Part shown: positions 1 through 57,086 of the stretch, piece after piece | Position numbering within the stretch: the first letter of the stretch is position 1 | Layout of the letters: each line of letters begins with the position of its first letter | Assembly: GCA_024682555.1 (NCBI GenBank) | Contig: JAIKZD010000119.1 | Coordinates: 1 to 57,086 of the forward strand | Direction of reading: 5' to 3' | Origin: Lachnospiraceae bacterium | GTDB taxonomy: Bacteria > Bacillota > Clostridia > Lachnospirales > Lachnospiraceae | Length of the DNA: 57,086 nt | Made by a program: the position numbers and the translations under genes | Notes under the pieces: generated by a model | Told to the model about the DNA's origin: nothing | The model's database searches: none | What the model saw: only the letters and a program-made list of their open reading frames with translations

Positions 1-1
1 C

Positions 2-100
2 ATCTTTGATGTTGCTGATTACGGTATCGTCGGTGATCTTAATAAGATAGTTCCCGAGCTTACCGCAAAGATTAAAGATGAAATGGCTAATAAGCAGTAA
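2..100 (+). CDS. etfA: Electron transfer flavoprotein alpha subunit, C-terminal end (partial)
   Basis: The window opens inside a reading frame whose last 32 residues begin IFDVADYGIVGDLNKIVPEL and end with a TAA stop. This is the well-conserved tail of EtfA, the FAD-binding subunit that in butyrate-forming Clostridia works with EtfB and butyryl-CoA dehydrogenase to bifurcate electrons from NADH to crotonyl-CoA and ferredoxin. The 5' end lies outside the window. A terminator follows directly, so the etf transcription unit probably ends here. The nearby ptb-buk pair fits a butyrate pathway. Recognition rests on a short tail, but the DYGIVGDL segment is characteristic. Confidence 0.85.
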   Translation: MFDVADYGIVGDLNKIVPELTAKIKDEMANKQ

Positions 101-123
101 ATAAACCGGATATAACGGTAAGG

Positions 124-155
124 AAAGCTGCCGCTTAAAAAGCGGCAGCTTTCTT
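124..155 (+). terminator. Rho-independent terminator after etfA
   Basis: A perfect GC-rich stem, AAAGCTGCCGCTT pairing with AAGCGGCAGCTTT around a short A-rich loop, is followed by a pyrimidine-rich CTTCT run. It sits 24 bases after the etfA stop. Confidence 0.85.
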
Positions 156-195
156 CTGTGTAAGCCTTCATAAGCCTTCCGGGGGATACATTTAC

Positions 196-224
196 TTCAC
201 AATTTGTGTATTAAGTGGTAAAAT
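196..224 (+). promoter_or_regulatory. Sigma-A promoter of the diguanylate cyclase-ptb-buk operon
   Basis: TTCACA (196-201) and TAAAAT (219-224) are separated by exactly 17 bases, each matching the consensus at five of six positions. Transcription would start near 231. That excludes the upstream ATG at 215 as the start of the next gene and supports the start at 305. Confidence 0.6.
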
Positions 225-304
225 CTCAATGTATGTGTATTTTTGCACAGGATAACGCCGTTTTCCGTATGCGAAAATACCGGCAGTCTTTCCGGAGAGA
301 ACAG

Positions 305-2200
305 ATGAAAAGGGTTATAGATTTTTCTTCCAAGAAGAACAGATATTATATCTTAATGACGGTTGTTTCGGCCATCGTCATCATTTCCCTGACTATGGTA
401 TATAAGAATCTTATGAGCAGGGTAGCCCGGAACGTAAATGCCGAATCGACAAAACTCACAAGGGTTTACGGTGAGGTTTTCACCGAAAAGCTTGCCGTAC
501 AGAAAAAAATTCTTGAAAATATGTCAGACCGGTTCGAAGGCCGGGATCTCTCGGATGATGCGGAGATTCTTAAAGCTCTGAATACCATAAGGGATAAGGG
601 GTATTTCAACTCCGTACGCTATTATGACCTTGACGGAAATCTAAAACCTCCCGTTGAAGCGGATAATGAGAACATTTCGGACTGTGACGGATTTCTGGCG
701 GCAAAGGAAGGCCGTACCGAGATATCATCAGCCCCCTTTGTTATTTCCGATGGTCAGAATGCCATCGCCGTTTTTACGCCCGTCCGCTCCGACGGCGGGA
801 TAAAGGGCGTTCTTTCCGGCATCATTTTTCCCGAAAACATTGCGGAAATGCTCAATCTTCATACCCTTGAGAAAGGGGATCTGATGCTTGTTGATGAGGA
901 GACCAATATTTTTGCGATCAGTTCCAATTCAAACAGGAGTTCAAAAGGAAAAACCCTGGGCTATTATCTGAACAGGTTCGTATTCGAGGAGGATGTGAAG
1001 CCAGAAGATGTTGTAGAGGACATAAAGGAAAACAACACAGGCTCCTACGCTTACAGATACTATAATGATGACAGATACTTTACCTATCTTCCCGTGGGGA
1101 TCAACAACTGGATGATAGTACATACAATGAGCAGGGATGAGGCTTATGAGGCCTGTAACGGTATCATGAGCGGTTTCAGGACCCTTTTTATGCTGATCCT
1201 TGCTGCCATCGCAGGGATGCTTGCCCTGGCTGTAATGATCATAAGACAGATGATAGTCAGGGACGAACAGCACTCCAAATATGACATGATCGAAAAGGAA
1301 AAGCTTTCCGTTACTTATACCTACAATCCCGTTTCCAGGGCTCTGGAGCTGGAGGGAGCGGTGGAACAGACCTTCGGTGCGGGAATAGCTTCCCTGGGGA
1401 CCGTCAACATAGTTACTCTCCTTGACATGCTTCATCCGGATGATCAGGATATCATCAAGATCCTTACCAAGAGAGCCAGGGATGGGGAGAATAAATTCAG
1501 TACCGAGGTCAGAGTCAGAAATCAGGAAAATGAATACAGCTGGTATAAACTGAGCGGTATATTTGTAAGGAATTCAAAGGGCGGTACCGAGAAGGTAGTG
1601 GGAAACATTCAGAATTCGGATGAAGAGATAGCTCAGGAACAGACCCTTAAGAATAAGGCGGAGACGGATCTTCTGACGGGGCTTCTGAATAAGATCACCA
1701 TGGAAGACATGGTTAATTCGGTGATAAAGGAGAAACCGGGAGGGATCTATTATTTCTATATAATCGACCTTGATAACTTCAAATCCGTAAATGATAATCT
1801 CGGCCACGCCACGGGTGATAACGTCCTTGTAGATGTGGCAAGCAAGTTAAGCAGGATCTTTTCCGAATTTGATTATGTGGGAAGGATAGGCGGGGACGAA
1901 TTTGCGGTCCTTCTGGTGATGCCGGAAAATATGAGCAGCAGCACAAATCTTGTGGAGGTCAAGGCAAACGCCATATTAAACAGCGTAAGACATACATATA
2001 CGGACGGGAATCTGCGCATAAGTATTTCTTCGAGTATCGGCATATCCCGGTACGAAGAAGGAAAGGATACCTATGCGGACATGTATAAAAAGGCAGACAA
2101 GGCTCTTTATCATTGTAAGAGGAACGGCAAAGACCGTTACACCTTCTACAGTGAAGAAATAGAGAATGAAGAAAAAGAAGCAGTAACAATAAACAGATAA
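305..2200 (+). CDS. Membrane-bound diguanylate cyclase (sensor-PAS-GGDEF)
   Basis: A 631-residue protein that should make cyclic di-GMP from two GTP. The N-terminus has a basic stretch and one membrane segment (about residues 14-33). An extracytoplasmic sensor region of about 250 residues resembling dCACHE follows, then a second hydrophobic segment rich in L, A and I (about 292-315). Next come a PAS-like region and a C-terminal GGDEF domain. The signature GGDEF is intact at residues 529-533, and the DLDNFKSVND metal-binding segment is present. The inhibitory RxxD site five residues upstream appears lost (S at the Arg position). I chose the ATG at 305 because it has GGAGAG just upstream and follows the promoter at 196-224; the longer frame opens at 215. 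Only 14 bases separate it from ptb, so the three genes are probably co-transcribed. The ligand of the sensor is unknown. Confidence 0.88.
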   Translation: MKRVIDFSSKKNRYYILMTVVSAIVIISLTMVYKNLMSRVARNVNAESTKLTRVYGEVFTEKLAVQKKILENMSDRFEGRDLSDDAEILKALNTIRDKGYFNSVRYYDLDGNLKPPVEADNENISDCDGFLAAKEGRTEISSAPFVISDGQNAIAVFTPVRSDGGIKGVLSGIIFPENIAEMLNLHTLEKGDLMLVDEETNIFAISSNSNRSSKGKTLGYYLNRFVFEEDVKPEDVVEDIKENNTGSYAYRYYNDDRYFTYLPVGINNWMIVHTMSRDEAYEACNGIMSGFRTLFMLILAAIAGMLALAVMIIRQMIVRDEQHSKYDMIEKEKLSVTYTYNPVSRALELEGAVEQTFGAGIASLGTVNIVTLLDMLHPDDQDIIKILTKRARDGENKFSTEVRVRNQENEYSWYKLSGIFVRNSKGGTEKVVGNIQNSDEEIAQEQTLKNKAETDLLTGLLNKITMEDMVNSVIKEKPGGIYYFYIIDLDNFKSVNDNLGHATGDNVLVDVASKLSRIFSEFDYVGRIGGDEFAVLLVMPENMSSSTNLVEVKANAILNSVRHTYTDGNLRISISSSIGISRYEEGKDTYADMYKKADKALYHCKRNGKDRYTFYSEEIENEEKEAVTINR

Positions 2201-2214
2201 GGAGAAAAAAGAAA

Positions 2215-3141
2215 ATGAGTAAAACGTTTGATGATCTTTTGAAAAAGCTTTCATCATGTTCCATGAAAAAGGTTTCGGTAGCCGCAGCCCAGGACAGCAA
2301 TGTTCTTGAAGCGGTTGCGGAGGCAAAAAAAATGGGAATAGCCGATGCCATACTTGTCGGAGATTGTGCAAAGATGAACGAGATCGCAAAGGCAGAAGGG
2401 GTCGATCTTTCTTCCTTTGAGATCATCGATGAGCCCGATATGACCATGGCTGCCCATAAGGCCGTATCCTTAGTGCATGACGGCAAGGCAGATATGTACA
2501 TGAAGGGTGTATGCGATACCAAGACGTTCTTAAAGAGCGTGCTTGACAAGGAAGTCGGACTGAGGACCGGCAAGCCTCTTTCACATGTATGCGTATTTGA
2601 AGTTGAAGGAATTAACAGGCTTTTATTCCTTACGGACGTTGCTTTTATTCCCTATCCCACTCTTGAGGATAAGGTGATCATGATAGATTACGCTGTAGAG
2701 GTCGCAAGAGCCTGCGGTATCGAAACTCCCAAGGTAGCCCCTCTCTGTGCGGTGGAGGTTGTAAACGACAAGATGCAGGAGACGCTTGATGCTGCGGAAC
2801 TCACAAAGATGAACGAGGAAGGAAAGATAAAGAACTGTATAGTAGATGGTCCTCTTTCCCTTGATCTTGCCATTGATCCCGAGGCTGCCATACATAAGGG
2901 GGCAACCGGCAGAAAGATCGTCGGCGATGCGGACATTCTTTTATTCCCCGATATCCATGCCGGAAATATCCTTTATAAGGGTATCGTACATCTTGCAAAG
3001 GCCAAGAACGGCAATATTTTAACCGGAACAAAGGCTCCCGTGGTTGTAGCTTCCAGATCCGACAGTAAAGAAGTAAAGATGTATTCCATGGCGCTTGCTG
3101 CCATCATAGCCGAAGAATTCAATAAGCAGAAAGGGGAATGA
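2215..3141 (+). CDS. ptb: Phosphate butyryltransferase
   Basis: A 308-residue protein of the phosphate acetyl/butyryltransferase family, which converts butyryl-CoA and phosphate to butyryl phosphate and CoA in the cytosol. The length fits Ptb (about 300 residues) rather than the larger Pta forms. Recognisable family segments are the N-terminal [15 protein letters not shown], the central [16 protein letters not shown] and the C-terminal [14 protein letters not shown] strong AAGGAG site precedes the ATG. It overlaps the ribosome site of the butyrate kinase gene, a pairing that defines the Ptb-Buk terminal route of butyrate formation. Members of this family can also act on branched acyl-CoAs, so the in vivo substrate is inferred. 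Confidence 0.93.
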
Positions 3142-3143
3142 TC

Positions 3144-4211
3144 ATGTCAAAGAAAAGCCTTATAATCAATCCGGGTTCAACTTCTACAAAGATAGGAGTG
3201 TTTGAGGATGAAACTCTCTTGTTTGAAGAGACTCTGAGACATTCCACCGAGGAGATAGCGAAGTATTCATCGATAGTCGATCAGAAGGATTTCAGAAAGG
3301 ATATCATCCTCGATCTTCTTAAGGAAAAAGATTTTGATATCAATTCTCTTGATTTTGTTGTGGGAAGAGGCGGAATGTTAAAGCCCATACCCAGCGGAAC
3401 CTATGAGGTGAGTGACGAACTCCTGCATGATCTTAAGATCGGTAAGTCGGGACAGCATGCATCAAACCTCGGCGGTATCCTTGCAAAGGAGATAGCCGAT
3501 TCCATAGGGGTTCCTTCCTATATTGTTGATCCCACCGTTGTGGATGAGATGATGGACATTGCAAGATATTCGGGAGTACCCGAACTTCCCAGGATCAGCG
3601 TGTTCCATGCCCTGAACCAGAAGGCCGTTGCCAGGAGATATGCAAAGGAAACAGGAAAGAATTACGAGGATCTCAATCTTATAGTTATCCACATGGGCGG
3701 CGGAGTATCCGTGGGACCTCATAAAAAGGGAAAGGTTGTTGATATATTCAATGCCCTTCACGGAGACGGCGCTTTTTCACCGGAACGTGCCGGAGCGGTG
3801 CCTGTAGGTGCTCTCGTGGATATGTGTTTCTCGGGGAAATATACGAGAGATGAGGTATACAGAAAGCTTGTGGGAAACGGGGGTTTCAATGCTTATCTTA
3901 ACACCAATGACATGAGAGAAGTGGAAAAAATGGTGGATGAGGGCAGCAAGGAAGCCGAAAAGGTCAGGGATGCCTTTATATTGCAGGTCGCAAAGGATGT
4001 GGGAGCCATGGCCTGTGTTCTGGATGGCAAGGTTGACCAGATCATAGCTACCGGCGGTATTGCTTATGATAAGGTTGTTATACAGGGACTTAAGGAAAGA
4101 TGTGAATGGATCGCTCCCTTTACCGTATATCCCGGAGAGGATGAGCTTTTGGCACTCTGCCAGGGAGGCTTAAGAGTAGTGACAGGGCAGGAGGAAGCCA
4201 AGAAATACTGA
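3144..4211 (+). CDS. buk: Butyrate kinase
   Basis: A 355-residue acetokinase-family enzyme (ASKHA fold) that transfers phosphate from butyryl phosphate to ADP, yielding butyrate and ATP. Visible motifs are the N-terminal phosphate loop [15 protein letters not shown], the [14 protein letters not shown] segment and ATGGIAYD near the C-terminus; the length is typical of Buk (about 355). The frame also opens at an ATG at 3138, but AAGGGG at 3131-3136 lies only one base from that codon and seven from the ATG at 3144, so I chose 3144. The gene starts two bases after the ptb stop, suggesting translational coupling. A terminator follows. Confidence 0.93.
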
Positions 4212-4217
4212 TATAAG

Positions 4218-4256
4218 GATGCTCCGGAAGATTTTCCGGAGCATCGGTTGTTATTT
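4218..4256 (+). terminator. Terminator of the ptb-buk operon
   Basis: A perfect 12-base stem (GATGCTCCGGAA with TTCCGGAGCATC) around a four-base loop, followed by a T-rich GGTTGTTATTTG tail. The T tract is weak, so termination may be incomplete. Confidence 0.75.
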
Positions 4257-4317
4257 GATAAACGGTTGATATATGTTTTATCACCGGCTGCTGTTTAGCG
4301 CGGAAAGGAGGAAAAGC

Positions 4318-5337
4318 TTGGAAAAAAAATACGGCAAATCCTTCGGAAAACTGAATTCCTTCAAAACAAATTTTTTTGAGGATAATGACGGGATGCTTAA
4401 AATGGCCGATGAGATGGCTGATATCTTTGCGTCCCAGCCGAAGAGAAAGGTGTGCAAGATCTGCGGGACTCCGCTGTTAAGACCGCTGTTTGTGAGTCAC
4501 AGGCTCGGATATATACAGTGTCCGGAGTGCGGCCACTTAAACGGAGAGTATGAAGATACCGATGAGTTTGCTTCAAAAGTATATGTTGAGGATGATTATT
4601 CCAGAAACTACAGTGAGGACACCAGGGAGAAATATCAAAACAGGATGAATCTCATCTATATCCCCAAGGCAGAGTACTTAAAGACCTGTCTTGAAAAAGA
4701 GGGCGTAAAGGATATAAATATCCTGGATATCGGTGCCGGCTGCGGGTATTTTGTGACTGCCGCAAGGACTCTCGGAATGAAGGCTCACGGGATAGAGGTT
4801 TCAAAAAATGAAGTCGATCACGGAAACAGGATGGCCGGGGAAGAGATCTTAGTCCATGTCGGACTTAAGGATTCCATTGAATACATTAAAAATACCGACG
4901 CAAACACCATAAGCGCCATCGGAGTGTTGGAACATCTGATACATCTTAAGGAAAATCTGGAGGCCGTCAGGGAGAATGATAATATAAGGTATCTTTATGC
5001 TTCCGTTCCCATGTTTTCCTTCAGCTGCGCTTTCGAAGCCTCTCACCAGGACTGCTATAACAGACACTGCGGAGGCACCCATACCCATCTTTTCACCAAC
5101 AGCTCCATTGAGAGAATGGCTTCGGATATGGGATTCGAAGTTGCATATGAATGGAGGTTCGGTTCCGATATCAATGATCTTTACAGGTTCATAATGGTTT
5201 CTCTTGCAAAGAATAAAAACGAGGACTTTGCTGCTTATTTTTCGCAGAAGTTTACTCCCTTAATGGACGATCTCCAGCTCATACTTGATAAGAGCGAATT
5301 TTCTTCGGAGCTGCATTTTATCCTAAAGAGAAGGTGA
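4318..5337 (+). CDS. Zinc-ribbon SAM-dependent methyltransferase
   Basis: A class I methyltransferase of about 339 residues. A four-cysteine zinc-ribbon-like motif (CxxC, about 20 residues, CxxC) lies in the first 75 residues. The Rossmann core carries motif I as ILDIGAGCGYFV and the acidic residue of motif II in HGIEVS. C-terminal elements such as VLEHLIHLKENL match the Methyltransf_23 type seen in capsule, O-antigen and natural-product enzymes. The substrate is unknown. The frame extends up to an ATG at 4273, but a strong AAAGGAGG site lies about seven bases before a TTG at 4318, so TTG is the more likely start. It stands alone between two terminators. Confidence 0.72.
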   Translation: MEKKYGKSFGKLNSFKTNFFEDNDGMLKMADEMADIFASQPKRKVCKICGTPLLRPLFVSHRLGYIQCPECGHLNGEYEDTDEFASKVYVEDDYSRNYSEDTREKYQNRMNLIYIPKAEYLKTCLEKEGVKDINILDIGAGCGYFVTAARTLGMKAHGIEVSKNEVDHGNRMAGEEILVHVGLKDSIEYIKNTDANTISAIGVLEHLIHLKENLEAVRENDNIRYLYASVPMFSFSCAFEASHQDCYNRHCGGTHTHLFTNSSIERMASDMGFEVAYEWRFGSDINDLYRFIMVSLAKNKNEDFAAYFSQKFTPLMDDLQLILDKSEFSSELHFILKRR

Positions 5338-5392
5338 CCGGGATCCCGCTGGGGTAAACGGGTACAGGATTCCTGGAATTACCGGGCTAATA

Positions 5393-5416
5393 ATATTAAG
5401 TAAAATTACTTAATAT
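5393..5416. promoter_or_regulatory. Perfect 24-bp palindrome with two TTAAGTAA boxes
   Basis: ATATTAAGTAA and TTACTTAATAT form a perfect 11-base inverted repeat with a two-base centre. The box TTACTTAA recurs at 5576-5583 and 5595-5602, just ahead of the giant adhesin gene. This suggests binding of a dimeric regulator. There is no T tract at the palindrome, so it is not a terminator. Confidence 0.45.
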
Positions 5417-5446
5417 ACGAAAACGATTACGTAAATTGATATTGCT

Positions 5447-5507
5447 TAAACGGATATGCTGTGGTATTATTGCCGCATGTCCGTTTAATTTTTTTTATTT
5501 TTTTTTT
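5447..5507 (+). terminator. Strong rho-independent terminator upstream of the giant adhesin
   Basis: TAAACGGATATGC pairs with GCATGTCCGTTTA (13 pairs including one G-U) around a 15-base loop, followed by two long T runs broken by one A. It should end transcription from the methyltransferase side, so the adhesin gene needs its own promoter within 5508-5623. Confidence 0.85.
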
Positions 5508-5575
5508 GGACCTTTTTATTTTTTTGCAGCGTCTTTTATATTATAAGACGTGATTATTGCTGAAAAAAAGAGATT

Positions 5576-5602
5576 TTACTTAACAAAACTAAATTTACTT
5601 AA
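5576..5602 (+). repeat. Two direct TTACTTAA boxes in the adhesin leader
   Basis: TTACTTAA occurs at 5576-5583 and 5595-5602, spaced 19 bases centre to centre (about two helical turns), immediately upstream of the AAAGGAG ribosome site. The same octamer forms both arms of the palindrome at 5393-5416. AT-rich hexamers such as TATATT (5537-5542) could be a -10, but I cannot fix a -35, so no promoter is called. Confidence 0.4.
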
Positions 5603-5623
5603 TAACATAAAGGAGAAAATGTC

Positions 5624-8600
5624 ATGAGTAAAAAGAGATGGTTCAGATCCTTCATTGCGATGATCGCCATGGTAACAATGCTGCTTGAGAATACCTGCAG
5701 CATATTTGCCGTGGAGGAACAGAATACCGTTTATTTCGAGGCAGAGAGCGGTATCGGGCAGGAGGAAGCAATACAGGAACAGCAGGAGGAAGAGCCTGCA
5801 GAACCGGAAGCTTCGGGAAAAGGATATGAACAGGAGGAGTTCACCCAGGCTGAGGAAGCCCCGGCTGAAGAACAGACGGATAACGACACGGGGAACGATC
5901 CGGAGAACACGGAAGAGACAGAGATCATCGACGAAGAAACAGACGCCGGTGATATTTCTGCTTTTGTGGGAGTGATCGATGATACGGCCGGAAAAGGGAT
6001 AGAGATCTCCGGATATGACGAGATTCCTCTTTATATTGATACGGACCAGATGAATATGAGTGACCGTTTCACGGTCTCTTTAGAGGGCGATGCGAATGAA
6101 AACGCTGTATACAGCGATATCCTTGATGGTGAGATGGGAAAGGGTGACAGCAACATCTATACTCTTTCGGATCTGAATAAAAAATCCCTTATCGTCAGGG
6201 CACAAACCATATCCGAGGGCATGGAGGCGGTGTATGATGTCAGGGAAAGTGACGGATATCCCAGGATCACCCTGATATCAGGTGATGATCCCGAGGCAGA
6301 AAAAGAATTATCGGCATCTGAAGATGGGGTATACGGTTCGGGTTATGATGAGATCATTATAACGACAGATAATTCCTCTCTTTCTGACCAGTCAGGTTAT
6401 GACTTATACATTGACACCGAAGCCGAAGCCTATTATAACGATGGGCTCATCACGGACGGTGTGATCTCCACACTTTCAAAAGAAGACAGATCCATAAGGA
6501 TCTATAACCTTGATGACAGGGCTTTCAGCCTGCATTTTTCAACCGATACCGATAATGAGATCAGGACGCAGTACAGAGTTGATTCCGTAAGCAACGGAGC
6601 CATCAGCGTTATCATAAGCGATGCTTCGGAGGAGGAAGCGGCTGTCCCGGAAGAAAAGGAGAATATTAAGCGTGTATACAACGATTCCGCAAACGGTATA
6701 ACCGTTACGGCGACCCTTGAGACCCCTGACGCAGTACCCGATGAGGCACAGCTCAGGGTAACTCCGATTACGGGAGGCATTGCGGATACATATCTTACCG
6801 CCCTGGATCAGGCAGATGAGACCAAGGAGCATACATTAAGGAATACCCTTCTTTTTGACATTGCCTTCATCATGATCAATGAAAATGGAGAAGAGTATGA
6901 ATATGAGCCTAAGGAAGGCTCGGTGAAGATAAAGATAAGTCTCTCGGAAACACAGCTCAATAAGATCGGAGTTGAGGGCACCGAGGAAGTCAAGGTCACC
7001 CATCTTCCCATAGATGAAAGCGTAAAGTCTGCTGAAGAACTGACGGTTGAAAAAACGGATATAAGCCCGGAGGATATCCGGACCGAGACGGTAGCGATGG
7101 ATGCGGAAGGATCAACTATCTCGTTTGATACGGATTCACTTTCGGTTTACGGCGTTGATGCCGCGGGTGCGCCTGTATCGGCAGACGAAGCTCTTTCCGG
7201 AAACGGGATCGATCTCTCGAAGATGGTATCAAAGATCAAGGTAGACGGAAAGGAAGTCACGGATTCGCTTGAGATCGATGCGGACAGTTTCAGACTTGCA
7301 ATGTATTTCAGGGAAAACGGAGCAAACCAGTTCGGAAGGCTTATGTATTATGAGCTTCCGGCCGGTCTTACCTTTGATGACGCTACTCCAACCTCGGCCT
7401 ATATAGAACTCTCAGGCAACGTGGAAGTGACAGATGAGAACGGCGAAAAGCAGACAGTTTCTCTTTCGGGGAAAAAGATTCCTTTTACCTGCTATGTGGA
7501 TAAGTCATCTGACGGAAGATATTATCTGATGGTTGAACTGGATTCGACCAGTGAAAACTATAAATATGTGGATGCCATAGGTAATGTCCAGTTTAACGTG
7601 GGTCTTACCGCCTCTTTTTCGTCTGAGGCAAACGAGGCTTCCTTCGGAGGTTCCGACCTTTTTGAAGGCGAGGTGACCATAAACAGAAAGGAACATGAAG
7701 AAACAGACAATTCTTCATTGAAAACAGAAAAATGGGGCAGTCTTTCAAGTGACGGAAAAAAGATCACCTACACGGTCAGGGTTACATCAACGGGCGAAAG
7801 CAAAAATGTAGAGATCACCGATATCATCAAGGACGGCGCAGCCTATGTCACCCTTGACAAGTCTTCTGTCAGGGTAAAGTCAAACAAGAGCGGGAAATCC
7901 TACATAGTCGAATACGGAAATGCATCGGGAGAACTGTGGCATATAGGAAGTTCCGTTACAAAGGACTCTGAAGGAAATTATACGGGTGGTATCAGCTTGT
8001 CTGACGGCGAGGTGATCACCGTTACCTATACCTGCAACGTAAAGGACCTTACGGAAGAGGATCTGAAGAAGAAGAGCATCAGCACATACAACTATGTTGT
8101 CGGATCCGATAAGGGGCAGCAGAAGAGTTACGATGAGGAAACCATTGTAATCTACACTTTTGATATACCTACGGAGAAGGTTGGTGTGCTTGATAAAAAT
8201 ACAAATATCGTACACTACACCATCACGATCAATAAGGATAAATCCCGAAATATTAAGGGTCAGAAGATCAAGGACCGGTTATATCACAGCTTAAAGGCCT
8301 ATTCCGAATTTACCGGTGATGGGATATATGTAAGCATAGATGACGGTCCCGCAAAGCTTGTAAGCTGGGATAAACTTAAGAATCAGAGTGGGAATTACGG
8401 TCTTGATGCCATTAATACGGACAAGATATTCTATTACAGACCCATAGAAGAGAGCAGCTCTTATTCGGGTTATAACAAGGTTGTGATAACCTATGATGTC
8501 AGGGTTAACGCGGAGGATATTCTTGTTTCCGGAAACCTTGGCAACAGGATAAGGGTAGGAGATTACGGAACAGAGATAGAGTCAAATCTCATAGGTTTTG

Positions 8601-11600
8601 AGCCTGAGAAGGAAAACAAGTTAAAGGTTACAAAGAAAGCGGGAGAGATAAAGGACGGAAGACTCCCCTGGACCGTTACCTTTACGGTTCCGCCTGCAGG
8701 TTATGACACCTGTGAAGTTACCGATATGCTTCCTGTTAACAGACAGGACCAGAACAGCGGTAAGATCTATGTTGATATAGTTGATAAGGACAGGGATATC
8801 ACTGTTACGAGTTCTGACGGAAGTCCGGTATATTATGATGTCTATCTGGATAAGGGTGATTCCAAAATGGATCATCCCAATGAACTGACCTTTGTATTTT
8901 ATAAGGACAGAAATAAGCAGAACACAGGGTTTGCCGCGGGGAACCAGAGAACGATCACCATCGTGATAAACAGTAAGATCAATGAAGACTGGTATGCGAG
9001 GGTTGCGGATGATATCTATAATTTCAGGGCGCACTACAACGAAGTATATGTTGATGCCAATGGCATTGAGAGATCGGCAAACGCAACGGCTTATACCGAT
9101 TTTAACCGTTCCATCAATAAGAACTTTGACAGGGTTGCCGATCCGGTAACCATCGACGGAGTTGAATATCAGAGTTATCTGTACAATATCCGTCTGTACG
9201 GTGTCAACACTGATACCATAACCATAGAGGATACCTTTGACAACTGTCTTAAACTCTATACACCCGAAACCTATATCTACTCTATGGATCCGGTAATACA
9301 CGGTGGCTGGTGGATGGGTTCGGGAGAGAAGTATGCCCGTATAACAACGGAAGATGACGGCAGTCAGATAAGGGCTTCCATGACGTTCGAAGTACCCAAA
9401 AAGAGTGACGGGTCCTTCTATGATGATTATACCATCTATTATTATCTGATTCCCAGGGATCAGGCAGCTCTTGAACATATGAGAGTAGAGGCTGCGGAGA
9501 ATAACGGATATGTACTCAGAAATACTGCCACCTGGAACGGCCTTTCCGATTCTGCCGAGTATAAATATACTTATGCCGATGAGACCGTAGGCAAGAAAGA
9601 ACTTGAAAAACCTACCAAGGAAAACGAATATGTCGGTAAATATCAGATAGATATAAATAAGGACGGGATCAGATACGGAACTTCGGACTATATCGATGTT
9701 TATGATATCATGACCAACCTGAAACTTGTGAATAATTCCGAAAAGCCCGTTACGGTAGTGTACGGTGACGGCTCACAGGAGACTATCCTTCCCGTATGGG
9801 ATACGGAAAAAGGCGCATGGAAATTCCAGATAAGAAACGGTATCTCCGCGGTGGTCACCTACTATGCGACAGTAATAGGTGAGGACGGACAGACAGTTAA
9901 GTATTCCAATGCGGTAAGCTTCTTTGGCTATACCAGTAAATCCATTCAAAACCAGAGCTTTGTGGAAAGAGCCGGAGGATCCGGCGCCACCGGGACGCTG
10001 GTTCTTGACAAAAAGGACGCTGATGACGGAACTTCCATAGGCGGTGCTGTATTCAGGCTTTACAGGTGGAAGAATTCATCTGCGGATCCCCTTACCGTTA
10101 ACGAATCGGACTGGGAACCTGTTACGGATAAGGCCGGAAATTATATTGACCGTACGACAAATGCGGCGGGAAGAGCATCTTTCTATGGTGACGATCTTCG
10201 CGACGGCTGGTTTTTGAGCACTGATGAGTTCTATGCTGTAAGGGAAATAAAGGCTCCTGCGGGATATATCCCGGATGAGACCATTCATCCCTTCATCGTG
10301 CAGAATAATCTTGCCATAAACGATCCGCCCGCTTTTCTCTCCATAATCCCGGTAGACAGCGACGGCAGGATTTCCGTTACTAATGAGAAGGCTCCTACCA
10401 CGGAATTTGATATAAGGAAGATATCTTCCGATACCGGGGCGCCCTTAAAGGGAGCAGTCTTTAAGCTGACGCCTGCGGACGGCAGTGCCACGCCTGTACA
10501 GACAGTTACAACGGGTGTCGATGGTATAGCCCATTTTGAGCAGATTTACGGTGGAGAAACATATACGGTAACGGAAACATCTGTTCCGGAAGGGTACGTA
10601 ATGCCTGCCAGGAACTCATGGACAGTGGAAGTAGCGGAAAACTTCGAGATAACGGCAGAAGGGCTTGCTTTTTCAAGAGGCTCGGAGACGGGAGAAGATT
10701 CTACCGGATCCAGTGTGTTTACGGCTGATATAGAAAACATTCCCTCAAAAGGAAAGCTGACCGTTCATAAAGAGGTCCGGGACAGTCTGGGCAATAAGGA
10801 TGCTTCTGCTTCGGAGACCTTTTATGTGACCGTAAAAGATAAGGACGGAAATTATTACGATATAAACGGGCAGGTAGTCACTGCTGACGAAAACAGGGCC
10901 GTAGCGGTTTCCGCAAACGCATCCGTTACCTTTAGCGATATGCCTCTCGGAACATACACCGTTACCGAGGTTAATGCCGACGGAACCGTATTGTCTTCAT
11001 CATTTGATTATATCGTAACGGGGCAGAGTGAAGAGGTTGTCATCTCTCCCAAGAATCCCGGTGCGGAGATTACGATTACAAATACCGCAAAGAAACACGG
11101 AAAGATAAATATCATCAAGAAGGACTACAGCTTTGAATCGCCCCTTTCCGGTGCGGAGTTTGTCATAAGAAGATCCGGAAACAGGGTTTCCTTTACCGGT
11201 TCTGACGGAGTATATACCTACTCGGAGGATCAGACCGACACGGTACTCGTAACCGGTCATGACGGTTCACTGAGCGTAAATGATCTTCCATGGGGAAATT
11301 ATACGGTAGCAGAGACCAAGGCACCAAACGGATACAGGATATCCCTTACTGCCCCTGTTTCATTCAGTGTGGGAGAAAACGGGATAACCTATGGCGGGGC
11401 TTCTTCAGAGTATTTAAGTATTTCCTCAAAGAGCGAGTATGAGCTTGAATATGTTTTTAGGGATGAAGAGAAGCCTTTTGCTTTAAGGATCAGAAAGACA
11501 AAGAACGGAAATGAGAACTTTGCCGGAGTAACCTTTACCGTTTCGGGAAACGGAAGAACCTATACCGGAGAAACGGGTTCGGACGGTACGGTAACCTTTG

Positions 11601-14600
11601 AAGGTCTTTCCTGGGGAACCTATACATATAAGGAAACAGTTCCCGAGGGGTACGAAAAGAGTGAGAATTCCGAGGGCACGGTCACGGTAGGAAAAAATGA
11701 CTATGCGGATGTGACGGATATCTATGTAAGGGATATTACGGTCGATAATACCTTTATTACGGGCAGGGTGACCCTGTTCAAAAAAACGGACAAAAACGCT
11801 CCTCTTGAGAATGCGGTATTTGAGCTCAGAAGAGGAAGCGTAAACGGAAATGTAGTAAAGGGTTCGGAAACAAAGAAGGGTGAATATGCATATTCATCGG
11901 AGGACGGTGTATACAGATTTACCACGGATGCAAAGGGTAATATTGTTATCACGGGGCTTCCTGCGGGAAACTATTATTTTACTGAAATAAGCGCTCCGGA
12001 AGGCTTTGTTGCATCCACCGATACGCCGGGCTTTACCATAGAGAATAACGGGGATGAAAAGACTGTGGAGATGGCCAACGATGATTTCTCGGCCTCCGTA
12101 AGGTTCAAAAAGATCGATTCCCGGACAGAGAAGGGTCTTGACGGAGTCGTATTTGATCTGTATAAGGACGGAAACCTTTACAGACAGGGCATTACTTCGG
12201 AAGGCGGCGGATATGTGAACGTATCGGGCCTTTCGAAGGGAAGCTACTTCTTTAAGGAAAGGCAAGCTCTTGAAGGCTATGTATTAAATGAAACGGAGCT
12301 GTCGTTTGCAATTACAGATGCTACAGCCCAGAATGAGACAGTTACTCTTGATGACGTTTCAAGGCAGGATGAAAACGGCTATGCGGTCATCGGAAACGAT
12401 GAAGCATACGGAAGAGTGATACTCGAAAAGTTTGCAGAGAATTCAAAGGGTGTAAGAACCCATCTTCAGGGCATTACTTTTAAGCTTGTACCGGTATATG
12501 ACGTAAACGGAAAACCGGTCAGCAGAAATGATATTAACAATGCAAAAACCGAAGAAACGGATGAGAACGGCAGGGCCGTATTTAACGATGTTGCCTGGGG
12601 AACATATTATCTTGCCGAGGTTACAAATGATGCAGGTAAGTCATATCTTCCCGATAACGGACACGGAAGTGAACCGGGAAGAACCGAAAACTTCATTATC
12701 GGAGCAGGAGAAAATGCAACTCTTGAAAAAAGCTTTACCGGCGGTGATGCCTTCATTAATAAGATCAAAACAGGTAAGGTTAAGCTTAACAAGATAGACA
12801 GGACATCCAAGGATGCCATTAACGGAGCCGTGTTTACTCTCTACAGGACTGACGGGGCTGTGATCGGTACCTATACTACCCAAAACGGTGAGATAAATGT
12901 ATCGGATCTTGAGTATGGTGATTACTACTTTGCGGAAACAGAGCCTGCACCGAAGGGTTATATTGCGGACACCGAAAAGCATTATGAATTTACCATAGAC
13001 GGTGAGAGCGATTCGGCACAGATAGATGCTTATGTAAAGGATGTGGAGAATGAGAGAGCCCTCGGAAAGGTCAGGATCAGAAAGACCGATTTACAGGGAG
13101 AATTGATCACTTCGGATGATGAGTCGAAGGCTGCGGAGTTTACCCTTTATTCTTCAAATCCGGAGAGATGGACCGATAAGCTTAAGGATCTGTTTAACAT
13201 AAGCAGTGATTTTGAATACGGAGTTTATACCGTAAACGGAGAATGTGAGATCACGGATCTTCCGTGGGGCAAATATATACTCAGGGAAACTAAAGCTCCC
13301 GAAGGATATGTTCTGAAGGAAACAGAGTATTCGTTTACGATAGGCGGTGTCGGGGATGATATCGTGATAGACGCAGGCACCATCAGTGTTTCCGATGAAG
13401 AGGAGAAAGGCTCGATAAAGCTCGTGAAGACAGATTCACTGGGACACGGGGATGCCGATATGTCGGGTGCGGAGTTTGAGCTTTACAGAACCGTTGACGG
13501 AAATGATGTCAGATATCCCGATGCCTATACAACATTTGTTACTGAAAAGATAAACGGTGAATATACATTTACCGTAGATGATCTTCCCTGGGGAACATAT
13601 TACTTCGTTGAGACCAGGGCTCCTAAAGGATATGAGCTTCCCGAGGGAGATGCGGCAAGAACGGAATCCGTAACCATAGACTCTTCAAATACCGAATCGT
13701 CGGTAGCCGCAGACGGAACAAAACAGCCTCTTATCAGCATCACAAATGATAAGATCTACGGTTCCGTCACCATACATAAAGTCAAAGCCGGAGATAACAG
13801 GGTTAAGCTTTCGGGTGCAACCTTCCGCATTGTAATGGAAGAGGATGGCGTCGAAAAGAATCTCAAGCTTACGGAAACCGGAACGGGAATCTATACCTTT
13901 GACAGACAGAGGCGTTTCTTTGAAGGACAGCAGATACTTTCTACGAATGAAGGTGATCTGACCATTAACGATCTGCCTTACGGAACCTACAGGATCTATG
14001 AGGAAACCGCACCTGCTGGCTACAACAGGGCGGAAGGACCTCTTGAGTTTACGATCTCGGATGAGGACAGGGATACAGGTTTTGTAAAGGAATATGATTT
14101 TGAGAATTCACTTATACAGGCAAATGTAAAATTTGTAAAGACGGGAGACAATTCAGAGCTGTTAAGCGGTGCAACCTTTGAACTTTTCAGGGAAGAAAAG
14201 ACGGAAGGCCCGGAAGAGACAGGGATTGTATCCAAAGGAACCGTTACCACCGGAAGCGATGGAGTCGTAGAGGTTAAGAGTCTTCCGGCAGGCAGCTATT
14301 TCTTCAGGGAAATATCAGGACCTGCAGGCTATGAATTTGATGCCGACAAGGAATACCGGTTCACCGTTACCGCAGCGGATAACGGAAAATACGTAAATAT
14401 TTCTCCTGCCCGTTCATTTACAAACGGGAAGGGTGAGACTCTTCAGGCAGTCAACAATACCAGAAAGACCGGAAAGGTAAGGCTTAAAAAGACCGATGAG
14501 AACAACGATCCCCTTGCGGGAGCGGTATTTGCGCTGTATAAGGTCGGAGACAGCAGTCCAATAGCCACCAATCTCGTATCTTCGGATGAAGAGGGGGACA

Positions 14601-17600
14601 ACTTCGGATATGTCTTCTATGACGGTGACAAGCTGACCTGGGAAGGCGAGGGAACAGAATATTACTTTAAGGAAGTATCGGCTCCTTCGGGATACGCACT
14701 TGACAATACAACGGAATATCATTTTGTGGTCACTGCGGAAAATGTATCCGACTGGATAACCGCAGGGAAAGACGGTTCCGTTCTGAAGGCTGTCAATGAA
14801 AAGATTTACGGACAGGCAAAGCTTAAGAAAATTGACAGTGTATCCGGCAGGGTGATCGAGGGCGCGGTATTTGCGCTTTACACCTCGGCCGGGGATCTGG
14901 TAGAAGGATACACATCCCTTACTACGGACAAAAAGGGTGAGATAATCACAAGGGATGATCTTCCGGCAGGCAGCTATTACTTTATGGAGATCACTCCTGC
15001 CACGGGATATGAGCTTAACAGTACCAAATACGAGTTCGTCATCGACCAGTCCAATATGGATAAAGTAGTCGCTGCAGGCGAGGATGACGGTGTGGCAAAG
15101 AATACACCGAAGCTCGGAAAGGTCGAGCTGTTTAAGTACGAGTCCGTTACGGACGAGAACGGAAAGACCGAAAAGAAGGGTCTTAAGGGAGCAAGGTTTA
15201 CTCTTTATCAGTTAAGTTCGGTACTCGGGTTCTTTGAAACAAGGCATAAGATCGAAACCCTTGAGAGCGATGAAAACGGTATCGTTTCCAAGGAGGATCT
15301 GGCCTGGGGAGATTACGTGTTCGTTGAGGAGAAGGCTCCCGACGGATATACCTCCGAAAAGACGGAGATCAGATTCACCATAAGTGCGGATCAGCTGGAT
15401 TATACCGGAGTGACCTCCGACGGGCAGGCAAGGAGAAAAGAACTTGCAAACAGCAGGAAAAACGGCTCTTTAAGACTTGTAAAATACGGAAATGACAACG
15501 GTAAGAAGGAAAAGCTTAACGGTGCGGTGTTCGATCTTTACAAGGTAAATGTATCAGAGCCGGTAAGGACCTCTCTTGTTACCGGAGGAAACGGAAACAA
15601 TGACGGGGAGATTACGGTAGACAATCTTGAATGGGGTACATATTACTTTAAGGAGATAAAGGCTCCCGACGGATATGCTCTTCCTGAGAACCCTGAAAGC
15701 GCTCATATCGATCTTTCTTCCGGGTCCGCGGTGGAAAAGGCCATTGAATATCATACTGTCGATATGACCAATGATAAGATCTACGGCAAGGCAAGCATAG
15801 TAAAGACAGATGATTCGGATACCCCGAAGGTTCTTACGGGAGCGGAGTTTAAGCTTTACAGGTATGAGGAGGCAGCGGAAGCAGGCGTTTCCCGGAGATT
15901 CAGTCAGGTACATGTCATGACCGCCGAAAACGGGAACTATGTGATGACAGATGAGGCAAACAGCCTTGATAGCGGTATACCCGTGAATTCTCAGGGTATG
16001 ATCACCGTAGAGGGACTTACTTTCGGAGATTATTTCTGGAAGGAATCAAAAGCGCCCGGCGGATATAACCTCAATACGGAGGCCATAGAGTTCCGGATAA
16101 CGAGAAACATGTCGGAGGACGAGGAACCTGTCAAAAGAGTATGTATAGATTCCGAGGTTCAGGCGGCTGTTGAATTTACCAAGGTATATCTTAGCGAGGA
16201 CGATGAATATCTGCCTCTTGCGGGAGCTAAATTCGAACTCTTTAAGGTAACGGCCGAGGATCAGGCGGAAAGTCTCGGCATCAAGGAATCCAAAGAAGAC
16301 GGAAAGGTAAGTGCTGCATATCTTTCTTCTGGTGAGTACTACTTTACGGAGATAGAAACACCGGATGATGCATACGGATTTGCTGCAGATAAGAAATACC
16401 GCTTTACAATAAAGGATGAGGATAACGGACATGTTGTAAGACTCATCGGAAACACGGAGGAAGAGAACATTATTGTAAATACTCCGCTTAAAGGTCAGGT
16501 AACGCTCTTTAAGTATGAAGAGGCGGTAAACGATGAAGGTGATGCGGTTAAGAAACCGCTCTCCGGTGCGGTATTTGAGCTTTACCGTGTAAAAGACGGC
16601 GCCGGGGAACTGATCGGAGAATATACGGTTTCCGATGCCGCTACCGGCAGATTAACGGTAACTGATCTTAACTGGGGAAGTTATTACTTCGTGGAAACAA
16701 AAGCTCCCGCAGGATACGCGCCTGAGACCGAGACTGTTAACGGAAACGTCAGAAACAAGCATTACGAGTTCAGTATAACAGCGGAAAACGTAACGGCTGG
16801 CAGATATTTGGAGGTGCGCAACATCAGGCTCCCGGGATCTGTGGAACTTCAGAAGTTAGATTCCGTAACCAACAGGTCCATGGATGGGGTTACATTTACC
16901 CTCTACAGAGACAGTGCTGATGAAAACAATATAGTTGCGACGCTTACCACCGAAAACGGTGTAGCATCAAAGGACGGTCTTTCATGGGGTCATTATGTCC
17001 TTAAGGAAACCTCCACCAGGTTCGGCTACATCATGGATACAAAGGAGAGAAGCTTTGACATTGACGCAGCTCACTTAAAGGCAAGCTTTTCCGGAAAGGA
17101 CGCTATCATTAATGAGCGCATTCAGGGTTATGTTGAACTGACCAAGCAGGACGCCAAGACCTCGAAATTCTTATCCGGTGTGACATTCAATCTCTATATG
17201 ATCACAGATGAGGGTGAGAGGTTTGCCGGATCCTATAAGACGGATGAAAACGGAAAGCTTTATCAGGGTGAGGGCGAAGATCTCTCCTACAGGATCGGAC
17301 CTCTGGATGCAGGAAGCTACTATCTTAAGGAAGCAGAGGCACTTCCAGGTTACGATCCCATGCCGGTTGGCTATTCGGACGGAAAGATCAAATTCAATAT
17401 TACATCGGCCGGTCAGGTTGTATCCTTTACAAGCGGCGGAGCGGGAAGCATTAGAAACAATCCCGTATACGGCAGTGTCAGGTTAAGAAAGACCGGTGAC
17501 AATACCGAGCCTCTGGCAGGTGCACAGTTCACTCTGTATTCGGATGGCACGGATGATATGAGTTTCAGGCAGAGGATAGAGCTGATTGCCAAAGGTGTAT

Positions 17601-20600
17601 ATAAGGTGGGCGTATATTCGACCAATGCAAATGGCGAGCTCGAAGTCAGGGATCTTCCCTGGGGTGACTATTACTTCATGGAGACAAAAGCTCCCAGAGG
17701 CTATGAGATCATCAGTCCTGATGAGAAATATGCTTTCAGCATTACATCCGAGAATCCTTCTCAGGAAAGAGATCTCGGAGGTATTGTAAATAACAGGCTT
17801 CCGGGAACAATAAGGATCAAAAAGACAGATGATACACCCGATAAGAACGGTATATCCGGTGCAGCATTTAAGCTTTACATGGTAACGGAAAGCGGTGATG
17901 TCGATGTCACGGGCAGGTACGGCGGTGCAGACGGAGTATTAAAGACCTCCGCCGATGGTACCATAACCGTGGAGAATGTGGACTGGGGAACCTATTATTT
18001 CGAGGAGGTTGCTCCCGCATTCGGGTATGTACTTCCCGCAAATCCCAGGAGCGACACAATGACCGTTGATGAGAATAACTGCAATGCTGACGGAATAATG
18101 GTCATACAGGACGTATGCATGCAGAACAGTAAGGGTTACGGATATGTAAACCTTAAGAAGGAGTTCGTTGACGGAAATGCACCTGTTTCGCTATCCGGAA
18201 ACCGGTTTGATCTTATAATGGTTTCGGGAGAAGGAGAAGAGGCGGCAGAGAGCATCATAGGAAGTTATGAGACCGATGCCGAAGGCATGATAAGAGCGGC
18301 TCTCATCGGAAAGCTCGAATTTGGGCATTACTATTTCACAGAGACCGCTGTTTCGGAAGCTGCCAAAGATGCAAGCTACAGGGTGAGTGAACAGAAGCTG
18401 GAATTTGACGTTACCGAAAATATAACGGAAGAAAATGCCGTTACCTATACCTTTAAGAACACCGATGTTCACGGTAATGCAAGGATCGCCAAGATCGATG
18501 CGGACTTTGACGGGGATACGATAAAGGGCATAATCTTTAATATATTCGAGGCCGATGATGATGGTGATGACTCGAATGATGCAAAGGCTGCCACTGCCAT
18601 CTCGGATGAAAACGGTATCGTTAAGGCTATGAATCTTCCCATGGGCACATATTACTTCCTTGAGGATGAAGCCAGTGCAAATGCGGCAGGTTATGAAGTA
18701 AATAAAACAAAGTACTTCTTTGAGATAACCGGGGACTCCCTGACCTCCGATGCAGACGGAAATCCCGTTTATGCAGAGGTTCACGAAGGGACACCTGACG
18801 GAGAGATCGTTACCACGGTTGAGGATAAGAGACTTACCGGTTCCCTTGAATTAAGGAAGTTAGGCAGGGGTGCGGATGGAAAGATCGTTCAGGTCGATCT
18901 GTCTACCGGAGAGTTCATTCTCTGCAACGGTGAAGGAAGAGTTGTTAAGAACGCGGGCGAGCTTAAAGAGTGCATAACGGCGGAAAAGACGATAATAGTG
19001 AATGGGCTTTCATGGGGCACCTACTTCTTTAAGGAGATAAAGGCCCCCGAGGGATATGTTCTGTTGACCGGAGATAAGGCAGAATCCGAGCCGGTTGAGA
19101 TAAATGCAGATAATGTATATGCTGCATCGGAAATCCCTCTGTCCGTCAGCATAACGGATGATACCACCAGGATCTATGTTTCCAAGAAAGAGATAACAGG
19201 TAAAACGGAGCTTGCGGGCGCAGAGCTGCAGATCGCGGAGAAGACTTCCGAAGGCGGTTTGGGTGAGGTCATAGAAGAATGGATCTCGGATGGAACTCTT
19301 CACCTTGTGGAATCCCTTGTAGCGGGAAAAACTTATGTACTGCACGAGAAACAGGCACCTTCAGGATATGCATATGCAAAAGATATAGAATTTACGCTTA
19401 ATGAGAACGGAAGCGTTACCACCACGGCACTTACAAACAAGAACGATGCGGGTGAGAACGGAACAGTGATCATTATGCAGGATGAGCCGATTGAGATAAA
19501 GATATCGAAGAAGTCGCTCATCACGGATGTAAATGATGAAGAGACCGATCTTTCGGATGCGGTACTTAAGATAGTAAGGGCTTCTGACGGCTCTGAAGTT
19601 CAGACCCTTAACATGAAGGGAGAGCCTGAAAAGGTAACGGCAAAGCTCGTGGCCGGTGAGACCTATATCCTTAAGGAAATAAAGGCACCTGCCGGATATT
19701 ATACGGCTGAGGACATCACCTTTACCATCGGAAAGAACGGCGAGATCAAAGACATAAAGGATCCTGCGGCAAAGGCGACGGTGTACGGCGGAAACAATCT
19801 TGTGATGTTTGACAGACCCATTGAGGTAGAGATATCCAAGACAAGGCTCAAAGGTTCGGATACCGATTTTGTTGCCGGAGCGGAGCTTTCACTTTATGAA
19901 TTAAATGCCGACCAGACCTTTACAAGGGTGCATTACTGGACCTCCAAGGGTGGTCCCGAAAAGATGCCCTACGACGTATTAAAGGTTGGCGGTTCATACA
20001 AGATCGTTGAGGACAAAGCTCCGGACGGATATGTTAAGACTGCTGATATAACCTTTACGGTAACGGATTTTGATAAGACAAGAAAGACAGATAAAAACGG
20101 TGTTATCCCACAGTCGGTAAACGTTACGGATGATATCAGAAAGATCATAATAAGCAAGAAGGGACTTACCGGAGAGGATGAGCTTGAGGGTGCAGTGCTT
20201 TCGATCCATGATGAAAAGGATGGAAAGGGCAATGAATACGCAAGCTGGAAATCCGGTGACAAGCCCGCTGTGCTGATATGGATGTCCGGAAGAGACGAGG
20301 ATCAATTTTCACAGGAGGAGAAGGATAATCTTTCAGAGAATTACCAGGTGATCTACAATGCAAAGCTTGAACTGGGAAAGACCTATTATCTCCACGAGGA
20401 TAACGCCCCTGCCGGCTATAATATATCGGATGATATTGAATTTACGGTGACGGATAGCCTTAGCGGTGAACAGACCGTAACAATGAAGGATGTTCCTCTT
20501 GCCATTGCACTTGACAAGCAGGATATGAGTGAAAAGAGATCACTTGAGGGTGCTGTTCTTCAGCTTCTGGACGCATCCGGAAACATCCTTAAGGATGTAA

Positions 20601-23527
20601 CGGGCGGGGATGTAGAATGGACCTCCTCTGACAGACCTGTGATCGTATCGACATCCACGGAGTTTGATGCAGAAGAATATAAGGACATATATGCAAAGAG
20701 GATCGATGCGGAACTTGAAACCGGCAGAACCTATTATCTGCATGAAGCCGCAGCTCCGAAGGATTATGCCCTTGCAACGGAAGACGTGGCATTTACCGTT
20801 GAAAAGAATGACAGGACAGACAATGTCCGTACGGTAGTCATGTATGATTATAAGACCGGAGAGACACAGGTCAGCGGAACCAAGAAATGGATCGTTCCCA
20901 GAGACAATAACGGAAATCTTCCGGCAGGCTTTGTTTATCCCACGGTCACCGTTGAACTTTACAGGGATTCCAATAAGCAGGGTGTTATGGATATTGAACC
21001 CATCGACTCCATAGAGCTTAAAAACGGTCAGGAGACGTTTGCTTTCGGAAATCTTGAGAAGTACAGAAAAACAGACGGAGAGAACTACGAATACACCTAT
21101 ACAGTCAAGGAAAAGGTGCCCAAGGAGGTAAGTGACTACTATGATTCCGTGGTCGCAAAGAATGTGGAGAACGGCACCTGGCTTATAACAAATGCGCTGA
21201 AGCAGCAGGAGACGGAACTGGAAGTCACCAAGAAATGGCTTCTCTTCAGAGATACGGAAGGAAAAGCCGAGGAGGGCCATGATTATCCCACGGTAAATAT
21301 CTATCTTGAGAAAGACGGAAAGACTACCGACAGATTCGTGACCATTGAAAAAGGAGCTTTTGACAAGAACGGAACAGAGGTCTTCAAGTTTGACAAGCTT
21401 GAAAAATATGATCTCTCCGACGGTCATGAATACAGGTATACCATCCATGAGGAGGTATATAATTCCTTCGTTCAGGACATCGTGTACAGCGGAAATTCCG
21501 TTACGGTGATAAATACACCCAAACCGGATACCTTTAAGATTAAGGGCAGAAAGATATGGATCGATGCCGGAAACATAACAGGAAGACCCGATGTGACCAT
21601 AGAGCTGTACAGGGACGGAGAACTCTACAAGACTACAAAGCTGAGTGCCGACGATACATTTGAGTTCGGACCTTTGTATGAGTACAATATGGGCCTTTCG
21701 GATGATGAGGATAAGAAGACCGCGGACGGACACAGATTTGTTTATGAGATAAAAGAGTCCGGAGCACAGGGATACAACGTCGAGATCGAATATGACGGTG
21801 TGATAACAAAGGATGAATCCGGGGAAAGAACGGCAGAAGCTTTAGTCACCAATACGATAGAAAATGAACTGATAGAAATATCCGGTTCAAAGTTCTGGGA
21901 TGATATGGGAGACAGCTCCAAACGTCCCACCATACATATCGACCTTTACAGGGACGGGGAAAGGATCGACAGCCGGAGCATTTCCAATGAGAGCATGACG
22001 TACAGCTTTACGAAACTGCCAAAATACGATCTTGAGGCAAGACCGGTAAAGACCTATGAATACAAGGTGATCGAGAGAGCTGTTGACGGATACGTTTCAA
22101 ACCCTGCAGAGGGATATACAATAGATATATCCGATGAAACAGTTACAAGAAACAAGACTGACGGCATCTGGGTATATCAGTATAAGGACAGAGACTTTAC
22201 TAATAAACCTACCAGGATAAGAGTTGATAAGAGAGATTCCGTAAGCGGGGAAAGCCTTGCCGGAGCAAAACTTACGCTCATCAGAAAATCCGACGGTGAA
22301 CCGGTTGATACCTGGATAACTAACGGGACTCCGCGGGTGATCGAAGGACTGGTGAATGGAGAGACCTATATTCTTAAAGAGGTCGAAGTTCCGAAGGGCT
22401 ACTTAAAGGCTGAGGATCAGGAATTTACCGTAACCGCTGACGGAACAATGGAACAGAACATCATAATGAAGGATGAGAGGATAATCGGAAACGTGATCCT
22501 CACCAAGCGGGACAGAGATACAAGAGAGACACTTTCGGGTGCGGTATTTAATCTCTATAATTCTGCCGGAGCAGCCGTTAAGGCGACGGGTTCTAACGGT
22601 GTCTACACTTATTCCGGAAACGGAAGCGGCACCATAAGCCTTGCGGTATCCGAATCGGGTACTCTGGAGGTTAAGGGTCTTCCCTTCGGACTATACTACT
22701 TCAAAGAGACAAAGGCACCTGACGGTTATGAACTTTCGGCGGAGACGGCATCATTCTCCATAGATGCTGCAAAGAAAAACAACGATACCGTAGAGATCAC
22801 CTTCTTAAATACAAGAGGTAAGGGTGCGGTAAGGCTTTATAAGGTTGCTTCCGGCAGGGGATCTGCACTTGCAGGTGCGGTATTTGAACTCTACTCTGCC
22901 AGACCCAGAACACCCGGACAGGCAGCTGCATCGACTGTTTTCAGTAATGCCTATTACCGTTACGGAACTTATGTGACCGACAGTGCCGGTGAGATCTATA
23001 TAAAAGATCTTCCCTGGGATTCATATTACTTCGTGGAGACCATAGCACCAGACGGATACAGGGTTAATAAGGATGTGAACGGGGCTGATATTGTATATAC
23101 CTTTACGATCAACAGTTCCACCGCGGCATCTGTTGCATACAGCCTCGGAACGATTACAAATGACAGGGAGGACAGACCTACTCCTACGCCGACACCGACG
23201 CCCGGAGTAACACCTACGCCGACACCCGGGGCAACACCTACACCCACACCCGGAGTAACACCGACACCCACGCCTGCGGTTCCCACCCCTACACCTTCAG
23301 GCTCAAGGGTACTGGGTGAAAAGAGAGTCAGAGAGGGCGGAGTATTGCAGGGAGTACTCGGAGTACGTTCGGCGCCCGAAAAGGGTGTCCTCGGAGAGAG
23401 GGTAGGACCCGTGACCGGAGATGCATCCAGCATAGCATTGTGGATAGTACTGCTGATTGCCTGCGCGGCTACCATAGTCGGGATAATATTAAGGTCCTCA
23501 AAGAAAGGAAAGAGGAGCAGGGCCTGA
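5624..23527 (+). CDS. Giant cell-wall-anchored SpaA/Cna_B repeat adhesin
   Basis: A single uninterrupted 5967-residue frame (roughly 0.65 MDa). Residues 1-29 form a signal peptide ending CSIFA. An E/Q-rich acidic stretch follows (about 30-110). Residues to about 1450 hold larger beta-sandwich regions, some resembling isopeptide-forming pilin domains. From about residue 1455 to 5850 there are about 39 tandem modules: 27 SpaA/prealbumin-like units with the pattern KxD...SGAVFELY...LPWGTYYFxETKAPxGY...N; five of a second type (about 4514-5080) opening ISKK and closing in D; four Cna_B units (about 5080-5525) with KxW...VxLYRDG; and three more SpaA units. A PT-rich linker (5852-5892), PVTGD (5929-5933), a membrane helix (about 5937-5956) and a KKGKRSRA tail complete a sortase substrate, though the motif lacks the usual Leu. 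Such modules typically form Lys-Asn isopeptide bonds that stiffen stalks and pili. The likely role is adhesion to host, fibre or other cells. No sortase gene is in the window. An AAGGAG site precedes the ATG. Confidence 0.93.
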   Translation: MSKKRWFRSFIAMIAMVTMLLENTCSIFAVEEQNTVYFEAESGIGQEEAIQEQQEEEPAEPEASGKGYEQEEFTQAEEAPAEEQTDNDTGNDPENTEETEIIDEETDAGDISAFVGVIDDTAGKGIEISGYDEIPLYIDTDQMNMSDRFTVSLEGDANENAVYSDILDGEMGKGDSNIYTLSDLNKKSLIVRAQTISEGMEAVYDVRESDGYPRITLISGDDPEAEKELSASEDGVYGSGYDEIIITTDNSSLSDQSGYDLYIDTEAEAYYNDGLITDGVISTLSKEDRSIRIYNLDDRAFSLHFSTDTDNEIRTQYRVDSVSNGAISVIISDASEEEAAVPEEKENIKRVYNDSANGITVTATLETPDAVPDEAQLRVTPITGGIADTYLTALDQADETKEHTLRNTLLFDIAFIMINENGEEYEYEPKEGSVKIKISLSETQLNKIGVEGTEEVKVTHLPIDESVKSAEELTVEKTDISPEDIRTETVAMDAEGSTISFDTDSLSVYGVDAAGAPVSADEALSGNGIDLSKMVSKIKVDGKEVTDSLEIDADSFRLAMYFRENGANQFGRLMYYELPAGLTFDDATPTSAYIELSGNVEVTDENGEKQTVSLSGKKIPFTCYVDKSSDGRYYLMVELDSTSENYKYVDAIGNVQFNVGLTASFSSEANEASFGGSDLFEGEVTINRKEHEETDNSSLKTEKWGSLSSDGKKITYTVRVTSTGESKNVEITDIIKDGAAYVTLDKSSVRVKSNKSGKSYIVEYGNASGELWHIGSSVTKDSEGNYTGGISLSDGEVITVTYTCNVKDLTEEDLKKKSISTYNYVVGSDKGQQKSYDEETIVIYTFDIPTEKVGVLDKNTNIVHYTITINKDKSRNIKGQKIKDRLYHSLKAYSEFTGDGIYVSIDDGPAKLVSWDKLKNQSGNYGLDAINTDKIFYYRPIEESSSYSGYNKVVITYDVRVNAEDILVSGNLGNRIRVGDYGTEIESNLIGFEPEKENKLKVTKKAGEIKDGRLPWTVTFTVPPAGYDTCEVTDMLPVNRQDQNSGKIYVDIVDKDRDITVTSSDGSPVYYDVYLDKGDSKMDHPNELTFVFYKDRNKQNTGFAAGNQRTITIVINSKINEDWYARVADDIYNFRAHYNEVYVDANGIERSANATAYTDFNRSINKNFDRVADPVTIDGVEYQSYLYNIRLYGVNTDTITIEDTFDNCLKLYTPETYIYSMDPVIHGGWWMGSGEKYARITTEDDGSQIRASMTFEVPKKSDGSFYDDYTIYYYLIPRDQAALEHMRVEAAENNGYVLRNTATWNGLSDSAEYKYTYADETVGKKELEKPTKENEYVGKYQIDINKDGIRYGTSDYIDVYDIMTNLKLVNNSEKPVTVVYGDGSQETILPVWDTEKGAWKFQIRNGISAVVTYYATVIGEDGQTVKYSNAVSFFGYTSKSIQNQSFVERAGGSGATGTLVLDKKDADDGTSIGGAVFRLYRWKNSSADPLTVNESDWEPVTDKAGNYIDRTTNAAGRASFYGDDLRDGWFLSTDEFYAVREIKAPAGYIPDETIHPFIVQNNLAINDPPAFLSIIPVDSDGRISVTNEKAPTTEFDIRKISSDTGAPLKGAVFKLTPADGSATPVQTVTTGVDGIAHFEQIYGGETYTVTETSVPEGYVMPARNSWTVEVAENFEITAEGLAFSRGSETGEDSTGSSVFTADIENIPSKGKLTVHKEVRDSLGNKDASASETFYVTVKDKDGNYYDINGQVVTADENRAVAVSANASVTFSDMPLGTYTVTEVNADGTVLSSSFDYIVTGQSEEVVISPKNPGAEITITNTAKKHGKINIIKKDYSFESPLSGAEFVIRRSGNRVSFTGSDGVYTYSEDQTDTVLVTGHDGSLSVNDLPWGNYTVAETKAPNGYRISLTAPVSFSVGENGITYGGASSEYLSISSKSEYELEYVFRDEEKPFALRIRKTKNGNENFAGVTFTVSGNGRTYTGETGSDGTVTFEGLSWGTYTYKETVPEGYEKSENSEGTVTVGKNDYADVTDIYVRDITVDNTFITGRVTLFKKTDKNAPLENAVFELRRGSVNGNVVKGSETKKGEYAYSSEDGVYRFTTDAKGNIVITGLPAGNYYFTEISAPEGFVASTDTPGFTIENNGDEKTVEMANDDFSASVRFKKIDSRTEKGLDGVVFDLYKDGNLYRQGITSEGGGYVNVSGLSKGSYFFKERQALEGYVLNETELSFAITDATAQNETVTLDDVSRQDENGYAVIGNDEAYGRVILEKFAENSKGVRTHLQGITFKLVPVYDVNGKPVSRNDINNAKTEETDENGRAVFNDVAWGTYYLAEVTNDAGKSYLPDNGHGSEPGRTENFIIGAGENATLEKSFTGGDAFINKIKTGKVKLNKIDRTSKDAINGAVFTLYRTDGAVIGTYTTQNGEINVSDLEYGDYYFAETEPAPKGYIADTEKHYEFTIDGESDSAQIDAYVKDVENERALGKVRIRKTDLQGELITSDDESKAAEFTLYSSNPERWTDKLKDLFNISSDFEYGVYTVNGECEITDLPWGKYILRETKAPEGYVLKETEYSFTIGGVGDDIVIDAGTISVSDEEEKGSIKLVKTDSLGHGDADMSGAEFELYRTVDGNDVRYPDAYTTFVTEKINGEYTFTVDDLPWGTYYFVETRAPKGYELPEGDAARTESVTIDSSNTESSVAADGTKQPLISITNDKIYGSVTIHKVKAGDNRVKLSGATFRIVMEEDGVEKNLKLTETGTGIYTFDRQRRFFEGQQILSTNEGDLTINDLPYGTYRIYEETAPAGYNRAEGPLEFTISDEDRDTGFVKEYDFENSLIQANVKFVKTGDNSELLSGATFELFREEKTEGPEETGIVSKGTVTTGSDGVVEVKSLPAGSYFFREISGPAGYEFDADKEYRFTVTAADNGKYVNISPARSFTNGKGETLQAVNNTRKTGKVRLKKTDENNDPLAGAVFALYKVGDSSPIATNLVSSDEEGDNFGYVFYDGDKLTWEGEGTEYYFKEVSAPSGYALDNTTEYHFVVTAENVSDWITAGKDGSVLKAVNEKIYGQAKLKKIDSVSGRVIEGAVFALYTSAGDLVEGYTSLTTDKKGEIITRDDLPAGSYYFMEITPATGYELNSTKYEFVIDQSNMDKVVAAGEDDGVAKNTPKLGKVELFKYESVTDENGKTEKKGLKGARFTLYQLSSVLGFFETRHKIETLESDENGIVSKEDLAWGDYVFVEEKAPDGYTSEKTEIRFTISADQLDYTGVTSDGQARRKELANSRKNGSLRLVKYGNDNGKKEKLNGAVFDLYKVNVSEPVRTSLVTGGNGNNDGEITVDNLEWGTYYFKEIKAPDGYALPENPESAHIDLSSGSAVEKAIEYHTVDMTNDKIYGKASIVKTDDSDTPKVLTGAEFKLYRYEEAAEAGVSRRFSQVHVMTAENGNYVMTDEANSLDSGIPVNSQGMITVEGLTFGDYFWKESKAPGGYNLNTEAIEFRITRNMSEDEEPVKRVCIDSEVQAAVEFTKVYLSEDDEYLPLAGAKFELFKVTAEDQAESLGIKESKEDGKVSAAYLSSGEYYFTEIETPDDAYGFAADKKYRFTIKDEDNGHVVRLIGNTEEENIIVNTPLKGQVTLFKYEEAVNDEGDAVKKPLSGAVFELYRVKDGAGELIGEYTVSDAATGRLTVTDLNWGSYYFVETKAPAGYAPETETVNGNVRNKHYEFSITAENVTAGRYLEVRNIRLPGSVELQKLDSVTNRSMDGVTFTLYRDSADENNIVATLTTENGVASKDGLSWGHYVLKETSTRFGYIMDTKERSFDIDAAHLKASFSGKDAIINERIQGYVELTKQDAKTSKFLSGVTFNLYMITDEGERFAGSYKTDENGKLYQGEGEDLSYRIGPLDAGSYYLKEAEALPGYDPMPVGYSDGKIKFNITSAGQVVSFTSGGAGSIRNNPVYGSVRLRKTGDNTEPLAGAQFTLYSDGTDDMSFRQRIELIAKGVYKVGVYSTNANGELEVRDLPWGDYYFMETKAPRGYEIISPDEKYAFSITSENPSQERDLGGIVNNRLPGTIRIKKTDDTPDKNGISGAAFKLYMVTESGDVDVTGRYGGADGVLKTSADGTITVENVDWGTYYFEEVAPAFGYVLPANPRSDTMTVDENNCNADGIMVIQDVCMQNSKGYGYVNLKKEFVDGNAPVSLSGNRFDLIMVSGEGEEAAESIIGSYETDAEGMIRAALIGKLEFGHYYFTETAVSEAAKDASYRVSEQKLEFDVTENITEENAVTYTFKNTDVHGNARIAKIDADFDGDTIKGIIFNIFEADDDGDDSNDAKAATAISDENGIVKAMNLPMGTYYFLEDEASANAAGYEVNKTKYFFEITGDSLTSDADGNPVYAEVHEGTPDGEIVTTVEDKRLTGSLELRKLGRGADGKIVQVDLSTGEFILCNGEGRVVKNAGELKECITAEKTIIVNGLSWGTYFFKEIKAPEGYVLLTGDKAESEPVEINADNVYAASEIPLSVSITDDTTRIYVSKKEITGKTELAGAELQIAEKTSEGGLGEVIEEWISDGTLHLVESLVAGKTYVLHEKQAPSGYAYAKDIEFTLNENGSVTTTALTNKNDAGENGTVIIMQDEPIEIKISKKSLITDVNDEETDLSDAVLKIVRASDGSEVQTLNMKGEPEKVTAKLVAGETYILKEIKAPAGYYTAEDITFTIGKNGEIKDIKDPAAKATVYGGNNLVMFDRPIEVEISKTRLKGSDTDFVAGAELSLYELNADQTFTRVHYWTSKGGPEKMPYDVLKVGGSYKIVEDKAPDGYVKTADITFTVTDFDKTRKTDKNGVIPQSVNVTDDIRKIIISKKGLTGEDELEGAVLSIHDEKDGKGNEYASWKSGDKPAVLIWMSGRDEDQFSQEEKDNLSENYQVIYNAKLELGKTYYLHEDNAPAGYNISDDIEFTVTDSLSGEQTVTMKDVPLAIALDKQDMSEKRSLEGAVLQLLDASGNILKDVTGGDVEWTSSDRPVIVSTSTEFDAEEYKDIYAKRIDAELETGRTYYLHEAAAPKDYALATEDVAFTVEKNDRTDNVRTVVMYDYKTGETQVSGTKKWIVPRDNNGNLPAGFVYPTVTVELYRDSNKQGVMDIEPIDSIELKNGQETFAFGNLEKYRKTDGENYEYTYTVKEKVPKEVSDYYDSVVAKNVENGTWLITNALKQQETELEVTKKWLLFRDTEGKAEEGHDYPTVNIYLEKDGKTTDRFVTIEKGAFDKNGTEVFKFDKLEKYDLSDGHEYRYTIHEEVYNSFVQDIVYSGNSVTVINTPKPDTFKIKGRKIWIDAGNITGRPDVTIELYRDGELYKTTKLSADDTFEFGPLYEYNMGLSDDEDKKTADGHRFVYEIKESGAQGYNVEIEYDGVITKDESGERTAEALVTNTIENELIEISGSKFWDDMGDSSKRPTIHIDLYRDGERIDSRSISNESMTYSFTKLPKYDLEARPVKTYEYKVIERAVDGYVSNPAEGYTIDISDETVTRNKTDGIWVYQYKDRDFTNKPTRIRVDKRDSVSGESLAGAKLTLIRKSDGEPVDTWITNGTPRVIEGLVNGETYILKEVEVPKGYLKAEDQEFTVTADGTMEQNIIMKDERIIGNVILTKRDRDTRETLSGAVFNLYNSAGAAVKATGSNGVYTYSGNGSGTISLAVSESGTLEVKGLPFGLYYFKETKAPDGYELSAETASFSIDAAKKNNDTVEITFLNTRGKGAVRLYKVASGRGSALAGAVFELYSARPRTPGQAAASTVFSNAYYRYGTYVTDSAGEIYIKDLPWDSYYFVETIAPDGYRVNKDVNGADIVYTFTINSSTAASVAYSLGTITNDREDRPTPTPTPTPGVTPTPTPGATPTPTPGVTPTPTPAVPTPTPSGSRVLGEKRVREGGVLQGVLGVRSAPEKGVLGERVGPVTGDASSIALWIVLLIACAATIVGIILRSSKKGKRSRA
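23177..23298 (+). repeat. Pro-Thr wall-spanning linker repeat within the adhesin gene
   Basis: A low-complexity stretch encodes about 40 residues of TPTPTPG[VA] units with a roughly ten-residue period. Such PT linkers typically cross the peptidoglycan between surface domains and the sorting signal. The repeat is coding and in frame. Confidence 0.85.
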
Positions 23528-23554
23528 TCTGCGGATCAAAAGATAAAAAACAGG

Positions 23555-23592
23555 ACACCACCGGTAAATTATTACCGGTGGTGTTTTTTTTA
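23555..23592 (+). terminator. Strong terminator after the giant adhesin
   Basis: ACACCACCGGTAA pairs perfectly with TTACCGGTGGTGT around a four-base loop and runs straight into eight T residues, 27 bases after the adhesin stop codon. Confidence 0.93.
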
Positions 23593-23600
23593 CGGGAATT

Positions 23601-23609
23601 TGCTATACT
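23601..23609 (+). promoter_or_regulatory. Extended -10 promoter candidate for the por operon
   Basis: TGCTATACT is an extended -10 element (TGn plus TATACT) just beyond the adhesin terminator and 108 bases ahead of porG. The -35 region falls in the terminator stem and T tract and is poor, so recognition would depend on the TGn. Confidence 0.4.
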
Positions 23610-23716
23610 ACTATCTGAAACATGTTACGGGTGACAGTAGATCCTCTCTTTTCGCCGTTTGTATAAGCGGGAGAAAACCGGGGATAACTGATCATTAAGA
23701 GATCGGGAGTCTGGAA

Positions 23717-24295
23717 ATGGATTTTGACAAAATTGAGATAAGATGGCACGGAAGAGGCGGACAGGGCGCCAAGACGGCAGCTCTGCTGCTTGCGGACGTA
23801 TGTTTTAAGACCGGTGCATATGTACAGGGCTTTCCGGAGTACGGTCCGGAGAGAATGGGGGCACCCATCACGGCGTTCAACAGAATAAGCAAAAAAGAGA
23901 TAAGGGTACACAGCAATATATACACCCCGGATCTTGTGGTAGTTGTGGATGAGACGCTTCTTTCTTCCGTTGATGTTACGTCCGGACTTAAGGAAGACGG
24001 AGCCATAATCGTAAATACCCCGTCCCGGGCCGAAGATATAAGACCCCTTCTCAAGGGCTATAAGGGCAGGGTCTATACCGTTGATGCAAGAAAGATATCC
24101 ACGGAGGCTCTCGGAAAGTATTTCCCCAATACCCCGATGCTGGCTGCAGCCGTGGCGGTAAGCGGGGTCATGGACAGAGAACAGTTCATAAATGAGATGA
24201 GATCCTCATATGAGCATAAATTTGCAAAAAAGCCTGAGGTCATAGAGGGAAACATGAAGGCTCTTACAATGACCCTTGAGTCCATCAGGGATTGA
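23717..24295 (+). CDS. porG: 2-oxoacid:ferredoxin oxidoreductase, gamma subunit
   Basis: A 192-residue subunit of the four-subunit pyruvate (or branched-chain 2-oxoacid) ferredoxin oxidoreductase. The N-terminal IRWHGRGGQGAKTAALLLAD and the EYGPERMGAP segment are diagnostic of the gamma (POR_N-related catalytic) domain. In the complex it joins alpha in binding CoA and forming acyl-CoA. GGGAG lies seven bases before the ATG. It is the first gene of the porG-D-A-B set, separated from porD by 30 bases. Pyruvate is the most likely substrate given the fermentative setting; 2-oxoisovalerate cannot be excluded by eye. Confidence 0.9.
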   Translation: MDFDKIEIRWHGRGGQGAKTAALLLADVCFKTGAYVQGFPEYGPERMGAPITAFNRISKKEIRVHSNIYTPDLVVVVDETLLSSVDVTSGLKEDGAIIVNTPSRAEDIRPLLKGYKGRVYTVDARKISTEALGKYFPNTPMLAAAVAVSGVMDREQFINEMRSSYEHKFAKKPEVIEGNMKALTMTLESIRD

Positions 24296-24325
24296 TTCAT
24301 ATATTATTGCAGAGAAAGGGAAAAC

Positions 24326-24643
24326 ATGAGAACAGATGTTTCAAAGATAAACGAGACTACCCCATATGAAGACCTTACCGAAGGTCTGATAATGTTTGCG
24401 GGGGGTACCGCAAAGGAATTCAAAACGGGAGAGTGGCGTACAAATACTCCGGTGTTTGACAGTGCGGCCTGTAAACAGTGTCTTCTGTGCACTCCTGTCT
24501 GTCCGGACGGCTGTATTCCCGTTAAGGATTCAAAGCGTCTTGACTTTGATTATGATCATTGTAAAGGCTGCGGTATATGCGCAAAAGTCTGCCCTTTTTC
24601 CGCCATCAGGATGGTGGAGGGCGTGGATCCGGTGAGTGACTGA
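24326..24643 (+). CDS. porD: 2-oxoacid:ferredoxin oxidoreductase, delta (ferredoxin-like) subunit
   Basis: A 105-residue iron-sulphur subunit with two complete [4Fe-4S] motifs, CKQCLLCTPVCPDGC and CKGCGICAKVCP, as expected for PorD. It relays electrons from the thiamine diphosphate centre in beta to external ferredoxin. The length matches PorD (about 100). AAAGGG precedes the ATG. It lies between the gamma and alpha genes. Confidence 0.93.
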   Translation: MRTDVSKINETTPYEDLTEGLIMFAGGTAKEFKTGEWRTNTPVFDSAACKQCLLCTPVCPDGCIPVKDSKRLDFDYDHCKGCGICAKVCPFSAIRMVEGVDPVSD

Positions 24644-24734
24644 GGATCCGGAAAAGAACCGGGGCAGGCTTAAAAGATGTAGGCCGGAATACCGGATAAA
24701 GACGGCGATCCGGGATCAATAAGGGAGAGTGAGA

Positions 24735-25934
24735 ATGAATACGTCGATAAAGGACAGAATGAGCGGAAACGAAGCGGTGGCATATGCGATAAAGCAGATA
24801 AATCCGGATGTGATGCCGGCTTTTCCAATAACGCCATCCACCGAGATACCTCAGCTGGTATCGAATTATATAGCAAATAAACAGATGGATACGGAATTCA
24901 TACCCGTTGAATCGGAACATTCCTCCATGTCCGCCACCATAGGAGCCGAGGCAGCCGGAGCAAGAAGCCTTACGGCAACATCATCCTGCGGACTGGCTCT
25001 TATGTGGGAAGAGCTTCTGATCGCGGCATCGGACAGGATGCCCTGTGTGCTTGCGCTTGTCAACCGTACGCTTTCCGGACCCATCAATATCAACTGCGAT
25101 CATACCGATTCCATGGGTGCGAGGGATACCGGCTGGATACAGATCTATGCCGAGAACAATCAGGAAGCCTATGATAATTTCATACAGGCCTATCCAATAG
25201 CAGAGGATAAAAGGGTACATCTTCCCGTTATGATCTGTCAGGACGGATTTATCACCTCACACGCGGTGCAGAATATCGAACTCAACGAGGATAAGGATGT
25301 TAAGGAATTCGTGGGTGAATACAGGCCGGAGGAATTTCTTTTAAATCATAAGAACCCCATAGCCATAGGCCCCTATGCCATAAGCAATTACGTGATGGAG
25401 GCAAGGAAGGCCCAGGAAGATGCAATGGAGAACTCAAAGGAGGTTATCCTTGAGGTCGCGAAACGCTATAAGGAACAGTTCGGAAGGGGCTTCGGATTCT
25501 TTGAGGAATACAGGACGGAGGATGCCGAATATATCATGGTGATCATGGGCTCGGCGGCAGGAACGGCCAAGCAGGCGGTGGACGATCTCAGGGAAAAGGG
25601 TATCAAGGCGGGAGTCTTAAAGTTAAGGGTATTCAGACCTTTTCCGGCGGAAGAGATAGCAAAGGCCTTAAGCGGTGCGAAGGCCGTTGCAATAATGGAC
25701 AGGACCGAGAGCTATAACGGTCACGGAGGTCCCCTTGCCTCGGAGATAAGGGCAGGCCTTTACGAAAGCAGGGTATATATCGAGACGGTATGCTATACCT
25801 ACGGTCTTGCCGGAAGAGATTTCACGGTGGAGGACGTATACGGGATATTCGATGAACTCAGGGATATCGCGGAGAATAACAAAGAATACCGTCAGCACAG
25901 ATATATCAATCTGAGAACAAAAGAGAATATATGA
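24735..25934 (+). CDS. porA: 2-oxoacid:ferredoxin oxidoreductase, alpha subunit
   Basis: A 399-residue alpha subunit (POR_N plus transketolase C-terminal type domain II). Typical segments are SGNEAVAYAIKQINPDVMPA, the FPITPSTEIPQ loop and the EHSSMSATIGAEAAGARS stretch that help bind thiamine diphosphate and substrate; VIMGSAAGTAKQAVD starts the C-terminal domain. The frame opens at a GTG at 24729, but AAGGGAG at 24721-24727 is correctly spaced only for the ATG at 24735. The gap after porD is 91 bases with no evident terminator. Confidence 0.93.
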   Translation: MNTSIKDRMSGNEAVAYAIKQINPDVMPAFPITPSTEIPQLVSNYIANKQMDTEFIPVESEHSSMSATIGAEAAGARSLTATSSCGLALMWEELLIAASDRMPCVLALVNRTLSGPININCDHTDSMGARDTGWIQIYAENNQEAYDNFIQAYPIAEDKRVHLPVMICQDGFITSHAVQNIELNEDKDVKEFVGEYRPEEFLLNHKNPIAIGPYAISNYVMEARKAQEDAMENSKEVILEVAKRYKEQFGRGFGFFEEYRTEDAEYIMVIMGSAAGTAKQAVDDLREKGIKAGVLKLRVFRPFPAEEIAKALSGAKAVAIMDRTESYNGHGGPLASEIRAGLYESRVYIETVCYTYGLAGRDFTVEDVYGIFDELRDIAENNKEYRQHRYINLRTKENI

Positions 25935-25990
25935 TCTTTTGATGATATAAACAGACAAGCAGATTCCCAGGAAATAAAGAGGATGATCAA

Positions 25991-26932
25991 ATGGCCGGAT
26001 ATAATCTGAAAGAAGTAATGAACAAACCGGAAAGACTTACACCGGGACACCGTATGTGTGCCGGATGCGGAGCCACAATAGGCGTGAGAGCCGTACTTCG
26101 TGCCCTTCATGAAAATGACAGGGCTGTCATAGGAAACGCAACGGGCTGTCTGGAAGTGTCTTCCTACACCTATCCCTACACCTCATGGGAGGACAGTTAC
26201 ATACACAATGCCTTTGAAAATGCAGGGGCGACCCTGAGCGGAGTGGAAACAGCCTACAGGGCTCTCAAGAAAAGAGGAAGGATACCGGAGGATGTAAATT
26301 ATAAATTCATAACCTTCGGTGGGGACGGCGGAACCTATGATATTGGCTTCCAGTCCCTGTCGGGTGCCATGGAGAGAGGCCATGATCTGGTCTATGTCTG
26401 CTATGACAACGGGGCATATATGAACACTGGGATACAGAGATCCAGTGCAACGCCCCGGTTTGCCGATACCACAACGACCCCCGTGGGTTCGGCATCCGAT
26501 GGCAAGATGCAGTCAAGAAAGGATCTGGCATCGATAATAGCGGAGCATAACGTTCCTTATGTGGCTCAGACCACCTTTACCAGAGATTTCAGGGATATAC
26601 ATGTAAAATCCGAGAAGGCGATCTATACGGAAGGGGCTGCATTTCTGAATATTCTTGCGCCCTGTCCGAGAGGCTGGCGGTACGAGACGGCGGATATCAT
26701 GAAGATCTGTTCTCTTGCGGTGGATACCTGTTACTGGCCCCTGTTTGAGGTGGATGAGGGAAGATGGACTCTTTCCTACGAGCCTAAAAAGAAGCTTCCC
26801 ATCGAAGATTTTCTGCGTGAGCAGGGAAGATTCAAACATCTGTTCAAAAAGGGCAACGAGGATCTCATCGTACAGTTTCAGGAGGAAGTGGACAGAAGAT
26901 GGGAGGATCTGCTTTATAAGTGTGCCAGATAG
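25991..26932 (+). CDS. porB: 2-oxoacid:ferredoxin oxidoreductase, beta subunit (ThDP-binding)
   Basis: A 313-residue beta subunit that carries thiamine diphosphate and the proximal [4Fe-4S] cluster. The N-terminal HRMCAGCGA supplies the first cluster cysteines, NATGCLE another, and the thiamine motif GGDGGTYDIGFQ ends near CYDNGAYMNTG. The length fits PorB (about 310). AGAGGA lies eight bases before the ATG. With the preceding genes this completes the oxidative decarboxylation complex: 2-oxoacid plus CoA and ferredoxin give acyl-CoA, carbon dioxide and reduced ferredoxin. Confidence 0.94.
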   Translation: MAGYNLKEVMNKPERLTPGHRMCAGCGATIGVRAVLRALHENDRAVIGNATGCLEVSSYTYPYTSWEDSYIHNAFENAGATLSGVETAYRALKKRGRIPEDVNYKFITFGGDGGTYDIGFQSLSGAMERGHDLVYVCYDNGAYMNTGIQRSSATPRFADTTTTPVGSASDGKMQSRKDLASIIAEHNVPYVAQTTFTRDFRDIHVKSEKAIYTEGAAFLNILAPCPRGWRYETADIMKICSLAVDTCYWPLFEVDEGRWTLSYEPKKKLPIEDFLREQGRFKHLFKKGNEDLIVQFQEEVDRRWEDLLYKCAR

Positions 26933-26974
26933 GGACGGCTGAATCACGGAAAAGAAAAGGGAGGGTTACGGAGT

Positions 26975-27880
26975 ATGGAAGAGAGACTGTTTAATAACAA
27001 AAGCATCATAGACTGGCTTCAGTATTTTTCGGATAAGACGGATGTGGATCTTGAGCATGTTAAGATCCTTGACATCACCAGGAAAAACAAGAATCTTATT
27101 CCCGCCTGTGAGGCACACCGCTGCGTTCTTGTCTTTACCGAGGCGGGAAATCCGGATATTTTTTACCGTATGTACAATGCGGGTCTAGGGGAATGCAAGG
27201 TTATCTATAACGAAGGGAGCGACCCTAAAGGACCGATAAAGGAAGATTATGTATCCGATATGATAGACAGAGGGATAAATGCTTCCGCAGGAATGATCGT
27301 TTTAAATCCCAATGCAAGGTCCACCGTCAGATTCGGTATGGATAACAGTGTACTTGCAAAAGGAACGGTTAAATACGTGGGTTCCGAGATAAGAGCCGTT
27401 ATCCTCCAGAAGATGCAGATAGAGGAAGGCAAAAATATCTGTGTGATATCCGGTGAATCCATAGTGGTGGAATCGGCCATACTTAACGGAGAGGGTTCCA
27501 TAATAGCCGTTGAGTATAACGGGAATGACAGAAGACAGCTTGAGGAAAACGTCGAACGTTTCGGGATCAACAATGTAACGATCATCGATCATGTGGATGA
27601 TGAGACCATGAAGGGTCTTCCGGTTCCCGACATCACCATGCTTGTGGCGTCCGCTTCCATGGAGCGGGAGATAGATACCCTGATAAGGCTCAATCCCCAT
27701 ATGGAATTTGTAATATATACCCTGGACTTTGTGCTTGCGGCATCCATGATCGATTACTGCAGAAAGCTTAAGGTTTCGGATCCGGAGATAATCCAGGTGG
27801 CGGTTTCAAAGGTCACCAGCAGGCATAATTATGATACTCAGCCTTCGCCCTGGATAATCACCTTTAAAGCAGGAGAGTAG
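26975..27880 (+). CDS. Degenerate CobL/CbiET-like protein (precorrin methylase-like)
   Basis: A 301-residue protein. Residues about 50-90 (LVFTEAGNPDIFYRMYNAGLG) resemble the C-terminal half of CbiE. Residues about 125-240 resemble CbiT: SEIRAVILQKMQIEEGKNI followed by the fold of a class I methyltransferase and an acidic residue in AVEYN. The glycine-rich SAM loop normally reading GAGSG is replaced by SGES, so SAM binding is doubtful. No other corrin genes are in the window. It follows porB by 42 bases, and its TAG stop abuts the ATG of the polymerase gene, so it looks co-transcribed with both. Function unknown; it may be a repurposed or decaying CobL relative. The family assignment is by eye. 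Confidence 0.6.
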   Translation: MEERLFNNKSIIDWLQYFSDKTDVDLEHVKILDITRKNKNLIPACEAHRCVLVFTEAGNPDIFYRMYNAGLGECKVIYNEGSDPKGPIKEDYVSDMIDRGINASAGMIVLNPNARSTVRFGMDNSVLAKGTVKYVGSEIRAVILQKMQIEEGKNICVISGESIVVESAILNGEGSIIAVEYNGNDRRQLEENVERFGINNVTIIDHVDDETMKGLPVPDITMLVASASMEREIDTLIRLNPHMEFVIYTLDFVLAASMIDYCRKLKVSDPEIIQVAVSKVTSRHNYDTQPSPWIITFKAGE

Positions 27881-29404
27881 ATGAGTGACAAGACTTATAT
27901 AGCAATAGATCTTAAGTCCTTTTATGCCTCCGTGGAATGCGTCGACCGGAGTCTGGATCCCCTTGATGTAAATCTGGTGGTCGCGGATGAATCAAGGACC
28001 GAAAAGACCATATGCTTAGCCGTTTCACCCGCGCTAAAGGCATACGGGATCCCCGGCCGTGCAAGACTGTTTGAGGTTGTTCAGAGGATAAAAGAAGTAA
28101 ATAATTACAGGAGATCAAGAGCTGCCGGACATGAGCTAAATGGCAGCTCCTTTTCGTCCAAAATTTTAAAAGAGGATGAGTCCCTTCAGATCGATTACAT
28201 CGTGGCCCCGCCCAGGATGTCAAGATATATGCAGATAAGCACACAGATCTACGGTATCTACATGAAATATGTGGCACCGGAGGATGTTCATGTTTATTCC
28301 GTGGATGAGGTTTTCATCGATGTCACGGCATATTTAAAGACCTATAAAATGACCCCTCATGAAATGGCGATAACAATGATAAGGGATGTACTGAGAACCA
28401 CCGGGATAACTGCCACGGCCGGGATCGGTACCAACCTTTTTCTTGCAAAGGTTGCCATGGATGTTCTTGCAAAAAAAATGCCTGCCGATGAGGATGGCGT
28501 AAGGATAGCCGAGCTTGATGAAATGAGCTACAGAAGAGAGCTGTGGGGGCACAGGCCCATAACGGATATCTGGCGTGTGGGAAAGGGTACCGCTAAGAGA
28601 CTTGCGGCAAACGGCATGTTTACCATGGGAGATGTGGCCAGATGCTCTGCAGGTTCTCCTAAAGATCACTTCAATGAGGATCTTTTATACAGGCTTTTCG
28701 GCATCAATGCGGAACTCCTGATAGATCACGCCTGGGGGTATGAGCCCGTTACCATAGCGGATATAAAGGCTTATGTACCCGAAAGCAATTCCGTCAGTGA
28801 AGGGCAGGTGTTAAAAGAACCATATACCAATGAAAAAGCAAAGCTTGTCATAAGGGAGATGACGGATAATCTTGTCCTTGATCTGGTAAAGAAGGATCTC
28901 GTCACGGACCAGATGGTCATAAATGTGGGATATGATATCGATAATCTTAAGGATCCGGAGATAATGAATAATTACAGGGGAGAGGTCAGCCCGGATTATT
29001 ACGGCAGAATGGTCCCGAAGCCCGTTCACGGCAGCATAAATCTGAAGTGTCATACATCATCCACAAGGATCATAATGGAGGCTGTCACAAAGCTTTTTGA
29101 GGACATAACCGATGAACATCTTTTCATCAGGCGTATGAGTGTATGTGCCAATCACGTCATCAGGTCATCCGAAATGAAGGAAAAAGAAGACTATGAGCAG
29201 CTTGAACTCTTTGTGGACTATGAGGAAAAGGCAAAGGAAGACCGGAAGGAAAAAGAGGCCCTTGAACGTGAAAAAAGGATGCAGAAGGCAATCTTAAAGC
29301 TTAAAGACAAGTATGGTAAAAATGCGGTACTTCGGGGAATGGATCTTGAAGAAGGAGCCACGAAGATCGAAAGGAATTCACAGGTAGGCGGACATAAAGC
29401 ATGA
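27881..29404 (+). CDS. Y-family DNA polymerase (UmuC/UV-repair type)
   Basis: A 507-residue translesion polymerase related to UmuC and Bacillus UvrX/YqjW. The first catalytic aspartate lies in IAIDLKSFYASVE (residue 10), and the acidic pair in YSVDEVFIDVT (about residues 140-147). A helix-hairpin-helix-like region (WRVGKGTAKRLAANGM) and the little-finger domain follow, then a highly charged K/E tail. It should copy past damaged template bases with low fidelity. The ATG immediately follows the stop of the CobL-like gene, and its stop overlaps the YolD-like start by four bases. The polymerase-YolD pairing is common in Firmicutes, which supports the call. No SOS box was recognised. Confidence 0.9.
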   Translation: MSDKTYIAIDLKSFYASVECVDRSLDPLDVNLVVADESRTEKTICLAVSPALKAYGIPGRARLFEVVQRIKEVNNYRRSRAAGHELNGSSFSSKILKEDESLQIDYIVAPPRMSRYMQISTQIYGIYMKYVAPEDVHVYSVDEVFIDVTAYLKTYKMTPHEMAITMIRDVLRTTGITATAGIGTNLFLAKVAMDVLAKKMPADEDGVRIAELDEMSYRRELWGHRPITDIWRVGKGTAKRLAANGMFTMGDVARCSAGSPKDHFNEDLLYRLFGINAELLIDHAWGYEPVTIADIKAYVPESNSVSEGQVLKEPYTNEKAKLVIREMTDNLVLDLVKKDLVTDQMVINVGYDIDNLKDPEIMNNYRGEVSPDYYGRMVPKPVHGSINLKCHTSSTRIIMEAVTKLFEDITDEHLFIRRMSVCANHVIRSSEMKEKEDYEQLELFVDYEEKAKEDRKEKEALEREKRMQKAILKLKDKYGKNAVLRGMDLEEGATKIERNSQVGGHKA

Positions 29405-29823
29405 ATGATGATTACAGTGATATCATGAATATGGAGCATCATGTTTCTGCTAAAAGGGCACACATGTCCATGATCGACAGGGCTGCCCAGTTTTCACCCT
29501 TTGCGGCCCTTACCGGGTTTGAGGATCATATAGCCGAGGAAGCGAGGCTTACGGGATCGCGCATAACGGATGAAGAAAGGATCAGCCTGCTTGATGAAAA
29601 GATGAGCATTTTAAAGGCTCATATAAAAGAAAGCATTGCCGTGGCGGCCACTTATTTTGTTCCCGATAAAAAAAAGGCCGGCGGTGAATATGTAACAAAA
29701 TACGGTATCGTAAAAAAAGCTGACGAAACCGGAAGAAAACTAGTATTTAAGGACGGAGAGGAAATAAGCTTTGATGAGATATATGATATCGAGTTCCCCG
29801 GACTTAATGACGGGGACAGCTGA
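29401..29823 (+). CDS. YolD-like protein
   Basis: A 140-residue protein with the features of the YolD-like family: the N-terminal RAHMSMIDRAAQFSPFAALTGFED segment (shortened form RAAQFSPFAAL is the clearest part) and a C-terminal small beta barrel ending DEIYDIEFPG. Members sit next to Y-family polymerases in Firmicutes and are thought to assist or regulate them; the biochemical role is not known. It overlaps the polymerase stop by four bases (ATGA), indicating translational coupling. Confidence 0.85.
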   Translation: MNDDYSDIMNMEHHVSAKRAHMSMIDRAAQFSPFAALTGFEDHIAEEARLTGSRITDEERISLLDEKMSILKAHIKESIAVAATYFVPDKKKAGGEYVTKYGIVKKADETGRKLVFKDGEEISFDEIYDIEFPGLNDGDS

Positions 29824-29870
29824 TATCAGGTGTTTTCACTGCCGGTAGTTTCACAATATATTTAAAAATA

Positions 29871-29899
29871 TGGAAAAAAAGGCGCATTTGTGATATTAT
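29871..29899 (+). promoter_or_regulatory. Promoter candidate for the PAS-domain gene
   Basis: TGGAAA (29871-29876) and TATTAT (29894-29899) are 17 bases apart, and TG at 29891-29892 makes an extended -10. It lies 68 bases before the chosen start of the PAS gene. Confidence 0.4.
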
Positions 29900-29966
29900 T
29901 TATTGTAATGTGTCGTATTTGTGTTTTTTTCACATTTGCGATGTCAATATGAGCAGGAGGGTTATG

Positions 29967-30569
29967 ATGGAGGAGCGAAAAAACAGAAGAGAACGCTATT
30001 CGGACGGGTTCGCACTTACAAAATACACACTGCCCGTCGTATGGCAGATGGCGGATGTGATACCCGGCGGTTTCTTTATTTACAAAGAAAACGAGAACAG
30101 GGACCTGATCTATGCAAATAAGAAGGTTCTTGAAATCTACGGCTGTGATACGCTGGATGAATTTAAGGAGCTTACGGGTTACACCTTTGAAGGAATGGTA
30201 TATCCAGAGGATTTTCCGGAGATCCAGGCATCGATAGACAGACAGATAGACGATGATGAAGGGGACAGCCTTGATTATGTTGTATACCGTATAAAGAGAA
30301 AAGACGGAACCATAAGATGGGTGGATGATTACGGCCATTACAGCTATTCTCCGGAGTATGGTGATGTTTATTATGTATTTATCAGCGATATCACCGAAAG
30401 AAAAGAGATGGAGGATGAGGAGAAGAGATTTGACAGTGCGAGGAAGCATTTAAAGAGTCTTGAGGGCAATATAGCCGAAGCTATTTCACATATCGGGAAC
30501 AATGAACAGACCGAAGAAGATCTGAAGAATCTCATGGCCCGCATTGATGAGGTAAATTCGGAAATCTGA
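29967..30569 (+). CDS. PAS-domain sensory protein
   Basis: A soluble protein of about 200 residues. Residues about 25-145 form a PAS fold of the PAS_3 type: MADVIPGGFFIYKENENR, the GCDTLDEFKEL helix region, and the closing PAC strand pair RRKDGTIRWVDD...FISDITERKEMED. The remaining tail is a charged helix, probably a coiled coil, with no output domain. It may act as a standalone sensor or partner. The frame opens at a GTG at 29910, but GCAGGAGG is spaced for ATG at 29964 or 29967. It precedes a chemoreceptor gene by 94 bases, with a hairpin between, so a link to that receptor is possible but not shown. Confidence 0.75.
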   Translation: MEERKNRRERYSDGFALTKYTLPVVWQMADVIPGGFFIYKENENRDLIYANKKVLEIYGCDTLDEFKELTGYTFEGMVYPEDFPEIQASIDRQIDDDEGDSLDYVVYRIKRKDGTIRWVDDYGHYSYSPEYGDVYYVFISDITERKEMEDEEKRFDSARKHLKSLEGNIAEAISHIGNNEQTEEDLKNLMARIDEVNSEI

Positions 30570-30592
30570 CCTGATACCGGAATACAGATATG

Positions 30593-30632
30593 CATGGTGA
30601 ATGTTTTCTTACATTCACCGTGTATATTATTT
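30593..30632 (+). terminator. Hairpin between the PAS gene and the chemoreceptor gene
   Basis: CATGGTGAATGT pairs with ACATTCACCGTG (one G-U pair) around a six-base loop, followed by an AT-rich rather than pure T tail. It is a possible weak terminator or attenuator. Confidence 0.5.
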
Positions 30633-30663
30633 TATCAGAATATAAAACTACAGGAGAACTATC

Positions 30664-32676
30664 ATGAAAAAAAGAAGATCATTGAAACAACTGTTTCTCA
30701 CCCGTATTCTTCTGTCTGTTGTGATGATCATAGCGATAATCACCGCAGTCAGCATGAAGAGACAGTCGGATGAGATAGTAACTCTCACGGAGTCTCTTCT
30801 CGCAAGAGAATCCATTTCGTATTCCAGTGAGATTTATAACTGGTGGAGTCTGATCGAGTGCAGAGTACAGCAGATAGCCGATGTACTGAGGAATTCACCG
30901 AAGATGAGTCATGAAGACGAGCTTAACATGCTGCTCAGCCTGACTGCGGCTGATCCCGATTCCCAGGATATATATTTAGCCTACGGTGATGATATGACTT
31001 TCCTTGACGGTTCGGGCTGGATACCCGGTGATGATTTTGTATTTACCGACAGAGCCTGGTATCAGGGAGCTCTTGGTCAGGGCGGACAGATATATACTTC
31101 CGATCCCTATGTGGATGCATCTACCGGAAAGACCTGTCTTGCCTGTGCCATAATGATAGAAAACAATGTGGTACTGAGCAGTGATATCACTTTTGACCAG
31201 ATGGCCGAGAAGATGGCCGGATTCAAGGCAAGCTCTTCTGATGTAAAGATATATATCATAAACAGCGAAACTCAGGATGTACTTCTCAGTACCGATGAGA
31301 GCACGGTGGGAACGGTTGTATCGGGAAGTACTGATCCCGTTCTTCTGGGACTCGGAAAGGTTCTTTCATCGATCGATACCACAAAATCAATGGATTCCGG
31401 AAAGATAAAGACGGTTGATACTTCAGCGGGAAAGATGATGTATGCCGCAACGGAAGTTGAGGGAACCAACTGGCTGGTTGTAAGTGCAACTCCTTACAGG
31501 TTCGTAAGTGATAAGATCCTTTCATCGGCATTGACAACACTTATAATCTCCCTTATCCTGCTGGCGCTCCTTGCAGTATTCCTGTATTTTGTCATCAGGA
31601 ATCACTTAGATCCCGTTTCCACGGTTACGGGAAAGATCGGCGACCTTTCAAGCGGTGATTTTACAACGGATATAACACCGGAAGGAAATGATGAGATAAC
31701 GACTTTAAGTGAACAGCTGAACGGATATATAAGCCGCATGCGTGATATGCTCATTCATCTGACTGCAATTACCGATGATATGAATGGAAGTGTTGAGAAG
31801 TGCTTCAATATTTCCGGCGGACTCAATGAATCAAACTCTACTCAGGGTGAATCTATAGGACAGCTTAATGAATATCTTGACGGTCTCAACCAGTCCATAG
31901 AAGACGTAGCAAATGCAGCCACCGAGCTTGCTGCGGTTTCTTCAAAGCTTGCGGAAAACTCCGAAGAGGTAAGAAACCTTTGTGTAGAAACCGTTAAATC
32001 CTCCGAGGATGGCAGAGCCGAGATGAAGGGTATGACCCAGAGCGTTACTACCCTGAATTCGACCATCGGGGAACTTATAAAGATCATACGTACCACGGCC
32101 GATACGGTTGACGAGATCAAGGGTATCACCGACACGATCGGAGATATCTCCTCTCAGACCAATCTCCTTTCCCTGAATGCTTCCATAGAGGCTGCAAGAG
32201 CAGGAGAAATGGGAAGAGGCTTTGCGGTTGTTGCAAGTGAAGTCGGAGCCCTGGCCAATCAGTCCACCGGAGCAGCTTCAAATATCAGTTCTCTTGTAGA
32301 GACCATCACCGAGAACATAGAAGATATCAACAAGAAGGCGGACGACTGCTTAAGAGATATGGAACAGTGTCTTGCAGGTGTTGAAAGATCCAATGCTTCC
32401 TTTGATACGATCTATGAGGATATCACAAAGGCTACCGATGCGATCTCCGATATCACCGACGGCATAGGAAGGATCAATGATGTGGCTTCAAACAATGCCG
32501 CCGCTACGCAGGAGCAGGCCGCAACCATCAACCAGATCCTGAGCTTAAGTGATTCAATAGTAAGCGAGAGCGGAAAGATATCGGCAGAGACCGAGAATCT
32601 TTCAAACGAATCCCAGAAGCTTAACGGCTATTCCGCAGCCATAGTTGAGGATCTTAAGAACTTTACTCTCGGATAA
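30664..32676 (+). CDS. Methyl-accepting chemotaxis protein with dCACHE-type sensor
   Basis: A 670-residue transmembrane chemoreceptor. It has a short basic N-terminus and TM1 (about residues 11-27), then an extracytoplasmic sensor of about 250 residues with dCACHE-like features ([37 protein letters not shown]). TM2 lies at about 282-305, followed by HAMP ([21 protein letters not shown]) and a long cytoplasmic signalling coiled coil. The conserved kinase-control tip reads [20 protein letters not shown]. It should sense a small ligand, perhaps an amino acid or organic acid, and modulate CheA. AGGAG precedes the ATG. No other chemotaxis genes lie in the window, so it is a scattered receptor. Confidence 0.94.
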
Positions 32677-32710
32677 GTGAAAGCATACTTTTCGAATTAT
32701 ACAAATACAA

Positions 32711-32745
32711 AAAATCCCGGCCGGAAGTTTCCAGGCCGGGATTTT
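32711..32745. terminator. Bidirectional terminator between the chemoreceptor and fumC
   Basis: AAAATCCCGGCC pairs perfectly with GGCCGGGATTTT around an 11-base loop. An A run precedes and a T run follows, so it can serve both convergent genes. Confidence 0.9.
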
Positions 32746-32753
32746 GATCATTT

Positions 32754-34130
32754 TCAGATCATTTCCTCGGGCTTAAATACCTCATCAAAACGCTCCGGGG
32801 ACAAAAAGCCAAGACCCGTGCAGGCCTCCTTCAGGGATATGTTTTCCTCATATGCTTTGTGTGCGCATCTGGCCGCGTTTTCATATCCGATATAGGGATT
32901 AAGGGCTGTCACGAGCATCAGTGAATTGTGCAGATTGTCATGCATTTTCTGCCTGTCAGCCTTTATCCCGGATACGCATTTATCGGTGAATGAAATGATG
33001 GATTCCGAAAGAAGCCTGGCCGACTGGGTGAAATTATATGCTATAACGGGAAGAAATACATTAAGTTCAAAATTGCCCTGAGATGCCGCTACGGATATGG
33101 CGGTGTCGTTTCCCATCACCTGCACGGCCACCATGGTCACCTGTTCACACTGTGTGGGGTTGACTTTGCCGGGCATTATGGAACTCCCGGGTTCGTTTTC
33201 GGGGATCTTTATCTCTCCAAGTCCGAGCCTGGGACCGGAAGCGAGCCATCTGATATCATTTGCGATCTTCATCATGTCTGCGGCCAGAGCCTTTACCGCA
33301 CCGTGGGCGAATACCGCTTCATCCCGTGAGGTCAGGGCGTGAAACTTATTTTCTGCACTTACAAAGTCTTTTTTGGTGATGGCTGATAATTTGTCTGCCG
33401 CAAGGCTGTCAAAACCTTTGGGAGCATTCAGGCCGGTACCTACCGCGGTTCCCCCAAGTGCCAGTTCCTTCAGTGAATCCGCCGCAAGGGATAAAAGCTT
33501 TATATCTTTTTCAACGGAACTTCTCCATCCGCTTATCTCCTGTGAAAAAGCTATTGGAACCGCATCCTGGAGATGGGTCCTGCCGCTTTTTACTATGCCC
33601 CTGTTTTCTTCTTCGAGCTTTTTAAGTGCCTCCGTGAGATGTTTTGCTGCGGGTATCAGTTTGTCCTCTATAAGAAGTACGGAGGCGATATGAAGAGCCG
33701 TAGGGAAGGTATCGTTTGAGGACTGGCTCATATTTACATCGTCGTTGGGGTGCAGAAGTTTTTTCCCGGCCAGTTCGTTGCCCCTGCCTGCGATCACCTC
33801 GTTTACATTCATGTTGGACTGGGTTCCCGAACCGGTCTGCCATACAACAAGCGGAAAATTATCCGAAAGCCTGCCATCCTTGATCTCGTTGCAGACCCTG
33901 ATTATCAGATCTTCTTTTTCATCGGTCATCCTGTCGGGGACCAGTTCATTGTTGGCCATGGCGGCAGCGGCTTTTAAATAGGCAAAAGCTTTTATTATCT
34001 CCGCAGGCATGGTCTCTGTGCCTTCACCGATCTTAAAATTCTCATGACTTCTCTGAGTCTGTGCACCCCAGTATTTATCGGCGGGGACCTTTATTTCTCC
34101 CATTGAATCGTGTTCCGTACGGTATTCCAT
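32754..34130 (-). CDS. fumC: Class II fumarate hydratase
   Basis: A 458-residue fumarase of the aspartase/fumarase superfamily, reversibly hydrating fumarate to malate without an iron-sulphur cluster. All three conserved regions are visible: NMSQSSNDTFP, SGRTHLQDAVP and the flexible signature loop GSSIMPGKVN that holds the catalytic serine. The length is typical (about 460). The frame extends seven codons up to a TTG at 34151, but GGAGGA lies six bases before the ATG at 34130, which I chose. It is a single-gene unit with its own promoter. The aspartase relative is less likely given the strong FumC resemblance in VVWQTGSGTQSNMN. Confidence 0.94.
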   Translation of the reverse strand: MEYRTEHDSMGEIKVPADKYWGAQTQRSHENFKIGEGTETMPAEIIKAFAYLKAAAAMANNELVPDRMTDEKEDLIIRVCNEIKDGRLSDNFPLVVWQTGSGTQSNMNVNEVIAGRGNELAGKKLLHPNDDVNMSQSSNDTFPTALHIASVLLIEDKLIPAAKHLTEALKKLEEENRGIVKSGRTHLQDAVPIAFSQEISGWRSSVEKDIKLLSLAADSLKELALGGTAVGTGLNAPKGFDSLAADKLSAITKKDFVSAENKFHALTSRDEAVFAHGAVKALAADMMKIANDIRWLASGPRLGLGEIKIPENEPGSSIMPGKVNPTQCEQVTMVAVQVMGNDTAISVAASQGNFELNVFLPVIAYNFTQSARLLSESIISFTDKCVSGIKADRQKMHDNLHNSLMLVTALNPYIGYENAARCAHKAYEENISLKEACTGLGFLSPERFDEVFKPEEMI

Positions 34131-34183
34131 AGCTGTTCCTCCGTTTTGCAAGCCTCATGAGGCAGTGACCTGAACCAATGTAT

Positions 34184-34212
34184 ATTTTAGCGTGGCGCTG
34201 TATTAATGACAA
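34184..34212 (-). promoter_or_regulatory. Sigma-A promoter of fumC
   Basis: Read on the minus strand, TTGTCA (34212-34207) and TAAAAT (34189-34184) are separated by exactly 17 bases and each match the consensus at five of six positions. The -10 lies about 54 bases before the fumC start. Confidence 0.65.
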
Positions 34213-34360
34213 GAATAATGTGAACTGAGGGGTTAAAGATTAAGGGTTATGTGCCGATATACAGATTAAGCGGAAGAATCTTTATGTAATACTCAGCCAT
34301 CCGTAAGGAAATGGGAGCAGGACATGTGTAACTGCTTTAAGCTACAGGGAGGTAGATCTC

Positions 34361-35413
34361 ATGGCGGGAATCGGCGGTATCTGTTCATACGGACAGATCT
34401 TTCAGTCACCATATCGATACAGGGAAGGATCGGCCGGCGTACATGTTATGGGGGCCGGGTCCGGGGTTTCGCAGTCCGCACAATATGCCGGGGCGGTCTT
34501 AAGTATCAGGAGAAACTCCGATAAAAGTGAGGAAGAAGCATACAGATCCTCACAGATGCACGATCTTTTACATTCCTTAAACCAGCAGAATAAAAACAGA
34601 AAAAGATATGATACGGATGAGGCGGAAAGCGGGGAAGATCAGATCCGTAAGATCTTAAAGGAGCAGTATCAGAATTCCGATATCCGGATAACTCATTACA
34701 GGGATAAAGATGACAGTCTCATAAAACTGTCAGGCATAAGATCCGGGAAAAAAGACTCCGTTATCAAAAAACCCTTAAAATACAATTTCCGTGAGATAGC
34801 GACAAAGATCCTGAGGGCTAAGACTTCACAAAGCGCCGGCCAGGCTCTTATCTGTGCAAAGAGGAAGGTGAGGGAGCTTAAAGGCAGGATATCAATGGGT
34901 GAGGAGGACCCTAAGGAGCTTGAACTTGCGCTTACCCATGCAAAGAGGATGGAGCTTCTTGCCAGAAAGAAAAAGCATAATCTTGAACTGGAAGAACTTG
35001 CAGGCGTAACTGTAGAAAGAGAAGAAAGAAAGGATAAGGCAGAGGAGAGCAGGGAGGAGCTTAAGAATGCGATGATCTCTGCGGAGGAGGAAAAGATCTC
35101 CGTAAAGGAGGATGAGATATTTGATGAACGAAAGGAAATATTTGATGAGTATTCCGAGGATATTTCCGGACTTAATGAGCTTCTGAAGGATTTCGGGGAG
35201 GAAGAGCTTGAGGAACTTGAAAAGGCCATGGAGATACTTGAGAGCGCCGAAATGATAAACCCTCACATGAGCAGGGAGGACCTGGAGGAATTAAAAACAG
35301 AGCACAGAAACAAAGAAATGAAGGCGCTGATCAAAGCCGACATGGATTATCTCGAAGGAAGCGCGAAACTGGCAGCGGAGAACACGATGGAGAACACATA
35401 TTCTTTTTCTTGA
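34361..35413 (+). CDS. Coiled-coil protein of unknown function
   Basis: A 350-residue protein I do not recognise. The first 50 residues are Gly/Ser-rich (starting MAGIGGICSYGQIF). A short basic middle follows, and from about residue 140 the protein is highly charged, with long K/E/L-rich stretches likely to form coiled coils. There is no signal peptide, membrane segment, cysteine cluster or enzyme motif. GGGAGG is well placed before the ATG. Its neighbours are fumC (divergent) and the DUF3737 gene 67 bases downstream. It could be a scaffold or cytoskeletal-type protein, but this is only a guess from composition. Confidence 0.6.
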   Translation: MAGIGGICSYGQIFQSPYRYREGSAGVHVMGAGSGVSQSAQYAGAVLSIRRNSDKSEEEAYRSSQMHDLLHSLNQQNKNRKRYDTDEAESGEDQIRKILKEQYQNSDIRITHYRDKDDSLIKLSGIRSGKKDSVIKKPLKYNFREIATKILRAKTSQSAGQALICAKRKVRELKGRISMGEEDPKELELALTHAKRMELLARKKKHNLELEELAGVTVEREERKDKAEESREELKNAMISAEEEKISVKEDEIFDERKEIFDEYSEDISGLNELLKDFGEEELEELEKAMEILESAEMINPHMSREDLEELKTEHRNKEMKALIKADMDYLEGSAKLAAENTMENTYSFS

Positions 35414-35480
35414 CAGGAACTTATATGAATAAATAGAATAAGGGGGATATCATAAATATAATCCGGAGGAAGATCGGAGC

Positions 35481-36317
35481 ATGACGGTATATAAGGATCA
35501 GCGTTTTGATGAAGAAAGAGCGCTTTACGGAAGTAACGGAATAATAGTGGAAAATTGCAGATTCGAGGGGCCCGCGGACGGTGAGAGTGCCATGAAGGAA
35601 AGCAGCGATATCACCGTAAAGGGTTCTTTTTTTGACTTAAGATATCCCTTCTGGCATGATGACGGACTAAAGATCACTGACAGTATCATGACGGAGAACT
35701 GCAGGGCCTCCATGTGGTATTCGAAGGATATCCATATAGAGAATTCAAAGCTTCACGGTATAAAGGCATTAAGGGAATGCAGTGATGTCATCATAGAAGG
35801 AAGCGACATCATATCACCGGAGTTCGGGTGGTCTGTAAATAACATAAAAATGAGGGACACCTCCGCTCAGAGTGAATACTTCATGATGCGTTCGGCCGGG
35901 CTTGATTTCGAGAAGGTTGAGCTTAAAGGGAAATATTCATTTCAGTATATTTCGGATTCGGTATTTGAGGACTGCGATTTTGACACCAAGGATGCCTTCT
36001 GGCATGCTAAAAACGTCAGGGTGAGGAATTGTCACATAAAGGGTGAATATCTTGCCTGGTACTGCGAAAACGTAACCTTTGAAAACTGTACTATAATTGG
36101 GACACAGCCGCTTTGCTACTGCAAGGGTCTGAAGCTCATAAACTGCAGAATGGAAAACTGCGATCTTTCCTTTGAAAAGTCTGAAGCAGATGCGGATATA
36201 AAAGGCAGTATCGACAGTGTTAAGAACCCTCTTAAGGGTATCATAAGGGCAGATCGTGTGGGAGAGATCATAATGGATGAGGAATGGGCAAAAGGAGAAG
36301 TGATCCTGCGGGAATGA
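35481..36317 (+). CDS. DUF3737 family right-handed beta-helix protein
   Basis: A 278-residue protein matching DUF3737 in character: the start YKDQRFDEERALYGSNGI followed by repeated short units with the pattern xxVENCxFEG, xITDSIM, xIENSKL and xFENCTI, typical of a right-handed parallel beta-helix. Cysteines and asparagines recur at turn positions. There is no signal peptide, so it is cytoplasmic. The molecular function is not established; the fold is shared with pectate-lyase-like and antifreeze-like proteins. It is followed 49 bases later by rhamnose mutarotase on the same strand, suggesting a carbohydrate context. Confidence 0.8.
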   Translation: MTVYKDQRFDEERALYGSNGIIVENCRFEGPADGESAMKESSDITVKGSFFDLRYPFWHDDGLKITDSIMTENCRASMWYSKDIHIENSKLHGIKALRECSDVIIEGSDIISPEFGWSVNNIKMRDTSAQSEYFMMRSAGLDFEKVELKGKYSFQYISDSVFEDCDFDTKDAFWHAKNVRVRNCHIKGEYLAWYCENVTFENCTIIGTQPLCYCKGLKLINCRMENCDLSFEKSEADADIKGSIDSVKNPLKGIIRADRVGEIIMDEEWAKGEVILRE

Positions 36318-36366
36318 TCAGAGAAACATGCGTCGCGGTTCAGGAAAGGAAAAGGTAAAAGGCTAA

Positions 36367-36681
36367 ATGATCAGAAAAGGTTTTAAGATGAAACTGTATC
36401 CGGGCTGTGAGGAGGAATATGAAAGAAGGCACAATCTTCTCTGGGATGAAATGAAGGAATCGATCCATAAACACGGAGGACGTAATTACTCCATCTTTCT
36501 TGACAGAGAGACCCTCACGCTTTACGGATATATTGAGATAGAAGATGAAGAACTCTGGGCAAAACAGGCCGATGATGCCATTAACAGAAAATGGTGGGAT
36601 TTCATGGCCGATATCATGGAGACAAATCCCGATAATTCACCTGTAAGCACAGAGCTACATCCCGTTTTTCATCTTGACTGA
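36367..36681 (+). CDS. rhaM: L-rhamnose mutarotase
   Basis: A 104-residue dimeric ferredoxin-like-fold enzyme that interconverts alpha and beta anomers of L-rhamnose. Tyr18 and His22, the catalytic positions known in the Escherichia coli enzyme, are present in EEYERRHNLLWDEM, and the C-terminal KWWDFMADIME segment is typical. The length equals that of the family. No rhaA, rhaB or rhaD is in the window, so it is detached from a rhamnose operon. It may serve rhamnose or another deoxysugar taken up by the cell. The 3' end runs into the tandem terminator array. Confidence 0.9.
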   Translation: MIRKGFKMKLYPGCEEEYERRHNLLWDEMKESIHKHGGRNYSIFLDRETLTLYGYIEIEDEELWAKQADDAINRKWWDFMADIMETNPDNSPVSTELHPVFHLD

Positions 36682-36760
36682 AAAAGGCCCCTTCGGCTTT
36701 TTTCCTGACTGAAAAAGGCCCTTTCAGTTTTTTCTGACTGAAAAAGACCTTTTCTGCGAT
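36674..36760. terminator. Three tandem terminator-like units between convergent genes
   Basis: Copies beginning with (C/T)TGACTGAAAAAG start at 36674, 36705 and 36734 (periods 31 and 29). The second is a good terminator: CTGAAA pairs with TTTCAG and is followed by six T. The first has a weaker AAAAAGGCC...GGCTTTTTT stem; the third is decayed. The A runs could also stop transcription on the minus strand. Confidence 0.6.
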
Positions 36761-36762
36761 CT

Positions 36763-36794
36763 GTCATAACAGGGATCCGTCATAACAGGGATTC
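36763..36794. repeat. 16-bp tandem duplication spanning the TIGR01440 stop codon
   Basis: GTCATAACAGGGATCC (36763-36778) is followed directly by GTCATAACAGGGATTC (36779-36794), 15 of 16 bases identical. The second copy contains the last codons and stop of the minus-strand TIGR01440 gene. Confidence 0.8.
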
Positions 36795-37325
36795 ATCATA
36801 CACGGCCCGTACTCCGCCGATAAACTTCGGACGCACTCTTGCGGCGGTGATATGGGCTTCTCCAAGTGTACTGTTCTTAAGCCTTACGGGGACAGCCACT
36901 TTCTTTAAATGCATGCCGATAAAGGTATCACCGATATCAATGCCGGCATCTGCCTTTATCTCTTCCAGGGCCACGGGATCCTTAAAGGTCTTATAAGCTG
37001 TGGTCGCAAAGGAGCCGCCTGCCTTAGGTTTGGGAACTACGTTCACGGGATCTGAGGATAAAGCCGCCTCTCTTTCGATTATTATTGCCCTGTTAAGGTG
37101 TTCGCAGCACTGTGCGGCAAGAAATACACCGTGCTTTTTTGTGACCCCGTATATCCCAGAGAAAACCGCTTCCGCGGCTTCCAGATTAGAATTGCTGCCT
37201 ATCCTGCTTCCGAGTATCTCCGAGGTGGAGCAGCCAACAACAAGTATCTGTCCTTTTTTTAATCCGGCTGTGTCTATCAGCTCCTGTGTTATCAGTTCAG
37301 CCTGTCTGGTCAGTTCTTCAAACAT
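36780..37325 (-). CDS. TIGR01440 family (UPF0340, YwlG-like) protein
   Basis: A 181-residue protein of the UPF0340/TIGR01440 family, conserved in Firmicutes but without an assigned function. Recognisable segments are VVGCSTSEILGSRIG, LAAQCCEHLNRA and GIDIGDTFIGMHLK. The length fits YwlG (about 180). The frame extends 12 codons up to a TTG at 37361, but the ATG at 37325 gives the usual family length, and an AAAGGA lies ten bases upstream. It is on the minus strand, downstream of the ECF transporter gene, and may share its transcript. The fold is thought to resemble phosphosugar- or nucleotide-binding proteins; this is uncertain. Confidence 0.87.
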   Translation of the reverse strand: MFEELTRQAELITQELIDTAGLKKGQILVVGCSTSEILGSRIGSNSNLEAAEAVFSGIYGVTKKHGVFLAAQCCEHLNRAIIIEREAALSSDPVNVVPKPKAGGSFATTAYKTFKDPVALEEIKADAGIDIGDTFIGMHLKKVAVPVRLKNSTLGEAHITAARVRPKFIGGVRAVYDESLL

Positions 37326-37370
37326 TTCTTTATCATCCTTTAATCTTTGTATTTTTTTCAAAGGGCGGCT

Positions 37371-37457
37371 TCAGCAGATCTGCCCCTGTTCATCCGTTAT
37401 GTACCTGTTCATGCGGTCCCTTCCGTACATTATGCCTGTTCCGAAAAGAAAAGTCAT
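37371..37457 (-). CDS. Possible 28-residue small ORF coupled to the ECF gene
   Basis: An ATG overlaps the ECF stop codon as ATGA and opens a 28-codon frame (MTFLFGTGIMYGRDRMNRY, ending QIC) that stops just before the TIGR01440 gene. The ATGA overlap is typical of translational coupling, but the frame is short, has no clear ribosome site and matches no family I know. It may be spurious. Confidence 0.25.
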   Translation of the reverse strand: MTFLFGTGIMYGRDRMNRYITDEQGQIC

Positions 37458-38011
37458 GATCTTTGAAGCCTTGACAGAAAGAGTCTTTTAAGCCCGAATC
37501 TGTATGCAAGTATCATTGCGACAACAGATCCCAGTGCTGCCTGCGCTATCTCATAGGGGAGCTTTATCATGGCATATTCAAAGGTACTGTATACATAGAT
37601 CTTTCCCAGGGTATAGCCAGTTACCATGATAACGGATCCGACGGTCACCGCAATGGCCGATGAAAGCACGGGCTTATGCTTAAGGATCCTGTGCGAGATC
37701 AGCGAGATCACTACAGCCTGCAGGCCGTGTGTGACCAGGGATACAAACATCGGAAGGGGATAAAAAAGAAGATCTCCTATAAAGGAACCTATCCCGCCGA
37801 CTACAAAGGCTTCCATGGGATTGAGCAAAAGGGCCGCAAGGCAGATTACTGCATCACAGAGATACAGGTGTCCTCCGGGAACGGGGATCCCGATGGATGA
37901 CAGCACGATGTTTGCTGCCATGAAGATCGCGCTTATGGTTATCCTGATGGTCGGGATATATCGTTCGTTTATCATGGGCTTCTCCTTAACGGTATTTCCG
38001 GCGTTTATCAT
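37454..38011 (-). CDS. ECF transporter S component
   Basis: A 185-residue integral membrane protein with about six hydrophobic helices, matching the S-component (substrate-binding) subunit of energy-coupling-factor vitamin transporters. Family features include the start IRITISAIFMAANIVLSS, the PGGHLYLCDAVICLAALLL segment, FVVGGIGSFIGDLLFYP and a C-terminal EIAQAALGSVVAMILAYRFG helix. It should join a shared EcfT and EcfA1A2 module encoded elsewhere. The substrate is not evident from sequence. The gene is divergent, 107 bases away, from a MocR-type regulator, a family known to control vitamin B6 genes, which hints at a pyridoxine-like substrate. AAGGGAG lies eight bases before the ATG. Confidence 0.85.
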   Translation of the reverse strand: MINAGNTVKEKPMINERYIPTIRITISAIFMAANIVLSSIGIPVPGGHLYLCDAVICLAALLLNPMEAFVVGGIGSFIGDLLFYPLPMFVSLVTHGLQAVVISLISHRILKHKPVLSSAIAVTVGSVIMVTGYTLGKIYVYSTFEYAMIKLPYEIAQAALGSVVAMILAYRFGLKRLFLSRLQRS

Positions 38012-38039
38012 TTGTTAATCTCCCTTCATGATCTGCGTG

Positions 38040-38068
38040 TTTACAATTTACGAAAATGAGAGTAGCAT
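38040..38068 (+). promoter_or_regulatory. Promoter candidate of the MocR-like gene
   Basis: TTTACA (38040-38045) and TAGCAT (38063-38068) are 17 bases apart. Transcription would start near 38075, which argues against the upstream ATG at 38056 and for the ATG at 38119. Confidence 0.45.
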
Positions 38069-38118
38069 TTATTTGGACATATAGAAATGACCAGAAAGGA
38101 GATTTTTTATATAACCAG

Positions 38119-39222
38119 ATGAACTATAAGATAGATAAAAACTCAAAAGTACCTGCATATCTGCAGCTTTATCAGTATTTAAGAAACGATATCATTAAGG
38201 GGATCTATCCCTATGGCAGCAGGCTTCCGTCCAAACGGATCATAGCGGGGGAAACCGGGTACAGCGTTATAACGGCAGAGCACGCCATAGCTCTTCTTGA
38301 TGAGGAAGGCTATGCGCAGAGAAGGGAACGAAGCGGAGTTTTTGTCATATACAGGGGCGAGGACTTTCCCGGGGATGCTTATCAGAACAGAATAAAGGCA
38401 AAGGAAACTGTTCATGACGAAAATACTAAGACAGTGGTGCCGGACCGGAAAGATGAAGGATTTCCCTTTTCCGTCCTTGCAAAAACAATCAGAAAGGTCC
38501 TTCTCGATCAGGGGGAGAAGATCCTCATTAAGTCACCGAATCAGGGCTGTGATGAATTAAGGAATGAGATATGCCGCTATCTCGGACGGACAAGGGGAAT
38601 TGAGATAGAGCCCTTTCAGGTCATAATCGGATCCGGGGCGGAATATCTCTATGGTCTGATAGCCCAGTTTTTTGGCAGGAGATACAGCGTGGCCATCGAG
38701 GATCCGTCCTATGAGAAGATCGGAAAGGTATACGGATCCATTGGGATGAAATATGAAATGCTAAAGATGAGAACCGACGGGATAAGCATTGAAGATCTGA
38801 AAAGATCGAAGGCAGGGATCCTTCATGTCACTCCCTTTAACAGCTACCCCTCCGGAGTGACGGTGGGAATATCGAAAAAGATCGAATACCTAAACTGGGC
38901 AAAAAATAATAACGGCATATTGATAGAGGATAATTACGATTCGGAGCTCACGGTCTCGAAAAAACCGGAGGAACCGCTGTTTTCAATGGATACGGAAGGA
39001 AGGGTCATCTATATTAATACATTTTCGGGAACCCTTGCCCCTTCCATGAGGATAGGCTATATGATCCTGCCGGAGGCAATGTCGCGGGAATTTGAAGAAA
39101 AACTGGGTTTTTATTCCTGTACCGTGCCCGTACTCGATCAGTACGTTCTCTGCGAGCTTTTAAAAAGCGGAGAGTATGAAAGACACATAAACAGGGTGAG
39201 ACGAAAGAGAAGGACAGGCTGA
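38119..39222 (+). CDS. MocR-type (GntR-aminotransferase) regulator, truncated and lacking the PLP lysine
   Basis: A 367-residue protein with an N-terminal GntR winged helix (residues about 5-75; VPAYLQLYQYLRNDIIKG, GSRLPSKR) and a fold-type I aminotransferase-like domain (about 110-367). It belongs to the MocR/PdxR/GabR group, whose usual length is about 450-500. Two defects stand out. The motif that carries the PLP-binding lysine, normally TFSKTLAPSLR, reads TFSGTLAPSMR with Gly304 in place of Lys. The protein also ends at RRKRRTG, where 80-100 more residues are expected. It is probably non-functional as a PLP sensor, or works without covalent cofactor. I chose ATG 38119 because it matches the family N-terminus; the AAAGGAG at 38095-38101 is unusually far away (17 bases). 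It is divergent from the ECF gene. Confidence 0.8.
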   Translation: MNYKIDKNSKVPAYLQLYQYLRNDIIKGIYPYGSRLPSKRIIAGETGYSVITAEHAIALLDEEGYAQRRERSGVFVIYRGEDFPGDAYQNRIKAKETVHDENTKTVVPDRKDEGFPFSVLAKTIRKVLLDQGEKILIKSPNQGCDELRNEICRYLGRTRGIEIEPFQVIIGSGAEYLYGLIAQFFGRRYSVAIEDPSYEKIGKVYGSIGMKYEMLKMRTDGISIEDLKRSKAGILHVTPFNSYPSGVTVGISKKIEYLNWAKNNNGILIEDNYDSELTVSKKPEEPLFSMDTEGRVIYINTFSGTLAPSMRIGYMILPEAMSREFEEKLGFYSCTVPVLDQYVLCELLKSGEYERHINRVRRKRRTG

Positions 39223-39225
39223 TCC

Positions 39226-40317
39226 TCAGGATCTTCTGCCTTCCGGTTTCTTTTTTGCGATGAGAAAAGGGAAAAAGCGGTTAATGATCTCTATGATGAA
39301 GATCTCGGCGATGAGTACGAAGCAGACTGTCATGACGTTGAAGGCTGTCCCGTATTCGGTTGAGATCTTCTTGTTATAATGCATGGCAAAAACCTCGGCC
39401 GCATACAGCACAAAAAGATCGAGGTGGGTCAGCATTATGATGATGGAATTTCTCCCCAGATATCTGAGGGGAAACAGTATTTTTCTGTTTTTAATGATCT
39501 CCATGCTTTTTGAAAGAAGGATCACCGAAAGGCTTCCGAGGATCGCGGTTATAAAGTAAACATAAGGATTTCCGAAGGAGCAGGCCCGCAGGTCGATGAT
39601 CAGATTGATCTTACTTAAGAAAACCACAAGGACAAGGAGAAGGATGCCTGAAAAGAGGTCAATGGCAGCGACGGTTTTTCCGGATATCCCGGGAAGAAGC
39701 TTTTTTATCCTGCCCGCAAGTTCAGTTGAGAAATATCCGAATGCGATGAAGAACATGCATATTAATGCCCTCAGGACTGTAAGTGAGGCCATATAGAAGG
39801 CTTTGTCGCTGTATATGAGATATCTCTGCTGAAGGATCGTGTTTGCACACAGCGCGGCGGCAAAGAGGATGATAACGGGGATCAGTGAAAAGAGACGGAG
39901 TTTTTTTGCCAGAAAAACAAACAGCATCTCCGAAAGAAACAGGGCAGGAAGAAACCATAACACCGAAATCCCGTTAAGGGTAAGGGTGCCGGCAAGGTTT
40001 ATGCCGGCTTTCTGCCACATCACCGGCCGGTCCTTTATGAGATAATAGAATATGTACACTATAAGGTAGATGATGGAAAACCAGAGATAGGGAAGCATTA
40101 TCCCTTTTGCCCTTTTCCTGACAAAGGTGGTCAGATCTTTGTCTGCTTCCCCGTTTACAGACAAAAGCATTCCGGAAATCACAAAGAAAAGGGGCATATG
40201 AAAGGATATGACAAAAGCATGGAGCTCTGCCGGCATATATTCTATATGTCCGATGATAACGAGTATTATACCGATTCCTCTTGCAAGGTCAAAATAATCT
40301 ATGCGTTTTCTTTCCAT
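39226..40317 (-). CDS. Acyltransferase family 3 membrane protein
   Basis: A 363-residue integral membrane protein with about ten hydrophobic helices and the acyltransferase-3 pattern: an N-terminal RIDYFDLARGIGIILVIIGH containing the likely catalytic His, then SFHMPLFFVISGMLL, RKRAKGIMLPYLWF and later GRNSIIIMLTHLDL. Such enzymes O-acetylate or O-succinylate surface polysaccharides, peptidoglycan or small molecules at the membrane. The frame opens at ATG 40323, but AAAGGG is correctly spaced for the ATG at 40317. It follows the AmiS/UreI gene by 48 bases on the same strand. Its 3' end is three bases from the truncated MocR gene, convergent, with no terminator between. Confidence 0.87.
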   Translation of the reverse strand: MERKRIDYFDLARGIGIILVIIGHIEYMPAELHAFVISFHMPLFFVISGMLLSVNGEADKDLTTFVRKRAKGIMLPYLWFSIIYLIVYIFYYLIKDRPVMWQKAGINLAGTLTLNGISVLWFLPALFLSEMLFVFLAKKLRLFSLIPVIILFAAALCANTILQQRYLIYSDKAFYMASLTVLRALICMFFIAFGYFSTELAGRIKKLLPGISGKTVAAIDLFSGILLLVLVVFLSKINLIIDLRACSFGNPYVYFITAILGSLSVILLSKSMEIIKNRKILFPLRYLGRNSIIIMLTHLDLFVLYAAEVFAMHYNKKISTEYGTAFNVMTVCFVLIAEIFIIEIINRFFPFLIAKKKPEGRRS

Positions 40318-40365
40318 GATCATACCCTTTAGAGCAGGGAGCCCCGGACCATATCCGTCCTGTAT

Positions 40366-40872
40366 TTACCATCGCCCGGTGAGTATCAGAAGTCCCGGTA
40401 TCCACGCGGTTATAACGCCTTCTGCGATCTGAAGTATTGGAACTGCTTTTCCGAGATCCTTTTTCAGGATATCCGTTACGAAAGCGCTGCCCCAGAGCAC
40501 TGCCCAGAGCCACCATATAAGCGCCCATCTGAAATCCGGAGTTATGGAAAGGGCACTGCTTCCCGTGACTCCTTCAACGAATCCGAAGATCACCGCATTG
40601 ATGGCAACAAAGGTTGAAAAAACGGCAAAGGGCCGGGTGTCGAGATCAAAGATATTATTAAGTGCCACAAAAAGATATGTGAAACCGAATAAAAGACCGG
40701 TGCCTGCCGCGTAATAATCACCCTTTACAAGGCTCACAAAGTTAATGAAGACAGAGAGAGAGCCTACAAAGATATTCATTACGGCAGCAGCTTTTTTATC
40801 CGCATCAAAAAGAGTGCACACCCCGTTATTGATAAGCACGATCCCGACAAACAGTAAACATACGCCCAGCAT
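40366..40872 (-). CDS. AmiS/UreI family transporter
   Basis: A 168-residue membrane protein with six predicted helices, matching the AmiS/UreI family of proton-gated urea channels and short-chain amide permeases. Typical segments are the N-terminal LLFVGIVLINNGVCTLF, AAGTGLLFGFTYLFVALNNIF and RWALIWWLWAVLWG. UreI moves urea to cytoplasmic urease in Helicobacter; AmiS moves amides. No urease or amidase gene is in the window, so the substrate remains open. AAGGGAG precedes the ATG. It is probably co-transcribed with the acyltransferase downstream. Confidence 0.88.
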   Translation of the reverse strand: MLGVCLLFVGIVLINNGVCTLFDADKKAAAVMNIFVGSLSVFINFVSLVKGDYYAAGTGLLFGFTYLFVALNNIFDLDTRPFAVFSTFVAINAVIFGFVEGVTGSSALSITPDFRWALIWWLWAVLWGSAFVTDILKKDLGKAVPILQIAEGVITAWIPGLLILTGRW

Positions 40873-40994
40873 GAAAACATCTCCCTTCCGTTTTGATCCT
40901 CTGCTCCGATATATTGATCCGTCAATCCGATACTTCTGTTTACATCATTTCATAATATAGCTGTTTTGTCAAAAAGACCGGAGACGGCGTTACA

Positions 40995-41023
40995 TTGCGG
41001 GGTATACGGTACCATGATATAAT
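40995..41023 (+). promoter_or_regulatory. Promoter of the YbjN/AAA-FtsH operon
   Basis: TTGCGG (40995-41000) and a perfect TATAAT (41018-41023) lie 17 bases apart, with TG at 41015-41016 giving an extended -10. It is 51 bases before the YbjN-like start and should drive both genes. Confidence 0.7.
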
Positions 41024-41074
41024 TTGATAAGGTGATTTATACCGGTATATTGCATATTAAGGAGGATTACTTTT

Positions 41075-41482
41075 ATGGGAATGGCAGCAAAAATGGTGGC
41101 ACAGTTTTTTGAGGGACAGAATACCAAGGCACAGGAGCTTGAGGAAACCCTGTTAAGGATAGGCTGGAATTTTGAAGGCGGTTCCATTACCATCTTTTTT
41201 CAATTTGATGAGGAGGATGCACATGTTCACCTTGAAGGACTTGATTTCATCAAGGTTCCCGAGGATAAATTTGATGCGGTCTATAAGGTTTTAAACGAGT
41301 GCAATGATGATTATAACCACATCAAGTTTGTGCTTGATACCGAGCATGGGGAGCTCAATGCAAGAGATGATGACGTTATCCAGCTTGATTCCTGCGGACC
41401 CGAGTGTTTTGAACTGATGCTCCGTATGGTAAAGGTGGTTGAGGATGCATATCCCAGATTCATGAAAGCAATATGGGCATAA
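41075..41482 (+). CDS. YbjN domain protein
   Basis: A 135-residue acidic protein of the YbjN type, a fold related to type III secretion chaperones of the CesT/SycH kind. Segments such as LLRIGWNFEGGSITIFFQFDEED (shorter core: GGSITIFFQF), KVPEDKFDAVYKVLNECN and HIKFVLDTEHGELNARDD follow the family pattern of an alpha/beta sandwich with alternating strands. There is no signal or membrane segment. AAGGAGG is well spaced. The next gene begins three bases after its stop and lacks a ribosome site of its own, implying coupled synthesis. By analogy it could be a small adaptor or chaperone for the downstream AAA-protease, which is inference. Confidence 0.8.
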   Translation: MGMAAKMVAQFFEGQNTKAQELEETLLRIGWNFEGGSITIFFQFDEEDAHVHLEGLDFIKVPEDKFDAVYKVLNECNDDYNHIKFVLDTEHGELNARDDDVIQLDSCGPECFELMLRMVKVVEDAYPRFMKAIWA

Positions 41483-41485
41483 GAT

Positions 41486-44400
41486 ATGGCAGCTAAAGAA
41501 AATCAGGTATGTCTGGCTGCAATGCAGTTTAGCAGAAACATAAAAAAACCTATCCCCGAAGCCGTTATATACGGCTATGCAAAGCTTCTGTCCTTAGATG
41601 AGAATCAGGTTAAGAATTTTATTTCCGATGACTGTATGGATGATCTTGAGGCAGCTCATAAGTGGTTTGAAGAAAAAAGACTGGATATGGATATCATCAA
41701 GTTTGGCCTTATGATCATCATTCCCCTGATCCCCGCCCGGGAGTCGGAGGAAAAACAGCAGCAGTTTAAGGATTTTATGGATCTTGAGGATAAGAATACC
41801 GGATCCGCCGATATTCTTGATAAGGCACTGGATACTTCATTTGTGGATTTTAAGAAGGTTTTTGTAACCGGAAAGGGTCTTCAGGATGTATTTAATTACA
41901 GTGAGGAGCTGAAGAGTAAATATCCCCGCGATACGCAGAATGAGGATGAGAGCGCTGAGATCCCGGATAAAAAAGAGAGCAGGGCGGGGGATACGGCTAA
42001 GAAGGATACCGGTGCAGGCGGAAAGGTCACTGCATCCGGGAGTAAAGGAACAGGAGCCGGGAATAGAGCTATAGAAAAAAGAGATCTCGGTGTTCTTTCT
42101 TCAAAGTACCGAAAACTGAGCGCCGAGCTTCTGGATGTGGTCAAAGGCCAGGATCAGGCTATTGAAAAATTCATACAGGGCTACAATCAGGGAGAACTGT
42201 TAAAACAGATGGAGAGGGGCAGTCACCCGAAAACATTTTTCTTCTTTTTCGGGCCGCCCGGAGTAGGTAAAACACTGCTTGCGGAGACTGCGGCCAACGC
42301 TCTCGGAATGCCGTTTAAGGTATTCAATATGAGCGAATATGCGGCTCACCAGGCTCATGAGGATCTTATTGGGATCGCGAGGATATACAGTCAGGCAAAG
42401 GAGGGAACCCTGGTCAGATTTGTAAGGGAAAACCCGGAATGCCTTCTGATATTTGATGAGATCGAAAAAGCGCATCTGAATGTCATAAGACAGTTCTTAC
42501 AGATCTTAGGCTCGGGAAAGCTTCATAATGTTTTCCGGGATGAGGACACAAGCTTTAAGGATGCAACCCTTATTTTCACCTCAAATGCCGGCAGAGCGCT
42601 GTACGAAGACAGGAGCCAGAATCTAACCTCCTTACCGGAAAAGGTGATAATAGATGCCATAACAAGTGAGAAAAATGCATACGGTGAGCCTGCTTTTCCG
42701 AGGGAGATGTGTTCGAGGATAGCATCCGGAAACACCATAATGTTCAATCACCTGTCGATAAGGCATCTTGCGGGGCTGGTAAGAAAGAGCTTCGATGAAG
42801 TCACCTACGGACTGGAGCAGGAGTACGGGGTAAAGATCACATATACAAAGGAACTTCCATTACTGTTTTTGTTTAATCGCGGCGGAGAGATAGATGCAAG
42901 GGTTGCTGTCTCCCAGAGCGGGAAGTTCTTAAAGGATGAGATCTACGGGCTTTTACGCCAGTTTGAGAACGGTAAGAATGCCTGCAGTGACATAAACAGG
43001 ATCGACATCGATATTGAGTGGAAAGGGATGGACGGGGAACTTAAGCGCCTGTTTAAGAACAGTGACCACTCCGATGTGATGGTGTTTTCGGACCGTGAAG
43101 AACTGTTTGATTCCCTGTCCGACAGCCGTTATAAGATATTAAGGACCGACTCCCTTAAAGAGGCGGCTGAGCTTGCCAGGAAGGACATTTCCGCGGTATT
43201 CATCGATCCCTTCCTGGGAAGGAAAAATGATGATACTGCGCTGAGCATTTCGGATTATAATACGGACGGTGTCAGGCTCTTTCATAAGCTTATGGAGACA
43301 GGGAGCGAGCTTCCGGTCTTTCTGCTTGAAATGGACAGTGACTTTTCGGAAACCGACAGGAGGACATTTTTACAGGCAGGGGCAGCAGGAAACATATCTG
43401 TCAACTCCTCACAGCCACAGAGTCTTAAGAGGCAGTTTAATCAGATCATGGAAGAACTGTATATGGAAAGGGAGAGCAGCACCTTTTCACAGCAGGGCTA
43501 TGTCATCGATTATAATACCAAACAGGAGCTTACGGATAAAAAGGGCAGGGTAAAGATACTGTTCTATGAACTGAAAAAGAGGATGGCTCCCGATATAGAA
43601 AGCAGGGGAGCTATATTATCCGATGCACAGCGTCCGTCCATAACATTTGATGATGTGATAGGTGCGGAGAACGCCAAGAAGGAGCTTAAGTATTTCATCA
43701 ATTATTTAAGGAATCCCAGACAGTTTCTCATGACAGGCGTAAAACCGCCAAGGGGCATACTTCTTTACGGTCCGCCGGGTACGGGAAAGACAATGCTTGC
43801 AAAGGCAATGGCAGGAGAATCGGGTGTTACGTTTCTGCAGTCCTCTGCCACGGATTTCATGAACAAGTATTTCGGAACCAGTGAGGAGAATATCCGTAAG
43901 ATATTTGAAAGAGCCAGAAAGTATGCTCCGTCGATAATTTTCATAGATGAGATAGATGCGATCGGTAAGAAAAGAACGGGGAGTGATACGCGAAGTGCCG
44001 AAGAAACCATGTTAAATGCCCTTCTGACACAGATGGACGGTTTTTTATCTTCGGATCCGAAAAAACCGGTCTTTCTGCTTGCCGCAACAAACTACGGTGT
44101 GGACAGTGAGGATGACGGGATCAGTCCTCTGGATCCCGCTCTCATCAGACGGTTTGACAACGAGGTATACGTTGATCTTCCCAGGGAAAACGAGCGTAAA
44201 GAATACCTTTTAAAGAAGCTTGAGGAAATGCACATTGACACCGTATCCGAAGAAACCGTGCAGAACATAGCGGAGCGTACCACGGGGCAGAGTATTGCCA
44301 TACTCGAAAAGGTCTTTGATCTTGCAAAAAGGAATGCAAAAGGTGGACCCGGAAAGATCACGGATGATGATCTGCTTTCGGCCCTTGAAGAGATCCTTTA

Positions 44401-44959
44401 CGGAGAAAAGAAGGAACATGAGCCCGAGTATTACAAAGAGGTTGCGATCCATGAGACCGGACATGCGTATGTGTCCTATATGAACGGAGACAAGCCCTCT
44501 TATATCACCATTGAGTCACGGGGAAGCTTCGGCGGTTATATGCAGCATTCCAATCAGGAGAACGTGACGGGATACACAAGGGAGGAACTCCTTGCAAAGA
44601 TCAGGATTTCCTTAGCCGGAAGGGCTGCGGAAGAGGTTTTCTTCGGAAAGGAAAAGTCTTTAAACACGGGAGCATCAAGTGACCTTAAAAATGCAACCGA
44701 GCTTGCCTGGAGGATCATCTGCACCTACGGTATGGAAGGCGATCAGCTTATAGTACTGAAAAAAGAGGATATCCTGAAATCATCGGTTGCACCGCAGTAT
44801 ATCGAAAAGGTAAACGGGATATTAAAGGATGAGATGGAAAAGACTGTAAGGTTCATCGGGGAAAACCGGGAAAAGATCCGGGAGATCGCCGATGTCCTCG
44901 TAAAGGAAAACCGTCTCACCGGCGATGCGTTTGAAAAGCTGATAGATAAGAAACAGTAA
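41486..44959 (+). CDS. Clp-type AAA+ / receiver-like / FtsH-type AAA+-M41 protease fusion
   Basis: An 1157-residue soluble protein. Residues 1-150 are helical and unrecognised, followed by a Gly/Ser/Lys linker (about 165-200). Residues about 215-470 form a Clp D2-like AAA+ domain: Walker A GPPGVGKT (about 255), MSEY, Walker B LLIFDEIEKAH and sensor TSNAG. Residues about 529-655 look like a receiver domain: VFIDPFLG holds a possible phospho-Asp and GVRLFHKLM fits helix 3, but the usual Lys after strand 5 appears absent (NISVNSS). Residues about 715-940 are FtsH AAA+: GPPGTGKT (about 762), FIDEIDA and LIRRFD. The M41 zinc protease has HETGH at 989-993 and a third ligand in TGASSDLKNAT. FtsH normally starts with membrane segments; none are here. 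It presumably unfolds and degrades cytosolic substrates, perhaps in a phosphorylation-gated way (inference). No ribosome site; likely coupled to the YbjN gene. Confidence 0.88.
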   Translation: MAAKENQVCLAAMQFSRNIKKPIPEAVIYGYAKLLSLDENQVKNFISDDCMDDLEAAHKWFEEKRLDMDIIKFGLMIIIPLIPARESEEKQQQFKDFMDLEDKNTGSADILDKALDTSFVDFKKVFVTGKGLQDVFNYSEELKSKYPRDTQNEDESAEIPDKKESRAGDTAKKDTGAGGKVTASGSKGTGAGNRAIEKRDLGVLSSKYRKLSAELLDVVKGQDQAIEKFIQGYNQGELLKQMERGSHPKTFFFFFGPPGVGKTLLAETAANALGMPFKVFNMSEYAAHQAHEDLIGIARIYSQAKEGTLVRFVRENPECLLIFDEIEKAHLNVIRQFLQILGSGKLHNVFRDEDTSFKDATLIFTSNAGRALYEDRSQNLTSLPEKVIIDAITSEKNAYGEPAFPREMCSRIASGNTIMFNHLSIRHLAGLVRKSFDEVTYGLEQEYGVKITYTKELPLLFLFNRGGEIDARVAVSQSGKFLKDEIYGLLRQFENGKNACSDINRIDIDIEWKGMDGELKRLFKNSDHSDVMVFSDREELFDSLSDSRYKILRTDSLKEAAELARKDISAVFIDPFLGRKNDDTALSISDYNTDGVRLFHKLMETGSELPVFLLEMDSDFSETDRRTFLQAGAAGNISVNSSQPQSLKRQFNQIMEELYMERESSTFSQQGYVIDYNTKQELTDKKGRVKILFYELKKRMAPDIESRGAILSDAQRPSITFDDVIGAENAKKELKYFINYLRNPRQFLMTGVKPPRGILLYGPPGTGKTMLAKAMAGESGVTFLQSSATDFMNKYFGTSEENIRKIFERARKYAPSIIFIDEIDAIGKKRTGSDTRSAEETMLNALLTQMDGFLSSDPKKPVFLLAATNYGVDSEDDGISPLDPALIRRFDNEVYVDLPRENERKEYLLKKLEEMHIDTVSEETVQNIAERTTGQSIAILEKVFDLAKRNAKGGPGKITDDDLLSALEEILYGEKKEHEPEYYKEVAIHETGHAYVSYMNGDKPSYITIESRGSFGGYMQHSNQENVTGYTREELLAKIRISLAGRAAEEVFFGKEKSLNTGASSDLKNATELAWRIICTYGMEGDQLIVLKKEDILKSSVAPQYIEKVNGILKDEMEKTVRFIGENREKIREIADVLVKENRLTGDAFEKLIDKKQ

Positions 44960-45000
44960 CGAAATAAAAAGCACGGGGCTCTTTTTAATGCCGTGAAAGG

Positions 45001-45750
45001 TTATTTTACAGGTATGGGAAACACCTTCATATCATCAAGCCTCAGGAAAAGAGCTCCGTTATTTATGCTTTTCTGTTTTCCGTATGCGCAGCCCCCGTCT
45101 ATATCTATCAGATTTTCTTTTTCATATATCCTGATAGTATCAAGGTCCGTGCTTCCGAGATCATACCGGATCTTTACGGTGGGAACATGGCCCGTTATAA
45201 AGGTATATGCATACCCGTCATAGATAAAATCCGCATGTGTGTCGGGATCATCCCTGAATATTGAATTCCATACTATATCGGAGACTGTTCCGTAATCAAG
45301 CTCGCTGTATTTTTTATTTTCCGCTATGTCAATGAAAAAAGAATGTGTCAGGCAGAAATCCTTACCGGATACGTTGATGATCTTTGTGACATATCTGTCA
45401 TTCAGCCAGGCTAAGAGCTCTTTCCGTTCCGGTTCACTCAGCCCGTAGTATTCGTTCAGGGTCTTATCACCGCCGTTATATATGAGCCAGATGAAAGAGT
45501 CGGTACCGTGACATGCCTCTTTGCCATCGGGATCCACGGAATTAAGCATCATGAATTCATGGTTTCCGATGATCAGATCCATGTTTTCATGTTCCTTGAT
45601 ATACCTAAGCAGCTTTATTCCTTCGGGTCCTCTGTCGATCGCATCCCCGATCACGTACAGGGTATCATCATCATTAAACCCGGTTTCCTCAAGGCCTGCC
45701 ATAAAGGTATTAAATTGTCCGTGCAGATCGGATACGGCATAAACGGCCAT
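45001..45750 (-). CDS. Metallophosphoesterase, serine/threonine phosphatase type
   Basis: A 249-residue calcineurin-like phosphatase of the bacterial PPP class (lambda phosphatase/PrpE type). The dimetal motifs are all present: SDLHGQF (residues 7-13), GDAIDRGPEG (about 35-44), GNHEF (about 61-65), later LTHSF and TGHVPT, and DIDGGCAYG near the C-terminus. It should dephosphorylate phosphoproteins or dinucleotide polyphosphates with Mn or similar metals in the cytosol. GGAGG precedes the ATG. It lies 24 bases downstream of the esterase gene on the same strand and is convergent with the AAA-FtsH gene. Confidence 0.92.
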   Translation of the reverse strand: MAVYAVSDLHGQFNTFMAGLEETGFNDDDTLYVIGDAIDRGPEGIKLLRYIKEHENMDLIIGNHEFMMLNSVDPDGKEACHGTDSFIWLIYNGGDKTLNEYYGLSEPERKELLAWLNDRYVTKIINVSGKDFCLTHSFFIDIAENKKYSELDYGTVSDIVWNSIFRDDPDTHADFIYDGYAYTFITGHVPTVKIRYDLGSTDLDTIRIYEKENLIDIDGGCAYGKQKSINNGALFLRLDDMKVFPIPVK

Positions 45751-45774
45751 TTTATGTCCTCCTTATTGGCGGTT

Positions 45775-47370
45775 TTATAGGGTAAAGCGGGAGATAAACT
45801 TCCAGGCATTCTCCACACTGTGAAGACGGCAGTCATGCTCCTGACCGCTGACGCTTGCAAGGGCGGTGCGGCAGACACCGTCCTCACTTTCATAATAGCG
45901 TACCGTCAGAATGCTTCCGCGGCTTTCATCGGGTATAAGTTCTGTCCGGTCTCCTTTAAGCCCGTAGTATCTGTCCTCCCACTCGTCTTTTTTATCATAA
46001 TCGATATCAAAGGTCTTTTTCAGTCTGTTAACTTCTGCCAGATATCTGATCCTGTCAAGGCAGCCTCTGCCCTGGGACGGAAGCTCGGGAAGCGGAGATT
46101 CTTCACCGCCGGAATAGAACATGGGTCTGCTTATGCTCATATTGAGACGGGGATCGCCAAGAGACAGACCGTAAGGATTATCTTTCATGTCAAACAGGGC
46201 AGAGCAGGGCATGAAGCCCGCAAAGCTTTCGGGGTATTCCTGATAAAGATCCCAGGTCTTTCCGCTTCCCATGGAGAAACCGGTGGCATAGATCCTCTTT
46301 TCATCAATCCGGTATCTTTTTTTCAATTCATCAAGGATTTGCATTACCTCGGTGGCTGTGACGGACAGATGCTCATCTATGGAGACAAAGAGAAAACCGT
46401 ATTTGTGGCAGACCTCCCACCATCCGGCGACATAGGTAAGAAACAGGGAAGAATCTCCGCCGCCGTGGAAACCGATGACAAGGGGCGCGGGAGTGATGTC
46501 AAAGATCCCGTTATTGTAATAAGCAAAGTATCCAACCTTATGCTCGGGATCATCCTTATACCGGCTCTTGTTGTCCGGGGATGTCTTTACGGTCACGATG
46601 CCGGATTCCGCTGTCATGTCAAGTTCTGCATAATCCGGATCTGTTTCAAGAACACCGCACCATCTCTTATATTTCCATACAAAGTTTTTATAATCTTTAA
46701 GAGGTTCTTCGCTTTCTTTTATCAGCAGGTGTTCACAGCCCTTAAACGCCTCATTGACCTTTTCGGTGTTGGAAACACTGATGATGGCCATATCGGTCCT
46801 TTTAACATCCGGGATGATGCTGAGGCGTTCCATGGAACACATGGCAGGGGTGATCTCCCCGGGACCCCAGAGGTACTGTCCGTTTACTGTCCTGAGAAGA
46901 TTCCCTGCAACATAATCGGCGGATTTCCCGTAGCTGTATATGTCAGCTCTGAAGATGGCTCCCCTTATAAAGAAGCCTTCATATTTCCGGGCCCTGAAAT
47001 CCGTAAATTCAACTATCCCGTCCTCGTAAACGGGATACATCTTAACCTCAGAAATGAGCTCCTTATACAGGTCAACGGTTGCACTTTCCCATCCGCCCGG
47101 GGCCTTCGGATATATGAAGAACACACCTGCATCCAGTGATCCTGCTATGTCCGCAAATCCCTTTTCTCTGGCAAAGGAGACCGCTTCGTCCATGTTCAGG
47201 CGGTTCTCCTCGAATACGAGTAAAAGAGGGGCTTTGAAACAGTAGTTGTTTACCTGTCCTTCCAGATTGTTATCCGGGATGTAAGCCTTAAGGAAGAAAT
47301 TCTCATATTCATGCTCCCAGGTTTTTCCGGTACTTATCTTTTTTACTTCGGGTCTTATCATCAGTCCCAT
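45775..47370 (-). CDS. Alpha/beta-hydrolase (PHB depolymerase/feruloyl esterase-like), two-domain
   Basis: A 531-residue protein with a C-terminal alpha/beta hydrolase. The oxyanion segment reads VIGFHGGGDSSLF, the nucleophile elbow is GFSMGSG in YATGFSMGSGKTWDL, and a candidate catalytic His lies near the end in DCRLHSVENAWKF. This fits the esterase_phb group, which includes feruloyl and acetylxylan esterases. The first 230 residues resemble a second, inactive hydrolase-like half (LLLVFEENRL, FFIYPKAPGGWE). There is no signal peptide, so it acts inside the cell. AGGAAAG lies about nine bases before the ATG. It is probably co-transcribed with the phosphatase. The substrate is not known. Confidence 0.8.
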   Translation of the reverse strand: MGLMIRPEVKKISTGKTWEHEYENFFLKAYIPDNNLEGQVNNYCFKAPLLLVFEENRLNMDEAVSFAREKGFADIAGSLDAGVFFIYPKAPGGWESATVDLYKELISEVKMYPVYEDGIVEFTDFRARKYEGFFIRGAIFRADIYSYGKSADYVAGNLLRTVNGQYLWGPGEITPAMCSMERLSIIPDVKRTDMAIISVSNTEKVNEAFKGCEHLLIKESEEPLKDYKNFVWKYKRWCGVLETDPDYAELDMTAESGIVTVKTSPDNKSRYKDDPEHKVGYFAYYNNGIFDITPAPLVIGFHGGGDSSLFLTYVAGWWEVCHKYGFLFVSIDEHLSVTATEVMQILDELKKRYRIDEKRIYATGFSMGSGKTWDLYQEYPESFAGFMPCSALFDMKDNPYGLSLGDPRLNMSISRPMFYSGGEESPLPELPSQGRGCLDRIRYLAEVNRLKKTFDIDYDKKDEWEDRYYGLKGDRTELIPDESRGSILTVRYYESEDGVCRTALASVSGQEHDCRLHSVENAWKFISRFTL

Positions 47371-47550
47371 GGCGTAGTTCTTTCCTGCGGCTGTCCCGTC
47401 CGTGACCGTACGGGCCGGATTCCATTTTTCGTATTTTCATAACGGGTCTTTGTTTGTCCGTCTTAATAATACTAACATCTGATCCCGCTAAAATCTACAT
47501 TTTTGATCCGCAGGGCGGGTACATTCAAAATGCCAAATCACATGGGAGTA

Positions 47551-47559
47551 TGCTATAAT
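47551..47559 (+). promoter_or_regulatory. Extended -10 promoter of the Nudix-like membrane gene
   Basis: TGCTATAAT combines TGn with a perfect TATAAT, 75 bases ahead of the next start. The -35 region is poor. The rest of the 263-base gap (47371-47633) shows no other structure I can support. Confidence 0.55.
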
Positions 47560-47633
47560 TCTTTTTGCCTGAGGTATGAAAGAAAACTTATAAGCGGGAT
47601 ATAAATTACGCATTAGAAAGGAATGACCGGATC

Positions 47634-49232
47634 ATGAAACAGCTGGCTGAGATGCTTGGAAACTCATTTCCGCAGTTCGCATCCGCCTTAACGGGGATCA
47701 TATTTATTGTTTTTCTTGTATTGCAGATATCGGATGATTATGACAAGATTGTCAAATTCATAAAGAGGCTTTTCGATTTCAGGAAGTATATAGATACACT
47801 GATCTATAAAAAGAAACGTGAAGGATTTAACAGGGTCCTGGCAGATCATGATTTTCTCGGGTGGCAGTTTGAACTAATGAAGGTGATCTACGGCCCGCTG
47901 ATCGAAAAAAAGGATGAAGAACTGAAAAAACATGGCGGAAGCATCGGTTTTTCAACCATAAAGCTTGACGACAGCAACGGAAGATCCTACAGTTATGAGT
48001 CTGTTTCCATCAGAATGCCCAGGGTCCCCTATCCCTTTACGGGAGTCTGCCCGAAGAAGGAACTTAGGACTTCACCGGGACTTGAAAATGCAAAGATCGC
48101 GGACCTTGACAAGGCCATAAACGGCGGGATAATCACATCATTTAAAAGGCAGATAAGACGTTATTATGCGATGATACGGGCTACCATAAGATATCCGAGG
48201 CGTCTCGGATACATGCTGGGTGAGATAGTACAGGACGGCTCCGAAGCAGGAAAGCCCGGGTGGCATCTGACAGCTTATTCCGGTGTTTATGAGCACAATG
48301 TCAGGACAAGCCACATTCTGGAATATGAGATCTACAGGTTATATAAACGGGTGAAACACAGAAAAGAGTGGAAGAGTGAAAATCTTGCCGCTCTCGGTCG
48401 TGACAGGATCCTGAAAGAACTGCCCATAAGGGAGCATTTACATAAGCAGTTTATCAGAGACGGAGATGAAAGCGATATCCTCATTTCCGGAAAGCACAGA
48501 GCGTCCCTCATGGGCGTGCAGGCCTTTGTCCTGATCAAAAACAAATCAGGCTCTTATGATGCCCTGAGAATAAGGCGTTCGGAGAACGTTGCAGCCAAAC
48601 CGGGTTTTTTGCAGTTCATCCCTTCGGGAGGGTTTGAGGCCATGAATGACTGCACTGATTTTGACTCGCAATGGGACAATTATTCGCTGACAAAGGCAAT
48701 TTTCAGGGAGCTTTTGGAGGAATGCTTCGGACAGGATGAAGATGATAAGCATGCTACGGGAAATAACGTATCTCCTGACAGGCTTTACAGCAATGAACAG
48801 ATCAAAAAGCTTGTAGAAATGCTTGAAAATACGGAAGCTGACCGGCCCAATGCCGAGATGGCGCTTTTGGGGACCACGATGAATCTGGTGGGACTCAGAC
48901 AGGAGCTGTCTTTCATACTGAGGGTGGATGATCCGTCTTTCTCGGGAAAGCTGATAGCAAATTACGAGAGCAGGACTGCCGTTCAGCTGGTAGATATATG
49001 CCATATGGAGGAATACGGATTCTGGGTGCGTCCTAAAGAGGAACAGACGGAAGGACAGAAGGGGAAAAAGGGAAGACGGAAGAAAGGGAAAAACAAAGAG
49101 CAGGGGGAAAACGATCTTGAAAATCTTAACTGTACAAGTGCCGGGTTGTTTGAACTGGCAAGGGAGAGCAGCATCTATAAAGAAGCCCTTGAACATGGAG
49201 AAAGCAAGGATGATCTGGTCAACGTGTTTTAA
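47634..49232 (+). CDS. Membrane-anchored Nudix-like protein
   Basis: A 532-residue protein with one N-terminal membrane helix (about residues 18-35, ALTGIIFIVFLVLQI), then a basic cytoplasmic region without recognisable motifs (about 45-290). Residues about 300-460 look like a Nudix fold: FIPSGGFEAMND provides the leading glycines, and the helix AIFRELLEECF carries the REXXEE core. The spacing between them is about 12 residues longer than in the standard Nudix box, so catalytic activity is uncertain. A K/G/R-rich tail follows (about 470-495). Membrane-tethered Nudix-like domains are reported among conflict-associated proteins (the SMODS-associated NUDIX group), but no nucleotidyltransferase is nearby. 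Function not known. AAAGGA lies 11 bases before the ATG. Confidence 0.62.
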   Translation: MKQLAEMLGNSFPQFASALTGIIFIVFLVLQISDDYDKIVKFIKRLFDFRKYIDTLIYKKKREGFNRVLADHDFLGWQFELMKVIYGPLIEKKDEELKKHGGSIGFSTIKLDDSNGRSYSYESVSIRMPRVPYPFTGVCPKKELRTSPGLENAKIADLDKAINGGIITSFKRQIRRYYAMIRATIRYPRRLGYMLGEIVQDGSEAGKPGWHLTAYSGVYEHNVRTSHILEYEIYRLYKRVKHRKEWKSENLAALGRDRILKELPIREHLHKQFIRDGDESDILISGKHRASLMGVQAFVLIKNKSGSYDALRIRRSENVAAKPGFLQFIPSGGFEAMNDCTDFDSQWDNYSLTKAIFRELLEECFGQDEDDKHATGNNVSPDRLYSNEQIKKLVEMLENTEADRPNAEMALLGTTMNLVGLRQELSFILRVDDPSFSGKLIANYESRTAVQLVDICHMEEYGFWVRPKEEQTEGQKGKKGRRKKGKNKEQGENDLENLNCTSAGLFELARESSIYKEALEHGESKDDLVNVF

Positions 49233-49267
49233 AGACAGATCTGTATTCAAAAAGGAGAAAAGGTAAA

Positions 49268-49687
49268 ATGGAGGATAATAACAGACTGGAAAAAGCAAGA
49301 GAGATGTTTTCGAAGGATCTCTATGCCACCAAACTATCCGGGATCACCGTTGAGGAGGTCGGCGAGAACTATGCAAAATGCGCAATGAAACTGACGGATG
49401 ATCACAGAAATGCCTATGGCGGGATAATGGGAGGAGCAATATATACCCTTGCGGATCTGGCCTTTGCAGTGGCTTCGAATTTTGACAGACCCGCATCAAC
49501 CGTAAGTCTTGTGGGAAATGCGGTCTTTCTGTCAATGACAAAGGGCAGCATTCTGTATGCCGAAACGAAGCTGATAAAAGAGGGAAAGACCAACTGTTTT
49601 TATGAAGTGAGGATATATGACGATCTCGGAAAAGATATAGCAAATGTGACTTTCACCGGGGCACATATAAACCGGAGATATCTGTAA
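49268..49687 (+). CDS. PaaI-type hotdog thioesterase
   Basis: A 139-residue single hotdog-fold protein of the 4HBT/PaaI family, which hydrolyses acyl-CoA thioesters. The HGG-like helix segment reads NAYGGIMGGAIYTLADLAFA, where the conserved His is replaced by Tyr-Gly, while Asp of TLADLAFAVA is at the usual catalytic position. The C-terminal strand pair ends VTFTGAHINRRYL. The length is typical (about 135). AAAGGAG precedes the ATG. It lies 35 bases downstream of the Nudix-like gene and 15 bases before the lipoprotein gene. The natural acyl-CoA is unknown. Confidence 0.88.
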   Translation: MEDNNRLEKAREMFSKDLYATKLSGITVEEVGENYAKCAMKLTDDHRNAYGGIMGGAIYTLADLAFAVASNFDRPASTVSLVGNAVFLSMTKGSILYAETKLIKEGKTNCFYEVRIYDDLGKDIANVTFTGAHINRRYL

Positions 49688-49702
49688 GGAGACAGACAGT
49701 AA

Positions 49703-51001
49703 ATGACAGGAAGATCCGTGGGTTTACGGATAATTGCATATTCGGTGACCGTGCTTTTTGCGGTAATGATCTTTTTATCCGGCTGCGGAAAGAAGGAGGA
49801 CCGTCCCGCGAAGGGGGATGATAACGTAAACATTATGGTGATCACGGAAAAAGAGGAAGAGCCTTTGCCGGAAATAAAGGAGCAGGCGGAAGAAACGCTT
49901 CCTACCGAAAAAGGGGAAGTGTTCCGGGCAAGATATCTTGGGGTACAGGGATACGGAAATAAAGAAACCAATTCCGATAATAAGGATGATTTCATATATA
50001 TTTTTGAGGAAGAGGGAAAAGAACGGCTCCTGCCCATAACATATGATGAGGATTATTCCGTACAGAACAGGCTGAAGGAGCAGTATGTGTATGATGTGAC
50101 GGTTTCGGATGGTGAGATCACCGGTGTATCCGAATGTCCGCCGGAAACCACCGGGTATGTACCGCCGGTTACGGGAATACCGGGTGAAAAAACACTGACA
50201 AATTTTCTTAAGACCGCCATGGAGCCGATGGGAACGGTGCTGTATATTTACGGCGGCGGCTGGGACTGGCAGGATGAAGAATCTTCCGTTCAGGCAAGGA
50301 CCTTAGGGGTGTCCGATGACTGGATAAGGTTCTTTAACGAAAACGATGCTTCATATACCTATAAGGAAAAAGACGGGGATCCGGACAAGGCAGACCCGGC
50401 CTCAAGCTATTATCCTTACGGCGGTTTCAATGAGTATTATTATGCCGGACTTGACTGCTCGGGATATCTTGGATGGACCTTATATAACACTTTCGAAACC
50501 GGGGACGGGGCGGATGGTTATGTATCCGCATCCACAAAAATGGCAAAGAATCTTGCGGAATCCGGTTACGGGACGTGGACACAGGCTGTCGGAAAGCCTT
50601 CAGGCCGCAAAGACAGTTCTTTTCTGCCGGGGTGTATCATGAGCCTTAACGGACATGTATGGATCAGTCTCGGGACCTGCGAAGACGGGAGCGTGCTCAT
50701 ATCGCATTCAACTCCGTCACCAAGCAGAGAAGGCCAGCCCGGAGGGGGAGTGCAGCTTGGCGCCATAGGTAATGACAGGACCTGTGAAGCGTATAAACTT
50801 GCGGATAAATATATGTCAGAGTATTTTCCCCGGTGGTATGAGAGATATGCGGTAAGCCTCAAGGATCCTGCAGCTTATTTTTCCTTTAACGGAGAGAAGG
50901 CGGGGCTGTTTACCTGGGATACAAAAGGCGGATTTACGGATCCCGATAACGTAACTGATATGACACCGGAAGAGGTCCTTGCGCTGCTGTTTCATGATTG
51001 A
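49703..51001 (+). CDS. NlpC/P60 family lipoprotein endopeptidase
   Basis: A 432-residue secreted lipoprotein. The N-terminus has a hydrophobic signal ending in the lipobox LSGC (lipidated Cys about residue 28), then a charged K/E-rich spacer. Residues about 150-400 hold an NlpC/P60-type cysteine peptidase: GLDCSGYLGW with the nucleophile Cys252, and LNGHVWISLG with the catalytic His318. It should cleave peptidoglycan stem peptides outside the membrane, for wall turnover or division. The long insert between core elements is unusual. AAGGAG precedes the ATG. Its stop overlaps the possible upstream opening of the ylmH frame. Confidence 0.85.
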   Translation: MTGRSVGLRIIAYSVTVLFAVMIFLSGCGKKEDRPAKGDDNVNIMVITEKEEEPLPEIKEQAEETLPTEKGEVFRARYLGVQGYGNKETNSDNKDDFIYIFEEEGKERLLPITYDEDYSVQNRLKEQYVYDVTVSDGEITGVSECPPETTGYVPPVTGIPGEKTLTNFLKTAMEPMGTVLYIYGGGWDWQDEESSVQARTLGVSDDWIRFFNENDASYTYKEKDGDPDKADPASSYYPYGGFNEYYYAGLDCSGYLGWTLYNTFETGDGADGYVSASTKMAKNLAESGYGTWTQAVGKPSGRKDSSFLPGCIMSLNGHVWISLGTCEDGSVLISHSTPSPSREGQPGGGVQLGAIGNDRTCEAYKLADKYMSEYFPRWYERYAVSLKDPAAYFSFNGEKAGLFTWDTKGGFTDPDNVTDMTPEEVLALLFHD

Positions 51002-51006
51002 TTTTG

Positions 51007-51762
51007 ATGAATATGGATGAAAGAGAAAAACAAAGATTTAAAGAACTTGCAGACAGGAGTTACAGCAGAGAACAATATACCTTTACGGATTTTCTGTCAT
51101 TAGCTGAGCAGTCGGTATTTTTTGAATGCGAAAGGGAGCTTTCATATGCACATCCCACATTGTCCGGCGGGTGTGATATTGCGGAAAGGAAGATGATCAG
51201 GTTCGGCAATGAAGAAACAGTGGGGTATGTGTAGGAATTTCCCATATCCGCTATACGGATACGTCCCGTTTTGAGCAGATTTTCCGATGACCTTGATCAC
51301 AGAGACTTCCTCGGTGCACTTATGAGTCTTGGGATCAAAAGGGAAATGCTCGGAGACATCTTCGTTAAAGGAAATGAAGCCTGCGTGTTCTGCAAGGACA
51401 GCCTTGCGGATTTTATATCGGAAAACCTGACCAGGATAAAACATACCACCGTAACGGCAAACGTTACGGATGATGTGAATGATATCACAGGACCGGAACT
51501 TGAAGATAAGATCATACAGGTCAGTTCCGTGCGGATCGATGCAGTCATATCACGGGTGTACAATCTTTCAAGACAGGAAGCTCTTATGCTGTTTCCGGGG
51601 GGACTGGTTTATCTAAACGGACGGCAATGCACGGAAAATGCAAGACTTCTTAAGGCGGAGGATGTGGTGTCAGTCCGGGGAAAAGGCAGATTTGAATTTT
51701 CCCGGGAGACAGGCTTAAGCCGGAAGGGAAAGATCAACTGTAAGGTTAGGATTTATATATGA
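51007..51762 (+). pseudogene. ylmH: ylmH-type S4 RNA-binding protein gene interrupted by an in-frame TAG
   Basis: The frame encodes a YlmH-like protein of about 250 residues: an N-terminal region with FTDFLSLAEQ and CDIAERKM, the central DHRDFLGALMSLGIKREMLGD and a C-terminal S4 domain (RIDAVISRVYNLSRQEAL, LVYLNGRQ). YlmH binds stalled 50S ribosomal complexes in Bacillus. A TAG at 51232-51234 (codon 76) interrupts it, and the same frame continues without shift into EFPISAIRIRPVLSRF, so a single base change (for example CAG to TAG) is the simplest cause. TAG also ends other genes here (26930-26932, 27878-27880), so general TAG recoding is unlikely. The downstream half could still be made from an internal start such as TTG 51271. 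No ribosome site is evident at the 5' end. Confidence 0.85.
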
Positions 51763-51832
51763 AAAAGGTAGCCGGCTGTAGTCAGGGAACTTGCCGGACG
51801 CGGTGATGAAGGGAGGTTTTATTCTTTTAAAC

Positions 51833-52216
51833 ATGAAGATAGAGCACATTGCAATGTATGTTAATGATCTGAATGCAGCAAGGGATTTTTTTGTAAACTA
51901 TCTTGGCGGAGTATCCGGTGATTGCTATCATAACAGATCAACGGGATTTAAATCGTTCTTTATAAGCTTTGACGACGGGGCAAGACTTGAGATCATGAAT
52001 AAACCGTCTATGGAGGATCCGGCAAAGTCTTTCAACCGTACAGGTTACATTCATATAGCCTTTTCGGTGGGAAGCACTGAAGAGGTTGACCGTCTGACAA
52101 AACAATTCCGTGAAGATGGTTTTGATGTGTTAAGCGGTCCAAGAACTACGGGAGATGGTTATTATGAGAGCTGCATAGTCGGCTTTGAAGGCAGTCAGAT
52201 TGAGATCACTGTTTGA
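51833..52216 (+). CDS. VOC/glyoxalase family protein
   Basis: A 127-residue protein of the vicinal oxygen chelate fold. It has the expected start MKIEHIAMYVNDLNAARDFF, the paired beta-alpha-beta-beta-beta units, an acidic metal-ligand candidate in RLEIMN and a second in SQIEITV at the C-terminus; HIAFSVGS supplies a His. This matches small lyase/dioxygenase-like or antibiotic-binding proteins; the substrate is unknown. The frame extends upstream to a TTG at 51791, but homologous starts favour the ATG at 51833, though GGGAGG lies 16 bases away. Confidence 0.82.
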   Translation: MKIEHIAMYVNDLNAARDFFVNYLGGVSGDCYHNRSTGFKSFFISFDDGARLEIMNKPSMEDPAKSFNRTGYIHIAFSVGSTEEVDRLTKQFREDGFDVLSGPRTTGDGYYESCIVGFEGSQIEITV

Positions 52217-52327
52217 CCGGAATAATGAATGAAACAGCAGGAGTTTTAAGATTTTTCTTGAAAACTATTTTTAATTGCATTAGCCTTTTCTTAGGACGTC
52301 CCCATCTTTCCTGAGAGGAGGCTTTTT

Positions 52328-53317
52328 ATGAATAAAGAACAACTTCACGGATACATTTCCGGGAATACCGGAAATGAAAGCAATATCTGTCAGATATATG
52401 CGATCAAAGAAGGGAACACGGTTTATGATGACTGTTGGCGCGGATTTAAGACTTCGGATGCTGTGAATGTGAATTCTGTTACCAAAGGTGTTATGGCATT
52501 GCTTGCCGGAATTGCATTGGACAATGGTTTCATCAGAAGTGTGGATCAGAAGGTGATGGATTTCTTTCCGGATTACACTGTAAAGCGTGGGGAGAAAACT
52601 ATATTTGATGTTACGGTCAGGCACCTTCTGACTATGACGGCTCCGTACAAAGGGAAATCGGAGCCATGGAAAAAAGTGTGTACGTCCGACGACTGGACAC
52701 TTGCCATACTTGACTGTCTCGGCGGCCGCAAGGGAATTACCGGTGAATTCAGGTATGCTACGCTCGGCATTCAAATACTGGCAGGGATAATAGAGAGAGC
52801 AACCGGGGAAAAATGCATCGAATTTGCCAATAATAACCTGTTTGAGCCGTTGAACCTTCCAAAGCGCATACTGCATGGAGACAGCTCCAAAGAAGACCAG
52901 TTTGATTATTTTATGAACAAGAATCCCAGAAATTACGAGTGGTACTCGGATCCGCAGGGAACCGTAACCGCAGGCTGGGGATTGTGTATGTCAGCTAAAG
53001 ACATGGCAGCAGTCGGAGAACTTGTCCGTGACGGCGGCATGTACGACGGAAAGAGAATAATATCCGAAGAATATCTTCACGATATGCTTAAGCCTCATCT
53101 TAAACTCGGTGAAAGGATGGGATATATGAATTACGGATATCTGTGGTATAAGCCTTATGATGACAGAGATGTTTATGCGGCGATCGGTGACAGCGGCAAT
53201 ATTATCTATGTCAATAAAGAAGAGAACATTTCCTTAGGAATAACAGGTACCTTTAAGCCAAGGATTTTTGACAGGGTGCAGTTTATTGAGGAAAAAGTAT
53301 TGCCGGATATTGTTTGA
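52328..53317 (+). CDS. Serine hydrolase, beta-lactamase class C-like
   Basis: A 329-residue cytoplasmic serine hydrolase of the class C beta-lactamase/DD-peptidase/esterase group. The active-site SxxK is SVTK (Ser50, Lys53), the second motif is RYAT near residue 140 (Tyr as general base), and ITGTFK near the end may be the third. Segments VRHLLTMTAP and GLCMSAKDMAAVGELV are typical. There is no signal peptide, which argues for an esterase or peptidase with a small-molecule substrate rather than a secreted beta-lactamase. GAGAGGAGG precedes the ATG. It starts a run of small accessory genes. Confidence 0.88.
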   Translation: MNKEQLHGYISGNTGNESNICQIYAIKEGNTVYDDCWRGFKTSDAVNVNSVTKGVMALLAGIALDNGFIRSVDQKVMDFFPDYTVKRGEKTIFDVTVRHLLTMTAPYKGKSEPWKKVCTSDDWTLAILDCLGGRKGITGEFRYATLGIQILAGIIERATGEKCIEFANNNLFEPLNLPKRILHGDSSKEDQFDYFMNKNPRNYEWYSDPQGTVTAGWGLCMSAKDMAAVGELVRDGGMYDGKRIISEEYLHDMLKPHLKLGERMGYMNYGYLWYKPYDDRDVYAAIGDSGNIIYVNKEENISLGITGTFKPRIFDRVQFIEEKVLPDIV

Positions 53318-53436
53318 TAAAGATGTATCGTCTTTGTCCTGTATTGATAACCTGAAGATCCAAAGGCATGAGAGCAGGACATCTGTCCGGGAAATTGAAT
53401 CGAAAGGCCGGCTTAACCGGAGAAAGGATAGCAAAA

Positions 53437-53907
53437 ATGAATATAGAATATAAAAGATTATCTGAGAACGAATTGAGCAGGATCATAAAAATGAGGATAG
53501 ACCAGTTGACCGAAGAGTACACATCGGCGGGTAAAACTGTTCCGGAAGATGTGAATCTTGAGACATCGCTGATGGATTTTTATAAACGGAATATGGCTGC
53601 AGGCACTTATGTTTCCTGGCTTGCATTTGACGGGGATAAGATCGTGGGAACAAGCGGCATGTCTTTTGCGGAAAAGCCGCCTTACTTCGCATGCCCTTCG
53701 GGGAAAGTCGGCATCCTGTCCAGCATGTATACGGATCCGGATTATAGGCGGCTGGGAATTGCTACGAGTTTGCTTGACAAAGTGGTAAAAGAAGCAAAAG
53801 ACTATGGCTGCGGAACAATATATATCACGGCTTCGGATATGGGTGTAAAGCTGTATGAATCATATGGATTTAAGCATAACGGAAATTTCATGCAGTACAG
53901 TTTTTGA
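53437..53907 (+). CDS. GNAT family N-acetyltransferase
   Basis: A 156-residue acetyl-CoA-dependent acetyltransferase. The acetyl-CoA pyrophosphate loop reads RRLGIAT within YTDPDYRRLGIATSLLD, preceded by the strand VGILSSM, and the C-terminal YESYGFKHNG is the usual GNAT ending. The acceptor (small amine or protein) is unknown. The frame opens at 53368, but GAGAAAGGA lies about eight bases before the ATG at 53437, which also gives the standard length. It sits among other small modification enzymes. Confidence 0.88.
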   Translation: MNIEYKRLSENELSRIIKMRIDQLTEEYTSAGKTVPEDVNLETSLMDFYKRNMAAGTYVSWLAFDGDKIVGTSGMSFAEKPPYFACPSGKVGILSSMYTDPDYRRLGIATSLLDKVVKEAKDYGCGTIYITASDMGVKLYESYGFKHNGNFMQYSF

Positions 53908-53945
53908 CGGGGTTAAGAAAAATAACGCGATACAGGGAGGATATC

Positions 53946-54743
53946 ATGGAAAAGTACATTGAAGGGAATAAAGAGGCATGGGAAGAGGCTTTCGATAACA
54001 AAGATGCTTCCTGGGGTGCTGATATAACAGAGCGTATACGGAAAGAAGATTATCCGTTTTTTGAAAAGGAAATGGTTGAGGTTTTAAAAAGCCTTGATAC
54101 GGAAGGAAAGACAGTCGGCCAGTTCTGCTGTAATAACGGTCGTGAACTGCTTTCTCTGGTAAAAAACGGAAAAGCTGCTCAGGGAATCGGCTTTGATATT
54201 GCTGAGAACCAGGTTGCTTTTGCAAACGAAAAAGCAGGAGAACTCAACCTGCCGTGTGAATTTGAGGCCGTAAATGTCTATGATATCGATGATCGTTTTA
54301 AAGACCGGTTTGATATTGTGATCATTACCATAGGTGCACTGTGCTGGTTCGAAGATCTGAACCGCTTTTTTATGGTCGTGGCAAAATGCATGAAACGGGA
54401 AGCCGTGATCGTGCTTAACGAACAGCATCCCTGTACAAATATGCTTGCCACGGAAGGGGATGTAGAGTTTGATCCGGATCACAGGAAGGAATGTCATTTT
54501 TCATACTTCGAGCATGAATGGACCGGGAACGGAGGTATGTATTATATGACGCATAAGAACTATCATTCAAAGACTTTTACCGATTTTACTCATTCGATGT
54601 CGGAAATAATGTCGGGAATGTGTAATAACGGAATTGTCATTACAGGGTTTCGGGAGTTTGATTACGATATCAGCGGCGGATTTGCTCCGTTAGATCGCAG
54701 CGGTTTTCCGCTCTCTATGATCCTGCAGGGAAAGAAACTCTGA
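53946..54743 (+). CDS. Class I SAM-dependent methyltransferase
   Basis: A 265-residue methyltransferase. The SAM motif I region is VGQFCCNNGRELLSLV, in which the usual glycine-rich loop is changed to CCNNGRE. The acidic motif II residue lies in GIGFDIAENQV, and IVIITIGALCWFEDLNRFF corresponds to motif IV and after. The substrate is unknown; the type resembles small-molecule methyltransferases. The frame extends upstream to 53904, but GGGAGG is well placed for the ATG at 53946. The gap to the next gene (54744-55020) shows no promoter or terminator I can support. Confidence 0.83.
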   Translation: MEKYIEGNKEAWEEAFDNKDASWGADITERIRKEDYPFFEKEMVEVLKSLDTEGKTVGQFCCNNGRELLSLVKNGKAAQGIGFDIAENQVAFANEKAGELNLPCEFEAVNVYDIDDRFKDRFDIVIITIGALCWFEDLNRFFMVVAKCMKREAVIVLNEQHPCTNMLATEGDVEFDPDHRKECHFSYFEHEWTGNGGMYYMTHKNYHSKTFTDFTHSMSEIMSGMCNNGIVITGFREFDYDISGGFAPLDRSGFPLSMILQGKKL

Positions 54744-55020
54744 TAGTGTCCGGAACGGGGATCAGCCGGGAAAACAGGAAATCATAGAATTCTGTAAGAA
54801 TATTTAGGAATGACGATGGTGAGTTTTATATTTAGGGAGCCTTTGCTGTTTACACATTTTCTTTTTTACGATGCTGACGCGGCATATGGGAGCGGTTGAA
54901 TCTGATATTCATGTATGCACCGCTTCTTGTAGTTTCAATTAGACAGATTATAAAGGGATGACTGACTCGGCGGACTGACACAATAGTAAAGAAAATTGGA
55001 AGTTTATAGGATAACGTAAT

Positions 55021-55908
55021 ATGAGCAATGTGAAAAAAGGAAAGTTCGTTTATAAAAATGAAAACAGCATGAAAAAGATGCATGAGTTTTATGATAAGAC
55101 TCTTGCATCGCTTGACGTTCCTTATTCGGAAGCCTGTTTTGATACTTCTTTCGGTCAAACCCATTGCCTTCTTGTTGGAAATCCGGAAAAGCCAAGGATA
55201 TGTACAATACATGGAGGAAATGGGATTACAACATTGAATTTGAAACTGTTTCTTCCGTTGCTGGAGGAATACAGTATTATTGCTCCCGATGTGATCGGGA
55301 TGCCCGGTAAAAGTAATCCATATAGGAATATAAGCAGTAAGAAGGATGAATACGGACTGTGGATCAAGGAAGTACTGGATTATTATAAGGAAAAACGAAT
55401 ATCCTTTGCCGTATCTTCATACAGTTCTGCCATGTTTCTTTCATTTGCCAAGAGGTACCCGGAGATGGTTAGTAGCGCCTTGCTTCTGGTTCCGTCAGGG
55501 ATAGCGCATGGACCAATTCTGCCTATGCTGGGCAAGATGGTCGTTCCGTTTATGAAATACTATTTTAGTCCATCTGAAAAAACACTTGACGCAGTGATTG
55601 AATCTATGGGCGGAAAAGGTGATCCGGTATGGAGAGAATTCTTCAATATTATGATGTCATCTTATAAGATGGAGATGAGGCCGCCCAGGGAATACAAAAA
55701 GAATGAACTGATATCGTTTACGTCTCCGCTTCTCATAATCGCATCGGAAAATGACATATTCTTTCCAGCAAGCAGAGTATTCCGTAAAGCAAGAGAAATC
55801 TTTGCTGGATCTGTAACTACGGTAGAAATAGACAGTAAACATTTACCATCAGATGAAACGATGATCGATGTATGTAAACGGACGAAAGAGTTCTTTAAGA
55901 ACACGTAA
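55021..55908 (+). CDS. Alpha/beta hydrolase
   Basis: A 295-residue alpha/beta hydrolase. The oxyanion region is TIHGGNGITTL, followed by IIAPDVIGMPGKS. The nucleophile elbow reads SYSSA (candidate Ser135), not the usual GxSxG; the acid residue may be in ASENDIFF and the His in DSKHLPSDE. The changed elbow may narrow or abolish activity. There is no signal peptide. The ribosome site is weak (AGGATAACG). It lies upstream of a TetR gene that begins a second hydrolase operon. The substrate is unknown. Confidence 0.82.
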   Translation: MSNVKKGKFVYKNENSMKKMHEFYDKTLASLDVPYSEACFDTSFGQTHCLLVGNPEKPRICTIHGGNGITTLNLKLFLPLLEEYSIIAPDVIGMPGKSNPYRNISSKKDEYGLWIKEVLDYYKEKRISFAVSSYSSAMFLSFAKRYPEMVSSALLLVPSGIAHGPILPMLGKMVVPFMKYYFSPSEKTLDAVIESMGGKGDPVWREFFNIMMSSYKMEMRPPREYKKNELISFTSPLLIIASENDIFFPASRVFRKAREIFAGSVTTVEIDSKHLPSDETMIDVCKRTKEFFKNT

Positions 55909-56005
55909 CTGGAATATCTTACATGATAATTGACTAAGAGGAAGATGAGCGAAGTAACTTACTGCAATGATAACTCAAAAAAGGTAAATGATTGATTATA
56001 ATAAA

Positions 56006-56027
56006 TCGCTGTTTTAGCGAGTTTTTT
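56006..56027 (+). terminator. Short terminator after the alpha/beta hydrolase
   Basis: TCGCT and AGCGA pair around GTTTT and are followed by G and six T. The stem is only five to six pairs, so it may be partial. Confidence 0.6.
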
Positions 56028-56028
56028 A

Positions 56029-56057
56029 TTGACAAAAGATGATATCTAAATTAAAAT
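56029..56057 (+). promoter_or_regulatory. Sigma-A promoter of the tetR operon
   Basis: A perfect TTGACA (56029-56034) and TAAAAT (56052-56057) are 17 bases apart. The -35 follows directly after the terminator T tract. Confidence 0.8.
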
Positions 56058-56093
56058 GACACCAAGTCATTTATAATGATACGGTGTCATTTT
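56053..56093. promoter_or_regulatory. Probable TetR operator
   Basis: AAAATGACACC (56053-56063) and GGTGTCATTTT (56083-56093) form a perfect 11-base inverted repeat with a 19-base centre, overlapping the -10 and the expected transcription start. Placement and symmetry fit autorepression by the TetR protein encoded 58 bases downstream. Confidence 0.7.
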
Positions 56094-56150
56094 TGCGTTA
56101 ATATTTAATCTATTGTGTTACACAATAAGCTGAAGAAGTGAGAGGAAGTT

Positions 56151-56819
56151 ATGCCAAGAGTAACTAAAGAATACTATGAAATGAAGAAGAAAGAGATAAT
56201 TGATGCGGCTTACCGCGTATGCCTTAAGAAACCTATCACTGCGGTAGAGATGAAGGATGTGATAGCTGAGGCTGGCTTTTCTCATGGAGTTATATACAGA
56301 TATTATAAGGATCTAGATGAGATTCTCAGCGATATGGTCATAAGGATTAATACCGAAAACAGAATGGATGAAAAAGTTGAGAAGATTCTTTCTGAAGCTG
56401 GAACAGAAAACTGGGAGAAGGGCATCAGAAATATCTGCAGTAGTCTTTCTGATTACTTACAGAAGGTGGGAATTGATCTTCTTAAAGTTTCAATCTACTG
56501 TGATGTATTGGCAATGAGTGATCCTGAGAGAGTTCTGAAGATGGCTGAAAAACTAGGGAATAATGAGCAGAGCCCCCTGCTTTATCTCACAAACAGACTG
56601 ATTGAGTACCTGACGGAAGCGATAAAGAAAAACAAGCTAAAGCCAGTTAAAAGCGTAAAGGAGATAATGGAATTCTTCATTGCCTCATTTCATGGCATAG
56701 AAACAGGGTATGTGCTGGCTGAGAGTTATAAAGCAGAACATATTAGAGGAAATTATAAACCGGATGATATGCTTTCTTGTTTGGCAGATTCTATGGTACT
56801 TATGATGGGAGGACATTAA
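56151..56819 (+). CDS. TetR/AcrR family transcriptional regulator
   Basis: A 222-residue repressor with the standard TetR DNA-binding head: EIIDAAYRVCLKK, the helix-turn-helix AVEMKDVIAEAGFSHGVIYRYYKDLDEIL, of which GFSHGVIYRYY is the recognition helix. A helical ligand-binding domain of about 150 residues follows. GAGAGGAAG precedes the ATG. Its stop abuts the GTG start of a hydrolase gene, so it probably controls that gene and itself through the operator at 56053-56093. The effector is unknown. The region looks more AT-rich than genes to the left, judged by eye. Confidence 0.9.
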   Translation: MPRVTKEYYEMKKKEIIDAAYRVCLKKPITAVEMKDVIAEAGFSHGVIYRYYKDLDEILSDMVIRINTENRMDEKVEKILSEAGTENWEKGIRNICSSLSDYLQKVGIDLLKVSIYCDVLAMSDPERVLKMAEKLGNNEQSPLLYLTNRLIEYLTEAIKKNKLKPVKSVKEIMEFFIASFHGIETGYVLAESYKAEHIRGNYKPDDMLSCLADSMVLMMGGH

Positions 56820-57086
56820 GTGTTTTACAATGCAAAAGAAGATGATTTAAAAATAAGCACGGGAAATGTGCACTATATAACCTTCGGTAAAGGAAACAAG
56901 CCTCTTGTAATGATACCGGGACTCAGACTTGCAAATATAGCTGGCGGTTCAAAGCCAGTTGCCTGGTTCTATAGAATGTTTGCAAAGGAATATAAGGTTT
57001 ATATGTTCGACAGAAGGGACAACATTACAGAGCCTGTTACAATACATGATCTGGCTGAGGATACTGCAGATGCCATGAAGACGCTT
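56820..57086 (+). CDS. Alpha/beta hydrolase, N-terminal part (runs off the window)
   Basis: The frame starts with GTG immediately after the tetR stop and remains open for 89 codons to the window end. GGGAGG at 56808-56813 is well spaced for this GTG. The sequence VHYITFGKGNKPLVMIPGL, followed by KVYMFDRRDN and a helix TIHDLAEDTADAM, is the N-terminal half of an alpha/beta hydrolase just before its nucleophile elbow. It should be the regulated partner of the TetR repressor. Substrate and length cannot be judged. Confidence 0.82.
   Translation, partial: MFYNAKEDDLKISTGNVHYITFGKGNKPLVMIPGLRLANIAGGSKPVAWFYRMFAKEYKVYMFDRRDNITEPVTIHDLAEDTADAMKTL

Follow-up and report, generated by a model that had tools for sequence, protein, structure and literature searches.

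Comparison with described AAA+ proteases and conflict systems

In most AAA+ proteases a single type of motor serves a single peptidase. Clp unfoldases carry a ClpP-docking tripeptide, [LIVM]G[FLI], between sensor 1 and the Arg finger, and in the anti-phage ATPase-protease pair IetAS the protease is a separate subtilisin-like protein. Passages of Kaur (2020; PMC7159879) describe FtsH-containing MoxR-vWA ternary conflict systems with a two-AAA protein, its first AAA an inactive FtsH type and its second an active FtsH-type motor, with MoxR and vWA partners, the vWA partner rarely bearing ClpN repeats. Portions of PMC9503650 assign TY-chaperones to systems built around an ADP-ribosylglycohydrolase, in which REases and phosphatases, some of them calcineurin-like, also take part. 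No Clp-FtsH protease figures there, 'ftsh' occurring 0 times in the main text.

The window analysed here is the whole of a 57,086-nucleotide stretch of a Lachnospiraceae contig (JAIKZD010000119.1, forward strand). It contains an ORF for a single chain made up of a divergent Clp N-domain, a Clp D2 motor, a receiver fold, an FtsH motor and an M41 protease (Table 1). The initial annotation had read the order Clp AAA+, receiver, FtsH and M41 from the sequence, and this order was confirmed by Pfam, by a structure model and in 82 aligned rows. It had also taken this order not to be known from any described protease, and no published description of one was found in the PMC open-licence papers, among the matches listed.

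The fusion scores 326.5 bits against FtsH (TIGR01241), below the cut-off of 600. Both carry an M41 domain, with HExxH and a distal Asp, behind an AAA motor, whereas the fusion has no transmembrane anchor, adds a Clp motor, a receiver and a Clp_N-like domain, and is separate in the tree. Against ClpA (TIGR02639) the score is 135.7 with a cut-off of 993.15, only residues 192-456 matching positions 436-684 of 734. A D2-type AAA_2 motor with a small lid and a Clp_N-like N-domain are shared with ClpA, ClpC and ClpB (Hsp100), as is the D2 motif set (Walker A/B, sensor 1, Arg finger and sensor 2). The fusion differs from these proteins by the lack of a D1 ring and, in 81/82 rows, of the ClpP-docking tripeptide, by a protease of its own and by a receiver apparently set in the lid. 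A two-AAA protein with an FtsH-type second motor is shared with the ternary conflict systems, as these appear in the passages cited above; in contrast to them, the first AAA of the fusion is of the AAA_2/Clp type with intact Walker motifs and is followed by a receiver and then FtsH-M41. The AAA part matches the PADLOC IetA models (E 3.8e-48 at best), the likeness to IetAS being limited to this part; in PADLOC 2.0.0, 12 models match the fusion, each in part only, and none over its full length.

Table 1. Features of the fusion gene, its product and the adjoining partner gene (window positions)
Feature	Position	Strand	Residues or size	Remarks and basis
YbjN-type (TY-chaperone-like) partner gene	41075..41482	+	135 aa	Pfam YbjN PF10722
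Clp_N-like / Clp D2 AAA+ / receiver-like / FtsH AAA+ / M41 fusion ORF	41486..44959	+	1157 aa	
N-terminal helical domain, divergent Clp_N-like	41504..41920	+	aa 7-145	Family profile and model helices
Clp D2-type AAA+ motor	42086..43021	+	aa 201-512	
Clp motor sites			Walker A 256-263; Y301; D324/E325; R411; R472	Y301, pore-loop aromatic; D324/E325, Walker B; R411, Arg finger; R472, sensor 2
Receiver-like domain	43070..43492	+	aa 529-669	Profile and structure model
D574 codon, phospho-Asp equivalent	43205..43207	+		Conservation and HMMER alignment to YycF receiver
Beta-hairpin, probable rest of Clp small (lid) subdomain beyond receiver insertion	43499..43585	+	aa 672-700	Inference
FtsH-type AAA+ motor	43631..44401	+	aa 716-972	
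M41 zinc metalloprotease domain	44423..44947	+	aa 980-1154	Pfam and conserved zinc-site residues
HETGH zinc-binding motif	44450..44464	+		

Family, distribution and phylogeny

A search for the architecture, relying on short conserved patterns in species genomes, found 140 relatives. The best 80 of these 140 were all from Clostridia, and 75 of the 80 had a closed ORF of >1000 aa; given this coverage and the pattern-dependent scan, the Clostridia-only pattern does not extend to absence elsewhere. Alignment gave 82 rows with the same domain order, 79 of them mutually below 90% identity. One contig is present twice (L054 and L078, 99.9% identical), leaving 81 distinct rows, and counts below over 82 include this duplicate while those over 81 leave it out. 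Excluded from the alignment were L058, L069, L095 and L104 (open at the stretch end), L060 (two ORFs) and L085 (identical to L046). The 86 loci used for neighbour counts retain the first five of these; the duplicate check covered the aligned rows.

In a tree of the FtsH domain a single branch (99/100) divided all 27 sampled fusions from 29 canonical FtsH proteins; the program gave a long-branch warning for this tree and the stem of the fusion clade is long. The fusion is patchily distributed, being found in 2/37 genomes of the genus and 5/392 of the order, counts that come from overlapping genome samples. No relative was found in viral contigs in two scans, and nowhere in phage (50,697) or plasmid (72,556) records was 80% of the protein covered. 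The fusion is a real family, shared by the window's bacterium and some of its gut and rumen relatives.

The draft assembly that holds the window has 159 contigs and a contamination of 5.84%, which would fit a chance open frame or a chimeric contig. Such an artefact is very improbable and was rejected since relatives exist: the 82 rows share their domain order, 79 of them below 90% identity, and a YbjN gene is coupled to the protease gene. A pair of adjacent genes in the window's genome (C110, L051), one Clp-like and one for a soluble 424-aa FtsH-like protein, was considered as a split form of the fusion and rejected. By eye, the Clp protein of this pair has two AAA modules and the tripeptide IGF, with a ClpP-like gene nearby, and in a pattern scan the four other loci of the 424-aa family (3 genomes) had no Clp-type motif within 1.5 kb.

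Motors, protease and N-terminal domain

Both motors and the M41 protease of the fusion lie above the Pfam cut-offs, the M41 domain (PF01434) scoring 97 bits against a gathering cut-off of 29.9. The N-terminal domain is more divergent: the family profile matches the ClpA N-domain (E 7e-5) and next, more weakly, Hsp104, and helices are predicted in the structure model, while the window domain by itself gave no Pfam match at E 0.1. The protein has no transmembrane anchor, as the initial annotation had claimed, and is presumably soluble. N-terminal hydropathy (KD19) reached at least 1.6 in just 6/82 fusions (1.62-1.72), as against 28/29 canonical FtsH proteins (2.05-3.05), the remaining one, L030, having 1.08. 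The value for the window copy is 1.70 and the segment sits in a modelled helix.

Median identity in the motors and protease is 41-52%, with all checked catalytic residues still kept. Among the 79 representatives below 90% identity, neither the two Walker A lysines nor the zinc site varies. Over the 81 distinct rows there is no exception at the Walker A lysines, Clp D324, FtsH D821/E822, R888/R889, H989, E990, H993 or D1066, and the M41 residues H989, E990, G992, H993 and D1066, like the motif HExGH, are found in 82/82 rows. D1066 is presumed to be the distal Asp zinc ligand of M41. The Clp Arg finger and the Clp pore aromatic (Y/F/W) are each kept in 80/81 distinct rows; the pore aromatic of the FtsH ring is looser (Y/F/W in 72/81) and its pore loop is shorter in L047 and L054. 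The lack of a ClpP-docking tripeptide between sensor 1 and the Arg finger, carried by 2/4 Clp proteins from the window's genome, is expected if the fusion chain supplies its own protease.

The Clp_N-like N-domain and the Clp motor could also be read as those of an accessory proteostasis disaggregase-protease, serving gut and rumen Clostridia under stress in the manner of ClpCP with MecA, with the protease built in. This role is possible yet somewhat doubtful, as the patchy presence and the island-like neighbours at part of the loci would be unusual for housekeeping.

Receiver-like domain

A receiver fold had been proposed for residues 529-655, and the predicted model does show a (beta-alpha)5 receiver fold there. 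The structural comparison was made with VIA-align, re-aligning Foldseek's own list. By profile the likeness is fainter: the window domain scores 15.5 bits against PF00072 (gathering cut-off 30.2), and 17/73 family members reach E 1 or better, the best 1.2e-4. A HMMER alignment pairs the conserved Asp of the family profile with that of the 'LILLD' stretch of the YycF receiver. The phospho-Asp candidate of the initial annotation, D574, was indeed retained in 78/81 distinct rows, the exceptions having Asn (L063, L098) or Glu (L046). As median identity to the window in this domain is 22%, the residue probably has some function.

The fold and the phospho-Asp position are common to response-regulator and pseudo-receiver domains, whereas the acidic pair, Thr/Ser and Lys are not kept and the loop beyond D574 is longer, with a conserved L-N-x-E-D-like motif (over 82 rows, L586 in 71, N587 in 61, E589 in 58 and D590 in 78). 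Positions of the phosphorylation pentad were taken from CheY and placed by eye, and are therefore presumptive. The first acid of the pair is missing in 82/82 rows and the second position is acidic in 37/82; Glu or Gln occupies the Thr/Ser position in 66/82, and Ser or Thr in 5/82; and the presumed Lys position is Leu, Val or Ile in 62/82, with some Lys inside 637-641 in 16/82. The full pentad is found in 0/82 rows. A protease gated by a histidine kinase that phosphorylates D574 and so opens the Clp ring, as the initial annotation had suggested, is therefore improbable, even though the receiver fold and D574 are kept and 36/82 rows, the window included, have D574 plus one acid of the pair.

With regard to position, 304 residues of the ClpB D2 chain 4fcv (311 residues) align across model residues 201-685; many Clp structural alignments end near 513, and the Clp profile alignment ends at the sensor-2 helix. 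The receiver does lie between the Clp and FtsH parts, but rather than being simply lodged between two motors it seems, on the model, to be inserted within the small lid of the Clp motor.

YbjN-type partner gene

In the window the stop codon of a YbjN-type gene ends 3 bases upstream of the protease ATG. Its product scores 30.8 bits against PF10722 (gathering cut-off 22), and a search of the window's genome at E 0.001 matched no other protein of this kind. By eye, an AGGAGG was found at 41060-41065, upstream of the gene. A promoter-like site at 41024-41051 was rejected, with 8 promoter-like sites in the region as against 7.2 in shuffles.

The survey of neighbourhoods found a YbjN-type gene <1 kb from the protease in 45/86 loci, that of the window among them. 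In nine genomes, chosen because the locus already carried a YbjN-type gene, 10/10 homologues of the window YbjN (E 0.001) are encoded next to the protease. For 37/86 loci no YbjN-type ORF lies in the available stretch, some stretches ending at contig ends, which suggests that some members do without the adaptor or have its gene at another place. Two proteins of a second YbjN-type neighbour group had no YbjN match, but the profile of this group aligns with that of the window type at a probability of 96.9. Neighbour genes were called as longest ORFs, and those running antisense to YbjN were identified as artefactual.

Other neighbours and a possible role in conflict

Card1-like CARF/PD-D-ExK proteins are encoded in 13/86 loci, 10 of them within 1.5 kb; one is a 1293-aa ORF (L100) and one lies on the opposite strand (L065). 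TrkA/RyR-type membrane proteins or lone RyR-domain genes are found in 25/86. The membrane proteins are called RyR-type with caution, since Pfam RyR was matched at E 0.04-0.09 in only 2/5 of the large ones examined; in profile comparison with lone RyR genes one group gave 87.8% probability and the other 2.7%, and TrkA_N was matched at E 0.001 in 3/130 near genes. Near genes (130 of 270 eligible) were compared with far genes (110 of 148) over the 25 commonest families listed. PADLOC CARF_PDDEXK models matched 7/130 near genes as against at most 4/110 far genes (no CARF among the 25 families listed), and Pfam Card1_endonuc 6/130 as against at most 1/110. Neither TIR (TIR_2, 2/130 near vs 3/110 far) nor protein kinases (Pkinase, 3/130 vs 5/110) were enriched, and both were dropped as neighbour signals. 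A crude CRISPR repeat scan flagged one of the 86 loci (L064). The neighbour names STAND, FHA, TerB, VirD4 and ClpP were given in part by eye and are taken as presumptive.

These minority loci hint at a role in conflict, in which the protease would be an effector or regulator of a nucleotide-signalled anti-phage system: CARF or TrkA/RyR-type sensors of infection or damage would trigger proteolysis of an inhibitor, an antitoxin or phage proteins. The excess of CARF_PDDEXK and Card1_endonuc among near genes and the patchy distribution are in keeping with this, as is locus AB4001 (L098), where genes for a membrane protein, a Card1-like protein, YbjN and the protease are consecutive on one strand. 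However, the window's own copy showed no Card1-like CARF or TrkA/RyR-type gene in its vicinity, and 22/86 loci have none of YbjN, RyR-type or CARF genes. Among 13 genomes unselected for CARF linkage, 6 had CARF homologues, but 4 of these had them on other contigs only and 2 had them also on the fusion contig, 5.3 and 9.3 kb off. PADLOC matches to the fusion concern the AAA part only. A conflict role is thus possible but tentative. A fuller version, an undescribed Clostridia immune protease with two motors, resembling the proteasome, fed by TY-chaperone adaptors and responding to nucleotide second messengers through the CARF and TrkA/RyR-type neighbours, with the pseudo-receiver in the lid as the signal-motor junction, is a little more speculative still.

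Proposed function and significance

The favoured explanation, at a probability of about 0.62, is that the chain is a soluble ATP-dependent protease, complete in itself, in which two motors are stacked and to which a YbjN-type adaptor brings substrates. This explanation leaves the pathway open and is compatible with a role in conflict. By analogy with the known Clp and FtsH machines, we infer that six copies would form two AAA+ rings above an M41 proteolytic chamber. The N-domain and the YbjN-type partner, as a putative adaptor, would pick substrates and pass them on to the Clp ring, which would grip and unfold them, and from there the FtsH ring would feed them on to the chamber of the zinc protease. 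Set in the small lid, the receiver-like domain may serve as a switch, for allostery or docking, in which the classical chemistry of phosphorylation by a histidine kinase is lost and one crucial Asp retained.

In this family one chain holds a peptidase, a regulatory receiver fold and two motors that belong to separate AAA+ clades. It would show a receiver fold regulating an unfoldase from inside its lid and would offer a naturally occurring model for a soluble degradation machine encoded by one gene. Should the island neighbours prove meaningful, regulated proteolysis would be added to gut bacterial immunity.

Domain organization of the fusion protease

The protease gene of the window is intact and immediately follows a YbjN-family gene, its start lying 3 bases past the stop of the latter. 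Both AAA+ domains and the protease domain gave Pfam matches well over the cut-off (see table). With a profile of 68 N-terminal regions of the fusions, the best match was the ClpA N-domain (E 7e-5), with weaker matches to Hsp104 (0.03) and to ClpC2 and ClpB (E >0.3), and Pfam Clp_N matched just three of the 68 single N-terminal sequences at E 0.1. On these profile and Pfam matches, the fusion hence has a Clp_N-like N-domain and a retained D2 ring, with the D1 ring absent. One fusion (L055) has a short or missing N-domain. Hydropathy and a structure model both speak against a membrane anchor in the fusion, and the protease is thus predicted to be soluble.

Features of the window and of related loci
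Feature	Position	Length	Remarks
5967-aa ORF	window 5624-23527	5967 aa
YbjN-family gene	window 41075-41482	135 aa	Pfam YbjN, 30.8 bits (cut-off 22)
Fusion ORF	window 41486-44959	1157 aa	intact
AAA_2	aa 248-395 of fusion		Pfam
AAA	aa 758-897 of fusion		Pfam
Peptidase_M41	aa 983-1152 of fusion		Pfam
Metallophosphoesterase	window 45001-45750		strand opposite to fusion
532-aa protein	window 47634-49232	532 aa	Nudix-like box (by eye)
Broken copy of fusion	L010 1158-2421		G024
Same-strand four-gene run	L098 2952-10415		AB4001
Stretch with FtsH/M41-like gene	L051 1-13970		window's genome, contig C110

Distribution of the fusion family

Of 61 genomes (that of the window, 36 of the same genus and 24 of the same order), the window's and one other (G012) gave a long fusion match. 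A broken copy was found in G024, consisting of an N-terminal piece with the C-terminal protease part close behind. The fusion was present in 2/37 genomes of a genus sample (N-terminal query), 5/392 of an order sample, 3/391 of a class sample and 3/398 of a phylum sample, with the window's genome included in each, the samples overlapping, and one of the phylum matches (G940) truncated by a contig end. When one genome per species was scanned, 140 relatives were found, and the best 80 of these were examined. All 80 came from Clostridia, 79 had record titles marked as MAG or uncultured (by reading), 45 named a gut or animal sample and 75 had a closed ORF of >1000 aa. These 75, together with eight others less one duplicate, made up an alignment of 82 rows, in which one contig occurs twice (81 distinct rows; 79 representatives at <90% identity). 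Two fusion matches were seen in each of G1188, G1201, G1203 and G1205; those of G1188, on contigs C12 and C14, score identically and may stem from a duplication in the assembly.

The fusions appear to share one origin: in a tree of FtsH domains, for which the program gave a long-branch warning, a branch (99/100) set all 27 sampled fusions apart from the 29 canonical FtsH proteins of related genomes. The window's genome also encodes a 424-aa FtsH/M41-like protease that looks soluble. Its gene adjoins one for a Clp protein with two AAA modules, along with genes recognised by eye as ClpP-like and VirD4-like, and the stretch may be a mobile element. Three others of 150 family genomes had relatives of this 424-aa protein.

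Conservation of the motors and the receiver-like domain

In all 81 distinct rows, the Walker A lysine, Walker B Asp and D470 of the Clp motor, the Walker A lysine, Walker B DE, R888 and R889 of the FtsH motor, and H989, E990, H993 and D1066 of the protease are invariant. The Clp pore-loop aromatic (Y/F/W) is kept in 80 of these rows and the FtsH pore aromatic in 72. Median identity to the window's protein is 41% for the Clp motor, 52% for the FtsH motor and 42% for M41, compared to 22% for the receiver and 12% for the N-domain. Given this invariance and these identities, both motors and the protease are strongly constrained, and the fusion reads as an active machine rather than a relic. A tripeptide of the ClpP-docking type is absent from 81/82 aligned rows.

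The initial annotation had proposed proteolysis gated by phosphorylation or by a ligand. Although D574, the phospho-Asp equivalent, is kept in 78 of the 81 distinct rows (D590 in 77, P610 in 80 and G632 in 81), a phosphorylation switch now appears weak, as the complete residue set occurs in 0/82 rows. None of the 82 has the first acid. An acidic residue stands at the second acid position in 37, Glu or Gln replaces the Thr/Ser in 66, and Leu, Val or Ile fills the position presumed to be that of the Lys in 62. Because this set is incomplete and the AB4001 copy (from a Ruminococcaceae bacterium, L098) has Asn at D574, a pseudo-receiver which may dock a protein or ligand is favoured from the alignment.

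Neighbouring genes

A YbjN-type ORF was detected in 49 of the 86 loci used for neighbour counts, lying ≤1 kb from the fusion in 45/86 and on its strand in 48/49 (the exception being L113), with at least two such ORFs in 19 of the 49. The window's YbjN protein, used as a query against nine genomes, gave ten matches, all adjoining a fusion gene; since these genomes (G012 and the window's among them) were chosen for loci already showing the gene, the result indicates no further YbjN copy there rather than a pairing frequency. The natural reading is that the YbjN-type protein would act as an adaptor passing substrates to the protease.

A Card1-like CARF nuclease was found in 13/86 loci (≤1.5 kb away in 10) and a TrkA/RyR-type membrane protein or lone RyR-domain gene in 25/86; at least one of YbjN, RyR-type and CARF genes was present in 64/86. 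The single lone RyR gene tested (L083) matched clearly (E 6.8e-39). One of two Card1-like proteins tested singly was over the Pfam cut-off, and that of L074 matches the PADLOC CARF_PDDEXK models. A CARF query in 25 genomes gave only 0–3 matches per genome, so that adjacency by chance is unlikely for the 12 genomes chosen for linkage. Of the 13 others, seven had no match, four had matches on other contigs only and two had one 5.3 or 9.3 kb from the fusion. Card1-like and TrkA/RyR-type genes occur together in 9/86 loci (L074, L106, L109, L135 and others), where a crude scan of the locus stretches detected no CRISPR array; this pair could form a separate system. TIR and protein-kinase domains showed no enrichment among near compared to far neighbour genes.

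In AB4001, an isolate-like genome (title without MAG), genes for a membrane protein, a Card1-like protein, a YbjN-type protein and the fusion protease form a same-strand run; the membrane protein was grouped by clustering only, with no Pfam RyR or TrkA match. At four loci (L079, L095, L102 and L130) a protein of ~370–400 aa with a HEFGHALGLGD motif lies 3' of the fusion, followed by a ~153-aa protein that is TerB-like by eye; the L079 motif protein matches Peptidase_M10 at just E 0.0011.

No CARF or RyR-type gene was found in the surroundings of the window's fusion. The HMM of its metallophosphoesterase neighbour also matches five other loci. Elsewhere in the window, the first 1000 residues of the 5967-aa ORF resemble, by eye, a surface protein that is secreted, beginning much like a signal peptide and including an acidic stretch, and the 532-aa protein with a Nudix-like box, also by eye, had no Pfam match at E 0.5.

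Relation to described systems

No description of the architecture was recognised from the titles and abstract starts of the matches listed among open-licence PMC papers; it may well already be present, unnamed, in protein databases. Other FtsH-containing conflict systems have been described (Kaur, 2020; PMC7159879). The finding is genuine and extends further than the initial annotation could know. A conflict role is possible for the fusion, and its best reading is as a two-motor protease with its own adaptor.
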